Assembly: GCF_015624425.1 (NCBI RefSeq)
Contig: NZ_CP049919.1
Location: forward strand, 5,642,001-5,706,000
DNA from: Roseateles sp. DAIF2
GTDB taxonomy: Bacteria > Pseudomonadota > Gammaproteobacteria > Burkholderiales > Burkholderiaceae_C
DNA length: 64,000 nt
Direction of reading: 5' to 3'
Of this stretch, positions 1 to 64,000 are shown in pieces. The notes under the pieces were generated by a model. That model was given only the letters and a program-made list of their open reading frames with translations, was not told the origin of the DNA and made no database searches. The position numbers and the translations under genes were made by a program. Every line of letters begins with the position of its first letter. The first letter of the stretch is position 1.

Positions 1-288
1 GCCAGCACGATGGGCTTGCGGCTCAAATTCCAATTGGGCATGCAACTCTCCGATTTGCGAAAGTGAGGATGCTCACCACTTGGCGCGGCGTTTGGATCGG
101 TGCTTTCCCGACGGGCGGACTGCGCACTCGGGAACACGCGGGTAAGCCCGGCCACCGAGTCGCGGGGGAGGCCAGCGGCCGAGCAGGGCATCTCATCTTG
201 TCGCTCGCGACATCGGATGGCAGATTGGCGCCACTTTGTGCTTCCGCCCGGAACTGGCCGGCCGGGAGTCAACGAGTCTGGAGAACAA
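1..288. other. Upstream region, no supported gene
   Basis: No convincing gene is visible. Positions 1-66 are open in plus frame 1 and end in TGA, so this could be the last 21 codons of a gene starting left of the window, but the minus strand is open there too and the peptide is not recognisable. The remainder is GC-rich and would hold the promoter and 5' leader of the PEP-CTERM gene; I recognise no riboswitch. Confidence 0.3.
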
Positions 289-849
289 ATGCAAATGATG
301 AATCTGTTCAAGCGCAGCGCCATCGGCACGGCGCTGATCGCCGCAAGCATGATGGCCGGGACCGCGGCCCACGCGGGCGTCGTCACCTTCGACGTGGCGG
401 GCATCTCGAGCAACGCCGGGTTCGGCGATGCCTCGAACGAGACCCACTTCATCAATCTCTTCGAGGGCGCCCGCATCACCGCCATCTCGTGGAACGTCAA
501 TCTGTCGACCTTCTCGTCGAGCTGGCTGTCGGAGATCGGCGTCGACCTCAGCGACGGCAGCGCCAACGGGTTCTCGCTCTTCGCGGGTATCGGCGAGGAT
601 GCCTCGGGCTCCGGCAGCTTCAGCGGATCGGCCGACCTGATCGCATTGGGCACCGACTTCTATGTTGGCTCGAGCGGCAAGGTGAGGCTCGAGTTCTTCG
701 AGTACCTTGACGATGTCATCAGCGCAGCCGATGGTCGCTGGGACCGCGGCAGCCTGACCGTGACTTATGTCCCCGAGCCCTCCAGCTTTGCGCTGGCCGC
801 CCTGGCCCTGCTGGGCGTCGGCATCACCACGCGTCGCCGCAAATCCTGA
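289..849 (+). CDS. PEP-CTERM sorting domain protein
   Basis: This 186-residue exported protein begins with a signal peptide (about residues 1-29, ending AAHA) and ends with a classical PEP-CTERM tail: a VPEP motif, a hydrophobic stretch and a terminal RRRKS cluster. Such proteins are cut by an exosortase and become envelope or exopolysaccharide-associated. The central part is glycine/serine-rich and not assignable. The ATG at 289 was chosen because GGAG lies five bases upstream and the signal peptide starts there; the frame stays open further upstream without support. A terminator follows at 882. The exosortase must be encoded outside the window. Confidence 0.85.
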   Translation: MQMMNLFKRSAIGTALIAASMMAGTAAHAGVVTFDVAGISSNAGFGDASNETHFINLFEGARITAISWNVNLSTFSSSWLSEIGVDLSDGSANGFSLFAGIGEDASGSGSFSGSADLIALGTDFYVGSSGKVRLEFFEYLDDVISAADGRWDRGSLTVTYVPEPSSFALAALALLGVGITTRRRKS

Positions 850-881
850 CGAACGCGCCTCGCGGCGCCTCGATGAATCAA

Positions 882-909
882 GGGCCGCATGATGCGGCCC
901 TTTGTTTTT
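882..909 (+). terminator. Rho-independent terminator after the PEP-CTERM gene
   Basis: A perfect 7-bp GC stem (GGGCCGC, 882-888; GCGGCCC, 894-900) with a 5-base loop is followed by TTTGTTTTT. It lies between convergent genes; the T-run on the right fits termination of plus-strand transcription. Confidence 0.8.
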
Positions 910-915
910 GCGGCT

Positions 916-1365
916 TCAGCTGGCCGCTGCGCCCCCGGGTGGCAGAGGCCCCGGCGCCCCCGGGCACAGCAGCCATTGACCGCGCTGGCTGGCGTGATAG
1001 ACCGCCTCGCGGTGCTGGTGGCGAACGATCAGACGCCAGCCCGGCACCAGCGCCTGGGTGTACGCGACGCCGGGTCGCGCGCAGCCGAGCGAACCATCGG
1101 CCCAGCTCAGTTCCTCGACACCGACCTGCAGCGCCTCCGGCGCGGCAAGCCGCCAGGCGCGGGCCGCGTCGGCACGCACCGCGGCCTCGACGGCCGCCAG
1201 CGTGACGGTCCCGCCGGGCCCGGGCAACACCTGACCCGCTCTGGGGTTCGAGGGCATGGCGTTCTCGGCGCGGTCCGCCGGAATCGATTGAGCGGCCGTC
1301 ATGCCGCAGCACAGCAGGCCGAGCGCCAGACCCGCCAGCATTTTTTTGTCGAAGCGATGCGCCAT
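916..1365 (-). CDS. Small secreted protein of unknown function
   Basis: This 149-residue protein has an N-terminal signal sequence (hydrophobic MLAGLALGLLCC, probable cut after MTAAQ). The C-terminal half has a pattern seen in uncharacterised bacterial proteins: SLGCARPG, then YTQALVPGWR, and a late CPG with two spaced cysteines that could pair. It is the last gene in line behind the secretion operon, about 60 bp after the last pseudopilin-like gene, so co-transcription is possible but unproven. Start could be residue 1 or the internal Met9. No function is proposed. Confidence 0.6.
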   Translation of the reverse strand: MAHRFDKKMLAGLALGLLCCGMTAAQSIPADRAENAMPSNPRAGQVLPGPGGTVTLAAVEAAVRADAARAWRLAAPEALQVGVEELSWADGSLGCARPGVAYTQALVPGWRLIVRHQHREAVYHASQRGQWLLCPGAPGPLPPGGAAAS

Positions 1366-1425
1366 GAAGGTTCCGTTGCAGGATTCATGGCGGGAAGCAT
1401 AGCGTCCGCCGCGCCGTTCCTACGC

Positions 1426-2121
1426 CTATTCGGTCTTCGGAGTACCGGGCGGCGGGGTCGGCGTCGGCTGCACCGGCACGGCCTCGCCGCTCCCTCCTCC
1501 TGCCTGCGCGCCCGCATCGATCCGTTGTTGCTCCTGGGCCTGGGCCAGGAACACCCAGTCCTCGGCGCGCTCGATGGGGGCGTCATCCGGGAACACCTTG
1601 CGCAGCAGCTCCCGCTCCGAGCGGCTGTGCACGCCATGAAAGCGCTCGGGATCCTGCGGCGCCGGCACCAGCACCCAGTCCGCCTTGCCGGTGAAGGGGT
1701 CGACATAGGCGCGGCGCAGATGGTGCTGCGGCTTGGGGCCGCGCGTGTCGAGCAACAGGTCGTCCAGGCTGCGTGGCAGCGCGCCCGCACCCTTGCGGTC
1801 CATGCCCAGCCGCTCGCTGGCCTTCAGATAGCTGGCGATCGCCAGCGCGATCTGCTGGCCGCGGAACTCCAGCTCGCGCTCCTGCTCGCGCTGGGTCGCA
1901 ATGCTCCAGCGCTGGCCCAGCGCCGCCAGCGCCGCGGCGGTCAGCGCGACGAAGAACAACATGCCCAGATAGGTAAAGCCTCGCGAGCCCGCTGAGCTCG
2001 CACGACGGTCGTCCGCCGGGCCGCCCCAAGGACGACACGGCAAGCCGAGGTGCGGGCTCCCGCGCCGCGGCTTGCGCCCCCTCGGGGGGCCGCTCAGGTA
2101 CTCCTGGGCGGGGGGCATCAC
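1426..2121 (-). CDS. Pseudopilin-like protein with repeat-derived N-terminus
   Basis: The recognisable part is a pilin-like helix RGFTYLGMLFFVALTAA near residue 47, followed by a soluble domain with an AYVDPFTGKADW segment and a low-complexity proline tail. It resembles the minor pseudopilin-like proteins at the end of PulG-type clusters; the usual Glu at mature position 5 is replaced (GFTYLG instead of GFTLIE). No ATG or GTG lies in frame close to the pilin-like segment, so translation probably starts at GTG 2121 or ATG 2118, just after the stop of the preceding gene. About 47 residues in front of the helix are then encoded by the dispersed repeat at 1985-2110. Confidence 0.6.
   Translation of the reverse strand: MMPPAQEYLSGPPRGRKPRRGSPHLGLPCRPWGGPADDRRASSAGSRGFTYLGMLFFVALTAAALAALGQRWSIATQREQERELEFRGQQIALAIASYLKASERLGMDRKGAGALPRSLDDLLLDTRGPKPQHHLRRAYVDPFTGKADWVLVPAPQDPERFHGVHSRSERELLRKVFPDDAPIERAEDWVFLAQAQEQQRIDAGAQAGGGSGEAVPVQPTPTPPPGTPKTE
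1985..2110. repeat. Dispersed GC-rich repeat inside a pseudopilin gene
   Basis: It contains CCGGGCCGCCCCAAG (2016-2030), the reverse complement of the core CTTGGGGCGGCCCGG in the repeats at 9380-9492 and 62575-62660, plus a GCCCCCTCGGGGGGC palindrome near 2079. The copy is in frame with the minus-strand gene and supplies its N-terminal codons. Confidence 0.6.
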
Positions 2122-2124
2122 ATC

Positions 2125-2523
2125 TCACCAATCCGCATACAACCGCCCATCGCTGGCGCGCCCCGCCGCGCCGCTGCGGATGTCGTAGAGCTGGCCCTTG
2201 AGCTGGGCGTCGGGCGGCGGCGGCAGCTCGACCCAGGCATCGCGGCGCCCGGCCACCGGGTCCTCCGGCACCTCGCGCAGATAGCGCGCGCTGGCCAACT
2301 CCTCCAGATTCTCGGGATAGCGCCCGCGGTCCGCGGCGAACTGGTCGATCGCATCGCGCAGGGTGGACAGCGAGCTGCGCAGCGCCGCCTCCTTGGACTT
2401 CTCCAGGCTGTTGAAATAGCGCGGCGCGGCGATGCCGGCCAGCAGCGCGACGATCGCCATCACGACGATCAGCTCAATCAGGGTGAAGCCTCGCGGGCGC
2501 ATGACTTGCGGCTTCGCCATCAC
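2125..2523 (-). CDS. Type II secretion pseudopilin (GspG-like)
   Basis: This 131-132-residue protein has a short basic leader, the prepilin peptidase site RG|FTLIEL and a hydrophobic helix (about residues 12-33), followed by a GspG-like alpha/beta domain with GRYP. It ends in DGRLYADW, matching the DGSRYRDW end of the next gene upstream, so the two look like paralogues. The start (GTG 2523 or ATG 2520) overlaps the stop of the preceding pseudopilin, implying translational coupling. Expected role: a structural subunit of the periplasmic pseudopilus after processing by PilD, which is encoded elsewhere. Confidence 0.85.
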   Translation of the reverse strand: MMAKPQVMRPRGFTLIELIVVMAIVALLAGIAAPRYFNSLEKSKEAALRSSLSTLRDAIDQFAADRGRYPENLEELASARYLREVPEDPVAGRRDAWVELPPPPDAQLKGQLYDIRSGAAGRASDGRLYADW

Positions 2524-3086
2524 CAGTCCCGGTAGCGCGAGCCATCCAGCGCGCGCCGCTCCGACAGCGAGCGGACGTCGAACACATCGCGGCCGGGGCG
2601 CGGCTCGTCGGGCGGGCTGTCGGCCGCGCGCAGGCCCCAGGTCTCGGCCGGCTCCAGGGCCGGGTCGGCAAAGGGGTCACGCGGCAGGCGGCGCAGGAAA
2701 TACAGCTTGCGGCCGTTCGGCGATTTCGCATCGGCCACGCCGCGCACCAGATCGGCCAGCTCGCGCGGGTAGCCGCTGTCCTCGATCGTCAGCTGGATCT
2801 GCCCGGCCTCGGCCGCGCGCTTGTAGGCATCGAGCGCGCCGCGGATCTGGCGCAGCGCCTCGCGCAGCTGGAACTCCTGGCTGCGCTGCACCGACATCAG
2901 CAGCACCGGCCGCGCCGCCGCCGCCAGCACGCCCAGCATCGCCAGCACGACCAGCATCTCGATCAGGGTGAAGCCCCAGGCCCCGCGCCGCTCGTATGAC
3001 CGAGCGGACACCGCGGATCCGGCTTTGCCGGTCCGCTGGTGTCGCCCCCTTGAGGGGGCGGCCGAAGGCCGTAGGGGGTGGGTCAC
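2520..3086 (-). CDS. Type II secretion pseudopilin with long leader
   Basis: A prepilin cleavage motif WG|FTLIEML and a hydrophobic helix begin near residue 38 of a 188-residue frame; the domain behind it ends in DGSRYRDW. The first possible start, GTG 3086, overlaps the gspD stop (GTGA) as coupled genes do, but gives a 38-residue leader encoded largely by a dispersed repeat. An internal GTG at 3011 would give a normal 13-residue leader. I keep the long form because its position mirrors the other overlaps of this operon, but the start is undecided. Confidence 0.75.
   Translation of the reverse strand: MTHPLRPSAAPSRGRHQRTGKAGSAVSARSYERRGAWGFTLIEMLVVLAMLGVLAAAARPVLLMSVQRSQEFQLREALRQIRGALDAYKRAAEAGQIQLTIEDSGYPRELADLVRGVADAKSPNGRKLYFLRRLPRDPFADPALEPAETWGLRAADSPPDEPRPGRDVFDVRSLSERRALDGSRYRDW
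3012..3078. repeat. Dispersed GC-rich repeat at the gspD/pseudopilin junction
   Basis: An inverted repeat around GGATCCGGCTTTGCCGGTCC is followed by the palindrome GCCCCCTTGAGGGGGC and a GTAGGGGGTGGGT tail. The palindrome plus tail resembles intergenic repeats common in Comamonadaceae-type genomes (recognised from memory). It encodes most of the long leader of the pseudopilin at 2520-3086. Confidence 0.55.
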
Positions 3087-5290
3087 TTCACCTCCACCGT
3101 CACCATCCCCGAACCCTCCACCCGCACCGGCGGCGTCTCGCCGTTCAGGCCGGCGGCGCTCAGGCCCCCGACATTGACCGACAGCACCTGGCCGGCCGCG
3201 GCCGGCAGCGCGCGCAGCACCACCACGCGCTCGCCGCGCGGCGTCAGCTCGAAGGGCATGCGCCCCGGCGCGGCATTGCCGGCCGCGGCCTGGGCCGGCT
3301 GCAGCCGGGTGGCGTCGAACTCCAGCTCGCCGCGCACCGAGACGCCGCTGTCGTGGCGCAGGGTCACGCTGACCGTGCCGCCGGCGCCGACCTGCGGCGT
3401 CACGTCCAGCCTCAGTACCACCTCGGCATCGGCCGCCGCGCCGGCCGCCGGGGCCTGCGCGGTGGCGGCGGACCTGGCCGATGCGGCACCGGCACCCGCC
3501 AGGCCCACACCGGCCCGCGCCTGGTCGCGCAGCCGGCTGCTGAAGGCGCCCGGCGAGGCATCGGTGCCGCCCGGCAGGCGGGTCAGGCCGACATCGGGCA
3601 CCGCCGTGTTGCGCACGATGCGCGGCGTGATCAGCAGCACCACCTCGGTCTTGTTGCGCGTGTCGCTCTGCACGCCGAACAGCTTGCCCAGCACCGGCAG
3701 CCCGGACAGGCCCGGCACGCCGTTCGCGCTCTTGCGGTCCTCGTCGTTGATCAGGCCGGCCAGCACCTGGGTCTCGCCATCGTTCAGGCGCAGCGAGGTG
3801 GAGGTCTGGCGGGTGCCGATCTCATAGGCCGTGGTGCCGCCCGGCCCCTTGACCTCGCGGATCATGTTGCTGACCTCCAGGCCCACCTTGATCACCACAT
3901 CGTTGTCGAGCTGGATGGTCGGCTCGACATCCAGCTTCAGGCCCACGTCCAGATAGGACACCGAGGCCGCCACCGAGGTGGCGCCGGTGAAGTTGGTCGT
4001 GGTGGTGAACACCGGCAGCTTCTGGCCGATATGCACCTTGGCCTTGTCGCGGTTGCGCACGCGGATCTTCGGATTCGCCAGCAGGCTGGTGTTGCCCGAG
4101 GTGCCGCGCAGGGTGGCGCTCACCGCCGGGTTGGCCACCGTGGTGCGGAAGTTGCCGCGGTTGCGGATGTCGATCGCGCCGTCAACGCCCGGCACGCCAT
4201 AGCTGACCTGCTCCGGCCACTTCATGCCGATCGCCTCGACCTGGTCGGAGGCCACGTCCAGCACCTCGACCTCCAGCATCACCTCCGGCTCCGGCAGGTC
4301 GATCGAGGCGATCAGCTTCTCGACCAGGCGCATCACCTCCGGCGTGTCGCGCACCACCATCAGGTTCAGGCGCTCGTCGATATGGATGTCGCGCACCTTG
4401 GCGATCGTGCGCACCATCGCCTGGGCCGACTTCACGTCGGCATTGGTCAGGTAGAGGGTGCGGGTGATCAGCTCCTGGTGCTCGCGCTGCTTGGCCTGGG
4501 TGTTCGGGAAGATCAGCACCGAGCTGTCGTTGAGCAGCTTGCGGTCCAGCTGCTGGGTGCTCAGGATCACGCGCATCGCCTCGTCCAGCGAGACCTGGCG
4601 CAGGAACACCGTGACCTTGGCGTCGGAACGCACATCCTTGTCGAACACGAAGTTGACGCTGCTGCTGCGCGCCAGCGCCTCGAACACCTGGCGCAGCGGC
4701 GCGTCGCGGAACTCCAGGGTCACCGGCTTCTGGAAGGCCGGGCCCAGCTCGCCGCTGGCGCCGAACTCCAGCGGCCGCGCCTGCGCGATCTGGGCCAGCA
4801 GCGCACGCGCACCGCCATGGCCGGCCGACTCGGCGGTGATGTCGCGCGCGATCGATTCCGCGCGCGCCGTCTTGCCTTCGCGCAGCGCCTGGCGCGCCTG
4901 GGTCAGCAGGCCCTCATGGCGCTGGCCGCGCTCGATCTCGATCTCGAAGGCCGGCAGCCGCGCATGGCTGGGCTCGAGCTCGCGCAGCTGCGCGACGCCG
5001 GCGCGCGCCTCGTCCCAACGGCCGGCGGCGCGCTGGGTCTCGATCTGGATCAGCAGGCGGTTGACCAGGCTCGCATGGGTGCGCAGCTGGGCCGCGCGCA
5101 GCTTGTGGTCGCTCGGGTTCTGGCGCAGCGCCGTTTCCAGCACGTTGTTGGCCTCGCCCAGCTGCTGGCTGCGCGTCAGCTCCTCGGCCTGGCGCAGCGC
5201 CGGATTCGCGCAGCCGGCCAGCAGCGCGACCATCAGCAGGGTCGCGATGCAGCGCTGCGGGAGCGAGGGCGTCTTCGGGTTCGTGATCAT
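3083..5290 (-). CDS. gspD: Secretin GspD/PilQ-like with C-terminal cohesin-like domain
   Basis: This 735-residue outer-membrane channel subunit has a lipoprotein signal (lipobox LAGC near residue 29), an alpha-helical TPR-like N-terminal region, a secretin-TonB N-terminal domain (VTLEFRDAPLRQVFEALA), an N1-type domain, and the secretin core with VPGLSGLPVLGKLFG and the VVLLITPRIV signature. After the core a beta-rich module (VVLRLDVTPQVGAGG onward, about 100 residues) resembles a cohesin domain, an architecture seen in several betaproteobacterial secretins. ATG 5290 overlaps the stop of the GspC-like gene (ATGA). A lipobox on the secretin suggests it may reach the outer membrane without a separate pilotin. 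Confidence 0.93.
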   Translation of the reverse strand: MITNPKTPSLPQRCIATLLMVALLAGCANPALRQAEELTRSQQLGEANNVLETALRQNPSDHKLRAAQLRTHASLVNRLLIQIETQRAAGRWDEARAGVAQLRELEPSHARLPAFEIEIERGQRHEGLLTQARQALREGKTARAESIARDITAESAGHGGARALLAQIAQARPLEFGASGELGPAFQKPVTLEFRDAPLRQVFEALARSSSVNFVFDKDVRSDAKVTVFLRQVSLDEAMRVILSTQQLDRKLLNDSSVLIFPNTQAKQREHQELITRTLYLTNADVKSAQAMVRTIAKVRDIHIDERLNLMVVRDTPEVMRLVEKLIASIDLPEPEVMLEVEVLDVASDQVEAIGMKWPEQVSYGVPGVDGAIDIRNRGNFRTTVANPAVSATLRGTSGNTSLLANPKIRVRNRDKAKVHIGQKLPVFTTTTNFTGATSVAASVSYLDVGLKLDVEPTIQLDNDVVIKVGLEVSNMIREVKGPGGTTAYEIGTRQTSTSLRLNDGETQVLAGLINDEDRKSANGVPGLSGLPVLGKLFGVQSDTRNKTEVVLLITPRIVRNTAVPDVGLTRLPGGTDASPGAFSSRLRDQARAGVGLAGAGAASARSAATAQAPAAGAAADAEVVLRLDVTPQVGAGGTVSVTLRHDSGVSVRGELEFDATRLQPAQAAAGNAAPGRMPFELTPRGERVVVLRALPAAAGQVLSVNVGGLSAAGLNGETPPVRVEGSGMVTVEVK

Positions 5291-5838
5291 GAGGACGGTC
5301 TGAATGAGATGTTCTGTGCCTGCTGGGCCGGCAGCCAGGTCAGGGCCAGGCCGCTCGGCTCGACCCGATCGACGCGCCATTGGCCGTCGATCACGTCGCC
5401 GGCCTTGGCCGACAGACTGCGGTTCGGGCCGGTCAGCAGGGCCAGGTGTTGCCCGCCCTCCTCCAGACGGCCGATCAGCTGATAGGGAAAGGGCGGCGCC
5501 ACCGGCGCGGCCGGCGGCTGCGCCTGCTGCGGCGGGGCCGCCGGCGCGGGCGGCGGTGGCGGCGGCATCCAGGCCGCCAGCTGCGCGCCGCTGGCCTCGG
5601 GCCAGGGCTCGCGCGCGGCCGCCTCCCAGGCCGGCGGCGCGGCCGGCGCGCTGGCCACGGGGCTCGGCGCGGCGCGCGGCTTGCTCGACGGCACCGCGGC
5701 CTGCGCGACGCCTGCCGCCTCGGCCGGATCCTCCAGCTGGGCCGCCCACAGCGTGGCCGCCACCGCCACGGCCAGGCCCGCGGCGAGCGCGTACTGACGT
5801 TTACCGAGCCGGCCTGCCGCTGCTGGCTGCGCGCTCAT
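5287..5838 (-). CDS. GspC/PilP-like inner-membrane periplasmic protein
   Basis: This 183-residue protein has one N-terminal membrane helix (about residues 16-34), a long Pro/Ala-rich periplasmic linker and a compact C-terminal domain starting PYQLIGRLEEGGQHLALL, the beta-barrel type shared by GspC homology regions and PilP. It should link the inner-membrane PilN/PilO-like complex to the secretin encoded next. Both ends overlap neighbours by ATGA. It lacks a PDZ domain and is shorter than standard GspC, so PilP-like is the better description. Confidence 0.75.
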   Translation of the reverse strand: MSAQPAAAGRLGKRQYALAAGLAVAVAATLWAAQLEDPAEAAGVAQAAVPSSKPRAAPSPVASAPAAPPAWEAAAREPWPEASGAQLAAWMPPPPPPAPAAPPQQAQPPAAPVAPPFPYQLIGRLEEGGQHLALLTGPNRSLSAKAGDVIDGQWRVDRVEPSGLALTWLPAQQAQNISFRPSS

Positions 5839-6440
5839 CGGCGTTCTCCCGCCGGCGCCGCGGCCGCGACAGTACTGCGCCCATGCAGCGACCATTGCAG
5901 CTCGGCCTCCAGCTCGGCGCCGCTCGGCGCGGCGCGGCGCAGCTTCAGGCCGTCCAGGCTCAGGGCCGGGTCTTGCCGCAGCGCTGTCTCGACGAAGCCG
6001 CGCAGCTGCGCATAGCCGCCCTGCACCGGCATGCTGACGCGCAGGCGCTCCAGCCCCGCATTGGCATCGACCGCCAGGCGGTGCTCGGTGCGCGGCGTCG
6101 CGAGGCCGGCACGCAGCGCCGCCTCCAGCAGATCGGCCAGGCGCTGCTGGCGCGCCTCGGCGCCGGGCAGCGCGGCGCGCCATTGCTCCGGCGTCGCGGC
6201 GGGCTGCAGCGCCCCGCTGGCGCGCTGCAGGCGCAGCTGGCGCTGCAGGCGTTCGGCCTGAGCCACCAGCTCGTCCTGCTGCTGGGCCCAGGGCCGCGCC
6301 AGGCCCAGCTCCAGCAGGCCGGCCAGCAGCAGCGCGGCCAGGCCCACCAGGCCCGGCCAGCCGAGGCGGCGCCAGGCGGCGTGCCGCGGCAGCGCACGCA
6401 GCCGCTCGATGAGGGGATGTTGTTGGAGGGTCGCCGTCAT
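5835..6440 (-). CDS. GspM/PilO-like inner-membrane assembly protein
   Basis: The 201-residue product has a short cytoplasmic N-terminus, one membrane helix (about residues 27-45), a coiled-coil-prone segment (QQDELVAQAERLQRQLRLQR) and a ferredoxin-like periplasmic domain typical of GspM and PilO. It would pair with the upstream GspL/PilN-like protein as part of the inner-membrane platform. ATG 6440 overlaps the upstream stop and its own stop overlaps the next start. Assignment rests on topology, size and gene order more than on sequence motifs. Confidence 0.7.
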   Translation of the reverse strand: MTATLQQHPLIERLRALPRHAAWRRLGWPGLVGLAALLLAGLLELGLARPWAQQQDELVAQAERLQRQLRLQRASGALQPAATPEQWRAALPGAEARQQRLADLLEAALRAGLATPRTEHRLAVDANAGLERLRVSMPVQGGYAQLRGFVETALRQDPALSLDGLKLRRAAPSGAELEAELQWSLHGRSTVAAAAPAGERR

Positions 6441-7801
6441 GGCTGCACCTTCGCGCGCGAGACCCGCGCCAGGTCGGCGCGCAGCGCCTCGGGCGCCAGC
6501 TTGGCGGCCAGGTCGAAACGCTGACCGCTCAGGCCCTCGCCGGCCAACTGGAAGCGCGACAGCACCACCTCGCCCCAGCCCGGCGCGAGCGCCAGGCGCT
6601 CCACCAGCTGCAGCGCCTGCGCCTGGTCGGCCGCCAGGCCCTGCAGGCGCAGCTCGCGCCGCGCCGCGCTGTAGTCCATGCCCAGCCAGCTGATGACGGC
6701 GCCGTCGTCGCCCAGCCCGGCCTGCTCCACATTGGCCAGCAACGGCCCCCAGGCATGGCGCAGCAGGCCCTGCACCTCGGCACCGGCGCGCAGCTTCTCC
6801 GCCGCCAGCGCGGCCTGGGCGCGGTCCGCGCCCTTGTTGCTGCCGCTTGAGGGCAGCGGCGCGGCGGGGCGGCGCTGCAGCTGCGCCTGCAAGGATTCGA
6901 CCCGCGCCTGCGCAACGCTCTTTTGTTGATGCGTCTCCCAAGCGCTCCAGCCGGCGGTGCCCAGCACCAGCAGGCCGCACAGGGCCAGCGGCCAGGCCAG
7001 GCGGTGCGGCGGTTCGGCCGGCGCCGCAAAGTCAGGCCGCGGTGCCAGCGCCGTGGGCGCGGCCGGGCGCTCGAACCAGGCCGGCTTAGCCGCCGCGCCG
7101 TTCAGATCGCCCAGTTGGCACACGCCCGGCAGGGCCGGCATCTGCGGCGCATCCAGCCCATAGCCCTGCAGCAGCACCGGCAGGCCCGGCTGCGCCTGAA
7201 GTTCGGTCAGGGTGGCCAGCAGCGCCTCGACCGTCGGCGCGGCCAGGCGCTGGTGGCGCAGCTGGCGCGGCGTGCCCGCCTGCAGCTGCAGCCAGGTCAG
7301 CAGATCGCCCTCGACCCAGGCCAGCGCCGCCTGCGGTGCCTTGATCCAGTCGGGTTGGTCGACGGCCAGGCGCTGCAGCAGCGCGGCCCAGGCCGGCCGC
7401 AGGCCGCGCAGCGCGACCTGGCGCTCCTCCAGGGTGGCGCGCAGCGCCGCCAGGTCCAGCCCATGCAGCGCGCTGGCCCCGGCCGCGCCGCCAGCGCGCC
7501 AGCCGGCCAGCGGCCAGCGCAGCGCCGCGGCGCCGAAGTAATGACTCAGCAGCTGGCGCGCATAGCCCTGCAGCGCCGCCTCGTCGGCCAGCGGCAGGCC
7601 CGGCTCGCAGACCAGATGCTGCAGCAACCGCTCCGAGGCGACCAGGTCCAGCGCCTGGCCCGGCGCCGCCTCGATCGCCGCCAGCCCGCGCCCGTCCAGC
7701 CAGGCCAGACGCGGCTTGGCCAGCCGCGCCCGCAGGGCCTGGCGCCAGCGCAAGACCTGCCCCCCGGGGGCGACGGTTTGATTACTCGTCGAGGGTGACA
7801 C
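6437..7801 (-). CDS. GspL-like (PilM/PilN-type) platform protein
   Basis: This 454-residue protein has an N-terminal cytoplasmic region without clear ATP-binding motifs, one membrane helix near residues 268-288 (LAWPLALCGLLVLGTAGWSA), a coiled-coil and a periplasmic PilN-like domain. Size and layout match GspL, which recruits the GspE ATPase, or a PilM-PilN fusion. GTG 7801 overlaps the 3' end of gspE by about 20 bp. The position between ATPase and PilO-like genes supports the role. Confidence 0.72.
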   Translation of the reverse strand: MSPSTSNQTVAPGGQVLRWRQALRARLAKPRLAWLDGRGLAAIEAAPGQALDLVASERLLQHLVCEPGLPLADEAALQGYARQLLSHYFGAAALRWPLAGWRAGGAAGASALHGLDLAALRATLEERQVALRGLRPAWAALLQRLAVDQPDWIKAPQAALAWVEGDLLTWLQLQAGTPRQLRHQRLAAPTVEALLATLTELQAQPGLPVLLQGYGLDAPQMPALPGVCQLGDLNGAAAKPAWFERPAAPTALAPRPDFAAPAEPPHRLAWPLALCGLLVLGTAGWSAWETHQQKSVAQARVESLQAQLQRRPAAPLPSSGSNKGADRAQAALAAEKLRAGAEVQGLLRHAWGPLLANVEQAGLGDDGAVISWLGMDYSAARRELRLQGLAADQAQALQLVERLALAPGWGEVVLSRFQLAGEGLSGQRFDLAAKLAPEALRADLARVSRAKVQP

Positions 7802-9323
7802 GTTCCAGCTCCTCGAAGGTCGTTTCGCCGCGGCAGACCGCTTCCAGCGTCATCACCCGCAGCGGCTTCATGCCGCGGCCGCGCGCGGCCTCCTTGATCT
7901 GCGACATCGGCGCGCGCGCCGCGATCAGGTCGCGCAGGCCGTCGTCCAGCTTCAGCAGTTCGGCCACGGCGCGGCGGCCGCGGTAGCCGCTGCCACGGCA
8001 ATGGCCGCAGCCCTCGCCGCGCAGGAAGCGATGCTCGCTGTCGGGCTTCAGCCCATGGCGCAGCAGGGTCGCGGCGTCCGGCTGATGCGGCCGCGCGCAA
8101 TGCGTGCACACCAGGCGCACCAGGCGCTGCGCCAGCACCGCGTTCAGCGCCGACACCACGTTGTAGAGATCCAGGCCCATGTGCATGAAGCGCCCGATCA
8201 CGTCAAACGCGTTGTTCGCATGCACGGTCGAGAACACCAGGTGCCCGGTCAGCGCCGCCTGCACCGCGATCTGCGCGGTCTCGCTGTCGCGGATCTCGCC
8301 GACCATCACCCGGTCCGGGTCGTGGCGCAGGATCGAGCGCAGGCCGCGCGAGAAGGTCAGGCCCTTCTTCTCGTTGACCGGAATCTGCACCACGCCGGGC
8401 AGCTGGTACTCGACCGGGTCCTCGATCGTGATGATCTTGTCCTGGCCGGTGTGGATCTCGGCCAGCGTCGCGTAGAGCGTGGTGGTCTTGCCCGAGCCGG
8501 TCGGGCCGGTGACCAGCAGCATGCCGTGCGGCTGGCGCGCCTGAGCGCGGATCGCGGCGCGCTCCTCGGCGCCGAAGCCCAGCGCATCCAGGGTCAGCGA
8601 GCCCTGCGACTGTTCGATGCGCGCGCGGTCCAGCACCCGCACCACCGCGTCCTCGCCGAACACGCTGGGCATGATCGAGAGGCGGAAGTCGATCTCGCGG
8701 CCCTGCACGCGCAGCTTGAAGCGGCCGTCCTGCGGCAGGCGGCGCTCGCCGATGTCCAGCTCGGCCATCACCTTCAGGCGCGAGACCAGCTGCTCGGCGA
8801 CCTGGGCGCCCTCGACCTGGCGCACCGGCGCCATCACGCCGTCGATGCGGAAGCGGATCGTCGCGCCGCGCGCGGTGCATTCAATATGCACGTCGCTGGC
8901 GCCGTCCTGCAGCGCATCGTAGAGCGTCGCGTTGAGCAGGCGCACCACCGGGCTGGCCTGTTCCGAGAGGCGCAGCGCCGACAGCTCCTCGGCCTGCTGC
9001 GCGCCGGCGCCGGCCTCGGCCAGGCCCTCGTCCACGTCCGACAGCGCGCGGAAATCCGCCTCGCCCGCGCCCAGCCAATGCTCGACCGCCGCGGCCTCGC
9101 AGCGCAGCCAGCGCACCGGCAGCTGCAGCCGGGTCTCGACGCTCTGCAGCAGCAGCGCATCGGCATCGCGCTCGGCCAGCAGCATCGCGCGGCCGCCCTG
9201 CCCGACCGCCAGCACCGCGCGCCAGCGCTGCGCCTGGGCCTGCGGCCAGCGCTCGAAGTCCAGCTGCCAGGGGCCCTGCTCGGCCGGCAGCACATCCGTC
9301 AATGAATAGACCGTGGCGCTCAC
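7782..9323 (-). CDS. gspE: Type II secretion ATPase GspE
   Basis: The 513-residue ATPase has all family motifs: Walker A GPTGSGKTT, an Asp box (ITIEDPVEYQLPG), Walker B (RVMVGEIRD), a His box (HLVFSTVHAN) and the zinc-binding pair CTHC / CGHC in the C-terminal third. It would power pseudopilus assembly at the cytoplasmic face. The start is GTG 9323, whose GTGA overlaps the TGA of a relic gspF 3' end (see 9320-9379), indicating that gspF and gspE once overlapped directly. Confidence 0.96.
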   Translation of the reverse strand: MSATVYSLTDVLPAEQGPWQLDFERWPQAQAQRWRAVLAVGQGGRAMLLAERDADALLLQSVETRLQLPVRWLRCEAAAVEHWLGAGEADFRALSDVDEGLAEAGAGAQQAEELSALRLSEQASPVVRLLNATLYDALQDGASDVHIECTARGATIRFRIDGVMAPVRQVEGAQVAEQLVSRLKVMAELDIGERRLPQDGRFKLRVQGREIDFRLSIMPSVFGEDAVVRVLDRARIEQSQGSLTLDALGFGAEERAAIRAQARQPHGMLLVTGPTGSGKTTTLYATLAEIHTGQDKIITIEDPVEYQLPGVVQIPVNEKKGLTFSRGLRSILRHDPDRVMVGEIRDSETAQIAVQAALTGHLVFSTVHANNAFDVIGRFMHMGLDLYNVVSALNAVLAQRLVRLVCTHCARPHQPDAATLLRHGLKPDSEHRFLRGEGCGHCRGSGYRGRRAVAELLKLDDGLRDLIAARAPMSQIKEAARGRGMKPLRVMTLEAVCRGETTFEELERVTLDE

Positions 9324-9379
9324 TGGACCTGCTCCACCAGCTGGAAGATCGGCAGGTACATCAGCACGATGGTCCCGCC
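9320..9379 (-). repeat. Duplicated gspF 3' end upstream of gspE (relic copy)
   Basis: This 60-bp stretch matches the true gspF 3' end at 9493-9552 at about 56 of 60 positions and still reads GGTIVLMYLPIFQLVEQVQ followed by TGA. It is no longer connected to gspF. Its stop overlaps the gspE GTG, as the ancestral gspF stop presumably did. Confidence 0.85.
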
Positions 9380-9492
9380 CGACATGGAGCCCCTCGCGCC
9401 GCGGGTACGCGGCACGATCCCCCGAGGGGATGCAGCCCGGCTTGGGGCGGCCCGGCGCTCGGGCTGCCTGGATCGGCGGCAGACCTCGATGC
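9380..9492. repeat. Dispersed GC-rich repeat between gspF and gspE
   Basis: A 113-bp insert lies between the two copies of the gspF 3' end. It contains GCTTGGGGCGGCCCGGCGCT, present exactly in the repeat upstream of the sensor kinase at 62.6 kb and partly in the copy at 2.0 kb, and a CCCCCGAGGGG palindrome. It encodes no transposase, so it could only be a non-autonomous element or a recombination product. Confidence 0.7.
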
Positions 9493-10704
9493 TCATTGAA
9501 CTTGCTCCACCAGCTGGAAGATCGGCAGGTACATCAGCACGATGATCCCGCCGATCAGCACGCCCATGATCAGCATCAGCGCCGGGTTGATCGCGCGCGT
9601 CAGCAGTTCGGTCAGGCGCACCGCCTCCTCATCGTGGAAGGCGGCGGCACGCTCCAGCATGCCGCTGAGCTCGCCGCTGCGCTCGCCGACCCGCACCATG
9701 CGTCGCGCCACCGGCGTGGCCAGATCCTGCGCCTCCAGCGCGTCGGAAAAGCGCGCGCCCTCGGCCACCTGGGCCGCGGCCGCGGCCACCGCCGGGCGCC
9801 AGGGCGCGGCCACCACATCCTGCACGATGCGCAGCGCGGTCAGCGCCGGCACGCCGGAGCCCAGCAGCATCGCCAGGCTGCGGTACAGCCGCGCCAGCGC
9901 CAGCACGCGCAGCCGCGGGCCCAGACCCGGCAGGGTCCAGAGCGAGGCCTGCAGGCGCTGGCGCAGGCCCTGGTGGCGCCACAGCGCAAGACCTGCCCCC
10001 GCCAGCGCGGCGATGCCGCCCAGCACCAGCCAGGGATGGGCGCCGGCGGTACGGCCAAAGCCGATCAGCGCGCGCGAGGCCCAGGGCAGTTGGTCGCCCA
10101 GCCCGTCCAGGATGCCGGCGAAGCGCGGCAGCACGAACAGCAGCAGGAACAGGATCACCGCCGAGCCCACCAGCAGCAGCATCGCCGGGTAGACGCAGGC
10201 CGCCACCAGGCGCGAGCGCAGGCTCTCGACCCAGGCCAGATAGCGCGCATGCTGGGCCAGCGCAACGCTCAGCTGGCCGGTGCGTTCGTTGGCCGCGACG
10301 ATGGCGCAGACCAGCTCGTCGAAGGCCTGCGGCTGCCGGCGCATCGCGCTGGACAGTGGCTGGCCCTGCTGCACCGCCTCCACCACGCCATCCAGCGCCT
10401 CGCGCACCGAGGCCTGGGTTTCCTTCTCGCGCAGGGTGCTGAGCGCCTCCAGCAGCGCGATGCCGGCATCCAGCAGCACCGCCAGCTCCTGGCTGAACAG
10501 CTGCAGCGGGAAGCGGCCGCCGCGGCGCGGTGCGCGGCCGGCGGCGGCTTGACCGGCCGGGCCGCCCAGCTCCTGCACCTCCAGCAGATGCTGGGGCGCG
10601 ACGCCGGCGGCCAGCGCGACGCCCTGGCGGTCCGGCGCCTCGACGCGGCGCGAGGCGGCCGCCCCGAGCACGGGGTCGAACACGCGGATCAGGTACTGCG
10701 GCAT
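9493..10704 (-). CDS. gspF: Type II secretion inner-membrane platform protein GspF
   Basis: The 403-residue protein shows the tandem GspF/PilC repeat architecture: two cytoplasmic helical bundles (about residues 65-190 and 265-390), each followed by membrane helices (VYPAMLLLVGSAVILFLLL; LMLIMGVLIGGIIVLMYLPI) and ending FQLVEQVQ. It anchors the pseudopilus assembly machine. The downstream junction to gspE was rebuilt by an insertion that duplicated the last 60 bp of this gene. The gap to upstream gspG is only 37 bp. Confidence 0.95.
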   Translation of the reverse strand: MPQYLIRVFDPVLGAAASRRVEAPDRQGVALAAGVAPQHLLEVQELGGPAGQAAAGRAPRRGGRFPLQLFSQELAVLLDAGIALLEALSTLREKETQASVREALDGVVEAVQQGQPLSSAMRRQPQAFDELVCAIVAANERTGQLSVALAQHARYLAWVESLRSRLVAACVYPAMLLLVGSAVILFLLLFVLPRFAGILDGLGDQLPWASRALIGFGRTAGAHPWLVLGGIAALAGAGLALWRHQGLRQRLQASLWTLPGLGPRLRVLALARLYRSLAMLLGSGVPALTALRIVQDVVAAPWRPAVAAAAAQVAEGARFSDALEAQDLATPVARRMVRVGERSGELSGMLERAAAFHDEEAVRLTELLTRAINPALMLIMGVLIGGIIVLMYLPIFQLVEQVQ

Positions 10705-10741
10705 GGGCGAGGGAAGAGCAACAAGACGGCGGCCGACCGGC

Positions 10742-11200
10742 TCACCAGCTGGTCAGGTCGGCGTCCTCGCCCTCGCCGCCGGGGCGGCCGTCGCGGCCCA
10801 GCGACAGCAGGTCGTACTCGCCATGCTCGCCGGGCGAGCGGTACTGGTAGTCGTTGTGCCAGGGATCCTTGGGCACCGCCTTGGCCAGATAGGGGCCGGC
10901 CCAGCGCGGCTCGTCGGCCGGCTTGGCGACCAGCACGGCCAGACCCTGCTCGGTCGTCGGGTAGCGGCCCACGTCGAGGCGGTACTGGTCCAGCGCCTTG
11001 GCCAGCGCATCGATCTGCGCCCGGGTCGCCTTGACCTCCGACTTGCCGATCTGGCCGAAGAACTTCGGCCCCACATAGCCGGCCAGCAGGCCGATGATGA
11101 CCATCACGACCAGCAGCTCCAGCAGGGTGAAGCCGCGCGCGGGGCTGCGGGACGGGGTGCAAGAGCGGGCGGTGGAGAGGGACGACGGCAGCAGGGACAT
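10742..11200 (-). CDS. gspG: Major pseudopilin GspG
   Basis: This 152-residue major pseudopilin has a 22-residue basic leader, the cleavage motif RG|FTLLELLVVMVIIGLLAG, and the GspG signatures GRYPTTEQGL, KDPWHNDYQY and the calcium-site end GRDGRPGGEGEDAD, finishing LTSW. It is the first gene of the minus-strand secretion operon, so the promoter should lie between it and ssb. ATG 11200 was taken because it gives a complete prepilin leader; the frame continues upstream without a sensible start. Confidence 0.95.
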   Translation of the reverse strand: MSLLPSSLSTARSCTPSRSPARGFTLLELLVVMVIIGLLAGYVGPKFFGQIGKSEVKATRAQIDALAKALDQYRLDVGRYPTTEQGLAVLVAKPADEPRWAGPYLAKAVPKDPWHNDYQYRSPGEHGEYDLLSLGRDGRPGGEGEDADLTSW

Positions 11201-11373
11201 GGGTGAGACGGCAGTGGACCCGCCACTGTTCCATCCGGGTGGGACGGCTTCAATCGGGGGTTGCCCTCCGCTGAAGCCCCCACTTTGGGGTGTGGCGCAA
11301 AGGGCCACTTTAGGGCGCGCAGATGACAGTTCTCCGTGGACTCCCGGCGAGCCCCTGGGGACGGACAAATAAA

Positions 11374-11403
11374 AAAGCCCCGAGGCCTGGGCCAGGGGGC
11401 TTT
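11374..11403 (-). terminator. Terminator of ssb
   Basis: Inverted arms AAAGCCCC (11374-11381) and GGGGCTTT (11396-11403) enclose a 14-base loop. The A-run on the left becomes a T-run on the minus strand, which fits the end of ssb. From here to the gspG start (about 170 bp) I see no gene. Confidence 0.75.
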
Positions 11404-11429
11404 GCTGACGGATCCGGACCGGATGCGGG

Positions 11430-11978
11430 TCAGAACGGAATATCGTCGTCCATATCGTCGAAGCCGGTCGCCGGCTTCGGGGCCGGTGCGGGGCGCGGGG
11501 CCGGCGCGCGGGGAGCCGCAGCGCGCGGGGCCGGTGCGGCGTCGAAATCGCCACCGCCCATGTCGCCGCCACGGCCACCACCGCCGCCACCGCTGCTGCG
11601 CTGGCCGTAACCGCCACCGCCGCCGCCCATCTCGTCACCGCCGTCGCGGCTGCCCAGCAGCTGCATCTGGTCGGCGATGATTTCGGTGGTGTAGGTGTCG
11701 CGGCCTTCCTTGTCCTGCCATTTGCGGGTGCGCAGGCGGCCCTCGACGTAGAGCGGGCGGCCCTTCTTGCAGTACTGGCCGACGATCTCGGCCAGCTTGT
11801 CGTTGAAGACCACGCGGTGCCATTCGGTCTCTTCCTGGCGCTCGCCGCTTTCGCGGTTCTTCCAGTTGCGGGTGGTGGCCAGGCTGATGGTGCAGAAGGC
11901 CACGCCGCTGGGGTTGTAGCGCAGCTCCGGGTCGCGACCCAGATTGCCGATGAGAATGACTTTATTGACCGAGGCCAT
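11430..11978 (-). CDS. ssb: Single-stranded DNA-binding protein
   Basis: This 182-residue SSB has the OB-fold N-terminus beginning [20 protein letters not shown] and WHRVV (about residues 1-110), a Gly-rich then Pro/Ala-rich disordered linker, and the acidic protein-interaction tip DDMDDDIPF that binds replication and repair partners. It coats single-stranded DNA in replication, recombination and repair. It is transcribed divergently from the histidine kinase gene with about 150 bp between them and ends at its own terminator. Confidence 0.97.
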
Positions 11979-12132
11979 GATGCGCGCTCCGCTGGCGTTT
12001 CATTAAATATCTAAAGCGCGATTATGCCGCCGCCCGTCCAGCGACCGCCCAGCCGCATCTGGCGGCCCGGATCCCGCACTTGATCGCCCCGCCGGCGCCC
12101 GCCGGGATGCCGCACCTAAGATGGCGCCCATC

Positions 12133-13239
12133 ATGTCCACCCCGGCCCCCTCCCGTCCCGAATCGAACCGCCGCCTCTGGCTGGCCTACGCCGGCCTGTG
12201 CCTGCTGTGCTGGATGCTTTATGCGATGGCCGGCGCCGAGCTGCAGCGCGGCGTCTGGCAGCTCTGGGAGGCGGCCTACCAGGCCACCCTGAGCCTGACG
12301 CCGCCGATGCTCTTGGGCCCGCTGGTCTGGCTCTGGGTGGGGCGGCTGGAGCGTCGCGAGCGCGGCCCGGCGCTGCAGCTGCTGCGGCATGGCCTGGGTG
12401 CGCTGCTGTTCGCCGCCGCCTGGCAGCTGCTGGAGTTCGGCCTGGCCTGGTGGCTGTTCGGCCCCGAGCATGCGCGGGCGATCTTCCTGCAGGCGGTGCT
12501 GTGGCGCGGCATCTGGGGCGTGTTCGTCTACAGCGCGCTGGCCAGCGGCTTCACTGCGGTGCTGAACGCGCGGCGCGCCCGCGCCGCCGCGGTGGCCACG
12601 GCCCAGGCCGAGTCGGCGCTGGCGCGGGCCGAGCTGTCAGCGATCAGCGGCAAGCTGAATCCGCATTTCCTGTTCAACACCCTGAACACCCTGATCGCGC
12701 TGACCCGCAAGGACCCGAAGGCGGCGGAATCGGCCCTGCTGCGCTTCGCCGGCATGCTGCGCTATGTGCTGGACACCAAGCGCGGCGCCGATGCCCGCGT
12801 CAGCCTGGCCGAGGAGGTGGACTTCGTGCGCGACTACCTGGCGCTGGAGACCCTGCGCCTGGGCGCGCGGCTGGCGGTGGACTGGCAGATCGAGCCCGCC
12901 ACCCTGGACGACGAGATCCCGCCGCTGACCCTGCAGCCGCTGGTCGAGAACAGCATCCTGCATGCGATCGCGCCGCGCACCCAGGGCGGCAGCATCAGCA
13001 TCACCGCGCGCCGCGATGCGCTCAACGAGGGCCTGGCGCTGACCGTGCAGGACGACGGCCCGGGCTGCGACCCCGCCACCCTGAGCGCCCCACCCGCTCG
13101 CCACAAGGGCAAGCCCGGCATCGGCCTGTCGGCCCTGCAGCGCCGCTTCGCGCTGGACTACGAGGGCCGGGCCCGCTTGCGGATCCATACCGCCCCCGGC
13201 GCGGGCTTCCGCGTCGACCTCTGGATACCTCAGACCTGA
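12133..13239 (+). CDS. LytS/AlgZ-family sensor histidine kinase
   Basis: The 368-residue kinase has four or so membrane helices in its first 150 residues and a His_kinase domain of the LytS type: the phospho-acceptor His in LNPHFLFNTLN (about residue 182), a Pro-Leu-VEN segment (LQPLVENSILHA) and a G-box DDGPGCD followed by GIGLSALQRRF. It should phosphorylate the LytTR regulator encoded 11 bp downstream. ATG 12133 fits the start of the hydrophilic N-terminus; an alternative ATG lies four codons earlier. The signal sensed is unknown. Confidence 0.88.
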   Translation: MSTPAPSRPESNRRLWLAYAGLCLLCWMLYAMAGAELQRGVWQLWEAAYQATLSLTPPMLLGPLVWLWVGRLERRERGPALQLLRHGLGALLFAAAWQLLEFGLAWWLFGPEHARAIFLQAVLWRGIWGVFVYSALASGFTAVLNARRARAAAVATAQAESALARAELSAISGKLNPHFLFNTLNTLIALTRKDPKAAESALLRFAGMLRYVLDTKRGADARVSLAEEVDFVRDYLALETLRLGARLAVDWQIEPATLDDEIPPLTLQPLVENSILHAIAPRTQGGSISITARRDALNEGLALTVQDDGPGCDPATLSAPPARHKGKPGIGLSALQRRFALDYEGRARLRIHTAPGAGFRVDLWIPQT

Positions 13240-13250
13240 ACAACAGCACC

Positions 13251-14009
13251 ATGCCCAAGATACGTACCCTGATCGCCGAGGACGAGCCGCTGGCCTGCGA
13301 GGCGCTGGCCGACTGGGTGCGCGAGCTGCCGCAGCTGGAGCTGGTAGCCTGCTGCGCCGATGGCGAGAGCGCGCTGGCGCAGATCCGCGCGCTGCAGCCC
13401 GAGCTGGTGCTGATGGACATCCAGATGCCCGGGCTGACCGGCCTGCAGGTGCTGCGCGCGCTCGGCGAGGCCGGCGCCGGCGGCCTGGAGCGCCGGCCCG
13501 CGGTGATCTTCACCACCGCCTACGACGAGCATGCGCTGACCGCCTTCGAGCTGCATGCGGTGGACTATCTGCTCAAGCCCTTCTCGCAGGACCGCTTCGT
13601 CGAGGCGGTCGAGCATGCGCTGGCCAATCTGGGCACGCCGCTGCCGCCCTCGCTGGAGGCCAGCCTGCAGGAGCCCGAGACCCCGCTGACCCGCATCCTG
13701 GTACGCGATCAGGGCAAGATCTTCCCGCTCAATATCGAGGCGATCGAATACCTGCGCTCCGACACCAAGTACACCGCGATCGCCAGCAAGGGCCGCCAGT
13801 TCCTGGTGCGCCTGCCGATCACCAGCTTCGAGCAGCGCCTGGACCCGGCGCGCTTCCTGAAGCTGCAGCGCAGCTGCATCGTCAACCTGGACTTCGTCGA
13901 GGCGATGACGCCCGACGAGAGTTCGCAGCTGGTGGTGCAGATGCAGGACGGCACGCGCTTCACCGCCAGCCGCGAGGTCTCGAAGAAACTGCGGGAGCAA
14001 TCGATATGA
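13251..14009 (+). CDS. LytTR-family response regulator
   Basis: The 252-residue protein has an N-terminal receiver domain (phospho-acceptor Asp56 in LVLMDIQMPG, Lys in YLLKPF) and a C-terminal LytTR DNA-binding domain (about residues 150-250, IEYLRSDTKYTAI and FLKLQRSCIVNL). It is the partner of the kinase just upstream. Its stop overlaps the start of the DUF2807 gene (ATGA), so the three genes are one operon. Confidence 0.92.
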   Translation: MPKIRTLIAEDEPLACEALADWVRELPQLELVACCADGESALAQIRALQPELVLMDIQMPGLTGLQVLRALGEAGAGGLERRPAVIFTTAYDEHALTAFELHAVDYLLKPFSQDRFVEAVEHALANLGTPLPPSLEASLQEPETPLTRILVRDQGKIFPLNIEAIEYLRSDTKYTAIASKGRQFLVRLPITSFEQRLDPARFLKLQRSCIVNLDFVEAMTPDESSQLVVQMQDGTRFTASREVSKKLREQSI

Positions 14010-14743
14010 AGCGCTGCCTCTCCCCCCGTCCCCTGTTCGGCGGCGCCTTGCTGGCGCTGACCCTGGCCCTGCCCGCGCTGGCCGAAGCGCAACAGCAGGC
14101 GGGCCGCAGCTACGCCCCGGGGCCCTTCACCCGCCTGGAGATCAGCGGCGCGGCCGACGTGCGCCTGCTGCAGGGCGAGCGCGACGAGGTCTTCATCGCC
14201 GGCGGCGAGGAGGTGCAGAAGAGCGTGGAGCTGGAGCTGCGCCGCGGCCGGCTGGAGATCCAACCCACCGGCGGCTGGAAGTTCTGGCGCAGCGCGCGGC
14301 TGCAGATCGAGGTGACGGTCAAGCAGCTGGAGCAGCTGGAGCTGTCCGGCGCCAGCGACCTGCATGCGCCGGGCCCCTTCCGCGCCGAGCGCCTGACCAT
14401 CGGCATCTCCGGCGCCGGCCTGGTGCGCTTCGACGACCTGCAGGCCGAGACCCTGCGCTTCGGCATCTCCGGCGCCGGCGACGGCCAGCTGCGCGGCCAG
14501 GTGCGCGCGCTGGCGCTGAGCGTCTCCGGCAAGGGCAAGCTGATGGCCGAGCAGCTGCGCACCGACACCGCCGCGGTGACGATCAGCGGCGTCGGCAACG
14601 CCGCGCTGTGGGTGACGCAGAACCTGCGCGTCAACGTCTCCGGCGTCGGCACCGTCGACTACTGGGGCCGCCCGCAGGTCTCGCGCTCCTCGTCCGGCAT
14701 GGCGACGATCAATGCGCGCGGCGATGCGCCGGCGGCGAACTAG
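14006..14743 (+). CDS. Exported DUF2807 (putative auto-transporter adhesin, head GIN) protein
   Basis: The 245-residue product has a signal peptide (residues 1 to about 28, LAEAQ) and a repetitive beta-helix-like domain in which ISGAADV, LSGASDL, ISGAGLV, ISGAGDG, VSGKGKL, ISGVGNA and VSGVGTV recur at regular intervals, the hallmark of DUF2807. The family is named for a putative adhesin but its function is unknown. It is translationally coupled to the LytTR regulator, so it is a likely output or accessory of that two-component system. Confidence 0.85.
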   Translation: MKRCLSPRPLFGGALLALTLALPALAEAQQQAGRSYAPGPFTRLEISGAADVRLLQGERDEVFIAGGEEVQKSVELELRRGRLEIQPTGGWKFWRSARLQIEVTVKQLEQLELSGASDLHAPGPFRAERLTIGISGAGLVRFDDLQAETLRFGISGAGDGQLRGQVRALALSVSGKGKLMAEQLRTDTAAVTISGVGNAALWVTQNLRVNVSGVGTVDYWGRPQVSRSSSGMATINARGDAPAAN

Positions 14744-15267
14744 GGTTCGCCATCCCAATAGTCGAGCGAGTTCTCCAGGCGCTGCATCAGCCGCCGACCC
14801 GGCAGGCTGGACGCGCCGATCTTGCCGGAGTCGGGGTACTCGCAGATCTCGGGGCGCTCCTGGGTGCTGATCGACAGATAGGTCAGCGGCGCGTCCGAGG
14901 TGTTGAGGATATGGTGCGGATACTCCGGGCCGGGCGGGATGCTGAACACATCGCCGGCACGGATCGGCAGCAGCTCGCCGGCGACGCGCAGGGTGCCCGT
15001 GCCCGCGAGCACGATGAACATCTCCTCCTGCGCATGGTGGAAGTGGTAGGGGCAGCTCTGCTGGCCCGGCGCCACCGTGTCGATGCCGGCGCCGAGCTTG
15101 CGCGCGGCGGTGCCGTCGGTCAGGCCGGCGATCTGGGTGTCGTAGCGCGGCGGGCGCAGGAAGCGCTCGCGCGGCTCCTCGTGGAAGTTGCGGATCAGCC
15201 GGCGGCGCAGCGCCTCGGCCGGGGTTTCTTGGCTCAAGCGGTTCTCCTCGACAATAGCGGGCTCCAT
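14740..15267 (-). CDS. Cupin-domain protein
   Basis: This 175-residue protein contains a single conserved cupin barrel: metal-ligand motif HFHHAQEE (about residues 75-82) and the second motif around [14 protein letters not shown] small-molecule enzyme or sensor role is typical but no substrate can be read from the sequence. Its ATG shares the tetranucleotide CATG (15265-15268) with the divergent recQ start, so there is no intergenic space. Its 3' end overlaps the convergent DUF2807 gene by four bases. Confidence 0.85.
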
Positions 15268-17137
15268 GAAGATTGATCATCACGCCCCCCAGCACATCCT
15301 GCAAGAAGTCTTCGGCTACAGCGCGTTTCGCGGCGCGCAGGCCGACATCGTCCAGCATGTGAGCGGCGGCGGCGATGCGCTGGTGCTGATGCCCACCGGC
15401 GGCGGCAAGAGCCTGTGCTACCAGGTGCCGGCGATCGCGCGGCACCGCGGCGGCCGGGGCGTGACCCTGGTGGTCAGTCCGCTGATCGCCCTGATGCACG
15501 ACCAGGTCGGCGCGCTCGAAGAAGCCGGCGTGCATGCCGCCTTCCTGAATTCCACCCTCAGCAGCGAGGAGGCCAGCCGCATCGAGCGCGAGATGATGAG
15601 CGGCCGGCTGGTGATGCTGTATGCCGCGCCCGAGCGCATCACCAACCCGCGCTTCCTGGCCCAGCTGGACTCGCTGCACGAGCGCGGCCTGCTCTCGCTG
15701 TTCGCGATCGACGAGGCGCATTGCGTCAGCCAATGGGGCCACGATTTCCGCAACGAGTACCTGGAACTCTCGCTGCTGCACGAGCGCTTCCCGGACGTGC
15801 CGCGCGTCGCGCTGACCGCCACCGCCGACGACATCACCCGCGCCGACATCATCGAGCGCCTGCGGCTGCAGGAGGCGCGCGTCTTCATCAGCAGCTTTGA
15901 TCGGCCCAATATCCGCTACACCATCGTCGAGAAGGACAGCAAGCCGCGCGAGCAGCTCTTGCGCTTCATCCGCGACGAGCATGAGGACGACGCCGGCGTC
16001 GTCTACTGCCAGAGCCGCAAGAAGGTCGAGGAGACCGCCGCTTGGCTGGAGGCCGAGGGCCTGAAGGCCCTGCCCTACCACGCCGGCCTGGACACCGGCG
16101 TGCGCCAGCGCCACCAGGACCGTTTCCTGCGCGAGGACGGCATCGTGATGGTGGCCACCGTGGCCTTCGGCATGGGCATCGACAAGCCGGACGTGCGCTT
16201 CGTCGCCCACCTGGACCTGCCGAAGAACATCGAGAGCTACTACCAGGAGACCGGCCGCGGCGGCCGCGACGGCGCGGCGGCCAACGCCTGGATGACCTAT
16301 GGCCTGGCCGACGTCGTCAACCAGCGCCGCATGATCGACGACAGCCCGTCGAACGAGGAATTCAAGCAGGTGCAGCGCGGCAAGCTGGACGCGCTCTTGG
16401 CGCTGGCAGAGGCCACCGACTGCCGGCGCCAGCGCCTCTTGGGCTATTTCGGCGAGGCCAGCCAGCCCTGCGGCAACTGCGACAACTGCATCAGCCCGCC
16501 CGCCACCTGGGACGGCACCGAGGCGGCGCGCAAGATGCTCAGCTGCATCTACCGCTTCCACCAGAATGGCGGCCAGCGCTTCGGCGCCGGCCATCTGATC
16601 GACGTGCTGCGCGGCAAGCTGACCGACAAGGTCGGCCAGTACGGCCACCAGAGCCTCTCGACCTGGGCCGTTGGCGCCGACCTGAGCGAGCAGCAGTGGC
16701 GCGCGGTGCTGCGCCAGCTGATCGCGCTGGGCCATGTGTTCACCGAGGGCGAATACCACACGCTGGCGCTGGCCGAGACCGCGCGCGCGGTGCTGAAGGG
16801 CGAGGTGCAATTGCTGCTGCGCGTGCCGGCCAGCGCGCCCAAGCGCGGCGCCAGGGGTTCCACGCGTGGCGCCTCCGGCAAGAGCGGCCGCGCCGCCGCC
16901 GAGGCGCTGGACCTGGACGGCCAGGCCCAGCAGCGCTTCGAGGCGCTGAAGGCCTGGCGCTCCGAGGTGGCCAAGGAGCATGGGCTGCCGGCCTATGTGA
17001 TCTTCCAGAACGTCACCCTGGCCGAGATGGCGCGCGCCAACCCGCAAAGCCTGGACGAGCTGTCCGGCATCAGCGGCGTCGGCGCGAAGAAGCTGGAAGC
17101 CTACGGCCGCGAGATCCTGCGGGTGCTGGAGGCCTGA
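15266..17137 (+). CDS. recQ: ATP-dependent DNA helicase RecQ
   Basis: The 623-residue 3'-5' helicase acts in recombinational repair. Motifs: Walker [28 protein letters not shown], the aromatic-rich loop, [23 protein letters not shown], the zinc cluster with Cys in CRRQ then CGNCDNC, an RQC winged-helix region and a C-terminal HRDC domain (from about residue 545, ending [14 protein letters not shown]). Length is normal for the family. ATG 15266 overlaps the divergent cupin start; no intergenic promoter region exists, so control elements must lie within the cupin coding sequence. Confidence 0.95.
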
Positions 17138-17264
17138 CAAGCGGAGAGCTGCGGGACCGCGGGAAAACACCGAGGCGGCTGCGGGGGTCAGGTGTCAACC
17201 CCGCCGGGCGGTGCCCCGTTGCAGGCGGTTGCCCCTCCCCTTTCCTCCCTGCGCAAGCCCGTCC

Positions 17265-19991
17265 ATGCATCCATCCCGCCGCCCGCCGCATTCCCTTGCC
17301 CCTCTCGTCCTGCTGCTGGGCCTGGCCGGCGCGGCCCAGGCGGCGCCGAATCTGGAGCGGGTGGAGGTGACCGGCTCGGCGATCAAGCGGCCGGAGAGCG
17401 AGGGCGCGCTGCCGCTGCAGGTGATCACCCGGGCCGAGATCGACAAGGCCGGCATCACCACCGCGGCCGAGCTGGTCGCCAAGCTGGCGGCCAATGCCGG
17501 CGGGCTGACCGATGGCGCCAGCATCTCCGACGGGCGCGACCAGCGCGGCCTCAACTCCGCCAGCCTGCGCGGGCTGGGCACCTCGTCGACCCTGGTGCTG
17601 CTGAACGGCCGGCGCATGGCCAACTTCGCCGCGCCGGGCGACGACGCCGGCGTGGACCTGAACATCATCCCGGCCGCCGCGATCCAGCGCGTCGAGGTGC
17701 TGCTGGACGGCGCCTCCTCGCTGTACGGCAGCGACGCGATCGGCGGCGTGATCAACTTCATCACGCGCAAGGACTACCGCGGCGTGGAGCTGAACGCCTA
17801 TGGCGGTGGCTCCAGGGAGGGGGGGGCCGGCAAGCGCACGGCCGGCCTGACCGCGGGCTTCGGCGACCTGGCGCGCGATCGTTTCAATGTGTTCACCGTG
17901 CTGGACCTGCAGAAGACCGATGCGCTGCGCAGCTCGCAGCGCAAGTTCATCGCCGACCTGAAGGTGCCGGAGCGGCTGCCGCATCTGCTGTCCAGCTTCA
18001 CCTCGCCGGCCAATGTGCTGGTCTCGCGCAGCCAGCGCGACTTTCTGGCGGATGCGGGCCTGCGCATCGGCGGCCGGCCCCTGGAGAACACCCGGTTCAA
18101 CTTCGCCGCGCCGGACTGCAACCCGCCGGCCTCGCTCTACCTGCCGTCGGGCATCGGTGGCGACCAGGGCTGCACCTACGACTACATGCGCGACACCGAG
18201 CTCTATCCCAAGAGCGACAAGTCCAGCCTGCTGGCGCGCGGCGTGTTCCAGCTCACGCCCGAGCACCAGCTTTATGCCGAGTACGCCCATGCGCGTGCGC
18301 GCAGCTGGTATGTGGCCTCGTCGGCCCGCGTGACGGCCAGCGTTCCCTACACCGTGGTGCCGGGCCTGCGCGGCACCCGGCTGGAGGAATCGGGCGACGA
18401 GATGGTCGACCTGCGCATGCGCCTGCTGGAGGCCGGCAACCGCACCAGCGACCTGACCAGCACCGGCCAGCGCCTGGTGCTGGGCGCCACCGGCAGCTGG
18501 GCCGGCTGGGATTACGACCTGGCGCTGAACCGCAGCCGCAGCACCATGAGCGATCGCAACACCCATGGCTATCTGCTCTACGACAAGCTGATCGACGGCA
18601 TCAAGCAGGGCCTGATCAATCCCTTCGGCCCCTCATCCGCCGCGGGGCTGGCCTATCTGGACAGCATCCAGGTGGACGACGTGACGCGCCGCGGCGTCGG
18701 CACGATGCAGGGCATCGACTTCAAGTTCAGCCGCGCCATCGGCCAGCTCGCCGGCGGCGACCTGATGCTGGCCCTGGGCGGCGAGCTGCGCCGCGAGCGC
18801 ATCAGCTACCGCCTCTCCCAGCTGCTGCTGAGCGACAACATCAACAACGACGGGGTCAGCTTCCTGACGCCGCTGCCCCAGCCGATCCCCGCCGAGGGCC
18901 TGGAGTTCGCCAACGGCCGACGGGTCCGGGCCTGGTTCGCCGAGCTGAACGCGCCGCTGAGCCAGCAGGTCGAGGCCCAGCTCTCGGTGCGGCAGGAGCA
19001 TACGCAGGGCGTCGGCAGCGCGATCAGCCCCAAGATCGGCCTGCGCTACACGCCGAGCGCGCAGTGGTTGCTGCGCGCCTCGCTGGGCCGCGGCTTCCGC
19101 GCGCCCTCGCTGGACGATCTGCACCGCCCCCCGCGCGAAAGCAGCACCTCCACCCTGGCCGATCCGGTCTGCATGGCCAACAACGACAACGATCTGGCCT
19201 ACTGCGCCTTCGAGTGGACCACCCGCCGCTACAGCAACCCGAACCTGAAGCCCGAGCGCAGCCGCCAGGGCACCCTGGGCGTGGTGTTCGAGCCCAACAA
19301 GCATGCCGCGCTGGGCCTCGACTTCTGGGACATCCGCCGCAGCAATCTGATCGGCGATATCGGCGACGACGTGATCCTGGGCAATCTGGCCAAGTATGGC
19401 CACCTGGTGCACCGCGACGAGGATGACGAGATCGACTACATCGAGCTGCGCAAGGACAACCGCGGCGCCCAGCAGGCCCAGGGCTTCGATCTGAGCGCCG
19501 ATCTGCGCGAGCTGCGCAGCCCGGTGGGCGAATTCGCGCTGCGCTTGCGCGGCACGCTGACCACCAAGTCGCGCCTGCAGACCGCACCCGGCGATCCCTT
19601 CGTCAGCAATCTGGGTCGCTTCGTCACCGAGGGTGCGGTGCAGCGCTGGCGCCATCGCCTCAGCGTCGACTGGTCACCGCAGCAGAACCGCTATGGCCTG
19701 ACCCTGTCGAACAGCTACAGCAGCGGCTACGAGGACCAGAACCGGGCCATCGACACCAACAGCGGCACGGTGGTGCAGGTCAACCGCGTCAAGGCCTATT
19801 CGATCTGGGACCTGAGCGGCTGGTGGGAGCTCGGCGAGGGGCTGACCCTGCGCGCCGGCGTGCAAAACCTGGCCGACAAGGCACCGCCCTATTCGAACCA
19901 GGCCTATCACTTCCTGTCGGGCTACGACCCGAGCTACACCGACCCGCGCGGGCGCTATGCCTATCTGAGCCTGCGGCTGGTTCTGAAGTAG
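17265..19991 (+). CDS. TonB-dependent outer-membrane receptor
   Basis: The 908-residue receptor begins with a signal peptide ending AAQA and a TonB-box/plug entry segment NLERVEVTGSAIKR, then the plug domain (VLLNGRRM, IQRVEVLLDGASSLYGSDAIGGVINFI), and a 22-strand barrel ending in YLSLRLVLK. This plug style is typical of receptors for peptides, carbohydrates or unknown nutrients rather than of siderophore receptors; the ligand is unknown. ATG 17265 is preferred over the ATG 18 codons upstream because it starts the signal peptide. The stop lies one base from the stop of the convergent small protein gene at 19993. Confidence 0.9.
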   Translation: MHPSRRPPHSLAPLVLLLGLAGAAQAAPNLERVEVTGSAIKRPESEGALPLQVITRAEIDKAGITTAAELVAKLAANAGGLTDGASISDGRDQRGLNSASLRGLGTSSTLVLLNGRRMANFAAPGDDAGVDLNIIPAAAIQRVEVLLDGASSLYGSDAIGGVINFITRKDYRGVELNAYGGGSREGGAGKRTAGLTAGFGDLARDRFNVFTVLDLQKTDALRSSQRKFIADLKVPERLPHLLSSFTSPANVLVSRSQRDFLADAGLRIGGRPLENTRFNFAAPDCNPPASLYLPSGIGGDQGCTYDYMRDTELYPKSDKSSLLARGVFQLTPEHQLYAEYAHARARSWYVASSARVTASVPYTVVPGLRGTRLEESGDEMVDLRMRLLEAGNRTSDLTSTGQRLVLGATGSWAGWDYDLALNRSRSTMSDRNTHGYLLYDKLIDGIKQGLINPFGPSSAAGLAYLDSIQVDDVTRRGVGTMQGIDFKFSRAIGQLAGGDLMLALGGELRRERISYRLSQLLLSDNINNDGVSFLTPLPQPIPAEGLEFANGRRVRAWFAELNAPLSQQVEAQLSVRQEHTQGVGSAISPKIGLRYTPSAQWLLRASLGRGFRAPSLDDLHRPPRESSTSTLADPVCMANNDNDLAYCAFEWTTRRYSNPNLKPERSRQGTLGVVFEPNKHAALGLDFWDIRRSNLIGDIGDDVILGNLAKYGHLVHRDEDDEIDYIELRKDNRGAQQAQGFDLSADLRELRSPVGEFALRLRGTLTTKSRLQTAPGDPFVSNLGRFVTEGAVQRWRHRLSVDWSPQQNRYGLTLSNSYSSGYEDQNRAIDTNSGTVVQVNRVKAYSIWDLSGWWELGEGLTLRAGVQNLADKAPPYSNQAYHFLSGYDPSYTDPRGRYAYLSLRLVLK

Positions 19992-19992
19992 G

Positions 19993-20304
19993 TCAGCACA
20001 GCACCGTCTGCGGCTGGGCGCAGACTGCGGCGACGGTGCTGCTGTCGGCTTGCAGCGAATCCAGGCGCGGCGCGGCCGCCATCACGACGCTGCGGCGCCC
20101 CTCGATCAGCACGCGCGGCAGTTGTTGCGCCACGCGCTCGGCGCCCAGCGCGCTCTTGCCGGTGATCACGACGCGCTCCAGCACCATCAGCGGCTGGCGC
20201 GGCGTGGCGCCGGCGTTCACCAGCATCACCAGGGCCAGGGTCGCCGTGAAGGCGCCGAGGGCGGCCGGGATCGAACGGGTCGGGGCTTGCAGGGGCTGGT
20301 TCAT
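19993..20304 (-). CDS. Small exported protein with two TonB-box-like motifs (A)
   Basis: This unrecognised 103-residue protein has one hydrophobic N-terminal segment (about residues 18-36) followed by LERVVITGKS and QQLPRVLIEGRRS. These two motifs match each other and the segment LERVEVTG in the neighbouring TonB-dependent receptor. ATG 20304 was chosen because CAGGAG lies just upstream; the frame continues further upstream without support. The 3' end contains a strong hairpin (AGCACCGTC 20000-20008 with GACGGTGCT 20032-20040) that could terminate transcription from either side. Function unknown; it belongs with the genes at 20574 and 21076. Confidence 0.65.
   Translation of the reverse strand: MNQPLQAPTRSIPAALGAFTATLALVMLVNAGATPRQPLMVLERVVITGKSALGAERVAQQLPRVLIEGRRSVVMAAAPRLDSLQADSSTVAAVCAQPQTVLC
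20098..20183 (-). repeat. Two motif copies encoding xLxRV(V/L)(I/V)xG(K/R)
   Basis: On the plus strand the copies read GATCAGCACGCGCGGCAGTTG (near 20104) and GATCACGACGCGCTCCAG (near 20164). The same degenerate motif occurs near 20672, 21141 and 21191, giving five copies in 1.1 kb, all within small minus-strand genes and in the same reading frame. Confidence 0.6.
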
Positions 20305-20361
20305 GGTGGACTCCTGGGGAAGGTGGATCGCAGGCTTCGGGGAGGAAGAGGGATCTGCGTT

Positions 20362-20421
20362 GTCGATGAAGTCAGTGTCGGCCGCGGCGCGGGCCTTCGC
20401 CATGCGCTTGCGACGAACTGC
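20362..20421 (-). promoter_or_regulatory. Bipartite conserved upstream element of small gene A
   Basis: Plus-strand blocks GTCGATGAAGTCAGTGTCGG (20362-20381) and GCGACGAACTGC (20410-20421) are separated by 28 bases. The first block matches the copy upstream of gene C at 18 of 20 positions and the second is identical, with the same 28-base spacer length and no spacer conservation. It begins 58 bases upstream of the ATG, consistent with a promoter or operator read on the minus strand. Confidence 0.65.
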
Positions 20422-20503
20422 GCCGATGCCGGCGTCAGCGGTCCCTGGACGCGATGGACCTGAAACGGCGCGGCACCGGATCGGCGCTGCGACAGGCAAG
20501 AAA

Positions 20504-20528
20504 AAACCCGGCTGCTCGAGCCGGGTTT
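20504..20528 (-). terminator. Terminator behind small gene B
   Basis: Perfect 10-bp arms AAACCCGGCT (20504-20513) and AGCCGGGTTT (20519-20528) enclose a 5-base loop. The A-run on the left makes it a minus-strand terminator, 46 bp after the stop of the gene at 20574-20813, showing that genes A and B are separate transcription units. Confidence 0.85.
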
Positions 20529-20573
20529 CACTTTGAAGAGGCGACTGACCTGGCGCCGGCTTGCCACCTCTCG

Positions 20574-20813
20574 CTACTGGCGGCGGACCTGCGCCTCGTC
20601 GCGCTGCAGCTCCGCCACCCGCATCGCGGCGGGAGCGGCGGCGGCCGCACTCGCGGCGGTGCTGCGGCCCTCGACCACGACGCGTTCCAGCTGCACCACC
20701 GTATGCCGTTGTTCCGGCTGGCCGCGCTCGGCCAGCAGCAGCGCCATCACGACGGCGCTGGCGACGGCCAACACGGCGGTCAAAAAGGTCTTGCTGCTGT
20801 CACTCATCGTCAT
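20574..20813 (-). CDS. Small membrane-anchored protein with one TonB-box-like motif (B)
   Basis: This 79-residue protein of unknown function has an N-terminal hydrophobic helix (about residues 8-26, FLTAVLAVASAVVMALLL) without an obvious cleavage site, then QLERVVVEGRS and an alanine-rich, charged tail ending QVRRQ. The start is ATG 20813 (a second ATG lies two codons in). It has its own terminator and a version of the shared upstream element. The product would present the motif to the periplasm if the helix is a signal anchor. Confidence 0.6.
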   Translation of the reverse strand: MTMSDSSKTFLTAVLAVASAVVMALLLAERGQPEQRHTVVQLERVVVEGRSTAASAAAAAPAAMRVAELQRDEAQVRRQ

Positions 20814-20859
20814 GATCGCTACTCCATCCAGGCGGGAATCGGCTTTTGTCAGTGCTGGC

Positions 20860-20907
20860 AGTGTCGGGCCCCGGTCGTCAAGCCGCCAGCGCTGCGCGAC
20901 GAGCTGC
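20860..20907 (-). promoter_or_regulatory. Bipartite conserved upstream element of small gene B
   Basis: Only the distal part of the first block is kept (AGTGTCGG, 20860-20867), but after exactly 28 bases the second block follows as GCGACGAGCTGC (20896-20907; one mismatch to the other two copies). The identical spacing in three places argues against chance. Confidence 0.5.
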
Positions 20908-21075
20908 GGCCGGACTCGCATGAACTGCCGCCGGGCGCGATGAAGCGGCCCGCCGCAGAGGAAACCGAGTCACCGCGGCACGCGTCGACGAGACGCATGC
21001 GGCCGTGGCTCGGCTCCATTCAGGAGCCGGCCGGATCGGGTAAGGACATGAAGAACGGCATCGCCAGGCTCCCGT

Positions 21076-21312
21076 TCAGCCGCGGCGGGCGGTGGGCTTG
21101 GCCGCGGCCAGCTGCGTGCCGCTCGCCAAGCTGCGGCCTTCGATCACGACGCGCGGCAGCTGCACGATGACGGTCTGCACCGACTTGCCGGTGACCACGA
21201 CGCGCGGCAGTTGCTCGACGACCTTCTGCGGCGCGGCCTGGGCCAGACCGGCGGCGGCCAGGGCGGTGATCGCGATGAAGGCGCTGCGGACGGTGGTGAT
21301 GGTGGTTTGCAT
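21076..21312 (-). CDS. Small secreted protein with two TonB-box-like motifs (C)
   Basis: The 78-residue precursor has a clear signal peptide (residues 1 to about 26, ending GLAQA), leaving a mature peptide of about 52 residues made mostly of two motif copies, QLPRVVVTGKS and QLPRVVIEGRS, separated by six residues, and a basic tail ending TARRG. ATG 21312 has CAGGAG upstream. I do not recognise a named family; similar short exported proteins with an RVVVxGR pattern seem to occur in related bacteria. With genes A and B it forms a paralogous trio. Confidence 0.7.
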   Translation of the reverse strand: MQTTITTVRSAFIAITALAAAGLAQAAPQKVVEQLPRVVVTGKSVQTVIVQLPRVVIEGRSLASGTQLAAAKPTARRG

Positions 21313-21356
21313 GATGTTGACTCCTGTTTTTGCGGTTTGACGCGGCCCTTTGCTGC

Positions 21357-21416
21357 GTCGATGGAGTCAGTATCGGAAGTCATGCCCGCGCGATCCAGGC
21401 GGGCGCGACGAACTGC
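21357..21416 (-). promoter_or_regulatory. Bipartite conserved upstream element of small gene C
   Basis: Blocks GTCGATGGAGTCAGTATCGG (21357-21376) and GCGACGAACTGC (21405-21416) have the same 28-base spacer as upstream of gene A. On the minus strand the order is GCAGTTCGTCGC, N28, CCGATACTGACTCCATCGAC, then the ATG 45 bases on. This could be an ECF-type promoter or an activator site; I cannot assign the regulator. Confidence 0.65.
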
Positions 21417-21476
21417 AGGGACGGTCGACCGAACCGTCATCCGGCGCGATGACCGTATGGCGACAAGGCAGAGCGA

Positions 21477-21620
21477 ACAGGCTGTTGAAAACCGTCGCGA
21501 GGACGGCCAGCGGCTAGGGCGCCCGGAGCGCAGGAACCGGAACGTACTTCCTGTACGTGAGGATTCCGAGCACCGCGCAACGACGCAGATGGCCGCCGCA
21601 GTAGGTTTGCAACAGCCTGT
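21477..21620. mobile_element. MITE-like palindromic element, 144 bp
   Basis: Terminal inverted repeats ACAGGCTGTTGAAAA (21477-21491) and TTTGCAACAGCCTGT (21606-21620) match at 14 of 15 positions. The interior has a central hairpin ACGTAC/GTACGT (21542-21558) and codes for no protein. The right end touches the stop codon of the hybrid kinase gene, so the element may also act as its 3' hairpin. Elements with these CTGTTG ends recur in proteobacterial genomes as far as I recall. Confidence 0.7.
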
Positions 21621-23560
21621 CAGCCCAGCACCCGCTGCACCAGGCCCGCCAGATCCTCCAGCGTCTTCTCCTTCTGCAGCAGGCCCGGCAGGCCCAGCAG
21701 GCGCGCCTGGGCGCGCAGCTCCTCGGTGATATGGCCGGAGCTGATCAGCACCGGCAGCGCCGGCGCGCGCGAACGCAGCTCGCGCGCCAGGGCCAGGCCG
21801 GTGGTGCCGGGCATGTTGTAGTCGCTGACCAGCAGGTCCACGTCGCCCGCCGCGACCAGGGTCAGGGCTTGCGCGGCGTCGCCGGCCAGGCTGACCCGGT
21901 AGCCCTGGCGCAGCAGCAGCCCCTGCACGGTCAGGCGCATCACCTCGTCGTCGTCCACATAGACGATATGCTGGCCCTCGCCCCGCCCTTCCAGGTCGAG
22001 CAGCGGCGCGGGCTCGGTGGCCGGGCCGTCCCAGTCCAGCAGCGGCAGGTAGAGATGGAAGCAGCTGCCCTGGCCCGGCGTGCTGTCGACCTGGATCTCG
22101 CCCTGGTGGGCCAGCACGATGCCATGCGCCACCGCCAGACCGAGACCGGTGCCCTGGCCCTGCGGCTTGGTGGTGAAGAAGGGCTCGAACAGATGGCTGC
22201 GGGTGATCTGGTCCATGCCCTTGCCGTCGTCGCGCACCCACAGATGCACGCGCGGCGCGGCGCCGGCCAGGCGCTCGGCCGCCAGGCCGACCTCGACGGT
22301 TCCGGGCCGGCCGTCCAGCGCATGCCAGGCGTTGGTGCACAGATTCATCAGCACCTGCTGGATCTGGGTCGCGTCGGCGCGCACGAACAGCGGCTCCTCG
22401 CACAGGTTCAGCTCCAGCTGCACGCCCGCCGGCGTCGCCGCGCGCAGCAGGGCCAGGCTCTCCTGCACCAGCGGCTGCAGGCGCACCGCGCGCAGCTCCT
22501 GCGGCTGGCGGCGGCTGAAGGCCAGGATCTGCTGCACCAGGCTGCGCGCGCGCTCGCCGCCGATGCGGATCAGGCCCAGATGGGTGGACGCCGGGTGGCT
22601 GGCCGGCAGCTGCTCCAGCGCCAGCGCCACATTGCCGAGCACCGCGCCGAGGATGTTGTTGAAGTCATGCGCGATGCCGCCGGCCAGACGGCCCATGGCC
22701 TCGAGCTTCTGCGCCTCGCGCAGCTGGGTCTCCAGCTCCTGGCGCCGCGCTTCGGCCTGCACCCGCTCGCCGAGGTCGATATCGACGCAGTACAGCTCGG
22801 CCTCGCCATGGCTGTTGCGCTGCATCGTGTGGCTGGAGAACACATGCACCGGGCTGCCGTTCTTGTGCTGCAGCACCAGCTCCTCGGCCGGCGTCGAGAC
22901 CTTGCCCGAGGCCAGCCATTCGCGCGTCGCCTCGATCACAAAGGGGCGCATCGGCGGCGGGATGATCAGCTCCTCCAGCTGCCGGCCCAGCGCCTCGGCC
23001 TTGCTGAAACCGTAGAGCTGCTCGCTGGCCGCGTTCCAGAAGATCACGCGGCGCTGCGCGTCATAACCCTGTACCGAAACCTTCTCGACCCCCTCCAGCA
23101 GCGCACGAAAGCGGCTCTCGCTGTCCTGCAGCGCCTGCTCGGCCTGGCGCGCGGCACTGATGTCCAGCAGCAGCGCATGCCACAGCACCGTGCCGTCCTG
23201 GCGCGGCTGCGGCCGCCCCGCGCCCTGCAGCCACAGGCGCCGGCCAGAGGGCGTGACGAGGCGGAACTCCACATGCCAGGGCGTCAGCTCGCGCGCCGAG
23301 CGCAACAGCGAGGCGCGCAGCGCCGCCCGGTCGGTGGGCGCCACCAGGCCCCACAGCCGCGCGACATCGCGCTCCACCTCGGCCGGCTCCAGCTCCAGCA
23401 GCTCCAGGCAGCGCGGGCTCATCTCGTAGATGGCGTCCTGGCCGTCGGGCCACAACACATACTGGAACATCAGGCCGGGCAGGTTGTCGGCCAGATAACG
23501 GAAGTTGGCTTCCGCCGCATGCAGCGCCTGCTCCAGCCGCTTGTTGCGCAAGCTGTCCAT
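21620..23560 (-). CDS. Hybrid sensor histidine kinase (PAS-PAS-HisKA-HATPase-receiver)
   Basis: The 646-residue protein has no membrane helix, so it should sense a cytoplasmic signal. Order: PAS domain (about residues 15-130), second PAS (about 145-265), HisKA with the acceptor in GGIAHDFNNILGAVLGN, HATPase_c with LMNLCTNAWHAL, DDGKGMD and GTGLGLAVAHG, and a C-terminal receiver with Asp in DLLVSDYNMPG. The AHDFNN signature marks the NtrB-like group often found in hybrid kinases. ATG 23560 is favoured by AGGGAG upstream; an in-frame ATG 20 codons earlier is possible. No cognate regulator gene is adjacent. Confidence 0.9.
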   Translation of the reverse strand: MDSLRNKRLEQALHAAEANFRYLADNLPGLMFQYVLWPDGQDAIYEMSPRCLELLELEPAEVERDVARLWGLVAPTDRAALRASLLRSARELTPWHVEFRLVTPSGRRLWLQGAGRPQPRQDGTVLWHALLLDISAARQAEQALQDSESRFRALLEGVEKVSVQGYDAQRRVIFWNAASEQLYGFSKAEALGRQLEELIIPPPMRPFVIEATREWLASGKVSTPAEELVLQHKNGSPVHVFSSHTMQRNSHGEAELYCVDIDLGERVQAEARRQELETQLREAQKLEAMGRLAGGIAHDFNNILGAVLGNVALALEQLPASHPASTHLGLIRIGGERARSLVQQILAFSRRQPQELRAVRLQPLVQESLALLRAATPAGVQLELNLCEEPLFVRADATQIQQVLMNLCTNAWHALDGRPGTVEVGLAAERLAGAAPRVHLWVRDDGKGMDQITRSHLFEPFFTTKPQGQGTGLGLAVAHGIVLAHQGEIQVDSTPGQGSCFHLYLPLLDWDGPATEPAPLLDLEGRGEGQHIVYVDDDEVMRLTVQGLLLRQGYRVSLAGDAAQALTLVAAGDVDLLVSDYNMPGTTGLALARELRSRAPALPVLISSGHITEELRAQARLLGLPGLLQKEKTLEDLAGLVQRVLG

Positions 23561-23663
23561 TGCGTCGCTCCCTGTCGAACGGGCTGCCGCTTTGGGGAGG
23601 AAGGGGCCGGGCCGGTTCAAACGCGACCCATTGTGACCCCGCGGGCCGGTCCTTCGAAAGTCC

Positions 23664-23831
23664 CTAGGACGCGTTACCCAGCACCAGCCGGGCCAGGGCC
23701 GCCAGACCGCGCGTCGGCGTTTCGCCGTCCTGCCGCGCCTGGGTCGGCTCGACCTCGAAGCTGGTCGCGCCCAGCAGCAGGGTGCCCATCAGGGCCAGGC
23801 CGAGCAGCAGGAGCAGGAGGCGGGTCTTCAT
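23664..23831 (-). CDS. Small membrane or secreted peptide
   Basis: This possible 55-residue product, [21 protein letters not shown] followed by a hydrophilic tail, looks like a signal peptide or single-pass anchor. It sits between uvrA (divergent) and the hybrid kinase (same strand, about 100 bp downstream). A GGGG stretch precedes the ATG. It could be an uncharacterised small protein or a chance frame; no motif decides. Confidence 0.4.
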
Positions 23832-23896
23832 GATGCCCCGCAGTATCCCCGAAGCGCGCGCCCCCGCAAGCCCCCTCAAAGGGGAAGCTCGCGCGG

Positions 23897-23917
23897 TGCT
23901 GACATGCCTTGTCAGCA
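23897..23917. promoter_or_regulatory. Perfect inverted repeat upstream of uvrA
   Basis: TGCTGACA (23897-23904) and TGTCAGCA (23910-23917) flank a 5-base spacer, 66 bases before the uvrA start. A TATGAT at 23946-23951 could be the -10 box of the uvrA promoter, placing the palindrome near -50. It is not a standard LexA box; a dimeric regulator site is possible. Confidence 0.4.
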
Positions 23918-23982
23918 GGGCGCTGCGTGCGCCGGCCCGGCGGCCTATGATGACGGGTTTTCTGCCCCCGCCCGCCGTCCTC

Positions 23983-26898
23983 ATGTCCGAGCCCAAATCC
24001 GCCCAGCCCATGCCCGACGCGCCGATGATCCGCGTCCGGGGCGCGCGCACCCACAATCTGAAGAACATCGATGTGGACCTGCCGCGCAACCAGCTGGTGG
24101 TGATCACCGGGCTGTCCGGATCGGGCAAGTCCAGCCTGGCCTTCGACACGCTGTATGCGGAGGGCCAGCGGCGCTATGTGGAGAGCCTGTCGGCCTACGC
24201 GCGCCAGTTCCTGCAGCTGATGGACAAGCCGGACGTGGACGTGATCGAGGGCCTGTCGCCGGCGATCTCGATCGAGCAGAAGGCCACCAGCCACAACCCG
24301 CGCTCGACCGTCGGCACGGTGACCGAGATCCACGACTACCTGCGCCTGCTCTACGCCCGCGCCGGCACGCCCTTCTGCCCCGACCACCACCTGCCGCTGG
24401 AGGCGCAGAGCGTCAGCCAGATGGTGGACGCGGTGCTGGCGATGACCGACGAGTCGCGCCTGCTGGTGCTGGCGCCGGTGGTGCGCGACCGCAAGGGCGA
24501 GTTCGTCGAGCTGTTCCAGGACCTGCAGGCGCAGGGCTATGTGCGCTTCCGCGTCGACGGCGTGACGGTCGAGGCGCCGGACATCCCGGTGCTGAAGAAG
24601 GCCGAGAAGCATGACATCGACGTGGTGGTGGACCGCATCAAGCTGCGCCACGACGGCGCCGATGCGCTGCGCCAACGCCTGGCCGAGAGCTTCGAGGCCG
24701 CGCTGCGCCAGGCCGAGGGCCGCGCCCTGGTGCTGAACCTGGACACCGGCGCCGAGACCATCTTCTCCAGCAAGTTCGCCTGCCCGATCTGCAGCTACTC
24801 GCTGCCGGAGCTGGAGCCGCGCCTGTTCTCGTTCAACTCGCCGGTGGGCGCCTGCCCCAGCTGCGAGGGCCTGGGCCAGGTGACGGTGTTCGATCCGGAC
24901 CGCGTGGTCGCCTTCCCGACCCTGAGCCTGGCCAGCGGCGCGGTGAAGGGCTGGGACCGCCGCAACCCCTATACCTTCAGCATGCTGGAGGCGGTGGCCA
25001 AGCATTACGGCTTCGACATCGAGTCGCCCTTCGAGACCCTGCCCGCCGAGGCGCGCCAGGTGTTGCTCTATGGCTCCGGCGAGCAGGAGCTGGTGTTCAG
25101 CTATCAAGGCGAGACCGCCAGCGGCAAGAAGCGCACGGTCAAGCGCTCGCACCCCTTCGAGGGCATCCTGAACAATCTGCAGCGCCGCTTCAAGGAGACC
25201 GACTCCGCCGCGGTGCGCGAGGATCTGGCGCGCTACCAGGCCGCCAAGCCCTGCCCGCATTGCGAGGGCTCGCGCCTGCGCCGAGAGGCGCGCCATGTGG
25301 TGCTGCAGCCGGCCGATGCGCCGGACGGCTTCAAGGGCCGGCCGATCTACGAGGTCGAGCATGCCACCCTGCGCGAGGCGCTGGACTATTTCGAAGGCCT
25401 GAAGCTCAAGGGCGCCAAGGCCGAGATCGGCGACAAGGTGGTGCGCGAGATCGGCGCGCGCCTGCGCTTCCTGAACGATGTGGGCCTGAACTACCTGAGC
25501 CTGGACCGCAGCGCCGACACCTTGTCGGGCGGCGAGGCGCAGCGCATCCGCCTGGCCTCGCAGATCGGCTCCGGCCTGACCGGCGTGATGTATGTGCTGG
25601 ACGAGCCCAGCATCGGCCTGCACCAGCGCGACAACGACCGCCTGATCGCCACCCTGCGCCGGCTGCGCGACCTGGGCAACTCGGTGCTGGTGGTCGAGCA
25701 TGACGAGGACGCGATCCGCGCCGCCGACCATGTGCTGGACCTCGGCCCCGGCGCCGGCGTGCACGGCGGCCAGATCATCGCCCAGGGCACGCCCGAGCAG
25801 GTGGCGGCGAACCCGGATTCGCTGACCGGCCGCTACCTGTCGGGCCGCGAGAAGATCGTGGTGCCGGCCCAGCGCCACAGCCTGGCCGCGATGGAGAACC
25901 CGCAGACCCTGAAGATCATCAACGCGCGCGGCAACAACCTGAAGGGCGTGACGGTCGAGATCCCGGTGGGCCTGCTGACCTGCGTGACCGGCGTCTCCGG
26001 CTCAGGCAAGAGCACCCTGGTCAACGACACGCTCTATGCCGCGGTCTCGAAGAAGCTCTACCAGAGCCATCTGGACCCGGCCGCGCATGACGAGATCGAG
26101 GGCCTGGACGCCTTCGACAAGGTGATCAACGTGGACCAGAGCCCGATCGGCCGCACGCCGCGCAGCAACCCGGCCACCTACACCGGCCTGTTCACGCCGA
26201 TCCGCGAGCTGTTCGCCGAGATGCCGACCGCGCGCGAGCGCGGCTACGGCCCGGGCCGCTTCAGCTTCAACGTGGCCGGCGGCCGCTGCGAGGCCTGCCA
26301 GGGCGACGGCGTGCTGAAGGTGGAGATGCATTTCCTGCCGGACGTCTATGTGCCCTGCGACGTCTGCCATGGCAAGCGCTACAACCGCGAGACCCTGGAG
26401 GTGCTCTACAAGGGCAAGAACATCACCCAGGTGCTGGGCCTGACGATCGAGGACGCGGCCGCCTTCTTCAGCGCCGTGCCCAACATCTCGCGCAAGCTGC
26501 AAACCCTCTTGGATGTGGGCCTGGGCTATGTGAAGCTGGGCCAGAGCGCGACGACCTTATCCGGCGGCGAGGCGCAGCGCGTCAAGCTGGCGCTGGAGCT
26601 CTCCAAGCGCGACACCGGCCGCACGCTCTACATCCTGGACGAGCCGACCACCGGTCTGCATTTCGCCGACATCGCGCTGCTCTTGAAGGTGCTGCATCAG
26701 CTGCGCGACGCGGGCAACACCATCGTCGTGATCGAGCACAACCTCGACGTGATCAAGACCGCCGACTGGCTGATCGACATGGGCCCGGAGGGCGGCGCCG
26801 GTGGGGGTCAGCTCTTGCTGGCCGGCACGCCGGAGGATCTGGCCGCCTTCGAGGGCAGCCACACCGGGCGCTATCTGAAGCCGCTGCTGACTAAATAG
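23983..26898 (+). CDS. uvrA: Excinuclease ABC subunit A
   Basis: The 971-residue UvrA is the damage-recognition ATPase of nucleotide excision repair. Two ABC ATPase halves are complete: Walker [21 protein letters not shown] and [16 protein letters not shown], signatures [18 protein letters not shown] and [18 protein letters not shown], Walker [15 protein letters not shown] and [13 protein letters not shown]. Zinc-binding cysteines are visible in CPIC/CPSC and in CEAC with CDVC. ATG 23983 gives the usual short N-terminus before [15 protein letters not shown]. The 3' end overlaps the convergent PEP-CTERM gene by 8 bp. Confidence 0.98.
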
Positions 26899-27703
26899 CA
26901 GTAGGAGCGGCGCTCTTGGCCTGGCGGCGGCGAGCCACCCAGCCCAGCGCGCCCAGGCCCAGCACCATCATGGCCCAGGTGCCCGGCTCGGGCACCGGCG
27001 GCGGCACGACCGTGCCGGGCGGCAGCGGCGGGATGCCGTCCAGGCCGCCCATCGGCGGCACCAGGCCACCGCCGCCGATCCCGGGCGTACCGCCCGGCAC
27101 GCTGGTGGTCGGCGTCAGGACGCTGCCGCTCGGCGGCGTGACGCCGGCGATCTGCGAGAAGGTCGGCTCGCTCGAGGGCGCACCGCCGCCGGCCACACCG
27201 GCGCCGGTCGGCTCCATCTCCAGCAGGGCCTGCGGGTCCTCGCCCTCGCGGGCGGCCGAGGCCACATTGCCCGCGGCGGCCGGCGCGCTGGCCTGCGGCG
27301 CCTGGGTGCGCGTGATGCGGCTGACATTGCGACAGACGGTCGGCACCAGGATGCAATGGCCGTCCTCGCAATAGACCAGGCCGCGCTCCTGCATCTTGTC
27401 GGTCCAGCCGGCGCGCGTCACGCTGCCGCAGACGCTGCCCTGGCCAAAATGCATGTCGCGGATCGAGGTGTCGTAGCGGCCCTTGCCCTGGATCGCGTCG
27501 CGCGTGATCGTCACCATCTCGTCGTAGCTGCGCTGTTGCATGCGCGCCTTGAGCTTGGTGCGGGTGGCGGCCGGGATGTCCTTGTAGCGGTCCACGGCCG
27601 CGACCACATCGCCCATGAAGGGATTGACCCCTGGACGATCCCAGGAGCACTGGGGCAAGGTGGCGCCGGAGGCGGCCAAGGCGATGGCGGCGAGCATGGA
27701 CAT
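26891..27703 (-). CDS. MHFG-type PEP-CTERM protein
   Basis: The 270-residue protein has a short hydrophobic N-terminus, a cysteine-containing conserved region with the motif [12 protein letters not shown] (a PEP-CTERM group known as the MHFG family, from memory), a long Pro/Gly-rich region ([19 protein letters not shown]), and the sorting tail [19 protein letters not shown] plus RRR. It should be processed by an exosortase. Start ATG 27703 was chosen over a long unsupported upstream extension. It is the second PEP-CTERM protein in the window. Confidence 0.8.
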
Positions 27704-27897
27704 GTGGATGGACCTGTTCCTAGGACCTGCGTTCGGTTTTTGTTGAGCCTGGTCACCAGTGTAGAAAGACACTACCGAGATCCTGGGCGCCAGCCCCCCC
27801 CCAGGCACGGGAGTTGGGCGCGGGCATATGTCACGGATGGGTCACGATTCGCACAACACCGCACGCGGATAGACTGACGCCGCCCCTCGGAGACCTC

Positions 27898-28500
27898 ATG
27901 AGCACCGTTGTCGACTACTACCTCGCCCCGCAATCGCCCTGGACCTATCTCGGCCACGCGCGCCTGTGCGCCCTGCTGGCCGAGAGCGGCGCCGCGGTGC
28001 GGGTGCGGCCGGTCGATCTGGGCGAGGTGTTCCCGGTCTCCGGCGGCCTGCCGCTGGCCAAGCGCGCGCCGCAGCGCCAGGCCTACCGCCTGCTGGAGCT
28101 GCAGCGCTACAGCAGATGGCTGGGCCTGCCGCTGAACCCGCAGCCGCGTTTCTTCCCCGTCTCGGCCGATGCCGCGGCGCGCCTGATCATCGCGGTGGAC
28201 CGGCAGGATGGCAGCGCCGCCGCGCTGAAGATCGCCGGCGCCATCATGGCCGCGGTCTGGGCCGAGGAGCGCAATATCGCCGACCCCGAAGTGCTGGCCG
28301 CCCTGCTGACCGAGCAGGGCCTGGCCAGCGCGCGGCTTCACGAGATCGAGGCGCAGCGGCCCAGCTATGCCGAGTACACCCGCCAGGCGATCGAGGCCGG
28401 CGTGTTCGGCGCGCCGAGCTATGTGGTGGACGGCGAGATCTTCTGGGGCCAGGACCGGCTCGACTTCCTGCGCCGCCGCCTGCTGGGCCCGCAGGCCTGA
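27898..28500 (+). CDS. DsbA-fold 2-hydroxychromene-2-carboxylate isomerase-like protein
   Basis: The 200-residue protein has a kappa-class GST/DsbA fold: N-terminal VDYYLAPQSPWTYLG with the conserved Ser-Pro at the active site in place of a CxxC, and C-terminal GVFGAPSYVVDGEIFWGQDRLDFL, typical of the 2-hydroxychromene-2-carboxylate isomerase family, which rearranges intermediates of naphthalene-type degradation using glutathione. No other aromatic degradation genes are nearby, so the substrate is open. ATG 27898 matches the family start. Confidence 0.88.
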   Translation: MSTVVDYYLAPQSPWTYLGHARLCALLAESGAAVRVRPVDLGEVFPVSGGLPLAKRAPQRQAYRLLELQRYSRWLGLPLNPQPRFFPVSADAAARLIIAVDRQDGSAAALKIAGAIMAAVWAEERNIADPEVLAALLTEQGLASARLHEIEAQRPSYAEYTRQAIEAGVFGAPSYVVDGEIFWGQDRLDFLRRRLLGPQA

Positions 28501-28516
28501 GAGGTTTGCAGAAGTC

Positions 28517-28918
28517 GTGACCGTGCCCCTACCTACCGAAACCCCGCGCCATGTCCTCTACGTGGAGGACGACCGCCTCAACATCGTGCTGATGGAAGAG
28601 GTGTTCCGCCGCCTGCCGCCGGGCTGGACCCTGGACTGCGTCGAGGACGGGGGCCAGGCCTTGCTGGCCGTTGCCGAACGCCGCCCCGACCTGCTGCTGA
28701 TCGACATGAACCTGCCCGACATGAACGGGCTGGAACTGCTGGCGCGCCTCGCTGAGCAAACAAGCCAAGATGCCCTCCCGCCCTGCGTCGCGCTGTCGGC
28801 CGACGCACTGCCCGAGCAGGTGCAGGCCGCGCGCGCGGCGGGCTTTTGCGACTACTGGCTGAAGCCGATCGACGTGCTGCGGCTGGCGCAGGCACTGCAG
28901 GACTTCGCGCCGCGCTAG
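28517..28918 (+). CDS. Stand-alone receiver-domain protein
   Basis: This 133-residue single-domain response regulator has the acidic pocket in VLYVEDDRLN, phospho-acceptor Asp63 in LLLIDMNLPD, conserved Ser/Ala switch region (VALSADA) and Lys in YWLKPID. It has no output domain, so it may act as a phosphate relay, for example with a hybrid kinase. The start is a GTG (28517 or 28523); no ATG is available. It follows the isomerase gene after 16 bp. Confidence 0.8.
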   Translation: MTVPLPTETPRHVLYVEDDRLNIVLMEEVFRRLPPGWTLDCVEDGGQALLAVAERRPDLLLIDMNLPDMNGLELLARLAEQTSQDALPPCVALSADALPEQVQAARAAGFCDYWLKPIDVLRLAQALQDFAPR

Positions 28919-28926
28919 CAAAGAAA

Positions 28927-28947
28927 AAGCCCGGCGATGCCGGGCTT
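28927..28947 (-). terminator. Terminator of the SWIB/H1-like gene
   Basis: Perfect arms AAGCCCGGC (28927-28935) and GCCGGGCTT (28939-28947) enclose a 3-base loop. The A-rich flank on the left indicates minus-strand termination, just beyond the SWIB gene; being symmetrical it may also stop the receiver gene. Confidence 0.85.
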
Positions 28948-28990
28948 GGCACTGAAGCGGTGCGCTGGGAGCGCACCGCTTCACGATGCA

Positions 28991-29410
28991 TCACTTCAGG
29001 TGGCTGTTGATCAGCTTGGTCATCTCGAACATGTCGGCCTTGGCCTTGCCGAAGATCTCCTTCAGCTTGGCGTCGGCGATGATGACGCGCTTCTGCACCT
29101 CGTCCTGCAGCTTGTTCTTCTTGATGTACTCCCACACCTTCTTGGTCACGTCGGTGCGCGGCAGCGGGGCTGCGCCGACGATGGCGGCCAGCGCGGCGCT
29201 GGGCGTCATGGCCTTCATGAAGGCGGCGTTGGGAGTGCGCTTCTTGGCGGGTGCGGCGGCCTTCTTGGCGGGTGCAGCCTTCTTAGCGGGGGCTGCCTTC
29301 TTCGCCGGCGCGGCCTTCTTGGCCGGAGCTGCCGCCTTCTTGGCCGGAGCGGCCTTCTTGGCCGGAGCTGCCGCCTTCTTGGCGGGCGCGGCCTTCTTCG
29401 CAGTTGCCAT
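28991..29410 (-). CDS. SWIB/MDM2-domain protein with histone H1-like tail
   Basis: The 139-residue protein has two parts. Residues 1 to about 58 are tandem AAPAKKA-type repeats, a lysine/alanine-rich tail like histone H1 and bacterial H1-like proteins, expected to bind DNA. Residues about 60-139 form a SWIB domain (TPSAALAAIVGAAPLPRTDV, then KKVWEYIKKNKLQD and KLKEIFG). Such fusions occur in betaproteobacteria and chlamydiae and are taken as nucleoid-associated; the regulatory role is unknown. ATG 29410 is preferred (MATAKKAAP). The repeat number is likely variable between strains. Confidence 0.9.
   Translation of the reverse strand: MATAKKAAPAKKAAAPAKKAAPAKKAAAPAKKAAPAKKAAPAKKAAPAKKAAAPAKKRTPNAAFMKAMTPSAALAAIVGAAPLPRTDVTKKVWEYIKKNKLQDEVQKRVIIADAKLKEIFGKAKADMFEMTKLINSHLK
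29224..29405 (-). repeat. Coding tandem repeats (Lys/Ala/Pro-rich)
   Basis: About ten degenerate units based on GCCTTCTTGGCCGGAGC (plus strand) run through the 5' half of the SWIB gene. They keep the reading frame and encode the (A)APAKKA repeats, so slippage here would change tail length without frameshift when whole codons change. Confidence 0.8.
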
Positions 29411-29607
29411 TTCGATTCTCTCCATCAAAGGTTGTTGATGTGCCGGGTCCGGGCGAAGGTCGCGTACAACATCGCTGCACAGCCTTCAATCTCTCTGGCA
29501 CCTAGCGCAGGCAATGGTACTGCGCACCTATCGCATTGAGAAGGCTTTCATAGGGGAGGAAGACCCCAAATCGCCCCTATTGATGCGCTCTTTGTCGCGG
29601 CCGTGCA

Positions 29608-30735
29608 TCAAATCCGCGATGGCCACAGCATCTGCGGGCCCGCCTCGCGCGTTTCCCTGCAGCCGCTGAGGGCCATCGCGATCTCGAGTTCGTCGCGCAG
29701 CAGACGCAGCGCGTGGGCCACGCCGAGCGCACCGGCCGCCGCCAGCGCGTGCACATAGGGCCGCCCCAGCAGCACCGCATCGGCACCCAGGCACAGGGCC
29801 TTCAGCACATCGGTGCCGCGCCGGATGCCACCGTCGACCAGCAATGGGAAACCCGCGCCGACCGCGGCGCGCAGCACCGGCAGCAGCTCGGCGGTGGCGG
29901 GCAGCGCATCGAGCGTGCGGCCGCCATGGTTCGACACGATCAGGCCCGCGACACCGCGGCGCTGCGCCTCGAGCGCATCGTCCGGATGGGCCACGCCCTT
30001 GAGCAGCAGCGGCAGGCGGCTGTGCTCGCGCAGCCAGTCCAGGGTGGACCAGGTGGCCGCGCGCGGCATCAGGCCGTCGAACATCGCGCTCTGGCCGGGC
30101 GCCAGATTCAGCGGTTTCTTCAAGCCGCCCAGATTGACCGCGCGCACATCGTCCGGCAGCTTGAAGCCGGCGCGCCGCTCGCGATCGCGCGCGCCATGCA
30201 CCGGCGCATCGACGGTCAGCACCAGGGCCTCGAAGCCGGCCGCCTCGACGCGCCGCAGCAGCTCGGCCATGAAGACGCGGTCGTCGCGCCAGTAGAGCTG
30301 GAACCACAGCGGACCGCGGCCCGGCTCGTCCAGCACCGCGCGCGCCACCGGCTCCATCGGCACGCTGGCCTGGGCGCTGAGAATCAGGCCGGCGCCCTGC
30401 GCCGCGGCGGCATAGGCGCTGGCCAGCTCGCCGTCGGGATGGGCCAGGCGCTGATAGGCGATCGGCGCCAGCAGCACCGGCTGCGGCCATTCGCGCCCCA
30501 GCAGGCTGATGCGGGTATGCCCGCCCGAGAGGTCGCGCAGCACGCGCGGCCACAGCCGCAGCGCATCCCAGGCCGCACGGTTGGCCTGCAGCACTCGCTC
30601 ATCGGCCGCGCCACCGCTCAGATAGGCGAAGGCCTGCTCGCTCATGCGCGCGCGCGCATGCGGCTCGAAATCGGCCAGGTTGACGACGTCGGCCGGGATC
30701 TGCTGCAGCGGCATGAGTCCGGGCGTCGTACTCAT
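29608..30735 (-). CDS. FMN-dependent alpha-hydroxy-acid dehydrogenase/oxidase
   Basis: The 375-residue TIM-barrel flavoenzyme is of the lactate oxidase/glycolate oxidase type. Visible are YLSGGAADE near the N-terminus, the catalytic His-Gly-Gly-Arg block [11 protein letters not shown], the Lys in LLLKGV and the FMN phosphate site [28 protein letters not shown]. The substrate 2-hydroxy acid cannot be told. The ATG at 30735 overlaps the stop of the PiuC-like gene, so it is the last gene of the iron-related minus-strand cluster, an uncommon partner for that pathway. Confidence 0.9.
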
Positions 30736-31415
30736 GTGTCCGCCCACATGCGCAGCAGGTTGTGATAAGTGCCGGTCAGCTGCACCGTCGCCTCGGACTC
30801 GCCATGCTCGGCGCGCAGCCGCATCAGGCTCATGTCCATCTCGAACAGCAGGCGACGCTGCTCGTCGCTGCGCACCATGCTCTCGATCCAGAAGAAGCTG
30901 GCGAGGCGGGCGCCGCGGGTGACCGGCGCGACCTGGTGCACGCTGGTGCCGGGGTAGAGGATCATGTCGCCGGCGGCCAGCTTGACGCGCTGCTCACCGA
31001 AGGTGTCCTGCACCACCAGCTCGCCGCCGTAATAGTCCGCGGGATCGGCCAGGAACAGGGTGCAGGAGATGTCGGTGCGCACGCGCTGCTGACCGCCCGG
31101 CAGGTAGCGCACCGCCTGGTCGACATGCGGGCCATAGGCATTGGCGCCGCCGCCGTAGCGATTGAACATCGGCGGCAGCACGCGCTTGGGCAGCGCGGCG
31201 GAGAAGAAGATCGGATGCCGCTCCAGCGCCTGCAGCACCAGCTGCTGCAGCGCCTGGGCCTCGGCACCAGCCGGGTTCAGCTGCTCGTTGTTCTTGACCC
31301 GGGCGGCTTGCGACCCGGCGGTCTGGCGCCCATCCTCCCACGCGGCCTCGCGCAACAGCGCTTGCGCCCGGGCCAGCGCCTCGGGGGTCAGGACTTGTTC
31401 GATCTTCAGCAGCAT
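30732..31415 (-). CDS. piuC: PKHD-type Fe(II)/2-oxoglutarate hydroxylase (PiuC-like)
   Basis: The 227-residue dioxygenase has the conserved PiuC/YbiX layout: [12 protein letters not shown] start, [20 protein letters not shown] with the iron ligands His-x-Asp, [16 protein letters not shown], and the distal His in [17 protein letters not shown] with the Arg for 2-oxoglutarate. In other proteobacteria it accompanies the siderophore receptors PiuA/Fiu, exactly as here, and is iron-regulated; its substrate is not established. ATG 31415 was chosen as the family-like start. A terminator separates it from the receptor gene. Confidence 0.93.
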
Positions 31416-31434
31416 GGACGGCGCATCCTCATGC

Positions 31435-31463
31435 AAAAAAGGCCCGGAGCACCGCCCCGGGCC
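31435..31463 (-). terminator. Terminator or attenuator between receptor and piuC
   Basis: Arms GGCCCGG (31441-31447) and CCGGGCC (31457-31463) enclose a 9-base loop; AAAAAA at 31435-31440 gives a T-run on the minus strand. It lies after the siderophore receptor and just before piuC, so it may limit readthrough and lower piuC expression relative to the receptor. Confidence 0.75.
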
Positions 31464-31523
31464 AACAAAGGCCTCTTTGGAGAGAAGTTTAGCGAGCCGG
31501 CCGGAGCCGGCTCGTGCGCTGGA

Positions 31524-33779
31524 TCAGAACTTGTAGGCGACCGTCATCTGCAGATCACGCCCCTTGCCGGGGATGTAGTGGCCGCGATAGAGCATGTCGG
31601 CATACAGCTTGTTGCTGATGTTGGTCAGGTTGGCCTTGAAGCTCAGCTTGTCCACCGTGTACTCGGCCATCAGGTCGGCGGTGATGAACTTCGGCGCCCA
31701 CGTGGCCGGCGCCAGCTGCGGCGTGTCACCGCTGCGCGCGTTCAGGCCCAGACCCAGACGCAGGGCCGGCGTCACCTTGTAGGTGGTCCAGATCGTGCCA
31801 CTGTGGCGCGGGGTCAGGCCGGGACGCGAACCGACGGCCTCGCCGGCAGCGGCGGCAGCGCTGGCCTTGTCCACCTTGGCATTCGGGATGTAGGCATACG
31901 AAGCGAAGATCTCCCATTCGGGCGTGATGCGGCCGGCAATGTCGAACTCCAGACCGGAGGCATGACGCTCGCCCGACAGCACGTAGTTGCAGGCATTGAC
32001 CGTCTCGGAGTCGCGGTTGCGCTCGTTGTACTTGGTGGCGCGGAACAACGCGAAACGGGTCGTATAGCGACCTTCGGCCCAATCCAGCTTGCCACCCAGT
32101 TCGATGTTGCGGCTGGACTCGGGATCGACATTGGCCGTACCGGCGTCGTACTGATAGGTATCGCCCGAAGTATTGAACGAGGTGCCGTAGGAGAAGTGAT
32201 AGGACTGTGCCGCCGTAGGCTGGAACAGCACGCCCGCGCGCTTGCTCCACAGCGAGTCGCTGCGACTGACCTTGGCCGCAACCGGCACGCCGCAAATGTT
32301 GTTACCCGGGTTGACCGCGATGTTGTGGTACGTCCCCTCAAAGCGATCCCAGCGCAGGCCACCCAGCAGCTTCCACTGCGGGGTCAGCTGCAGCAGGTTC
32401 TGGACATAGGCCGCCTGCCCCTTGGCGTCGAACGTACGATTCAAGGTGACGGGCCGCGCAGCCTCGTTGGCCGAACCACCGTCGTTGGGGTTGCCGATCG
32501 TGGTCGTCGGCTTGGCCAGCGCGGGCACGCCGTAGTTCTTGAAATCCTCATGCGCCAGCTCCAGGCCCGCGGTCACGTCATGCTTCAGACCGAACCAGCC
32601 GAACTTGCCGCTGTAGTCGCTCTGCAGGTACTGGGTATCCATGTCCTGGATCTTGGCCTGACTGCCGCGTGTCAGCACGGTGGCATTGCTGATCGTGTCG
32701 GAAGTGACGGCCTTGCGGTCCGGTTGCGACGCGGCACCGGCAAAGCGGATCGCGCTGGCGCGCAGGTCGCGATCGTAGGTCGCGGCGCGGAACTGGGTGC
32801 GCAGCTCGCCGCCATCCAGGAAGCGGTGCACATGACCGATGGTGCCGTAGGCGACGCTGGACTTGCTGTAGTCGCTGGCGGCGCCGTAGTAGTTCTTCGG
32901 GTCGATGTGGATCAGGCGGTCGCCACCCTTGGTCGGGCCTGGGGTCAGCCAAGGCATGCCGTAGTGCACACCGTTGTTGTTGTCCAGGTAGTAGAAGCTG
33001 ACCAGGAATTCGTCGGCCGTGCCGATGCCCCAGCGGAAGCTGGGCGCAACGCCCTGCTTGCTGATCTTGTTGCCGCGGTTGTCGGCCTCGGTCACCATCG
33101 TCGAGACGCGGAAGGCGGCATCCTCGCCGGTCTTCATGTTGGCATCGCCGACCACGCGGAAATAGCCGCCCTGGCCACCGGTGACGGCCACCTCGCCTTG
33201 GTTGATCAGCAGCGGCAGCTTATTGACCTGGTTCACCGCGCCGCCGGTAGAGCCGCGGCCAAACAGCATCGAGGCCGAGCCGCGCAGCACTTCGAGGCGG
33301 TCGTAGTTGAAGGTGTCGCGCTCATAGAAGGCCGGATCGCGCATGCCGTCGATGAAGATGTCGCCGGTGGATTGCAGCGAGAAGCCGCGCAGGCGGATGT
33401 CTTCCTCGCCGCCTTCGGCCGCCTGGAAGGAGATGCCGGCGGTGTTCTTCAGCGCATCCTTCAGGGTGTCGAGGTTGCGGTCATCAATCAGGCGTTCGGT
33501 CACCACGGTCACCGACTGCGGAATGTCGCGCAGTTCCTGCTTGCCCTTGCCGATGCGGGTCTCGGTGGCCTGGTAGTCGTCCTTGCCGGCGCGCTCGGTG
33601 CTGGCCTTGGCGCGCACCACGGGCAGCGCGGTCTCGGTCTTGGCCGGCTCGGCGGCCGGGGCGGTCTGGGCCAGCGCGGCCGAGGCCAGGCCGAAGCCGG
33701 CGGCGAGCGCGCCCAGGGGCAGCAGGGTGGCGGCGGCCCGCGCCTGGACGGCGGGCTTGTGCGTTTTACGACGGGTCAT
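31524..33779 (-). CDS. TonB-dependent siderophore receptor (Fiu/PiuA-like)
   Basis: The 751-residue receptor has a signal peptide ending ALAQ, a plug domain with the siderophore-receptor signatures LRDIPQSVTVVTERLI, IRLRGFSLQSTGDIFIDGMRDPAFYERDTFN and EVLRGSASMLFGRGSTGGAVNQVNK, and a barrel ending in QMTVAYKF. Together with piuC next door it matches the catecholate receptors Fiu/PiuA. It follows exbD after about 125 bp without a strong terminator, so it is probably part of the Fur-controlled tonB operon. Confidence 0.94.
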   Translation of the reverse strand: MTRRKTHKPAVQARAAATLLPLGALAAGFGLASAALAQTAPAAEPAKTETALPVVRAKASTERAGKDDYQATETRIGKGKQELRDIPQSVTVVTERLIDDRNLDTLKDALKNTAGISFQAAEGGEEDIRLRGFSLQSTGDIFIDGMRDPAFYERDTFNYDRLEVLRGSASMLFGRGSTGGAVNQVNKLPLLINQGEVAVTGGQGGYFRVVGDANMKTGEDAAFRVSTMVTEADNRGNKISKQGVAPSFRWGIGTADEFLVSFYYLDNNNGVHYGMPWLTPGPTKGGDRLIHIDPKNYYGAASDYSKSSVAYGTIGHVHRFLDGGELRTQFRAATYDRDLRASAIRFAGAASQPDRKAVTSDTISNATVLTRGSQAKIQDMDTQYLQSDYSGKFGWFGLKHDVTAGLELAHEDFKNYGVPALAKPTTTIGNPNDGGSANEAARPVTLNRTFDAKGQAAYVQNLLQLTPQWKLLGGLRWDRFEGTYHNIAVNPGNNICGVPVAAKVSRSDSLWSKRAGVLFQPTAAQSYHFSYGTSFNTSGDTYQYDAGTANVDPESSRNIELGGKLDWAEGRYTTRFALFRATKYNERNRDSETVNACNYVLSGERHASGLEFDIAGRITPEWEIFASYAYIPNAKVDKASAAAAAGEAVGSRPGLTPRHSGTIWTTYKVTPALRLGLGLNARSGDTPQLAPATWAPKFITADLMAEYTVDKLSFKANLTNISNKLYADMLYRGHYIPGKGRDLQMTVAYKF

Positions 33780-33904
33780 GGGGAGGACTCCTGTTTGCTT
33801 GTGTTGAACTGGCTAGGAAACGGACGGGCATGGCGCTGCCCGGACGACCTGGCTGCAGCGCGGGGCTGGTGGCTTGGCCGCCTAGATGTAGGACAGCGGG
33901 AGAA

Positions 33905-34324
33905 CTAGGGCCGCTCGGGCTCGCTGACGAAGCCGACCTTGGTCAGGCCGGCCTTGGACGCGTCGGCCAGGGTTTCGGCGACGAGTCGGTAGGCGACGTT
34001 CTGGTCGGCGCGCAGATGCACCTCGGGCTGGTTCGGCTTCTGGCCCTCGGCCGCGAAGCGGGCCTGGGCCTCGGCGCGGGTCACGACCTCGCCGTTCCAG
34101 AAGCGGTCGCCGGCCGCGTCGATCGCGAACTCGACCTTCTCGGGCTTCAGCTCATTGGCCTGCGAACTGACCTTGGGCAGGTCCAGCTTGACCGCATGGG
34201 TCAGCAGCGGGGCGGTGACGATGAAGATCACCAGCAGCACCAGCATCACGTCGATCAGCGGGACCATATTGATCTCCGCCACCGGCGCGCCGCCGCGTTT
34301 GCTGTCGAAGGAAGCGAATGCCAT
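33905..34324 (-). CDS. exbD: Biopolymer transport protein ExbD
   Basis: This 139-residue subunit of the TonB energising complex has a short cytoplasmic N-terminus (GGAPVAEINMVPLIDVMLVLL) leading into one membrane helix that carries the conserved proton-pathway Asp, then a periplasmic domain. ExbD works with ExbB to harvest the proton gradient for TonB. It lies 25 bp after exbB on the same strand. Confidence 0.94.
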   Translation of the reverse strand: MAFASFDSKRGGAPVAEINMVPLIDVMLVLLVIFIVTAPLLTHAVKLDLPKVSSQANELKPEKVEFAIDAAGDRFWNGEVVTRAEAQARFAAEGQKPNQPEVHLRADQNVAYRLVAETLADASKAGLTKVGFVSEPERP

Positions 34325-34349
34325 GGCTCGGGCTCCTTGCTGATGCGGC

Positions 34350-35108
34350 TCAGGCGTTCGCCGGCTTCAGCGTGCGCACATTGCCCTGGCCCTGCTGCAC
34401 CGCGGCGCCGGGCGCCTCGCCCAGGGTCAGGAAGCTGTGCAGTTCGTAGGCGAAGGCATCCAGGCGCGCGGCCAGCACGCGGTTGCTGCGGGTGAAGGCG
34501 TTGTAGGCCATCACCGCGGGGATCGCGACGGCCAGGCCGACGCCGGTCATGATCAGCGCCTCGCCGACCGGGCCGGCCACCTTGTCCAGGGTGCCGGAGC
34601 CACTCATGCCGATCGCCAGCAGCGCGTGGTAGACGCCCCAAACCGTGCCGAACAGGCCGACGAAGGGGGCGGTGGCGCCGATCGTGGCCAGGGTGGTCAG
34701 GCCGGATTCCAAACGCGTGGTCTCTTCGTCCAGCACCTTCTTGATGGTGCGGGTGATGAAATCGTTGGCGGTGCCGGCCTCGGCCAGGCGCGCGGCGCCG
34801 TGGCGCGCATGGTGGGCCTGGGCGTGCAGCGCATGGGCGCTCAGATGCGAGAAGGGGTCGCGCGCGCCATGGGTGCTCAGCTCGGCCTGCACCGCATCCA
34901 GCGAGCGGGCGTTCCAGAAGAAGTCCAGGAAGGCGGTGCTGCGCTTGCCGCGCAGGTACTGGGTCAGGCCCTTGGCCACGATCAGGGCCCAGGAGGCCAC
35001 CGACATGACGACGAGCACGCCGAACAGGAACTTGCCGACGGCGTCGGCCTGGGCGATGAAATGGCCAAAGCCGAAGTTGGCGGTGGCGGCTGCAGCGGTA
35101 GCGTCCAT
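34350..35108 (-). CDS. exbB: Biopolymer transport protein ExbB (MotA/TolQ/ExbB family)
   Basis: This 252-residue proton-channel subunit has three membrane helices: one near residues 25-45 and two in the C-terminal half (ATIGATAPFVGLFGTVWGVY and LIMTGVGLAVAIPAVMAYN), the typical ExbB topology with a large cytoplasmic loop between. It pairs with ExbD and TonB encoded on either side. The gap from tonB is 46 bp. Confidence 0.94.
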   Translation of the reverse strand: MDATAAAATANFGFGHFIAQADAVGKFLFGVLVVMSVASWALIVAKGLTQYLRGKRSTAFLDFFWNARSLDAVQAELSTHGARDPFSHLSAHALHAQAHHARHGAARLAEAGTANDFITRTIKKVLDEETTRLESGLTTLATIGATAPFVGLFGTVWGVYHALLAIGMSGSGTLDKVAGPVGEALIMTGVGLAVAIPAVMAYNAFTRSNRVLAARLDAFAYELHSFLTLGEAPGAAVQQGQGNVRTLKPANA

Positions 35109-35154
35109 GATGTAGAGAGAAAGAAGAGGAGTCGCGGGAGTCGTCGGAGGAGGA

Positions 35155-35916
35155 TCAGCGATCCAGCTCGTAGGACAGCAGGGCCGTGGTTTCCCATTCG
35201 ATGGGCTGGCCGTTTTCGGTATAGGGAGCGAAGCGCGCGCTGCGGATGTCCTGCAGCGCCTGCTGGTCGATGCGGGCGAAGCCGGAGGACTTCCGGATCG
35301 TGGCCTCCTTCAGCAGGCCGCGGGCATCGACCACGATGCGCAAATGCACCAGCCCCTGCTCGCCCAGGCGGCGCGACAGCAGCGGCACGGTCATCTTGGG
35401 CTCGACCACGTAGCGCACGGCGCTGGGCGGGATCAGCTTGGGTGCCGGCGGTGCGGGCGGCGCCACGGGTGCGGGCGGGGCCGGCGGCGCGGGCACGGCG
35501 GCCACCGGCGCGGGCACCGGATCGGGCGCGGGCGTCACGAAGACCGGTGGCGCCGGCGAGGGCGACGGCGCGGCGGCGATCACCGGCGCGGGCGCCGGAC
35601 GCGGCTTGACCGGCTGCGGCGCGGGCGGCGGAGGCGGGGTCGGTTTCGGCGGCTCCGGCGCCTGGATCAGGCTGACCATGATCGGTGCGGCCTCGACGAC
35701 GGCCTGGCGCACCGCATCGACCTGCAGCAGCGCCCAGCCACCCAGCACATGGGCCGCCAGCACGCCACCGGTCAGCGCGCGACGCGCCACCGGCCCCAGC
35801 TCATCGGTCTGGCCGGGCCGCGGGGGGGCGCTGAGCACCGCGCGGCTCTTCGGCGCGACGGGGCTGGCGGAGGGAAGGGAACCGCTCGAATCGGCGGTGA
35901 GTGAGGCTTGAGTCAC
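35155..35916 (-). CDS. tonB: Energy transducer TonB
   Basis: The roughly 253-residue protein has an N-terminal membrane helix (ALTGGVLAAHVLGGWALL), a long proline-rich rod (PKPTPPPPPAPQPVKPRPAP and similar) and the C-terminal TonB domain (LGEQGLVHLRIVVDARGLLKEA, then SSGFARIDQQAL). It transmits ExbBD energy to outer-membrane receptors. The start is uncertain: GTG 35916 is given; GTG 35949 is possible. The start must lie downstream of the Fur box at 35971, which excludes the longer open frame. Confidence 0.88.
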   Translation of the reverse strand: MTQASLTADSSGSLPSASPVAPKSRAVLSAPPRPGQTDELGPVARRALTGGVLAAHVLGGWALLQVDAVRQAVVEAAPIMVSLIQAPEPPKPTPPPPPAPQPVKPRPAPAPVIAAAPSPSPAPPVFVTPAPDPVPAPVAAVPAPPAPPAPVAPPAPPAPKLIPPSAVRYVVEPKMTVPLLSRRLGEQGLVHLRIVVDARGLLKEATIRKSSGFARIDQQALQDIRSARFAPYTENGQPIEWETTALLSYELDR

Positions 35917-35970
35917 GGGACTTGCGCGCAAAGACGCACCAGGGTTCACAGCGGTGGTAATCGTAACATT

Positions 35971-35989
35971 AATGCGAACAATTCTTATT
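35971..35989 (-). promoter_or_regulatory. Fur box upstream of tonB
   Basis: AATGCGAACAATTCTTATT (minus strand AATAAGAATTGTTCGCATT) is a good match to the Fur-box form AATNANAATNATTNNCATT. It is the most AT-rich patch in the area and precedes tonB, so the tonB-exbB-exbD-receptor-piuC genes should be repressed by iron-loaded Fur. Confidence 0.8.
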
Positions 35990-36211
35990 GGCGACCAACA
36001 AAGCGGGGTTTGATGCGATGCAACAACGCAACAGCCGCCCGGATCCGCTTTTGACAAGCAGATGACGACTGCACCGGGCGCCCGAGCGGACTGTCCGCGC
36101 GCTGGCGGACCGACTGCACCGGTTCAAGAGCGCCGGGCCTCTCTTTAATCGCGGCTGTTCCGCGCCGGGTCCCCGCCCGGCATTCCGCCACCGTCGCGAA
36201 AGTCCTTCCCC

Positions 36212-37315
36212 ATGTCCTTCCCTCTCGCCTCCCGCCCAGGCCCGCTCGCCCTCGCCCTGGCCGCCGCCCTTGCCGCCCCGGCCAGCCAGGCCCAGGCCCC
36301 TCAGGTGCAGCTCTACGGCCTGCTCGACCTGGGTCTGCGCATCGATGACAGCAGCGCCGGCCGCATCTCCAGCGTGGTCAGCGGCGGCGCCGCCGGCAGC
36401 CGCATCGGCCTGCGCGCCACCGAGGACCTGGGTGGCGGGCTCAAGGCCTCGGCCAATCTGGAGGGTGGCTTCCTGGCCGACTCCGGCGTATTCGCCCAGG
36501 GCGGTCGCGCCTGGGGCCGGCGCTCCATCGTCGCGCTATCGGGCGACTTCGGCAGCGTCGAGCTGGGCCGCCAGACCACCCCGCTGTGGCGCGCCGCCGC
36601 CGCCACCGACGCCTTCGACGGCCTGATGCTGGGCAACCCCAGCTCCAATGTGTTCGCGCGCCACAACAGCCAGTATGTGCGGGTCGACAACGGCCTCTGG
36701 TACATCAGTCCCAAGCTGCACGGCTTCGCGCTGCAGGCGCTGTGGGCACCGGGCGAAAGCTCGGGCGAGGGCGTGCGCGGCAGCGCCGGCTCGATCGGCA
36801 GCCTCAGCCTGGCCTGGAGCGGTTCCGGCCTGGACCTGCAATGGGCGGTGCTGCGCAACAACGGCGCCACCAACACCCCGTCCGCCTTGGCCCGACCCGA
36901 AACCCTGCAGGCCTTCGGCGCCAGCTACAAGCTGGGCGACTGGCAGCTGTTCGCCCAGGGCGGCAGCGCCAAACGCGACGCCGGCACCGGCAAGGGCGCG
37001 CTGGAGCGCCTGGACCAGCGCTCCGCCGCGCTGAGCCTGATGTACACCCAGGGCGCGCACCGCGTGCTGCTGGGCTGGGGCCAGCTGCAGGACAAGGTGC
37101 TGGCCAAGGCCGACACCAGCATCGTCGCGCTCGGCTATCAGTACAGCCTGAGCAAGCGCAGCATGGTCTATGCCGGCCTGTCCAAGCGCAGCAACGAGGC
37201 CAATGCCCAGTACCTGCTGCTGGATGCCGCGACCAACGGCGCGCTGAAGACCGCCAATGTCGCGCCGGGCTTCGATCCCTCGGCCGTCATGGTCGGCATG
37301 CGCCACAGCTTCTGA
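36212..37315 (+). CDS. Gram-negative general porin (Omp32-type)
   Basis: The 367-residue precursor has a signal peptide ending ASQAQA, the betaproteobacterial porin start VQLYGLLDLGLRID, the PEFNLR-like segment LGGGLKASANLEGGFL, GRRSIVALSGDFGSVELGRQ and a C-terminal Phe (VMVGMRHSF), the barrel-assembly signal. It forms a trimeric outer-membrane channel. It starts a long plus-strand run; the next gene, surE, begins only 8 bp downstream, which is unusual for a porin. Confidence 0.92.
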   Translation: MSFPLASRPGPLALALAAALAAPASQAQAPQVQLYGLLDLGLRIDDSSAGRISSVVSGGAAGSRIGLRATEDLGGGLKASANLEGGFLADSGVFAQGGRAWGRRSIVALSGDFGSVELGRQTTPLWRAAAATDAFDGLMLGNPSSNVFARHNSQYVRVDNGLWYISPKLHGFALQALWAPGESSGEGVRGSAGSIGSLSLAWSGSGLDLQWAVLRNNGATNTPSALARPETLQAFGASYKLGDWQLFAQGGSAKRDAGTGKGALERLDQRSAALSLMYTQGAHRVLLGWGQLQDKVLAKADTSIVALGYQYSLSKRSMVYAGLSKRSNEANAQYLLLDAATNGALKTANVAPGFDPSAVMVGMRHSF

Positions 37316-37323
37316 GCCGCGCG

Positions 37324-38085
37324 ATGCAACGACGGATCCTGATCGTCAACGATGACGGCCTGCATGCGCCGGGCCTGGCCGCGCTGGCGCGGGCGGCCGC
37401 GCCGCTGGGCCGGCTGGCCTGCGTCGCGCCGGACCGCAACTGCAGCGGCGCCGCGCAGTCGATCAGCCTGGAGAGGCCGGTCGGCGTGCGCGCGGTCGAT
37501 GCGGACCGGCCCAGCTGGGCGGTCGCCGGCACGCCGGCCGACGCCGTCTACCTGGCCCTCAGCGGCGGCATCGCCGGCCTGGAGGCGGCGCTGGGCGGGC
37601 CGCCCGAGCTGGTGCTGTCGGGCATCAACAAGGGCGAGAACCTCGGCGACGACCTGCTCTACTCCGGCACCGTCGGCGCCGCGAGCGTGGCCGCGCTGTT
37701 CGGCTGCCCGGCGTTGGCGCTGTCGGCCCCCGCCGGCGAGACGGCGCTGGAGGCCGGCGCGGCCGCGGTGCTGGCGCTGCTCGACCGCGGCCTGTTCGCG
37801 CAGGCGCCGCTGTGGAACATCAACCTGCCGGCCGGCCCGCAGCGCGGCCTGGCCCTGGCCCACCAGGGCCGGCGCCGCCCCCCCGCCGGCGCGCTGCCGG
37901 CGCTGGCGCCGCGCGGCGCGGCCGGCCTGTGGCTGGGCGATTTCGGCCCCGGCCTGGTCGAGCCGGGCAGCGACTTCGCCGCCGTGGCCGCCGGCCTGAT
38001 CGCGCTGACCCCGCTGAGCACCTCGCGTTGCGACCTGGCGGCGCTGCAGCGGGCCCGCGCCTGGCTGAGCGAGCCGGCGCGATGA
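37324..38085 (+). CDS. surE: 5'/3'-nucleotidase SurE
   Basis: The 253-residue SurE phosphatase removes phosphate from nucleoside monophosphates. Metal-site motifs are present: ILIVNDDGLHAPG (Asp-Asp), APDRNCSGAAQSISL and LVLSGINKGENLGDDLLYSGTVGAA. In related bacteria the canonical surE lies with pcm and the nlpD-rpoS region; here it sits between a porin and a HAD phosphatase, so it may be an additional, specialised copy. Its stop overlaps the next ATG. Confidence 0.93.
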   Translation: MQRRILIVNDDGLHAPGLAALARAAAPLGRLACVAPDRNCSGAAQSISLERPVGVRAVDADRPSWAVAGTPADAVYLALSGGIAGLEAALGGPPELVLSGINKGENLGDDLLYSGTVGAASVAALFGCPALALSAPAGETALEAGAAAVLALLDRGLFAQAPLWNINLPAGPQRGLALAHQGRRRPPAGALPALAPRGAAGLWLGDFGPGLVEPGSDFAAVAAGLIALTPLSTSRCDLAALQRARAWLSEPAR

Positions 38086-38774
38086 AGATCCAAGCCGCCG
38101 CGCTCGACCTGGACGGCACGCTGGCCGACACGATGGGCGAGATCAGCGCCGCGCTGGCCGATCTGGCGCAAGACCTGGCCCTGCCGGCCTGGGAGCGCGA
38201 CCGGGTCCAGGCCCATACCGGCCAGGGCAGCGCCCACCTGATCGCGCAATGGCTGGCCGCGGCCGGCCGGCCGGCCGCCGAGGCGCCGGCGCTGGTGGCG
38301 CGCTTCCAGCTGCATTACCGGCAGCGCGCGGCCGGCAGCGCCCTCTACCCGGAGGTGCGCGCCGGGCTGGCGCGCCTGGCCGCGGCCGGCCTGCCGCTGG
38401 TCTGCACCACCAACAAGCTGCAGGCCCAGGCCGAGGCCCTGCTGCGCGCCCAGGGCATTGCCGAGCGCTTCGTCGCGGTGATCGGCGCCGACACCGCCGG
38501 CGCGCGCAAGCCCGACCCGGCCATGCTCCGCCAGGCCGCCGCACGCCTCGGCCTGGCGCCGCAAGACCTGACCCTGGTCGGCGACTCCGGCAACGACGTG
38601 CGCGCCGCCCGGGCCGCCGGCTGCCCGGTGATCTGCCTGACGCGCGGGTACGGCCGGCGCGAGGAGCTGCTGGCCCTGCAGGCCGAGCCGGCGCCGCCGC
38701 GGCTGCACCTGGTTGCCGACTTCGCCGCGGCGGTGGACCTGCTGCTTGCCCCCGCGCCGCTGTCATCGGTCTGA
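38082..38774 (+). CDS. HAD-superfamily phosphatase, phosphoglycolate phosphatase-like
   Basis: The 230-residue HAD hydrolase shows all four motifs: nucleophile AALDLDGTLADT, Thr in VCTTNK, Lys in ARKPDP and acidic VGDSGNDVRAARAAG, with a helical cap after the first motif as in Gph. The substrate could be 2-phosphoglycolate or another small phosphate ester. ATGA overlap with surE shows co-translation; its role should be read together with the neighbouring phosphatases and importer. Confidence 0.88.
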   Translation: MKIQAAALDLDGTLADTMGEISAALADLAQDLALPAWERDRVQAHTGQGSAHLIAQWLAAAGRPAAEAPALVARFQLHYRQRAAGSALYPEVRAGLARLAAAGLPLVCTTNKLQAQAEALLRAQGIAERFVAVIGADTAGARKPDPAMLRQAAARLGLAPQDLTLVGDSGNDVRAARAAGCPVICLTRGYGRREELLALQAEPAPPRLHLVADFAAAVDLLLAPAPLSSV

Positions 38775-38809
38775 CATCCAAACATCACACACTGCCACGG
38801 GAAAACCCT

Positions 38810-39817
38810 ATGACCGCACGCCTCCTCCCTTTCCTCCCGGCCGCGCCGCGCCGCGCCATCCTGCTGCTGGGCCTGCTGGCCGCCGCGATCGGCGCGCAGG
38901 CGCAGAGCGGCGAGCTGGTGCTCTACACCTCGCAGCCCGAACGCGACATGAAGGAGACGATCGCCGCCTTCAACAAGCGCCATCCGGCCGTCAAGGTCCA
39001 GGTATTCCGCTCCGGCACCACCGAGGTGGTGAACCGCCTGCGCACCGAGATCGCCGCCGGCGCGCCGCGCCCCGACGTGCTGCTGATCGCCGACGCGGTG
39101 ACCATGGAAAGCCTGAAGTCCGAGGGCCGGCTGGCGCGCATGAGGAATCTGCAGACCGTCGGCCTGCCGGCCGAGTTCTTCGACGCCGAGCGCACCTATG
39201 TCGGCACCAAGCTGATCACGATCGGCCTGGTGCAGCATGCCAAGTCCCCGGTCAAGCTGCGCGGCTGGCAGGACCTGCTGAACCCGGCGCTGAAGAACCA
39301 GGTCGTGATGCCCAGCCCGTTGTATTCCGGCGCGGCCGCGATCGCGGTCGGCGCCTGGGCCGAGCAGGCCGGCCTGGGCTGGAAATACATCGAGGCGCTG
39401 AAGGCCAACGGCGCCAGCGCGGTGCGCGGCAACGGCGCGGTGCTGCAGCAGGTGGCCCAGGGCGAGAAGATGGCCGGCGTGCTGGTCGACTTCATGGCCC
39501 TGAACGCCAAGGCCAAGGGCTCGCCGGTCGAGTTCGTCGCGCCCGCCGAGGGTCTGGCCTATGTGACCGAACCGGTCGCCATCCTGAACAGCGCGAAGAA
39601 CGTCCCGGCGGCCGAGGCCTTCGTGAACTTCCTGATCTCGCCCGCGGGCCAGCAGCAGGCCAGTGCGCTGGGCTACTTCCCGCTGCAGCCGGGCGTCAAG
39701 CCGCCGCCCGCCTACCCGGCCGCGGCCAGCCTGAAGTTCCTGCCGGTCAGCCCCGAGCGGCTGCTGGGCAATGCCGAGGCGGACCGCAAGCGCTTCGCCG
39801 CGCTGTTCGGCGGCTGA
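38810..39817 (+). CDS. ABC importer periplasmic substrate-binding protein
   Basis: The 335-residue binding protein has a signal peptide ending GAQAQS and the fold of the Fe(III)/phosphonate-type binding proteins (LVLYTSQPERDMKETIAAFN at the start, RTEIAAGAPRPDVLLIAD, AFVNFLISPAGQQQ). Iron, 2-aminoethylphosphonate or phosphate esters are possible ligands; the surrounding phosphatases make an organophosphorus ligand attractive, but the ligand-binding residues cannot be assigned by eye. It is followed closely by the permease. Confidence 0.85.
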   Translation: MTARLLPFLPAAPRRAILLLGLLAAAIGAQAQSGELVLYTSQPERDMKETIAAFNKRHPAVKVQVFRSGTTEVVNRLRTEIAAGAPRPDVLLIADAVTMESLKSEGRLARMRNLQTVGLPAEFFDAERTYVGTKLITIGLVQHAKSPVKLRGWQDLLNPALKNQVVMPSPLYSGAAAIAVGAWAEQAGLGWKYIEALKANGASAVRGNGAVLQQVAQGEKMAGVLVDFMALNAKAKGSPVEFVAPAEGLAYVTEPVAILNSAKNVPAAEAFVNFLISPAGQQQASALGYFPLQPGVKPPPAYPAAASLKFLPVSPERLLGNAEADRKRFAALFGG

Positions 39818-39827
39818 GGGCGGCACG

Positions 39828-41564
39828 ATGAGCACGAGCCTGCTGGCCGCCGGCCGCACGGCCGGCGCGACCTTCGCCTGGGCGCGCCGGCGCGACGCCG
39901 AGGGCCCGGCGCGGCTGGCGCTGCTGGCCTTCATCGCGCTGGTCGTGCTGGCGCCGCTGGGCCAGCTGCTGCTGGCTCTGCTCGAGGCCGGGCCGGCGGC
40001 GCTGGCGCTGCTGGCGCCGGACGCGCGCGCGCCGGTGCTGCGCGCCACCCGGCATTCGCTGGAGGTCGGCCTGGGCGGCACCCTGATCGCCACCCTGCTG
40101 GGCCTGCTGCTGGCCACCCTGGTGAGCCTGGTGCGGCTGCGCTGGCGCCAGGGCCTGGTGTTCGCCTTCGTGCTGCAGGCCATGCTGCCGCCCCAGGTGG
40201 TGGCGCTGGCCTGGCTGCAGCTGTGGCTGCCGCTGCGCGAGGCGTTGCTGGCGCTGGGCTGGAGCGAGCTGGCCGGCGCCGCCAATCCGCTGCAGACCCG
40301 CTGGGGCATCATGGCCCTGCTGGGCGTGCACTATGCGCCGCTGGTCTTCCTGACGGTGCGCGCCGGCCTGCTGAACGTGCCGCCCGACGTGATCGAGGCG
40401 GCGCGCACCTGCGGCGCCGGGCCGTGGCGCGTGGTCACGCGGGTGCTGTGGCCGCTGATCACCCCGGCGCTGGCGGCCGGCGCGGCGCTGGCCTTCGTCT
40501 CCTGCATCGGCAATTTCGGCATCCCGGCCTTCCTGGGCATCCCGGGCGACTACCTGGTGCTGCCGACCCTGATCTATCAGGAGCTGGCGGGCTTCGGCAG
40601 CGCCGCGATCCCGCGCGCCACGGCGCTGGCCGCGCTGGTGGCGGCGCTGGCGGCGGCGGGCATGTTGCTGCAGCAGCGCTACGCGCGCCGCGGCCATTAC
40701 CGCGTGCTGTCCCGGCGCATGCCGCACCCGCCCTACAACTTGGGCCGCGCCGAGCCTTGGCTCATGCTGCCGCTGCTGGGCCTGGCGCTGCTGCTGCTGG
40801 GAGCACCGCTGCTGGCCCTGCTGGCCAAGTCGCTGAGCCCGGCGCCGGGCGTGCCGCTGAGCTGGGACGGCCTGAGCCTGCAGCATTACCGCTACGTGCT
40901 GTGGGACAACGAGGCCACCCTGCGCGCGCTGCGCAACAGCCTGGGCCTGTCGCTGGGCGCGGCGCTGGTGCTGGCCCTGGCCTCGGTGCTGCTGGCCTAC
41001 CAGTTGGAGTACCGCCGCCACCGCCTGCTCGCCGGGCTGACGCGGCTGCTGGAGTTCGCCTACGTGATTCCCGGCGTGGTGCTGGCGATGGCGATGATCC
41101 TGCTCTACCTGAAGCCGCTGCCGCTGCTGGGCGTCTCGCTCTACAACACGGTCTGGATCATCTTCCTGGCCTATCTGGCGCGTTTCTTCACCCTGCAGCT
41201 GCGCCCGGTGCTCAGCGGCCTGCAGCAGATCCCGCGCGAACTGCTGGAGGCGGCCGAGGTGTTCGGCGCCGGCTTCCTGCGCCGTCTCTGGCGCGTGCTG
41301 CTGCCGCTGCTGGCGCCCGCCGTCAGCGCCGGCGCGCTGCTGACCCTGCTGCTGGCGATGAACGAGCTGACCGTTTCGGCCCTGCTGTGGGCCAGCGGTT
41401 CCGAAACCCTGGGCGTGCTGGTGTTCGGGCTGGAGCAGGGCGGCGAATCGGCCGCCGCTGCCGCCCTGGGCGTGATCGGCATCGCCCTGACCCTGGCCCT
41501 GATGCTGCTCGCCAGCCTCTGCGGCCGCCGCCTTCCCGCTGGAGTGCTGCCATGGCGAGCCTGA
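39828..41564 (+). CDS. ABC importer permease, two-domain fusion (FbpB/AepW-like)
   Basis: This 578-residue inner-membrane protein has two binding-protein-dependent transport domains, each with about six helices. Both carry the ATPase-contact EAA-type loop: EAARTCGAGPWRVVTRVLWP in the first half and EAAEVFGAGFLRRLWRVLLP in the second. One chain therefore supplies both transmembrane halves, as in ferric iron and some aminoethylphosphonate importers. It overlaps the ATPase gene by 13 bp. Confidence 0.92.
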   Translation: MSTSLLAAGRTAGATFAWARRRDAEGPARLALLAFIALVVLAPLGQLLLALLEAGPAALALLAPDARAPVLRATRHSLEVGLGGTLIATLLGLLLATLVSLVRLRWRQGLVFAFVLQAMLPPQVVALAWLQLWLPLREALLALGWSELAGAANPLQTRWGIMALLGVHYAPLVFLTVRAGLLNVPPDVIEAARTCGAGPWRVVTRVLWPLITPALAAGAALAFVSCIGNFGIPAFLGIPGDYLVLPTLIYQELAGFGSAAIPRATALAALVAALAAAGMLLQQRYARRGHYRVLSRRMPHPPYNLGRAEPWLMLPLLGLALLLLGAPLLALLAKSLSPAPGVPLSWDGLSLQHYRYVLWDNEATLRALRNSLGLSLGAALVLALASVLLAYQLEYRRHRLLAGLTRLLEFAYVIPGVVLAMAMILLYLKPLPLLGVSLYNTVWIIFLAYLARFFTLQLRPVLSGLQQIPRELLEAAEVFGAGFLRRLWRVLLPLLAPAVSAGALLTLLLAMNELTVSALLWASGSETLGVLVFGLEQGGESAAAAALGVIGIALTLALMLLASLCGRRLPAGVLPWRA

Positions 41565-42634
41565 CGATCACCGATGTCCACAAGCGTTACGGCCAGGGGC
41601 CGCAGGCCCATGCGGCGCTGCAGGGCGTCAGCCTGGCGGTCGCGCATGGCGAGTTCATCGCGCTGCTGGGCCCCTCGGGCTCGGGCAAGACCAGCCTGCT
41701 GCGCGCGATCGCGGGGCTGGAGGACATCGATGCCGGCCGCATCGAGATCGCCGGCGAGCCGCAGAGCACCGCCGGCTTCACCCGGCCGCCGGAGCGGCGC
41801 GGCATCTCGGTGGTGTTCCAGAACCATGCGCTGTGGCCGCATCTGAGCGTGTTCGACAACGTCGCCTTCCCGCTGCGCGAGCAGGGCCGGCCGGCCGCCA
41901 CCGAGCTGCGCGAGCGGGTCGAGCGGGCGCTGGCCGAGGTCGGGCTGCAGTCGCTGGGGCAGCGCCATCCGGGCGAGCTGTCGGGCGGGCAGAAGCAGCG
42001 CGTCGCGCTGGCCCGCGCGATGGTGGGCGCGCCGCGCGTGATCCTGTTCGACGAGCCGCTGGCCAGCCTGGACCTGGAGCTGCGCTGGGACATGCTGCGC
42101 CAGATCGCGCGGCTGCGCGAGCGCGGCATCACGATGGTCTATGTGACCCACAACCAGGAGGAGGCGCTGGCCCTGGCCGACCGCGTCGCGGTGCTGGCCC
42201 AGGGCCGGCTGCAGCAGCTGGCCCGGCCCGAGCAGCTGGTGCGCGAACCGGCCACGGCGATGGTGGCCCGCTTCGTCGGCGGCGGCAATCTGCTGCCGGC
42301 ACGGGTGCGCGAGCGCGTCGGCGAGCGGCTGCTGCGCGTCGAGGTGGGCGGGCATGCGCTGCTGGCGCGCTGCGCCCGCCCGCCGGCCGGCGCCGAGGTG
42401 ATGATCAGCGTCGCCCAGACCGCGATCGGGCTCGGCCCCTGCGCCGAGGGTCAGGTCTTGCCGGCGCGCCTGCAATACCTGTTCTACCAGGGCCACGACT
42501 CGCTGGCCGAGGTCGAGCTGGCCGATGGCGCCAGCCTGCAGCTGCGCCTGCCCGCCGGCCATGGGGCGCGCGTCGGCGACGCCCTGCCCCTGCATCTCCG
42601 CGACGCCTGGATCCTGCCCGAGACCCCGCGATGA
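41552..42634 (+). CDS. ABC importer ATP-binding protein with TOBE-like C-terminus
   Basis: The 360-residue ATPase has Walker A GPSGSGKTS, Q-loop VVFQNHALWPH, signature LSGGQKQRVALARAM, Walker B VILFDEPLASLD and the H-loop VYVTHNQEEAL. Residues after about 240 form a TOBE-type regulatory domain, as in PotA/FbpC/PhnT-like importers. It energises the permease just upstream and is coupled to the next gene by an ATGA overlap. Confidence 0.93.
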   Translation: MASLTITDVHKRYGQGPQAHAALQGVSLAVAHGEFIALLGPSGSGKTSLLRAIAGLEDIDAGRIEIAGEPQSTAGFTRPPERRGISVVFQNHALWPHLSVFDNVAFPLREQGRPAATELRERVERALAEVGLQSLGQRHPGELSGGQKQRVALARAMVGAPRVILFDEPLASLDLELRWDMLRQIARLRERGITMVYVTHNQEEALALADRVAVLAQGRLQQLARPEQLVREPATAMVARFVGGGNLLPARVRERVGERLLRVEVGGHALLARCARPPAGAEVMISVAQTAIGLGPCAEGQVLPARLQYLFYQGHDSLAEVELADGASLQLRLPAGHGARVGDALPLHLRDAWILPETPR

Positions 42635-44313
42635 ATCCCTTCGACCTGCCCCGCCATCTCGCCGAACGCCTGCCCTCGCGGCTGCAGGCCCAGCTGCCGC
42701 AGCGCCCGCTGCAGCTGCCGATCCAGCTGCTGCACGGGCTGGAGACGGTCTGCGGCAAGCTGCAGCAGCGCCTGCGCTGGCTGGAGGAACGCAGCACGCC
42801 GGCCCGGGCGCCGCAGCCGGCCGGCACGGCCGAGCCGACCTGGGTCGACGACAGCCGGGTCTGCGGCCTGCAGATCGGCGAGGTCGGCCAGCACCAGGCC
42901 CTGATCTGGGTGCGCAGCCCCTGGCCGGCGCGGCTGACGCTGCAATGGAGCGGCGGCGCCGACTTCGATGCGGCGCAGGAACTGGCGATGCCGGACAGCC
43001 TGGCCGCGGGCGACTGCATCAGCCGGCTGCTGCTGCAAGACCTGCCCCCGGGCCGGCTCATCCACCTGCGGCTGCAGGCCCGGCGCAGCGACGGCGGCGC
43101 CGGCGACTGGCGGCACGAGGGCCGCTTCCGGACCGCCCCGGCCGACAGCGCGGCGCTGCGCTTCGCCTGGTCGGCCGATGTCTGTGGCCAGGGCTGGGGC
43201 ATCAATCCGGAGCGCGGCGGCCTGCCGGTGTTCCAGACCCTGCGCCGGCGCGGGCTCGACTTCTTCGTGCATTGCGGCGACAGCATCTATGCCGACCATC
43301 CGCTGGCGCCCGAGCTGGTCGACGAGGCCGGCCGGCCCTGGCGCAACCTGGTGACCCGCGCCAAGTCGCGCGTGGCGCAGAGCCTGGAGGATTTCCGCGG
43401 CAATTACCGCTACAACTGGCTGGATGCCGGCTACGCGGCGTTCTGCGCCGAGGTGCCGCAGCTGGTCACCTGGGACGACCACGAGGTGGTCAACAACTGG
43501 TCGCCGGGCCTGGCCCTGGCGGCCGACCCGCGCTACACGGTCGGGCTGGGCACGCTGGCCGCCACCGCGCGCCGCGCCTTCGGCGAACACATGCCGCTGA
43601 CGCCGGAGCGCGCCGCGCCGGATGCACCGCTGTACCGCAGCCTGCGCTACGGCCCGCAGCTGGAGCTGTTCATGCTGGACATGCACAGCCATCGCGGGCC
43701 CAACGACCACAATCTGCAGACCGAGGGTGCCGATTTCCTGGGGCCGGCCCAGCTGGCCTGGCTGCAGCGGGCGCTGGCCGGCTCCGACGCGCTGTGGAAG
43801 GTGGTGGTGGCGGGCATGCCGCTGGGCCTGAACGTGCCCGACGGCCTGGATGCCCAGGGCCGCATCCGCTGGCAGGGCGTGGCCAACGGTGACGACGGCG
43901 CGCCGCTGGGGCGCGAGCGCGAGCTGGCCGCGCTGCTGTCCTTCATCAAACGCGAGCGCATCCACAACATCGTCTGGCTGTGCGGCGACGTGCATTACAC
44001 CGCCGCGCATTTCTACGATCCCGAGCAGGCCGCGTTCAAGGACTTCCTGCCCTTCTGGGAGTTCGTCTCCGGCCCGCTGCATGCGGGCAGCTACGGGCCG
44101 CTGAGCGCCGACGGCACCTTCGGGCTGCAGACCCTGTTCTCGCGCGCCAGCCCGCTGCGCGGCGCCAGCCCGGCGGCCGGCTATCAATTCTTCGGCGAGG
44201 TCGAGATCGACACGCAGGGCCGGATGGTCGTGACCCTGCTGGACGGCGACGCCCAGCCGCTGTTCCGCCAAGAGCTGCTGCCGCGGCGCGACGATGCTGA
44301 CGCTGCAGCTTGA
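42631..44313 (+). CDS. PhoD-like phosphatase/phosphodiesterase
   Basis: The 560-residue metallophosphatase is of the PhoD family: metal and substrate residues lie in FAWSADVCGQGWG, FFVHCGDSIYAD, LVTWDDHEVVNNW and VWLCGDVHYTAAHF, preceded by a fibronectin-like N-terminal domain. Canonical PhoD enzymes carry a Tat signal; here the N-terminus (MNPFDLPRHLAERLPSRL) has no twin arginine or hydrophobic stretch, so the enzyme appears cytoplasmic. That would fit hydrolysis of an ester after import by the adjacent ABC system. It overlaps the MocR gene by 20 bp. Confidence 0.88.
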   Translation: MNPFDLPRHLAERLPSRLQAQLPQRPLQLPIQLLHGLETVCGKLQQRLRWLEERSTPARAPQPAGTAEPTWVDDSRVCGLQIGEVGQHQALIWVRSPWPARLTLQWSGGADFDAAQELAMPDSLAAGDCISRLLLQDLPPGRLIHLRLQARRSDGGAGDWRHEGRFRTAPADSAALRFAWSADVCGQGWGINPERGGLPVFQTLRRRGLDFFVHCGDSIYADHPLAPELVDEAGRPWRNLVTRAKSRVAQSLEDFRGNYRYNWLDAGYAAFCAEVPQLVTWDDHEVVNNWSPGLALAADPRYTVGLGTLAATARRAFGEHMPLTPERAAPDAPLYRSLRYGPQLELFMLDMHSHRGPNDHNLQTEGADFLGPAQLAWLQRALAGSDALWKVVVAGMPLGLNVPDGLDAQGRIRWQGVANGDDGAPLGRERELAALLSFIKRERIHNIVWLCGDVHYTAAHFYDPEQAAFKDFLPFWEFVSGPLHAGSYGPLSADGTFGLQTLFSRASPLRGASPAAGYQFFGEVEIDTQGRMVVTLLDGDAQPLFRQELLPRRDDADAAA

Positions 44314-45697
44314 CCCGCACAGCGCGCTGAGCCTGGTCGAGCAGATCCGCCAGGGCCTGGCCGCGCTGATCGAGCAGCGCCTGCTGCGCCCGGGCGCCAA
44401 GCTGCCCTCGGTGCGGGCGCTGGCCCAGCAGCTGGCGGTCAGCAAGTTCACCGTCACCGAGGCCTATGAGCGCCTGGCGGCGCTCGGCTATCTGCAGCCC
44501 CAGGCCGGTTCGGGCTTCTATGTCAGCCGGCTGCTGACGCGGCTGGAGCCGCGCGGCACCGGTGCGCCGGGCCGCACCACCTCCCATTTCGACCATCTGT
44601 GGCTGAGCCGCCAGCAGCTCGGCAGCGAGGCCGGCCTGCTGAACCTCGGCGGCGGCAGCCTGCCGCGCGACTGGGACGACCAGTCGCTGATGCGGCGGGC
44701 GCTGCGCCAGGTGGCCAGCCATGCGCGCGCCGCGCTGGGCGACTATGGCGACCCCTTCGGCTACCTGCCGCTGCGCGAGATGGTGCAGCTGCGGCTCTCG
44801 GCGATGGGCCTGCGCGTGCCGCCGCCGCAGATCGTGCTGACCCATGGCGCCACCCATGCGCTGGAGCTGGTGATACGCCGGCTGCTGCGCCCCGGCGATC
44901 AGGTGCTGGTCGAGGACCCGGGCTACTGCAGCCTGTTCGGCAATCTGCAGCTGCAGGGCATCACGATGCTGGGCGTGCCGCGCCTGGCCGACGGGCCGGA
45001 TCTGCAGGCGCTGGACCGGCTGGCCGCCGAGCATCGCCCCAAGCTCTTCTTCGTGCAGAGCCTGATGCACAACCCGACCGGCTCCAGCCTGCTGCCGGCC
45101 AGCGCCCACCGCCTGCTGCAGTTGGCCGCCCAGCATGGGTTCCGGCTGGTGGAGATGGACTTCTATGCCGACCTGGCCAGCCCGCTGCAGACCCGGCTGG
45201 CGACGCTGGACCATCTGGAGCGGGTGATCTACATCGGCGCGCTGTCCAAGACCATGCTGGGCCCGGTGCGCCTGGGCTATCTGGCCTGCGATGCGGCGCT
45301 GGCCACCGAGCTGGCCAATGTCAAGCTGCTGTCCAGCGTCACCAGCGCCCAGCTCAACGAACGCCTGGCCTACCAGGTGCTGACCGACAAGGCCTGCCGC
45401 CGGCATCTGGACCTGATCACCGAGCGCCTGCAGGACTGCACCGCGGCCGCGATCCGCCAGCTAGAGGCGCATGGCTTCGTGCTGCACAGCGAGCCGCGCT
45501 GCGGCAAGTACCTGTGGGCGCGCCACCCGGCCCATGCCTCGGCCGAGACCCTGGCGGAGCGGGCGCGCGCGGCCGGCCTGCTGCTGGCGCCGGGCCGGGT
45601 GTTCCGGCCCGAGCGCGGCGACACGCCCTGGTTCCGCCTCAACGTGGCCCAGACCGAGCAGCCGGCCTGGCAGGACTGGCTGGCCCACGGCCCCTGA
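44294..45697 (+). CDS. MocR-family transcriptional regulator (GntR-HTH + aminotransferase domain)
   Basis: The 467-residue protein has an N-terminal GntR winged helix (LSLVEQIRQGLAALIEQRLL, LPSVRALAQQLAVSKFTVTEAY) and a PLP-dependent aminotransferase domain with the Schiff-base Lys in IGALSKTMLGPVRLGY and FFVQSLMHNPTG. MocR proteins sense PLP-reactive amino compounds. It terminates the porin-to-PhoD run and overlaps phoD, so it is the best candidate regulator of this island, possibly responding to an aminated ligand. Confidence 0.92.
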   Translation: MLTLQLDPHSALSLVEQIRQGLAALIEQRLLRPGAKLPSVRALAQQLAVSKFTVTEAYERLAALGYLQPQAGSGFYVSRLLTRLEPRGTGAPGRTTSHFDHLWLSRQQLGSEAGLLNLGGGSLPRDWDDQSLMRRALRQVASHARAALGDYGDPFGYLPLREMVQLRLSAMGLRVPPPQIVLTHGATHALELVIRRLLRPGDQVLVEDPGYCSLFGNLQLQGITMLGVPRLADGPDLQALDRLAAEHRPKLFFVQSLMHNPTGSSLLPASAHRLLQLAAQHGFRLVEMDFYADLASPLQTRLATLDHLERVIYIGALSKTMLGPVRLGYLACDAALATELANVKLLSSVTSAQLNERLAYQVLTDKACRRHLDLITERLQDCTAAAIRQLEAHGFVLHSEPRCGKYLWARHPAHASAETLAERARAAGLLLAPGRVFRPERGDTPWFRLNVAQTEQPAWQDWLAHGP

Positions 45698-45799
45698 ACC
45701 CGGCCGGGCCTTGCGCCCGGTCAAGCCACGGCGCCCCAGGGAAAGACCCGAGATCCAAGGCCCCTCGTCGGTACGGCGGCGCCCTGTATGCTTGCCCGC

Positions 45800-46159
45800 A
45801 TGATGAAAATCCTGACGCGTTGGCTCTTGTTGGCGGGCGCCCTGCTGCTGGTGGCGGCGCTCTATCCGGGCGTGGTGGTGAAGAGCTATGGCGCGGCGCT
45901 GATCGCGGCGCTGATCCTCGGCCTGCTGAACACCCTGCTGCGACCGGTGCTGGTGCTGCTGACCCTGCCGGTCACGGTGCTGAGCCTGGGCCTGTTCCTG
46001 TTCGTGATCAATGCGCTGATGTTCTGGGCCGCGGCCTCGATCCTGGACGGGCTGACCGTCACCGGCTTTGGCGCGGCGCTGATCGGCTCGCTGATCTACA
46101 GCCTGTGCGGCATGCTGATCGACGTGGTCATCGAGCGTCTGTTCCCGAACGCGGACTGA
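45800..46159 (+). CDS. Four-helix membrane protein, phage-holin-IV/YvlD-like family
   Basis: The 119-residue hydrophobic protein has four membrane helices, among them LLLAGALLLVAALYPGVVVK, VLVLLTLPVTVLSLGLFLF and FGAALIGSLIYSLCGML. It matches the small YvlD-type family named after phage holins but found in cellular genomes; there is no prophage context here. Starts at 45788, 45800 and 45803 are possible; 45800 (MMKILTRW) is given. The 3' end overlaps the convergent M48 protease gene by 32 bp. Confidence 0.8.
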   Translation: MMKILTRWLLLAGALLLVAALYPGVVVKSYGAALIAALILGLLNTLLRPVLVLLTLPVTVLSLGLFLFVINALMFWAAASILDGLTVTGFGAALIGSLIYSLCGMLIDVVIERLFPNAD

Positions 46160-47744
46160 CCGACAGGCGCGGCGTCAGCGGCTGGCCCTGCAGCTGCGGC
46201 AGTTCGGCCCCCGGCGGCGCGCCGCGCGGATAGAGCTCGGCCAGCAGCTGGCGGCGCTCGTAGACCAGGCTGCGCAGGCGCGCGTCGATCACCGCCGCCT
46301 CGATCTGGTCGGCATCGCGACCGCGCGACTGGTTCAGGCCGGAGCGCAGCCGGTCGATCGCGCCGTTCAGGTCGCCGACCGCGGCACGCGTCTCGCCCAG
46401 CGCCCGCACCGCACGCAGCGGCTGGCCCAGCTTTTGCCACAGCTGCGCCAACAGGCCCCAGGCCGTCGCATCGCTGGGCACCAGGCTGACACGGGTCTGC
46501 AAGGTCTCGGCCATCTGGCGCGCCACCTCGGGCTGCGCGTCGTACAGGGCCAGCTGGGCGCGCAACAGCTGCAGCGGACGTGAGCGGTCCTGCTCCAGCG
46601 GCGCCAGCGCCGCGAAGCCGGCGCCGGATTGCTCCTGCGCCAGCGCCAGCTCGGCTCGCAGCAGCACCAGGGCACGGCGCGCGCGCGCGTCGTTGCCGAT
46701 CAGTTCCAGCAGCTGTTCGGCGCTGCGCAGCGCGGTCTCGGCGCGCGGCCAGTTGCGCAGCTTGATCGAGGCCAGCGCGCTGGCGTAGCGCGCGCCGATC
46801 TGCTCGTAGGCATTGCCGCGCGTGCCGGCGTCCTGCGCCTGCTGCTGGGCCAGGATCTCGGCGCGCTGGTCCATCAACACGCGGGCGCGCGCCGCCATCA
46901 GCGCATGCTCGGCCAGGCCGCTGGGCCGCACCAGGGCCGCGGTGCCCAGGCGCGAGCGCGCCTCGCCGATGCGCTCGCTGGTCAGCGGGTGCGAGCGCAG
47001 ATACGGGTAGGCGCCGGAGTCCATCAGGTGGTAGGCCTGCTCCATGCGCTCGAACATGCTGACCATGCCCGAGGGCGCATAGCCGGCATGGGTCATCACA
47101 TTGAAGCCGACGCGGTCGGCCTCGCGCTCCATGTCGCGCGAGAAGCTCAGCGAGGCCGCGGCGGCGGCCGCCTGGCTGCCGACGATGACGGCCTGCACCG
47201 CATTGCCGTTGCCGGCGCGCGAGGCCGCCAGCAGGCCGGCGATCAGGCCGGCCGTGGCCAGCAGGCTGTTGCGCGAATCGCCGGCCAGGCGGCGCGCGAT
47301 ATGGCGCTGGGTCACATGCGAGAGTTCATGCGCCAGCACCGAGGCCAGTTCGTCCGGCGCGCCGGTCATCGCGATCAGGCCCAGGTGCACGCCGACGAAG
47401 CCGCCCGGCAGCGCGAAGGCGTTGACGCTGCGGTCGCGCACCAGGAAGGTCTCCCAGGCGAAGCGCCCGTCGGTGTCGTCGCCGATCTGGCCCAGCGCCT
47501 TGCCCGAGGCCACCAGCGGCGCCCACAGCGCCTGCACATATTCCAGCAGCAGCGGGTCGTCCAGATAGTCCGGATCGATGCGGATCTGGCGCATGATCTG
47601 ATCGCCGAAGCGGCGCTCGTCATTGACGTCCAGATCCTGCGAGACCGCATCGCCCAGCGCGGGCAGATTGACCTGCGCATGCAGCGGGGTCACGAGCGAC
47701 AGGGCGGCCGCGAGGGCCACCGCCAGGCGGCGCGGCCGGTTCAT
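46128..47744 (-). CDS. M48-family periplasmic metalloprotease with TPR domain (BepA-like)
   Basis: The roughly 538-residue protein has a signal peptide ending LHAQ, an M48 zinc-protease domain with SVLAHELSHVTQRHIARR (HExxH) and the distal Glu ligand in FSRDMEREADRVG, and a C-terminal TPR-like half. Length and architecture match BepA/YfgC, which edits outer-membrane protein assembly. ATG 47744 is preferred to TTG 47756. It is divergent to moaC with about 100 bp between, a pairing I recall from other Burkholderiales. Confidence 0.92.
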   Translation of the reverse strand: MNRPRRLAVALAAALSLVTPLHAQVNLPALGDAVSQDLDVNDERRFGDQIMRQIRIDPDYLDDPLLLEYVQALWAPLVASGKALGQIGDDTDGRFAWETFLVRDRSVNAFALPGGFVGVHLGLIAMTGAPDELASVLAHELSHVTQRHIARRLAGDSRNSLLATAGLIAGLLAASRAGNGNAVQAVIVGSQAAAAAASLSFSRDMEREADRVGFNVMTHAGYAPSGMVSMFERMEQAYHLMDSGAYPYLRSHPLTSERIGEARSRLGTAALVRPSGLAEHALMAARARVLMDQRAEILAQQQAQDAGTRGNAYEQIGARYASALASIKLRNWPRAETALRSAEQLLELIGNDARARRALVLLRAELALAQEQSGAGFAALAPLEQDRSRPLQLLRAQLALYDAQPEVARQMAETLQTRVSLVPSDATAWGLLAQLWQKLGQPLRAVRALGETRAAVGDLNGAIDRLRSGLNQSRGRDADQIEAAVIDARLRSLVYERRQLLAELYPRGAPPGAELPQLQGQPLTPRLSVSPRSGTDAR

Positions 47745-47843
47745 CAGGCTAGTCAAGGGCGATCTCCAGAATCACGCGGCGCAAAGTCAGGGCTCTTATG
47801 ATGACAGGGCTTTCGTTGCCCGATTATTGCCGCTGCCAAGACC

Positions 47844-48326
47844 ATGACCTCTCCGCTGACTCATTTTGACGCCCAGGGCCAGGCCCATATGGTGGATGTG
47901 GCGGGCAAAGATGTGACGCATCGTGTCGCGCGCGCGGCCGGCCGCATCCGCATGCAGGCCGCCACCCTGGCGCTGATCACCGCCGGCACGGCCAAGAAGG
48001 GTGATGTGCTGGGCGTGGCCCGCATCGCCGCGATCCAGGCGGCCAAGCGCACCGCCGAGCTGATCCCGCTGTGCCACCCGCTGCCGATCACGCGCGTCAG
48101 CGTCGAGTTCGAGATCGACGCCGCAGCCGCCGCCGTCGACTGCATCGCCCAGGTCGAGACCCTGGGCCGCACCGGCGTCGAGATGGAGGCGCTGACCGCG
48201 GTGCAGATCGGCCTGCTGACCATCTACGACATGTGCAAGGCCGCCGACCGCGGCATGGTGATGGAGCGCATCCGCGTGCTGGAGAAGCAGGGCGGCAAGA
48301 GCGGCGACTGGGTCGCCGCCGTCTGA
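47844..48326 (+). CDS. moaC: Cyclic pyranopterin monophosphate synthase MoaC
   Basis: The 160-residue enzyme acts in the first stage of molybdenum cofactor synthesis, with MoaA. Conserved segments are [44 protein letters not shown] and [11 protein letters not shown], covering the active-site residues. Length is standard and ATG 47844 begins the usual N-terminus. No other molybdopterin genes are in the window. Confidence 0.96.
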
Positions 48327-48339
48327 CCGACTCACTCGG

Positions 48340-50070
48340 TCAGCGCATCTCGCGATAGGAATAGTCGCGCGACGGCGGCTGGCACTGGAAGGGCTCGGCC
48401 ATGCCGGCCGCGCGCGTCTCCTCGCATTCGGCCAGCCAGTCCTCGGCCTGCTTGCTGCGAAACTCGCGCAGCCGCGCCACCACATAGCGCGCGCGGTCCA
48501 CATCGCCGGTGGCGGCCAGCGACTTGGCCCAGGCCATCATCAGGCGCACATCGATCAGGTTGTGCGCCGTGCGCTTGGCCGCGGCCAGCGCCGCCGGCCC
48601 GGGCGGCAGGCTGGTGGCCGCCGCATAGTCGGCCTGGGTCGAGAAGAACACGCTGCGCTGGCCGCGCGCGATGCGCTGCTCCAGCGGCCCGGCATCGGCC
48701 GGCGGCACATAGATGTCGACCACATGCAGATAGTCCCAGACCGCGAACAGGCTGCCCGCCACCAGCAACGCGCCAACGCCACGCAGCAGCCAGGCCGGCA
48801 GCGTGAAGAAGCCGCGGCGCGGCGCGGCGGCCGCGGCGCTCGCGTCACCGCCCAGGCAGATGCCCAGCGCGAAGGCCGTCGGCAGCAGGAAATAGGCATA
48901 CCAGAGCGGGTACTCCAGCAGGCTGTGCAGGCCGATCATCAGCACGATCATGAAGGCACAGCGCTTCATCAGCGCGGTCTCGCCGCTGGCGCGCTGACTG
49001 GCCCGGAAGGCCGACCAGACCGACCACAGCAGCAGCCCTAGCACCGTCAGCCCGAGCGGCCAGCCCAGCTCGACCAGCAGCTGCATCACGATGTTGTGCG
49101 TGTGATCGAAGAAGGCCGTCGGCCGGTCCGGAAATGGCGTCATCGTCCAGGCCAGGTTGAACTCGCCCCAGCCGACGCCGGTCCAGGGATGCATCTTCAG
49201 CAGGGTCCAGGCATTGGCCAGGATGGCCAGCCGCGATGGCGAGCCCGCCCCCTCGGCCAGCCGCGATTCCGCGCCGAAGGTGTGCTCGCCCAGGTGCGCC
49301 CAACCCGCCAGCAGCGCCCAGCTCGCGGCCAGCATCAGCGGCGTGGCCAGCAACGCGAAGCGCTGCGCCCGCGCCAGCTTGCGATCCAGCAGCCCCCACA
49401 GCGCCAGCAGCAACACGCCGATCATGCCGGTGCGCGAGGCGCTCAGCACGACACCGAACACCAGCGCGAACAACAGCGCCGGCAGCATCCAGGGCCGACG
49501 CAGCTTGCCCGCCGCCGACAACCACACCGCGGCGACGCAGGACCACATCAGCAGGCTGGCCAGATGGTTCGGCTGGCGCAGATTGCCGACCGCGCGGCCG
49601 GGGATGCCGGAGCGGGCGATCAGGGTGCCGTCGGAAAATTGAGGGGCGAAGACCTGGATGCATCCGATCAGCAGGCCGGCGAGGCCGGCCAGCAAGAGGC
49701 CGAAGCAGAAACCCGTCCAGAGCGGCGAGTGGCCATCGCCCGCGCCGCGACCAAATCGGACCATCGCCCAGCTTGCGCTCAGCAATGCCATCCCTTGCAA
49801 GGCAAGGGGTAAGGGCAAGGCATTGAACGAAGGCGAGGCCAGGACCGCAAGCAAAAGCAGCAACAAGGCGATCGACATCGCCCGGCCGACACCTAGCGGC
49901 ACGCGTCGAGCCAGGAACAGCAGCAAGGTACCCCAAGCGGCCATCGCGAGCAGCTGGTTGAACAGCGTGGCGGACGGGGTGAGGTTGTAGGCCAGGAGCG
50001 GCGGCAATGCCGTCGCGAGAAACACCCCCAGCCATGCCGGGCCCGGTTGAGCAGAGGAAGAACAGTGCAT
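48340..50070 (-). CDS. O-antigen ligase/PglL-family O-oligosaccharyltransferase
   Basis: This 576-residue membrane protein with about a dozen helices has the Wzy_C ligase region: the loop with GNLRQPNHLASLLMWSC (the conserved NQPN-His motif seen in PglL enzymes), SASRTGMIG, the periplasmic loop HPWTGVGWGEFNLAW and DHTHNIVMQLLVELGWPLG, and a soluble C-terminal tail. RQPNH favours a PglL-type protein glycosyltransferase over an LPS ligase. It lies near a second ligase-like gene and pilA, so pilin is the obvious acceptor candidate. Confidence 0.85.
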   Translation of the reverse strand: MHCSSSAQPGPAWLGVFLATALPPLLAYNLTPSATLFNQLLAMAAWGTLLLFLARRVPLGVGRAMSIALLLLLLAVLASPSFNALPLPLALQGMALLSASWAMVRFGRGAGDGHSPLWTGFCFGLLLAGLAGLLIGCIQVFAPQFSDGTLIARSGIPGRAVGNLRQPNHLASLLMWSCVAAVWLSAAGKLRRPWMLPALLFALVFGVVLSASRTGMIGVLLLALWGLLDRKLARAQRFALLATPLMLAASWALLAGWAHLGEHTFGAESRLAEGAGSPSRLAILANAWTLLKMHPWTGVGWGEFNLAWTMTPFPDRPTAFFDHTHNIVMQLLVELGWPLGLTVLGLLLWSVWSAFRASQRASGETALMKRCAFMIVLMIGLHSLLEYPLWYAYFLLPTAFALGICLGGDASAAAAAPRRGFFTLPAWLLRGVGALLVAGSLFAVWDYLHVVDIYVPPADAGPLEQRIARGQRSVFFSTQADYAAATSLPPGPAALAAAKRTAHNLIDVRLMMAWAKSLAATGDVDRARYVVARLREFRSKQAEDWLAECEETRAAGMAEPFQCQPPSRDYSYREMR

Positions 50071-50117
50071 GGGGCCGCATGATGGCATGGCGGCCGGGCG
50101 GCATCACCGCCCGATAC

Positions 50118-51524
50118 TCAGAACCAACCGTCGCGCCAGAACCGGGGGCTGTAGTGCGTGGCTTCTTCAGGCTCAATGGCGCCTGTGATGCGCGCGGGCG
50201 GCTGCCAGAACTCCCGCCAGGAAACCGTGATCACATAGATCTGAATTGCCAGGAGCAGCAGCAACCCGATCGACATCACCTTGCTGCGCTTGCCCGAACT
50301 CACTCTTTCTTCTTCAACAGGGGCCTCGACCTGCATGCCATGCAGGCGCTGCTGCAGCAGCGCGACCGTCAGCACGATCCACAGCTGCGGCAAGGGCATG
50401 ACGAAATTGCCCGAGAAACCGCCGTCCACCAGGGCACCGACCACCCCGACATAGCAGGCCAGCGCCAGCGGATCGGGTTTCCGGCGCTCGTTGAGCCGAA
50501 GCTGCCGGGTGACTTGCCAAAGCCAACGCACACAAACCACCGAAAGTACGAGCAGGAACGGCAAGCCATATTCCGCGGCAATCTGCAGATAGATGTTGTG
50601 GGGATGCGCCGCCTCACCGTTGAACTGGTGCGCGTAATGCATCGGCCCAACCCCCAGCCAGGGATGCGCCGCCACCATGTCCAGGGCAATGCGCCAGAGG
50701 TAGAGCCGAGCTTCGACGCTGCCTCGTTCGCCCAACTCCCGGAACACCGGCAGTTCATCCATACCCAGACCCCAGGGCAGCAGCTTGATCAGCAGCAGGT
50801 ACAGCACAGCTCCGGCGATGAAAGCGATCACCAAACGCCTGGCGTAGGCGAGCCCCGATGGGCCGAAAAACAGCAAGGTTATCGAGGCGCTGACGATCAA
50901 GGCCAATACCGTGGCGCGCCCCAGCAGCAGCAGCAGGAAAAATGCGTTGGCGACCAAGGAAAACCAAGCCAAGCGCCGCCACCAGCCGCGAACCTCTGGC
51001 AAACCCAGCAATCCGATCAGCAGCGGGATCAGGAGTGTCTGCACATGGTTGAGGAAGCGGGGATTCACGTAACCGGCAAACACCCGCCAGTAGTCGAGCG
51101 TGTGCTCAAGTACGATACCCAGCACCAGCAACAGCAGCTCCAGACCCGCATAAAGAGCCACGCCGCTTAGCAGCAGCCCCACAAGCACCTGGGCGCGACT
51201 TGGTGTACCCCAGCTCCGGAGGTGGCCCAGGCTGTAGGCCCCAATGGCCAACGACAGGGTTAAGCACCACTCACGAACCGCCACCGGCGGTCGCTCGCTG
51301 CCGAGCGCCGATGCCCCCCCCAAGAGGACTAGAACCACAATCAGGGCACCCGCTCGCCCCACACCCCGTTGGGTCCAAGCGACGCCAATCATCAGCGGCA
51401 TGCACGCCAGCTGCATGAGGCGCACCGCATCATGTGCCAGCCCGTCCACCCAGGGCAGCACTGGCGCATAGCCAACCAGCAAGCAAACGGCGCAGAGCAG
51501 CAGGGCGGGCGGGAGATATCGCAC
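50118..51524 (-). CDS. O-antigen ligase-family protein (putative pilin glycosyltransferase)
   Basis: The roughly 468-residue membrane protein has about ten helices and a Wzy_C domain: NPRFLNHVQTLLIPLLIG, LGRATVLALIVSASI, the loop AHPWLGVGPMHYAHQFN and HPHNIYLQIAAEYGLPFLL. It has FLNHVQ where the 48.3-kb protein has RQPNH, closer to other PglL/TfpO branches. No ATG is available at the N-terminus; GTG 51524 is given, a TTG at 51572 lies inside the pilA terminator. It follows pilA after that terminator, as pilin glycosyltransferase genes typically do. The DNA is less GC-rich than its surroundings. Confidence 0.78.
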   Translation of the reverse strand: MRYLPPALLLCAVCLLVGYAPVLPWVDGLAHDAVRLMQLACMPLMIGVAWTQRGVGRAGALIVVLVLLGGASALGSERPPVAVREWCLTLSLAIGAYSLGHLRSWGTPSRAQVLVGLLLSGVALYAGLELLLLVLGIVLEHTLDYWRVFAGYVNPRFLNHVQTLLIPLLIGLLGLPEVRGWWRRLAWFSLVANAFFLLLLLGRATVLALIVSASITLLFFGPSGLAYARRLVIAFIAGAVLYLLLIKLLPWGLGMDELPVFRELGERGSVEARLYLWRIALDMVAAHPWLGVGPMHYAHQFNGEAAHPHNIYLQIAAEYGLPFLLVLSVVCVRWLWQVTRQLRLNERRKPDPLALACYVGVVGALVDGGFSGNFVMPLPQLWIVLTVALLQQRLHGMQVEAPVEEERVSSGKRSKVMSIGLLLLLAIQIYVITVSWREFWQPPARITGAIEPEEATHYSPRFWRDGWF

Positions 51525-51560
51525 AGCGGAGGCAGAAAGAAACAAAAGATGAATAAAGAA

Positions 51561-51581
51561 AAGGGGCCTCAAAGGCCCCTT
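51561..51581 (-). terminator. Terminator of pilA
   Basis: Arms AAGGGGCCT (51561-51569) and AGGCCCCTT (51573-51581) enclose a 3-base loop; the purine-rich left flank gives TTTTCTTTATTC on the minus strand. Partial readthrough would supply the ligase-like gene downstream. Confidence 0.85.
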
Positions 51582-51626
51582 AGTCGCCCGCCTAACCTAG
51601 ACGAGCTCTACAGATCAGGCGCTCGT

Positions 51627-52088
51627 TCAAGTGCCCGAGTTGTTCTTCTTCAGCGCGTCCTCAACGGCCTTCGCCATGTTCGTCGATTCGATTTTCCAGG
51701 TGATCGCGGAATCAGTCAGCGTCGGAGTCAGCGTGATGGTACCGGCGCTGGTGTTGCCCATGATGTTCGCGTCAATGTTCGCGGTGATCTTGCCATCAGC
51801 CACGCCGACGGAAGAAACCAGGGCTGTCGCCATGCTCGCAGGAACGCCGTTAATGCCGAGGTCGCAGTCGGCTGGCGTAGCACCAGCGGCATAGCCCTTC
51901 TCCTGGACGCAGATAGCGACGCCCTTCTTGTAGGCATCAATGCTGGACAGCGCCGAAGCCGCCTTTGTCTTGGAGGTGTAGTCGCGATACTGCGGAATCG
52001 CCACGGCAGCCAAGATGCCGATGATCGCCACGACGATCATCAGTTCGATCAGGGTGAAACCTTGTTGGACTTTGCGCTTCATGCTCAT
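51627..52088 (-). CDS. pilA: Type IV pilin
   Basis: The 153-residue prepilin has an 8-residue leader MSMKRKVQ-QG, the cleavage and helix motif G|FTLIELMIVVAIIGILAAVAIP with Glu5, and a 125-residue headgroup. The two headgroup cysteines (CVQEKGYAAGATPADC) are close together in the middle rather than bracketing a C-terminal loop as in classical type IVa pilins. The C-terminus is KKNNSGT, with Ser/Thr available for O-glycosylation. GGAG lies 9 bases before ATG 52088. It is expressed from a sigma-54-type promoter and ends in a strong terminator. Confidence 0.93.
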   Translation of the reverse strand: MSMKRKVQQGFTLIELMIVVAIIGILAAVAIPQYRDYTSKTKAASALSSIDAYKKGVAICVQEKGYAAGATPADCDLGINGVPASMATALVSSVGVADGKITANIDANIMGNTSAGTITLTPTLTDSAITWKIESTNMAKAVEDALKKNNSGT

Positions 52089-52151
52089 GATGAAAAACTC
52101 CTGCGAAAGAAGAAGAAAGGGGTTGAGTGGGACAGAGACATCCCCCCTGAA

Positions 52152-52167
52152 TGCAGGGGCCGTGCCA
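52152..52167 (-). promoter_or_regulatory. Sigma-54 promoter of pilA
   Basis: The minus strand reads TGGCACGGCCCCTGCA, matching the consensus TGGCACG-N4-TTGC with one mismatch and the required 10-base GG-to-GC spacing. Transcription would start around 52141, about 50 bases before the pilA ATG. This agrees with the PilR/RpoN control of pilA known in other proteobacteria. Confidence 0.8.
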
Positions 52168-52308
52168 GCCTCTTCAACCCCACCAAATGTGACCCAGTTC
52201 ACGGATTTCCCGGCAGGCGGCCATCGAAGGTGACGTTTTTTGTCGGCTCCAGCGGCGCGATTTGTCGCCTGGCATGGGGCTGACCTTTTTTGTCAGCCGC
52301 GCAGAAGC

Positions 52309-53088
52309 TCAGAGCGACAGGATCTGGCCCGCCTGCAGGGCGGCGATGCGGTGCGGGGTGGCCAGGGCGCCGACTTCCTGCATCACCGCATCGACCTCGC
52401 CGGGCTTGATATGGGTGATGTGCACGTCGATGCTGCCGCCCAGCTGGGCCAGCTCCTTGCCGAGCGCGGCCGGGCAGAGGTGGCGGCTGATGCGCGCCAG
52501 CTGGCGCTCCTCGTCGCTGAAGGCGGTTTCGATCACCAGATGGGCCACCTTGATCTGGGCCAGGCGCTGCCACAGGGCCGGATTGGGGCCGGTGTCGCCG
52601 GTGTAGACCCAGTGGCCCGCCGCACCGCCGTCGACCGCGAAGCCACAGGCCGGCACCGTGTGCTCGGCGCTCAGCACCTCGACCGCGCGTCCGCCCGGCA
52701 GCTGCAGGCGCTGGCCGATCTCGAAGGGGCGCAGCGCCAGCACCGGATGTTCGGCGCTGGGCAGGCGGGTGAAGTCGGGCCAGATCACGCCGTTGAACAC
52801 ATGCTGGCGCAGCGCTTCCAGGGTCGGCGCCAGGCCGAAGACCTGGATCGGCGGGCGCTGGGCCTGGGCACGCAGGCGCAGCACCGAGTCGGCCAGCAGC
52901 GGGATGCCCAGCACATGGTCCAGATGGGAATGGCTGAGCAGGATATGGTCGACACGCGCCAGCGCCTCCAGGCCCAGGTCGCCCACGCCGGTGCCGGCGT
53001 CGATGAGCACATCGTCGTCCAGCAGGAAAGCGGTGGTCTTGTATCCGGCGGCGATCGCGCCGGAACAGCCCAGGACTCTTATTTTCAT
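52309..53088 (-). CDS. Class II 3',5'-cyclic-nucleotide phosphodiesterase (metallo-beta-lactamase fold)
   Basis: The 259-residue protein starts MKIRVLGCSGAIAAGYKTTAFL and carries the MBL metal motif SHSHLDHVLGIP, VYTGDTGPN and the late HITHIKPGE, the pattern of the class II cAMP phosphodiesterase family. It is predicted to hydrolyse cyclic AMP or a related cyclic nucleotide in the cytoplasm. It is the last gene of the TerC-kinase-PP2C-FHA block, about 170 bp behind the FHA gene. ATG 53088 fits the family start. Confidence 0.85.
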   Translation of the reverse strand: MKIRVLGCSGAIAAGYKTTAFLLDDDVLIDAGTGVGDLGLEALARVDHILLSHSHLDHVLGIPLLADSVLRLRAQAQRPPIQVFGLAPTLEALRQHVFNGVIWPDFTRLPSAEHPVLALRPFEIGQRLQLPGGRAVEVLSAEHTVPACGFAVDGGAAGHWVYTGDTGPNPALWQRLAQIKVAHLVIETAFSDEERQLARISRHLCPAALGKELAQLGGSIDVHITHIKPGEVDAVMQEVGALATPHRIAALQAGQILSL

Positions 53089-53262
53089 GCGCGGCGTTGA
53101 AGCAGGCGAGCCCGGGGCTCGGTGAACGGGGGGCTCCAATTTACGCATGCCAGCGGCGCGCGCAAGCCGCCTTTTTCGCGTTTCTCAGCCGTTCGAGGGA
53201 GAAGCCGCGCGGCGCGTGACTTGCTGCACGGCAGCGCCCTCGCCCGCCGGCCCGTCCGGCTA

Positions 53263-53919
53263 CTACTGCTGCTGCACGAACTGCATCTGGGTGCCGGCCA
53301 GCTCGATCACATCGCCGCTCTTGAGCGCGATCGATTCGCCGGTCAGCGGCACGCCGTTGACGCTGGGCCGGGCGCCGCCCTCGACATGGGCGAACACATA
53401 GCCGCTGGGCCGCTTGGTGATCGAGGCCACCTGCACGCCGGGCTTGCCGACCGTCGTGACCACCTTGGTCAGGCTGACCTCGCGGCCGGCGGCGGCACCG
53501 GTCAGCACCTTGATCGTGGCCGGGGTCGCCGCGCTGGCCGGCGAACCGAGGGCGCCGAAGGACGAGGGCAGGCCGAAGCCGCTGGGCGTGCCGCCCGGCT
53601 TCAGGATCATGGTCTTCTCGTAGTCCATGCTGTCTTCCAGCAGGAACTTGATCTTGTACTTGCCCACCTCGACGACATCGTTGTTGGCCAGCAGCTGCTT
53701 CTTGATGGCCTTGCCGTTGATGTAGGTACCGTTGGTGGAGTTCAGGTCCTCGATGAACACATCGGCGCCGACCATCTGCAGCACGGCGTGCTCGCCGCTG
53801 ACCGCCAGGTTGTCGATCACGATGTCGTTGTAAGGCCGCCGCCCGAGCGTGGTCTTGTCCTTGGTGATCTGCACCTCCTTGATCACCACTCCGTCGAGCG
53901 AAACCACCAGTTTGCCCAT
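53263..53919 (-). CDS. Protein with two FHA domains
   Basis: The 218-residue phosphothreonine-reader has an N-terminal FHA domain with all contact motifs (TLGRRPYNDIVIDNLAVSGEHA and DLNSTNGTYING) and a degenerate second FHA-like domain (about residues 135-215, PSVNGVPLTGESIAL) lacking the Arg/Ser-His pair. The linker contains DYEKTMILKPGG, whose Thr could be a kinase target in the manner of GarA/OdhI. It sits between the PP2C and phosphodiesterase genes and is the likely adaptor of the kinase. Confidence 0.9.
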   Translation of the reverse strand: MGKLVVSLDGVVIKEVQITKDKTTLGRRPYNDIVIDNLAVSGEHAVLQMVGADVFIEDLNSTNGTYINGKAIKKQLLANNDVVEVGKYKIKFLLEDSMDYEKTMILKPGGTPSGFGLPSSFGALGSPASAATPATIKVLTGAAAGREVSLTKVVTTVGKPGVQVASITKRPSGYVFAHVEGGARPSVNGVPLTGESIALKSGDVIELAGTQMQFVQQQ

Positions 53920-54011
53920 GCTTGACCTCAGTCCTATTGTCTCGTTGGCGTGCCGGGCCCGGCGACGCGAAGGAAGTAGATGAAGAAGATAGAGGACGGC
54001 GTTGCCGTTAC

Positions 54012-54803
54012 CTACGATCGTCTACCGAAGGGCCACCAGGTCCGGCTGACAGGCTTGGCGCGACCCTCCGCGCGAGCCAGCACAATCGCAATATTATCCT
54101 TGCCACCCATGTCATTGGCGCCGCTTATCAAGGCTTGGGCCGCTTCGGACAGCGAAGGGTGGTTTATCAGCAACTGCGCCAGGGCGTCGTCGTCCAGCAT
54201 ATCGGACAGCCCGTCGGAGCAGAGCAGGAACAGATCACCCGGCTGCACCTCGTGCTGATGCAGCTCCAGCATCACCGTGTCCTCGACGCCGACCGCGCGG
54301 GTCACCAGGTTGCGGTTGTTCGAGAAGGCGGCCTCCTCGGGCGTCAGCAGGCCGGCGTCGAGCTGCTCCTGCAGCAGCGAATGGTCGCGGGTCAGCTGGG
54401 TGAACTGGCCGTTGCGCAAACGGTAGGCGCGCGAGTCGCCGACATGGCCCAGCAGCAGCCCGCCCTCCAGGAACACCGCCAGCACCAGGGTCGTGCCCAT
54501 GCCGGCATAGCGCGGGTTGGTGTTCGCGGCATTGAAGATCGCGCGGTTGGCGTTGTCGACGCAGATGTCCATCGCGCGCCGCACATCGGCCGGCGCCGCC
54601 TTGCCGCCGGCCTCCTTCAGCCAGCGGCCCAGCTCGGCCTTGATGAAGCTGGTCAGCATCTGGCTGGCCACCTCGCCGGCGTTGTAACCGCCCATGCCGT
54701 CGGCCAGCACCGCCAGGCCCACCGCCTCGTCCACCGCCACCGAGTCTTCGTTGTTGTCGCGCGCGCGGCCAACATCGGTTGCGCTGAAGATCTCCACGGT
54801 CAT
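54012..54803 (-). CDS. PP2C-family Ser/Thr phosphatase (Stp1-like)
   Basis: This 263-residue phosphatase has every PP2C metal motif: RDNNEDS, VLADGMGGYNAGEVAS, GHVGDSRAYRL, RDHSLL, LLCSDGLSDML and GGKDNIAIVLA. It is soluble and of standard catalytic-domain length. Position between kinase and FHA protein makes it the antagonist of that kinase. ATG 54803 begins the family-typical start. Confidence 0.94.
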   Translation of the reverse strand: MTVEIFSATDVGRARDNNEDSVAVDEAVGLAVLADGMGGYNAGEVASQMLTSFIKAELGRWLKEAGGKAAPADVRRAMDICVDNANRAIFNAANTNPRYAGMGTTLVLAVFLEGGLLLGHVGDSRAYRLRNGQFTQLTRDHSLLQEQLDAGLLTPEEAAFSNNRNLVTRAVGVEDTVMLELHQHEVQPGDLFLLCSDGLSDMLDDDALAQLLINHPSLSEAAQALISGANDMGGKDNIAIVLARAEGRAKPVSRTWWPFGRRS

Positions 54804-54838
54804 GGGCGGGCGGGTTGAAGTAAAGGGAAGGAAATATC

Positions 54839-55891
54839 TCAGGGATTGTGCCCCGGCTCACCGCGCTCCAGGCGCTCGGTGCGCGCGAACGGGTCGGCGG
54901 CCGTGAAATCCTGACCGGGCGGGGCCGGGTCTTGCCCCGCCGGCCCGAGCTGGGCCAGCACCGCCTCCAGGTCCTGGGCCAGCGCCTCGCCGTCGGCATA
55001 GCGCAGCTCCGGCCGCTTCTCCAGCGCCAGGGCCAGCACCAGGGCCAGCGACTCCGGCAGGTCGGGACGGTGGTGGCGCACATCGGGCGGCGCCTGGTTG
55101 GCGATCTGGTACATCAGGGTCGCCATCGAATCGGACTGGTGCGGCAGCTGCCCCGTCAGCAGCTGGTACAGCATCGCGCCCAGCGAATAGAGATCGCTGC
55201 GGCCGTCGACCTTCAGCCCGGCCAGCTGCTCGGGCGACATGAAGGACGGGGTGCCCAGCACCAGGCCCGTGCGGGTGCGGCTGCCGTCGGCGATGCGCGC
55301 GATGCCGAAGTCCATGATCTTCAGCGCGCCGCTGGCGCGGTCCAGCATCACATTGCTGGGCTTGATGTCGCGATGCACCACGCCCTGCTGGTGCGCATAG
55401 GCCAGCGCCCGCGCCAGCCGCAGCACCAGGGCCAGCACCTCGCGCACCGGCAGCAGGGTGCCGGGCCGGGTGTAATGGCTCAGGTCCTGGCCCGGTGCGT
55501 ACTCCATCGCGATCCAGGCATCCTGCCCGGCCTGGCCGGCATCCAGCACCTGCAGTATCTCCGGGTGCTGCAGATGCCCGGCGGCACGCGCCTCGCGCAT
55601 GAAGCGCTGGCGCACGTCGATCAGATCCTCAGCCGCGAACTCGCGCTGCAGCGCCAGGCGCTTGATCGCGACCTTGCGGCCGCTGGATTTCTCGATGGCC
55701 AGGTGCACCACGGCCATCGCGCCGCGCCCCAGTTCCTCGCCCAGCTCGTAGGCGGCGAGCGTGGTGCCGCCACCGCCCTCATGCAGGAAATGCTGGGGCT
55801 GGGTGCTGGCCTCGCCCGACTCGGAATCCGCCGCCGCGCCGGCACCGCCGAGGCGGCCCAGCGCGCGTTTCCAGAAGCCGGACGCGGCCAT
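54839..55891 (-). CDS. Eukaryotic-type Ser/Thr protein kinase
   Basis: The 350-residue kinase has an N-terminal flexible region of about 45 residues, a glycine loop LGEELGRGAMAVVHLA, catalytic Lys in VAIKRL, VVHRDIKPSNVM, MDFGIAR and GTPSFMSPEQ, and a short disordered C-terminal tail. There is no membrane helix or PASTA repeat, so it is a cytoplasmic kinase. It starts 8 bp after terC and is followed by its phosphatase after about 36 bp, indicating one operon. Confidence 0.94.
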   Translation of the reverse strand: MAASGFWKRALGRLGGAGAAADSESGEASTQPQHFLHEGGGGTTLAAYELGEELGRGAMAVVHLAIEKSSGRKVAIKRLALQREFAAEDLIDVRQRFMREARAAGHLQHPEILQVLDAGQAGQDAWIAMEYAPGQDLSHYTRPGTLLPVREVLALVLRLARALAYAHQQGVVHRDIKPSNVMLDRASGALKIMDFGIARIADGSRTRTGLVLGTPSFMSPEQLAGLKVDGRSDLYSLGAMLYQLLTGQLPHQSDSMATLMYQIANQAPPDVRHHRPDLPESLALVLALALEKRPELRYADGEALAQDLEAVLAQLGPAGQDPAPPGQDFTAADPFARTERLERGEPGHNP

Positions 55892-55898
55892 CGCAGGA

Positions 55899-56639
55899 TC
55901 AGGCGGCCGCGCTGCCGCCCTTGTTGCGTGCGGCCAGCAGCTTGCCGGCGGCCAGCACCAGCAGCGCACCGACGACACCGGCGCCGTAGTACAGCGACGG
56001 CAGCACCTCGGTCGAACCGGGCTTGTCACCCGGCACGGTCGGCACCCAGGACGACAGCGCCGGGTCGCCCACCATCATCGTGCCGGCGATCCAGCCCAGC
56101 AGCATCGCGCCCAGAGTGATGACCATCGGGAAACGGTCCATCAGCTTGATCACCAGCTGGCTGCCCCAGACGATGATGGGGATCGAGACCAGCAGGCCGA
56201 AGATCACCAGCGGCATCTGATGGTCGCCACCCGCGCCCTCAGCGGCGCCGGCGATCGCGATCACGTTGTCCAGGCTCATCACGAAGTCCGCGACGATCAC
56301 GGTCTTCACCGCGGCCCAGAGCTTGTCGCTGGCCTGGATGTTGGCATGCTCGTCGTCATGCTCGGGCATCAGCAGCTTCATGCCGATCCACAGCAGCAGG
56401 ATGCCGCCGACCAGCTTCAGGAAGGGCAGCTTCAGCAGGGTGAGTGCGAAGAAGATCAGCACGACGCGCAGGATGATGGCGCCGGCGGTACCCCAGAGGA
56501 TGCCCTTGGTGCGCTGGGCATCGGGCAGCTTGCGGCAGGCCAGCGCGATCACGACCGCGTTGTCGCCGCCCAGCAGGATGTCGATCATGATGATCTGGCC
56601 GACGGCAAGCCAGAACTCGGGACTGGAAAGCATGTCCAT
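55899..56639 (-). CDS. TerC-family integral membrane protein
   Basis: This 246-residue membrane protein has about seven helices and the two acidic family signatures DILLGGDNAVVIALA and DFVMSLDNVIAIAGAA. TerC/YjbE proteins are linked to metal export (notably manganese) and tellurite or envelope stress. A TATAGT at about 56690 on the minus strand could be a -10 box, leaving a leader too short for the manganese riboswitch found before some homologues. It heads the kinase/phosphatase block. Confidence 0.9.
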   Translation of the reverse strand: MDMLSSPEFWLAVGQIIMIDILLGGDNAVVIALACRKLPDAQRTKGILWGTAGAIILRVVLIFFALTLLKLPFLKLVGGILLLWIGMKLLMPEHDDEHANIQASDKLWAAVKTVIVADFVMSLDNVIAIAGAAEGAGGDHQMPLVIFGLLVSIPIIVWGSQLVIKLMDRFPMVITLGAMLLGWIAGTMMVGDPALSSWVPTVPGDKPGSTEVLPSLYYGAGVVGALLVLAAGKLLAARNKGGSAAA

Positions 56640-56726
56640 GTGAGGAGCTTTGAGTTATTTGAATACCGTGGCCCGCGACGGTTGGACTATAGCCGGGCCC
56701 CCCAGCCTCTGACGACGCAAAAACAA

Positions 56727-56746
56727 AGAGGGGCAGAAGCCCCTCT
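56727..56746 (-). terminator. Terminator of sucCD
   Basis: Arms AGAGGGGC (56727-56734) and GCCCCTCT (56739-56746) enclose a 4-base loop; the A-rich left flank gives TTTGTTTTTGC on the minus strand. It separates sucD from terC. Confidence 0.88.
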
Positions 56747-56848
56747 CGTCAGGCCGCACAGGCTGCGGCGAAATTGTGCGCTGCGGCAGGGCCGGTCCCG
56801 ATGCGTGGATTTACGCATCGGCGGGCCGGCACCGCCGCGGGCCGCTGC

Positions 56849-57742
56849 TTACAGCAGGCCCTTCAGCAGACGGCCCATCTCGGACGGGTTGCGGGTCACG
56901 GTGAAGCCGCACTCTTCCATGATGGCCAGCTTGGCATCGGCCGTGTCGGCGCCGCCCGAGATCAGCGCGCCGGCGTGGCCCATGCGCTTGCCGGGAGGGG
57001 CGGTGACACCGGCGATGAAGCCGACGATCGGCTTCTTCATGTTGGCCTTGCACCAGCGGGCGGCTTCCGCCTCGTCCGGGCCGCCGATCTCGCCGATCAT
57101 GATCACGGCGTCGGTGTCCGGATCGTCGTTGAAGGCCTTCATCACGTCGATGTGCTTCAGACCGTTGATCGGGTCGCCGCCGATGCCCACGGCCGACGAC
57201 TGGCCGATGCCCAGCTCGGACAGCTGCGCCACGGCTTCATAGGTCAGGGTGCCGGAGCGCGACACGACGCCGACGCGGCCCTTGCGATGGATGTGGCCGG
57301 GCATGATGCCGATCTTGATCTCGTCGGGCGTGATCAGGCCGGGGCAGTTGGGGCCCAGCAGCAGGGTGCGCTTGCCACCGGCGGCTTCCTTGGCCTTCAT
57401 CTTGTTGCGCACTTCCAGCATGTCGCGCACGGGGATGCCTTCGGTGATGCAGATCGCCAGGTCCAGGTCGGCCTCGACGGCTTCCCAGATCGCGGCGGCG
57501 GCGCCGGCGGGCGGCACGTAGATCACCGACACGGTGGCGCCGGTCTGCGAGGCGGCTTCCTTGACGGTCGCGTAGATGGGGATCTCGGAGAACTTCTCGC
57601 CCGCCTTCTTGGGGTTCACGCCGGCGACGAAGGCGTTCTTGCCGTTCGCGTAGGCCTGGCAGCCCAGGGTGTGGAACTGACCGGTCTTGCCCGTGATGCC
57701 CTGGGTGATGACCTTGGTGTCTTTGTTGATGTAGATCGACAT
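56849..57742 (-). CDS. sucD: Succinyl-CoA synthetase subunit alpha
   Basis: The 297-residue alpha subunit carries the phosphohistidine chemistry of succinyl-CoA synthetase in the TCA cycle. Visible are the CoA-binding start [36 protein letters not shown], and the active-site His in [16 protein letters not shown] 57742 begins the family start [10 protein letters not shown]. It follows sucC after 20 bp. Confidence 0.98.
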
Positions 57743-57762
57743 GATTTCTTTCCTTGCAGGGC

Positions 57763-58923
<1,161 letters not shown>

Positions 58924-58947
58924 AGGGGTCTCGCTTAGAGGGAAAAG

Positions 58948-59541
58948 TCAGGAAGAGGTGGTGGAGGTCGCGGTCACCGCGCCGGCCATGGCCGGACGGA
59001 ACCAACGGGGGTAATGCGCCTGCACGACGGCACCGTCGCTGCGCAGCGCATGACATTTGTCGATCTGGAACGGCGGCTGGCCGCTGCCGGCGTCGCCCTC
59101 GCGGGTGTCGATCACGATGCCGGCGAAGGCCTGGATCACCGCGGTCGGCAGCACCTGGCTCAGCTCGGTCAGGTGCGTGCAACCCTTGATGCCGGCCAGG
59201 CGTTCCTTGACGCCGGCGCGGAAGCCCTTCAGCAGGTTCAGCCCGGTCAGGCGCGCATAGGCGTCGCCATGTTCGGAGCAGCTGCCGGGATAGGGCATGC
59301 CGCGCGTCTCGGAACCGGCGGCCAGCACATTCAGCTGGCGGTCGACCACCAGGCACAGCAACATGTCGTGCAGCGGTTCGCCGGCACGGCGCAGTCCGGA
59401 GGCCAGCGGGATGTCGCGGGTCTTCAGGTCCTGCAGCGTGGCCTCGACGTCGAACAGCCCGTCGCCGCGCGCGAACACCTGCACATCGATGGCTCGACGG
59501 TGCAGCAGCTGGCGCTCGGAAGCGGGGGTGAGCAGGGACAT
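58948..59541 (-). CDS. DUF2889 family protein
   Basis: The 197-residue protein of unknown biochemical role starts MSLLTPASERQLLHRRAIDV and contains FDVEATLQDLKTRDI, CTHLTEL and the Cys-containing IDKCHAL, the pattern of DUF2889. Members lie between recX and sucC in many Burkholderiales, as here, so it is a syntenic core gene. It is only 25 bp upstream of sucC. ATG 59541 gives the conserved N-terminus; the frame remains open upstream. Confidence 0.85.
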   Translation of the reverse strand: MSLLTPASERQLLHRRAIDVQVFARGDGLFDVEATLQDLKTRDIPLASGLRRAGEPLHDMLLCLVVDRQLNVLAAGSETRGMPYPGSCSEHGDAYARLTGLNLLKGFRAGVKERLAGIKGCTHLTELSQVLPTAVIQAFAGIVIDTREGDAGSGQPPFQIDKCHALRSDGAVVQAHYPRWFRPAMAGAVTATSTTSS

Positions 59542-59647
59542 GAAGGGTACAGACTGAGGCGCAAGCAGGCCCGCCAAACCCCGAAAACGGAGGGCGGGCA
59601 AGACTGCCAAAGACCGCCAATGTAGCATGCTGCGCTGCCGCAAGCCT

Positions 59648-59671
59648 GTCGCGGGGCTGTCAGCCCGCGAC
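59648..59671. repeat. Inverted repeat between recX and DUF2889 genes
   Basis: GTCGCGGG (59648-59655) pairs with CCCGCGAC (59664-59671) around an 8-base loop. There is no T-run on either side, so it is a weak terminator or a regulator site. Confidence 0.4.
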
Positions 59672-59708
59672 TTCCGGCCTGATTGTTCGCACCGAGGAAC
59701 GGCCGGTT

Positions 59709-60227
59709 TCAGTCCGGCAGACCGCGCAGCACCCGGCGGATCACCTCGGCGGAGAAGCCGCGGCCGGCCAGGAAACGGGTCTGCTTGGCCCGCGCCGCCG
59801 CGTCTTCCGGGGGCGTGGCGCCGAATTTGCGCTGCCAGACCGCCTGCGCACGCTCCAACTCGCTGTCCTTCAACCGGGCCTGGGCCTCCTCGCCCAGGCT
59901 CAGGCCATGCTGGGCCAGCTCCTGCTTGATACGCAGATTGCCATAGCGCCCGGCGCGCGCATGTACGCGCGACTCAACGAAGCGCGTCTCGTCCAGATAA
60001 CCCCGGGCCTGCAGCCAGACCAGCAGCTGCTCGACCTCGTCCGCCACATCGGCCGGTTCGGCCAACTCATCGAGCGGCTCGTCGGCGGGCGCCTCGGCCT
60101 GCCTGACGGCCTGGGCCGCCCGGGCCAGGCGCAGCAGCTTGCTGCGCAGCTCGGACAGGCTGTGCTCGCGCTGCGCCAGCAGCGCGATCGCGCGCATCTT
60201 CAGGGACAGGGGCTTGTGGAGGCTCAT
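59709..60227 (-). CDS. recX: Recombination regulator RecX
   Basis: The 172-residue RecX modulates RecA filaments. It consists of three-helix repeats with the family segments ALRLLAQREHS-like (AIALLAQREHSLSELRSKL), YLDETRFVESRVHARAGRYG and KQELAQHGLS, and FLAGRGFSAEVIRRVL at the end. ATG 60227 overlaps the stop of the NTF2-like gene (ATGA), placing it in the recA transcription unit. Confidence 0.93.
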   Translation of the reverse strand: MSLHKPLSLKMRAIALLAQREHSLSELRSKLLRLARAAQAVRQAEAPADEPLDELAEPADVADEVEQLLVWLQARGYLDETRFVESRVHARAGRYGNLRIKQELAQHGLSLGEEAQARLKDSELERAQAVWQRKFGATPPEDAAARAKQTRFLAGRGFSAEVIRRVLRGLPD

Positions 60228-60667
60228 GGCGCCGCGGCATCCGGTGCCAGGCTCAGGTCCAGGCCCGGCCGCATGTCGGCGGGCAGGTCGCCCCGCCCCG
60301 GCAGGCCCTGGCGCCAGCTCGGTGGCGCCTGCACATCGGACCAGTATTCGTCGAGGCCGGCGATGCGCCCGCCCTCCAGCGTGAAGAAGCTGTTGGCGTA
60401 GAAGGACGCCTCGCCATGATCGACCCGCACCAGGCTGTGCACCCGTCCGGCGCTCAGCGCCCGCAGTTCCAGCAGGCGGATCGTCCAGCCCTCGGGGTAG
60501 ACCGCGTTCACATGCACGACCGCGGCCGCGCCGATGAAGCGCTCGCGCGTGGCCCACCAGGTGCAGCAGGCCTCGGGCGCGAGCAGGGCCTGGGCCTCGG
60601 CCCAGCGGCGCGCCTGGTACAGCGCCCAGAAGCGCCGCACCAGGGCCGATTCGGCCAGATCGGCCAT
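60224..60667 (-). CDS. NTF2/SnoaL-like small protein
   Basis: This roughly 147-residue protein has the NTF2-like cone fold pattern: RRFWALYQARRWAEAQALLA at the start and HGEASFYANSFFTLEGGRI later. A ligand-binding or hydrolase role is possible but unassigned. It sits between recA and recX and overlaps recX, an uncommon insertion in the usual recA-recX pair. The start (ATG 60667) is probable; an upstream extension is possible. Confidence 0.75.
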   Translation of the reverse strand: MADLAESALVRRFWALYQARRWAEAQALLAPEACCTWWATRERFIGAAAVVHVNAVYPEGWTIRLLELRALSAGRVHSLVRVDHGEASFYANSFFTLEGGRIAGLDEYWSDVQAPPSWRQGLPGRGDLPADMRPGLDLSLAPDAAAP

Positions 60668-60723
60668 TTCGGCCGACGCGCTGCCATGGCCCTCACCGGC
60701 CGGCCACGGCGGGACCAAGCGCC

Positions 60724-61761
60724 TTACTCCGCGGCGCTCACGCCCAGCAGCGGCACGCCCAGCGATTCGCGGATCTTGTTCTCGATCTCGACCGCGATGT
60801 CGGGGTTCTCGCGCAGGAACTCGCGGGCGTTGTCCTTGCCCTGGCCGATCTTCTCGCCACCATAGGCATACCAGGCGCCGGCCTTGTCGACCACCTTGGC
60901 GACCACGCCCATGTCGATGATCTCGCCCTCGCGGCTGATGCCCTCGCCGTAGAGGATGTCGAACTCGGCGGTCTTGAACGGGGGCGAGACCTTGTTCTTG
61001 ACGACCTTGACCTTGGTCTCGGAGCCGATCACCTCCTCGCCCTTCTTGATCGAGCCGATGCGGCGGATGTCCAGGCGCACCGAGGCGTAGAACTTCAGCG
61101 CATTGCCGCCGGTGGTGGTTTCGGGCGAGCCGAACATCACGCCGATCTTCATGCGGATCTGGTTGATGAAGACGACCGTGCAGTTGGTCTTCTTGATCGT
61201 GGCGGTCAGCTTGCGCAGGGCCTGGCTCATCAGGCGGGCCTGCAGGCCGGGCAGGGAGTCGCCCATCTCGCCTTCGAGTTCGGCCTTGGGCGTCAGCGCG
61301 GCCACCGAGTCGATGATGATCAGGTCCACCGAACCGGAGCGCACCAGCGCATCGACGATCTCCAGCGCCTGCTCGCCGGTGTCGGGCTGGCTGATCAGCA
61401 GGTCCTGCAGGTTGACGCCCAGCTTCTGCGCGTACTGCACGTCCAGCGCATGCTCGGCATCGATGAAGGCGCAGACACCCTGCAGCTTCTGCATCTGGGC
61501 GATCACCTGCAGGGTCAGGGTGGTCTTGCCGGAGGATTCCGGACCGTAGATCTCGACCACGCGGCCGCGCGGCAGGCCACCGACGCCCAGCGCGATGTCC
61601 AGGCCCAGCGAGCCGGTGGAGACGACCTGGATGTCCTCGATCACCTCGCCCTCGCCCAGGCGCATGATGGAGCCCTTGCCGAACTGCTTTTCGATCTGGG
61701 CAAGAGCGGCCTGCAGGGCCTTGGCTTTTTCGGTATTGGCGTTTTTGACGGGGGCATCCAT
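60724..61761 (-). CDS. recA: Recombinase RecA
   Basis: The 345-residue RecA has Walker [29 protein letters not shown], Walker [11 protein letters not shown], the DNA-binding loop 2 region [20 protein letters not shown] and the usual C-terminus. It drives homologous recombination and LexA self-cleavage. ATG 61761 gives the standard N-terminus; the LexA box lies 41 bases upstream. Confidence 0.98.
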
Positions 61762-61801
61762 GTTCGATCTCCTGTTTCGGCTGGGCGCATTATGGCGCAA
61801 T

Positions 61802-61817
61802 CTGTATATTCGTACAG
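61802..61817 (-). promoter_or_regulatory. LexA (SOS) box of recA
   Basis: CTGTATATTCGTACAG fits CTGT-N8-ACAG exactly, 41 bases before the recA ATG. It shows that recA, and probably the NTF2-like and recX genes behind it, are damage-inducible. Confidence 0.92.
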
Positions 61818-61897
61818 TAGTTTAGACAGGGGCTGCTGCCATTCAATGTCAGTAGTGCCAGCCTCCCTAGAATGCTCATAAAGACTGGGGACAAGCG

Positions 61898-62569
61898 ATG
61901 CGCATCCTGATTGCGGAAGACGACCAAGTGCTGGCTGATGGCCTGTTGCGCGCGTTGCGCGCCTCCGGCTATGCGGTGGACCAGGTCGGCTCGGGCACCG
62001 AAGCCGATGCGGCGCTGGCCTCGCATGAGTTCGATCTGGTGATCCTGGACCTGGGCCTGCCCAAGCTGCATGGCCTGGAGGTGCTGCGCAAGCTGCGCGC
62101 GCGCGGCGCCTCGATGCCGGTGCTGATCCTGACCGCGGCCGACAGCGTCGAGCAGCGCGTCAAGGGCCTGGACCTGGGCGCCGACGACTACATGGCCAAG
62201 CCCTTCTCGCTGCAGGAGCTGGAGGCCCGCGTGCGCGCGCTGACCCGCCGCGGCCTGGGCACCGCCTCCTCGATCATCAAGCATGGCCCGCTGTCCTTCG
62301 ACGCCACCGGGCGCGTCGCCTACATCAACGACCAGATGGTCGAGCTGTCGGCGCGCGAGCTCTCGCTGCTGGAGGTGCTGCTGCAGCGCGCCGGCCGCCT
62401 GGTCAGCAAGGACCAGCTGGTGGAGCGCCTGTGCGAATGGGGCGAAGAGGTCAGCAACAACGCGATCGAGGTCTACATCCACCGCCTGCGCAAGAAGATC
62501 GAGCAGGGGCCGATCCGCATCGCCACGGTGCGCGGCCTGGGCTATTGCCTGGAGAAGATCCCAGGATGA
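61898..62569 (+). CDS. OmpR-family response regulator (TctD/QseB-like)
   Basis: The 223-residue regulator has a receiver with MRILIAEDDQVLADGL, phospho-acceptor Asp51 in LVILDLGLPK, TAAD and YMAKPF, and an OmpR winged helix (VELSARELSLLEVLLQRAGRL, VYIHRLRKKIE, TVRGLGYCLE). It is encoded just before a sensor kinase, divergent from recA with about 135 bp between. The subfamily is TctD/QseB; the signal is unknown. Confidence 0.94.
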   Translation: MRILIAEDDQVLADGLLRALRASGYAVDQVGSGTEADAALASHEFDLVILDLGLPKLHGLEVLRKLRARGASMPVLILTAADSVEQRVKGLDLGADDYMAKPFSLQELEARVRALTRRGLGTASSIIKHGPLSFDATGRVAYINDQMVELSARELSLLEVLLQRAGRLVSKDQLVERLCEWGEEVSNNAIEVYIHRLRKKIEQGPIRIATVRGLGYCLEKIPG

Positions 62570-62574
62570 ACGGG

Positions 62575-62660
62575 GCACCCCGCTGGCTGGGTACAGCCAT
62601 CGCCCCTCCGGGAGGGTCGGGCCTTGCTTGGGGCGGCCCGGCGCTGCGGCCCGCCTGAGC
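62575..62660. repeat. Dispersed GC-rich repeat between regulator and kinase genes
   Basis: It contains GCCCCTCCGGGAGGG and GCTTGGGGCGGCCCGGCGCT, the latter identical over 20 bases to the insert between gspF and gspE. It widens the junction of an otherwise tightly coupled two-component pair to about 100 bp without an evident terminator T-run. Confidence 0.7.
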
Positions 62661-62672
62661 CGGATGCGCTGA

Positions 62673-64000
62673 ATGGCCGCCGACCGCGAGCAACGCTCCC
62701 TGTTCGGCGAGATCCTCGACTGGATGCTCGCCCCGCTGCTGGTGATCTGGCCGATCAGCGTCGCGCTGACCTGGCTGGTGGCCCAGGGCATCGCCGGCCG
62801 CCCCTATGACCGCGAGCTCGGCGAGATGGCGCGCAACCTCGGCCTGCAGGTCGCCGCGGCTGAAGCGCCGGAGGGGCGGCGCTCGCGCTACGCGCTCTCC
62901 CCCGAGGCCGCGGCCCTGCTGCGCGCCGACGAGACCGACACCGTCTACTACCAGGTGCTGGGCCTGCGCGGCGAGTTCCTCAGCGGCGACCGCAGCCTGC
63001 CGGTGCCCGAGGTGGAAACGCCGATCGTGCCCTGGGAGCTGCATTTCCGCGACGACGAGGTCGGCAGCGACAGCGTGCGCGTCGCCTACCTGTGGGTCGC
63101 GCCCGAGGGCATGGCCGGCGCCACCCAGACCATGCTGGTGCAGGTGGCCGAGACCCTGGGCAAGCGCGCGCGCCTGACCAACGAGATCATCAAGGGCGTG
63201 ATCCTGCCGCAGTTCGTGATCCTGCCGCTGGCGGTGCTGCTGGTGTGGATGGCGCTGGCGCGCGGCATCGCGCCGCTGAACGACCTGCAGCGCCGCATCC
63301 GCTCGCGCGAGAGCTCGGACCTCAGCCCGATCGACGAGCGCCGCATCCCCGACGAGGTGGCGCCGCTGGTGCGCGCGATCAACGACCTGCTGGGCCGGCT
63401 CGACCAGTCGATCGGCGCGCAGAAGCATTTCCTGGCCGACGCCGCGCATCAGCTGAAGACGCCGCTGGCCGGGCTGCGCACCCAGGCCGAGTTCGCGCAG
63501 CGCGAGATCGACGAGGGCAAGAGTTCGCCGGCCGAGCTGAAGCGCTCGCTGCAGCAGATCGCGCTGTCCAGCCAGCGCGCCGCCCATATGGTGAACCAGC
63601 TGCTGGCGATGGCGCGCGCCGAGGACAAGGAGCATGCTGCGCGGCGCAGCGAGGTCAACCTGTCCGAGCTGGCGATGGAGACGGTGCGCGACTTCGTGCC
63701 GCGCGCGATGGACAAGCGCATCGACCTCGGCTTCGAGGGCCCCGACGCGAGCCAGAGCACCTTGCGCATCCACGGCCATCCGCTGCTGATCCGCGAGCTG
63801 ATCCGCAACCTGGTCGACAACGCCCTGCTCTACACGCCGGCCGCGGGCACGGTGACGGTGCGCGTGGTCGAGGACCCGTTCGGCCAGGTGACCGTGCTGC
63901 AGGTGGAGGACTCCGGCCCGGGCATCGCGGAGAACGAGCGCGAGCAGGTGTTCCAGCCCTTCTACCGCGCCCTGGGCACCAATGTCGACGGCTCGGGCCT
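62673..64000 (+). CDS. Sensor histidine kinase (TctE/QseC-like), cut by window end
   Basis: The visible 442 residues show two membrane helices (about 14-38 and 172-196) around a periplasmic 2CSK_N-type sensor domain, a HAMP-like linker, the H-box FLADAAHQLKTPLAGLRTQ, N-box ELIRNLVDNALLYTP and the G1/F boxes DSGPGIAENEREQVFQPFYR. The sequence stops within the G2 region, so about 30-50 residues are missing. It is the partner of the response regulator upstream. Confidence 0.92.
   Translation, partial: MAADREQRSLFGEILDWMLAPLLVIWPISVALTWLVAQGIAGRPYDRELGEMARNLGLQVAAAEAPEGRRSRYALSPEAAALLRADETDTVYYQVLGLRGEFLSGDRSLPVPEVETPIVPWELHFRDDEVGSDSVRVAYLWVAPEGMAGATQTMLVQVAETLGKRARLTNEIIKGVILPQFVILPLAVLLVWMALARGIAPLNDLQRRIRSRESSDLSPIDERRIPDEVAPLVRAINDLLGRLDQSIGAQKHFLADAAHQLKTPLAGLRTQAEFAQREIDEGKSSPAELKRSLQQIALSSQRAAHMVNQLLAMARAEDKEHAARRSEVNLSELAMETVRDFVPRAMDKRIDLGFEGPDASQSTLRIHGHPLLIRELIRNLVDNALLYTPAAGTVTVRVVEDPFGQVTVLQVEDSGPGIAENEREQVFQPFYRALGTNVDGSG

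Follow-up and report, generated by a model that had tools for sequence, protein, structure and literature searches.

TonB boxes and LytTR regulons are both known, but we are aware of no regulon made up of free TonB boxes. In many bacteria, TonB-dependent receptors number in the dozens and TonB complexes are few (PMC7142613), and the use of free Ton box peptide to stop TonB action in Escherichia coli is reported in PMC5413942, citing Tuckman and Osburne 1992. On the regulatory side, the AlgR site is given as having the core CCGTTCGTC and CCGTTCATC (PMC4064291), and the direct repeats of LytTR regulators as 9 bp separated by 12 (PMC6193735). Here we describe, by computation, a family of small genes in the pond bacterium Roseateles sp. 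DAIF2 and its relatives with a conserved TonB-box-like motif and a shared promoter, a like half-site at a LytTR operon, and the linkage and co-occurrence of that operon with the family. Such a family was not found among the titles and abstract openings of the open-access literature, a search mostly without subscription papers.

The analysis started from a window of 64,000 nucleotides (contig NZ_CP049919.1, positions 5,642,001 to 5,706,000), to which all coordinates below refer unless given in kb. Three small genes lie there on the minus strand: W1 (19993..20304; 103 amino acids, ending in a Cys pair), W2 (20574..20813; 79 amino acids) and W3 (21076..21312; 78 amino acids). An earlier note, made from the sequence of this locus, had their coordinates right and gave 79 residues as the smallest product, where W3 has 78. 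Its five motif copies, LERVVITGKS, QLPRVLIEGRR, QLERVVVEGRS, QLPRVVVTGKS and QLPRVVIEGRS, are present; they lie at 20158-20181 and 20098-20121 in W1, 20667-20690 in W2, and 21187-21210 and 21136-21159 in W3. The hydrophobic segment or signal peptide that it had placed at each N terminus reads, by eye, as a cleavable signal peptide in W3 and as a membrane segment in W1 and W2. The trio and its motif are thus real, and what the note missed is that the family is larger, with eight members in the genome, and that it comes with a shared promoter and a LytTR operon. No match above cut-off was obtained for the trio against Pfam and NCBIfam, and its products, of 78-103 amino acids, have neither a Plug or beta-barrel domain nor the receptor-binding or killing domains of colicins. 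Directly upstream of the W3 promoter region, an inverted repeat at 21468-21629 (26-nt arms, 81% complementary, 110 nt apart) has the look of a small mobile element or repeat.

The convergent neighbor of W1 is a TonB-dependent receptor (17265..19991, plus strand) with LERVEVTGS in its TonB-box region (17352-17378), at residues 30-38, as the earlier note had stated. The same shape of motif precedes the plug in 18 of 30 receptors that we read from this genome, for example LERVVVTGSAIKR and LERVEVTGSSIKR. From the 57 Plug matches of the genome, 30 N termini were read and 24 entered a TonB-box matrix that excludes five receptors without a clear box as well as the window's own receptor. With this matrix the trio scores 19.3, 16.9 and 18.1, and the eight members of the genome score 11.7-19.3 (shuffle P of 0.0005-0.001 each); among the 56 other window proteins, the adjacent receptor comes top at 26.5 and the next protein reaches 10.0. 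HMMER aligned VEVTGS of the window receptor to LVVTAN of BtuB from residue 8, and L8 of BtuB is placed within the Ton box in PMC5413942. Both the scores against this matrix of native receptor boxes and the BtuB alignment bear out the description of the motif as TonB-box-like. Outside the GTDB family, too, the family profile picks up receptor N termini, which by eye account for four of the five other genomes in the search of the order described below.

Profile and pattern searches of the whole genome (6,010,585 bases, one contig) identified eight members, namely the trio and single members near 618, 1939, 1957, 2594 and 5103 kb. The single members stand between other genes, and gene calls read by their N termini revealed no constant partner. 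A DNA pattern for the motif has 11 matches in the 6.01-Mb genome and none when reversed as a control; by position, nine of these fall within family members, one in another TonB-dependent receptor and one in neither. Among 200 genomes sampled from the GTDB family to which this bacterium belongs, 28 have the gene family at E<=1.3e-6, a threshold chosen after viewing the list and set just below the first receptor-sized match (3.8e-6); at E<=1e-3 there are matches in 40 of the 200, the weak ones including receptor-sized frames. A search of 300 genomes of the order gave matches at E<=1e-3 in six, this genome and five others, of which four carry receptor N termini and one an internal chance match. 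In a protein database, 912 of 7995 candidates scored match at E<=1e-3 and are of similar length. Among the 120 matches listed, which come from Roseateles, Pelomonas, Paucibacter and other sources, the source name where shown is mostly 'hypothetical protein', with single exceptions such as a 97-aa protein called 'TonB-dependent receptor'. Homologues with the motif, whose absence the earlier note would have taken as a refutation, are thus present in relatives. From its sequences, this is an unnamed, dispersed family of small proteins with predicted export. In the relative G030 there is a tandem member cluster (L059:3729-5213) whose proteins carry three or four motif copies each; one stretch of the cluster reads N. 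At another locus, three small exported DUF4148 proteins each adjoin a family member (L060:4219-4686, 7749-8138 and 10600-10980).

Over 105 copies the motif has the consensus [QK]-L-[PE]-R-V-V-[IV]-[TEV]-G-[KR], with the first V in 105, R in 97 and G in 101. Of 56 members read, 44 have two copies, 10 have one, one has three and one has four, counts that depend on the search expression used. By eye, members are of two types: in type A, represented by W3, the first copy follows soon after a signal peptide, and in type B, represented by W1 and W2, the copies follow a membrane segment. Type B members including W1 carry a C-terminal Cys pair that is all-or-none: in 23 of the 56 members the last residue is Cys and another Cys stands 5-14 residues before it, and only one of the other 33 has any Cys after residue 25. 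AlphaFold2 on W3 (40 sequences; mean pLDDT 62.8, pTM 0.24) predicted a helix over residues 3-24 and no fold for the mature part. In ten orthologue pairs, the motif has a pN of 0.011, a pS of 0.168 and a pN/pS of 0.07, against 0.078, 0.178 and 0.44, respectively, for the rest of the protein. Outside the motif, dN is about equal to dS in window-to-genus pairs, and this part is therefore fast-evolving. The earlier note had named conservation of a DNA palindrome rather than of codons as a possible refutation. It is the peptide that is conserved while codons vary, the synonymous sites of the motif changing as fast as those elsewhere, and the palindrome alternative therefore fails; nor do the inverted repeats that were found account for the motif.

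The members are united by a shared promoter rather than by a neighboring receptor, and this is the strongest feature of the finding. In its layout, a -10 element GAYACT is preceded, at 32 bp, by the first of up to three AlgR/LytTR-like half-sites, which follow one another at intervals of about 21 bp. Within the window, exact matches to the promoter core lie on the minus strand before W1 (20373..20418; half-site GTTCGTCGC, 30 bases, GACACTG), W2 (20859..20904; half-site GCTCGTCGC, 30 bases, GACACTG) and W3 (21368..21413; half-site GTTCGTCGC, 30 bases, GATACTG), the last with a further GTTCG half-site 21 bp upstream. We compared 56 upstream regions, consisting of three from members of this genome and 53 of 59 matches (one of L059, two of L077, one of L055 and two of L056 were left out; the eighth member of this genome, found later, is absent). 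In 49 of them a -10-like GAYACT or GAAACT aligns with a half-site TTCRTCGC ending 30 bases before it and with CCTGG between. A half-site matrix was then slid upstream over 38 sequences, those that remained of the 49 anchored ones once near relatives had been dropped; the seven unanchored ones were excluded. Two peaks stood out, one at 21 bp (z 5.8) and the other at 41 bp (z 7.7), and a third, at 31 bp, was weak (z 2.4). The alignment anchors had been selected with the expected half-site, and therefore only the 21- and 41-bp peaks are independent. The core GTTCGTC/GTTCATC of the member half-sites agrees with the AlgR core, and the 21- and 41-bp register of the repeats is that of LytTR direct repeats.

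The strict pattern GYTCRTCGC-N30-GAYACTG occurs exactly six times in the 6-Mb genome, each time before a member. As the pattern was derived from members, their matching it is expected; the informative parts of this test are the absence of other exact matches and the relatives. The 2594-kb member lacks the strict pattern, and the 1939-kb member has it with one mismatch. A wider pattern has 44 matches in 18 relatives and three for its reversed control. We translated 14 of the 44 sites and matched the other 30 by coordinate to the profile search: 37 precede small exported family genes, of which 33 carry the motif and the other four are degenerate or like W2, and seven sites lie elsewhere. One site pointed to an additional member, with two consecutive motifs, that is missing from the results of the profile search (G174:3306328, L203). 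Two of the 18 relatives, G084 and G111, have members yet no match to the pattern. With up to two mismatches the pattern gives 73 matches against 53 for the control, mostly chance. There are eight one-mismatch matches, five of which were translated; one belongs to the eighth member. Another (L106, G000:C1:2120776-2120821, minus strand) has an additional half-site 21 bp upstream and lies before the gene of a putative secreted hydrolase. This hydrolase has YQRVVVTGT in its N-terminal part and is possibly a further target of the promoter system. Taken as a whole, we hold co-regulation of the family with high confidence.

A candidate for the regulator is encoded in an operon at 12133-14743, which ends 5 kb from W1. 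On the plus strand it comprises a sensor kinase (12133..13239; PF06580 His_kinase and HATPase_c; start read by eye after the -10), a response regulator with receiver and LytTR domains (13251..14009) and, as third gene, a DUF2807 protein (14006..14743). Its promoter (12080..12122, plus strand) has a half-site TTGATC, 31 bases and TAAGAT. In 20 of 21 genomes, comprising this one and 20 relatives, a half-site TTSRTC lies upstream of this operon, 31-32 bp before TAAGAT, TAGGAT or TACGAT, with an ATG within about 20 bases; this pattern was written after viewing the sequences, and 12 of 4200 pieces shuffled by single bases match it. The regulator thus seems also to control its own operon, as judged from the half-site. 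Orthologues of the regulator (>=59% identity; second copies at 57%, next match at 45%) are present in 29 of the 200 genomes. Family and orthologue occur together in 22 genomes, the family alone in six, the orthologue alone in seven and neither in 165 (Fisher 4e-18, ignoring ancestry). Of the 22 genomes with both, 14 have the orthologue no more than 10 kb from a member, and 18 have it no more than 25 kb away. Among the LytTR genes listed, at least 11 of 16 genomes have one no more than 10 kb from a member, against a summed expectation of 1.5, in a count that took in seven of the nine LytTR proteins of this genome. At five orthologue loci in genomes without a family match, neither the promoter nor a small motif gene was found. 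Another gene pair of kinase and LytTR regulator, with an alpha/beta hydrolase gene after it, is located 4 kb from the 5103-kb member (L127:2066-6202). Given this operon and the nine LytTR proteins of the genome, assignment of the family to the regulator at 13251-14009, its predicted activator, is likely, not proven.

In the earlier note the trio had been taken for periplasmic TonB-box mimics that could compete for TonB or mark a partner, an interpretation that is partly supported, and had been paired with its adjacent receptor. The pairing does not hold as a rule, and we reject it as such, since by coordinates only one of the six member loci of this genome, that of the trio, has a Plug gene within 10 kb. 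Receptors near members are also seen at L062, L069 and L071. A second TonB-dependent receptor of the window, with Plug and barrel, lies next to the genes for ExbD (33905-34324), ExbB (34350-35108) and TonB (35155..35838, minus strand; PF03544 C-terminal domain), the whole spanning 31524-35838; its N terminus has no box of the LERVEVTG kind, and its TonB-box matrix score is below 7.5. A relation to receptors appears at the level of the genome, where Plug numbers are first-look candidates, scoring having been capped at 22 per genome. The median is 40 candidates in genomes with the family (n=28) and 10 in those without (n=172), or 47 (n=24) and 19 (n=62), respectively, among genomes of at least 4.4 Mb, and all 13 of the 200 genomes with at least 47 candidates have the family. 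Member copy number rises with the number of Plug candidates: rho is 0.71 over the 28 genomes with the family, or 0.76 when receptor N termini are counted in as members, and 0.56 over the 22 that have the LytTR orthologue. Shared ancestry and genome size contribute to this relation.

We tentatively favor, at slightly less than an even chance, the reading that the family is a LytTR-controlled set of disordered periplasmic or membrane-anchored proteins that act as detached TonB boxes, engaging TonB and changing its supply to receptors. The genes, scattered round the chromosome, would be read from one common promoter. The kinase at 12133-13239 would sense a signal, upon which the LytTR regulator would bind the direct repeats that lie, at intervals of about 21 bp, immediately upstream of the -35 region, and so turn on the set. 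The products would then reach the periplasm, type A (W3) freed by signal peptidase and type B (W1 and W2) held by the membrane segment, and there pair with TonB, with the gene product of 35155..35838 as the proposed target. Regulator binding, export, TonB binding and the effect on uptake are steps that we infer. Several observations count against this reading. Pro replaces the acidic residue in 67 of the 105 motif copies, and at the Thr position Glu (39 copies) or Val (20 copies) stands in 59. The motif is absent from the counterparts of W2 in the same genus (L068 and L069), which keep the membrane segment, and from four of the 37 promoter-linked genes. Moreover, six genomes have the family without the LytTR orthologue and seven show the reverse, this genome has nine LytTR proteins with another LytTR operon near the 5103-kb member, the strict promoter pattern misses the members of G084 and G111 and the 2594-kb member here, and the Cys pair of type B is not accounted for.

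One alternative that we regard as unlikely, though worth keeping in view, is an envelope role, still under LytTR regulation, in which the proteins make some other contact, for instance by self-pairing strands or by way of the Cys pair at the C terminus. The motif would then resemble TonB boxes by convergence, with no bearing on function. The all-or-none occurrence of the Cys pair, the near-invariant R and frequent P of the motif, which are less typical of TonB boxes, and the W2 counterparts that retain a membrane segment without the motif are all in keeping with such a role, but the closeness of the motif to the boxes of this genome's own receptors and the correlation with receptor number count against it. 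Another possibility is that the peptides help TonB, holding or staging it near the outer membrane or guarding it from proteases to the benefit of receptors. Such a helper shares the motif evidence with the reading as competitor, type B would be anchored in TonB's own membrane, and copy number rises with receptor number; free Ton box peptide is reported to block TonB action in E. coli (PMC5413942), however, and we consider a helper quite unlikely.

Somewhat less probable again are peptide-signal precursors, in which the motif would be cut out between basic residues, secreted and sensed by the kinase of the LytTR operon, activating the precursor genes as in Gram-positive pheromone circuits. LytTR control, the apparent self-control of the operon and small exported products with up to four repeats per protein would fit, but no constant exporter or protease gene was recognized beside members (by reading N termini, few neighbors being compared with Pfam), the copies are many and dispersed, and the likeness to receptor N termini would be left unexplained. 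That likeness, together with the loss of the motif in the W2 counterparts, might also suggest functionless remnants of broken receptor genes. We reject this very improbable explanation based on the pN/pS of the motif, which is conserved at the protein level, and on a promoter nearly specific to the family; the 912 homologues of similar length also speak against it.

If the reading as detached TonB boxes is true, regulated, genome-encoded free TonB boxes would be a control point on TonB that is directly testable with peptides, and would hint at a new way to control the powering of nutrient uptake. The promoter signature makes it possible to search for the regulon of this LytTR system, and offers a way into a family whose proteins at present mostly bear the label hypothetical. 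In a wider and more speculative form, which we hold with somewhat less assurance, receptor-rich bacteria would use a two-component system to fill or line the periplasm with TonB-binding peptides, setting the TonB energy that reaches receptors and perhaps closing the TonB route to phages and bacteriocins.

By comparison with known systems, the family resembles the TonB boxes of receptors (BtuB, CirA), colicins and pyocins in having a strand motif that follows the same pattern and lies close to the mature N terminus, in a part predicted to be disordered and periplasmic. It differs in standing alone, without plug, barrel or toxin domain, often in two copies, and in a motif with invariant V, near-invariant R and G and often P for the acidic residue. 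Like the DUF4148 proteins, three of which adjoin members in L060, its members are small, exported and multi-copy, but they form a separate sequence family, and the TonB-box motif was not seen in the DUF4148 N termini read. With the LytTR Regulatory Systems HdrRM and BrsRM of Streptococcus mutans, the system shares direct repeats of 9 bp, separated by about 12 bp and close to the -35 region, and, as predicted here, self-control of the operon; in contrast to these, it has no bacteriocin targets, belongs to a Gram-negative host, and has a kinase and receiver domain in place of the membrane inhibitor. There is also a regulatory likeness to AlgR/LytTR regulons such as that of AlgZR in Pseudomonas aeruginosa, with the GTTCGTC/GTTCATC core, phased sites, a PF06580 His_kinase-type sensor and a LytTR regulator, whereas the targets here are one dispersed family of small exported proteins with a fixed spacing of 32 bp.
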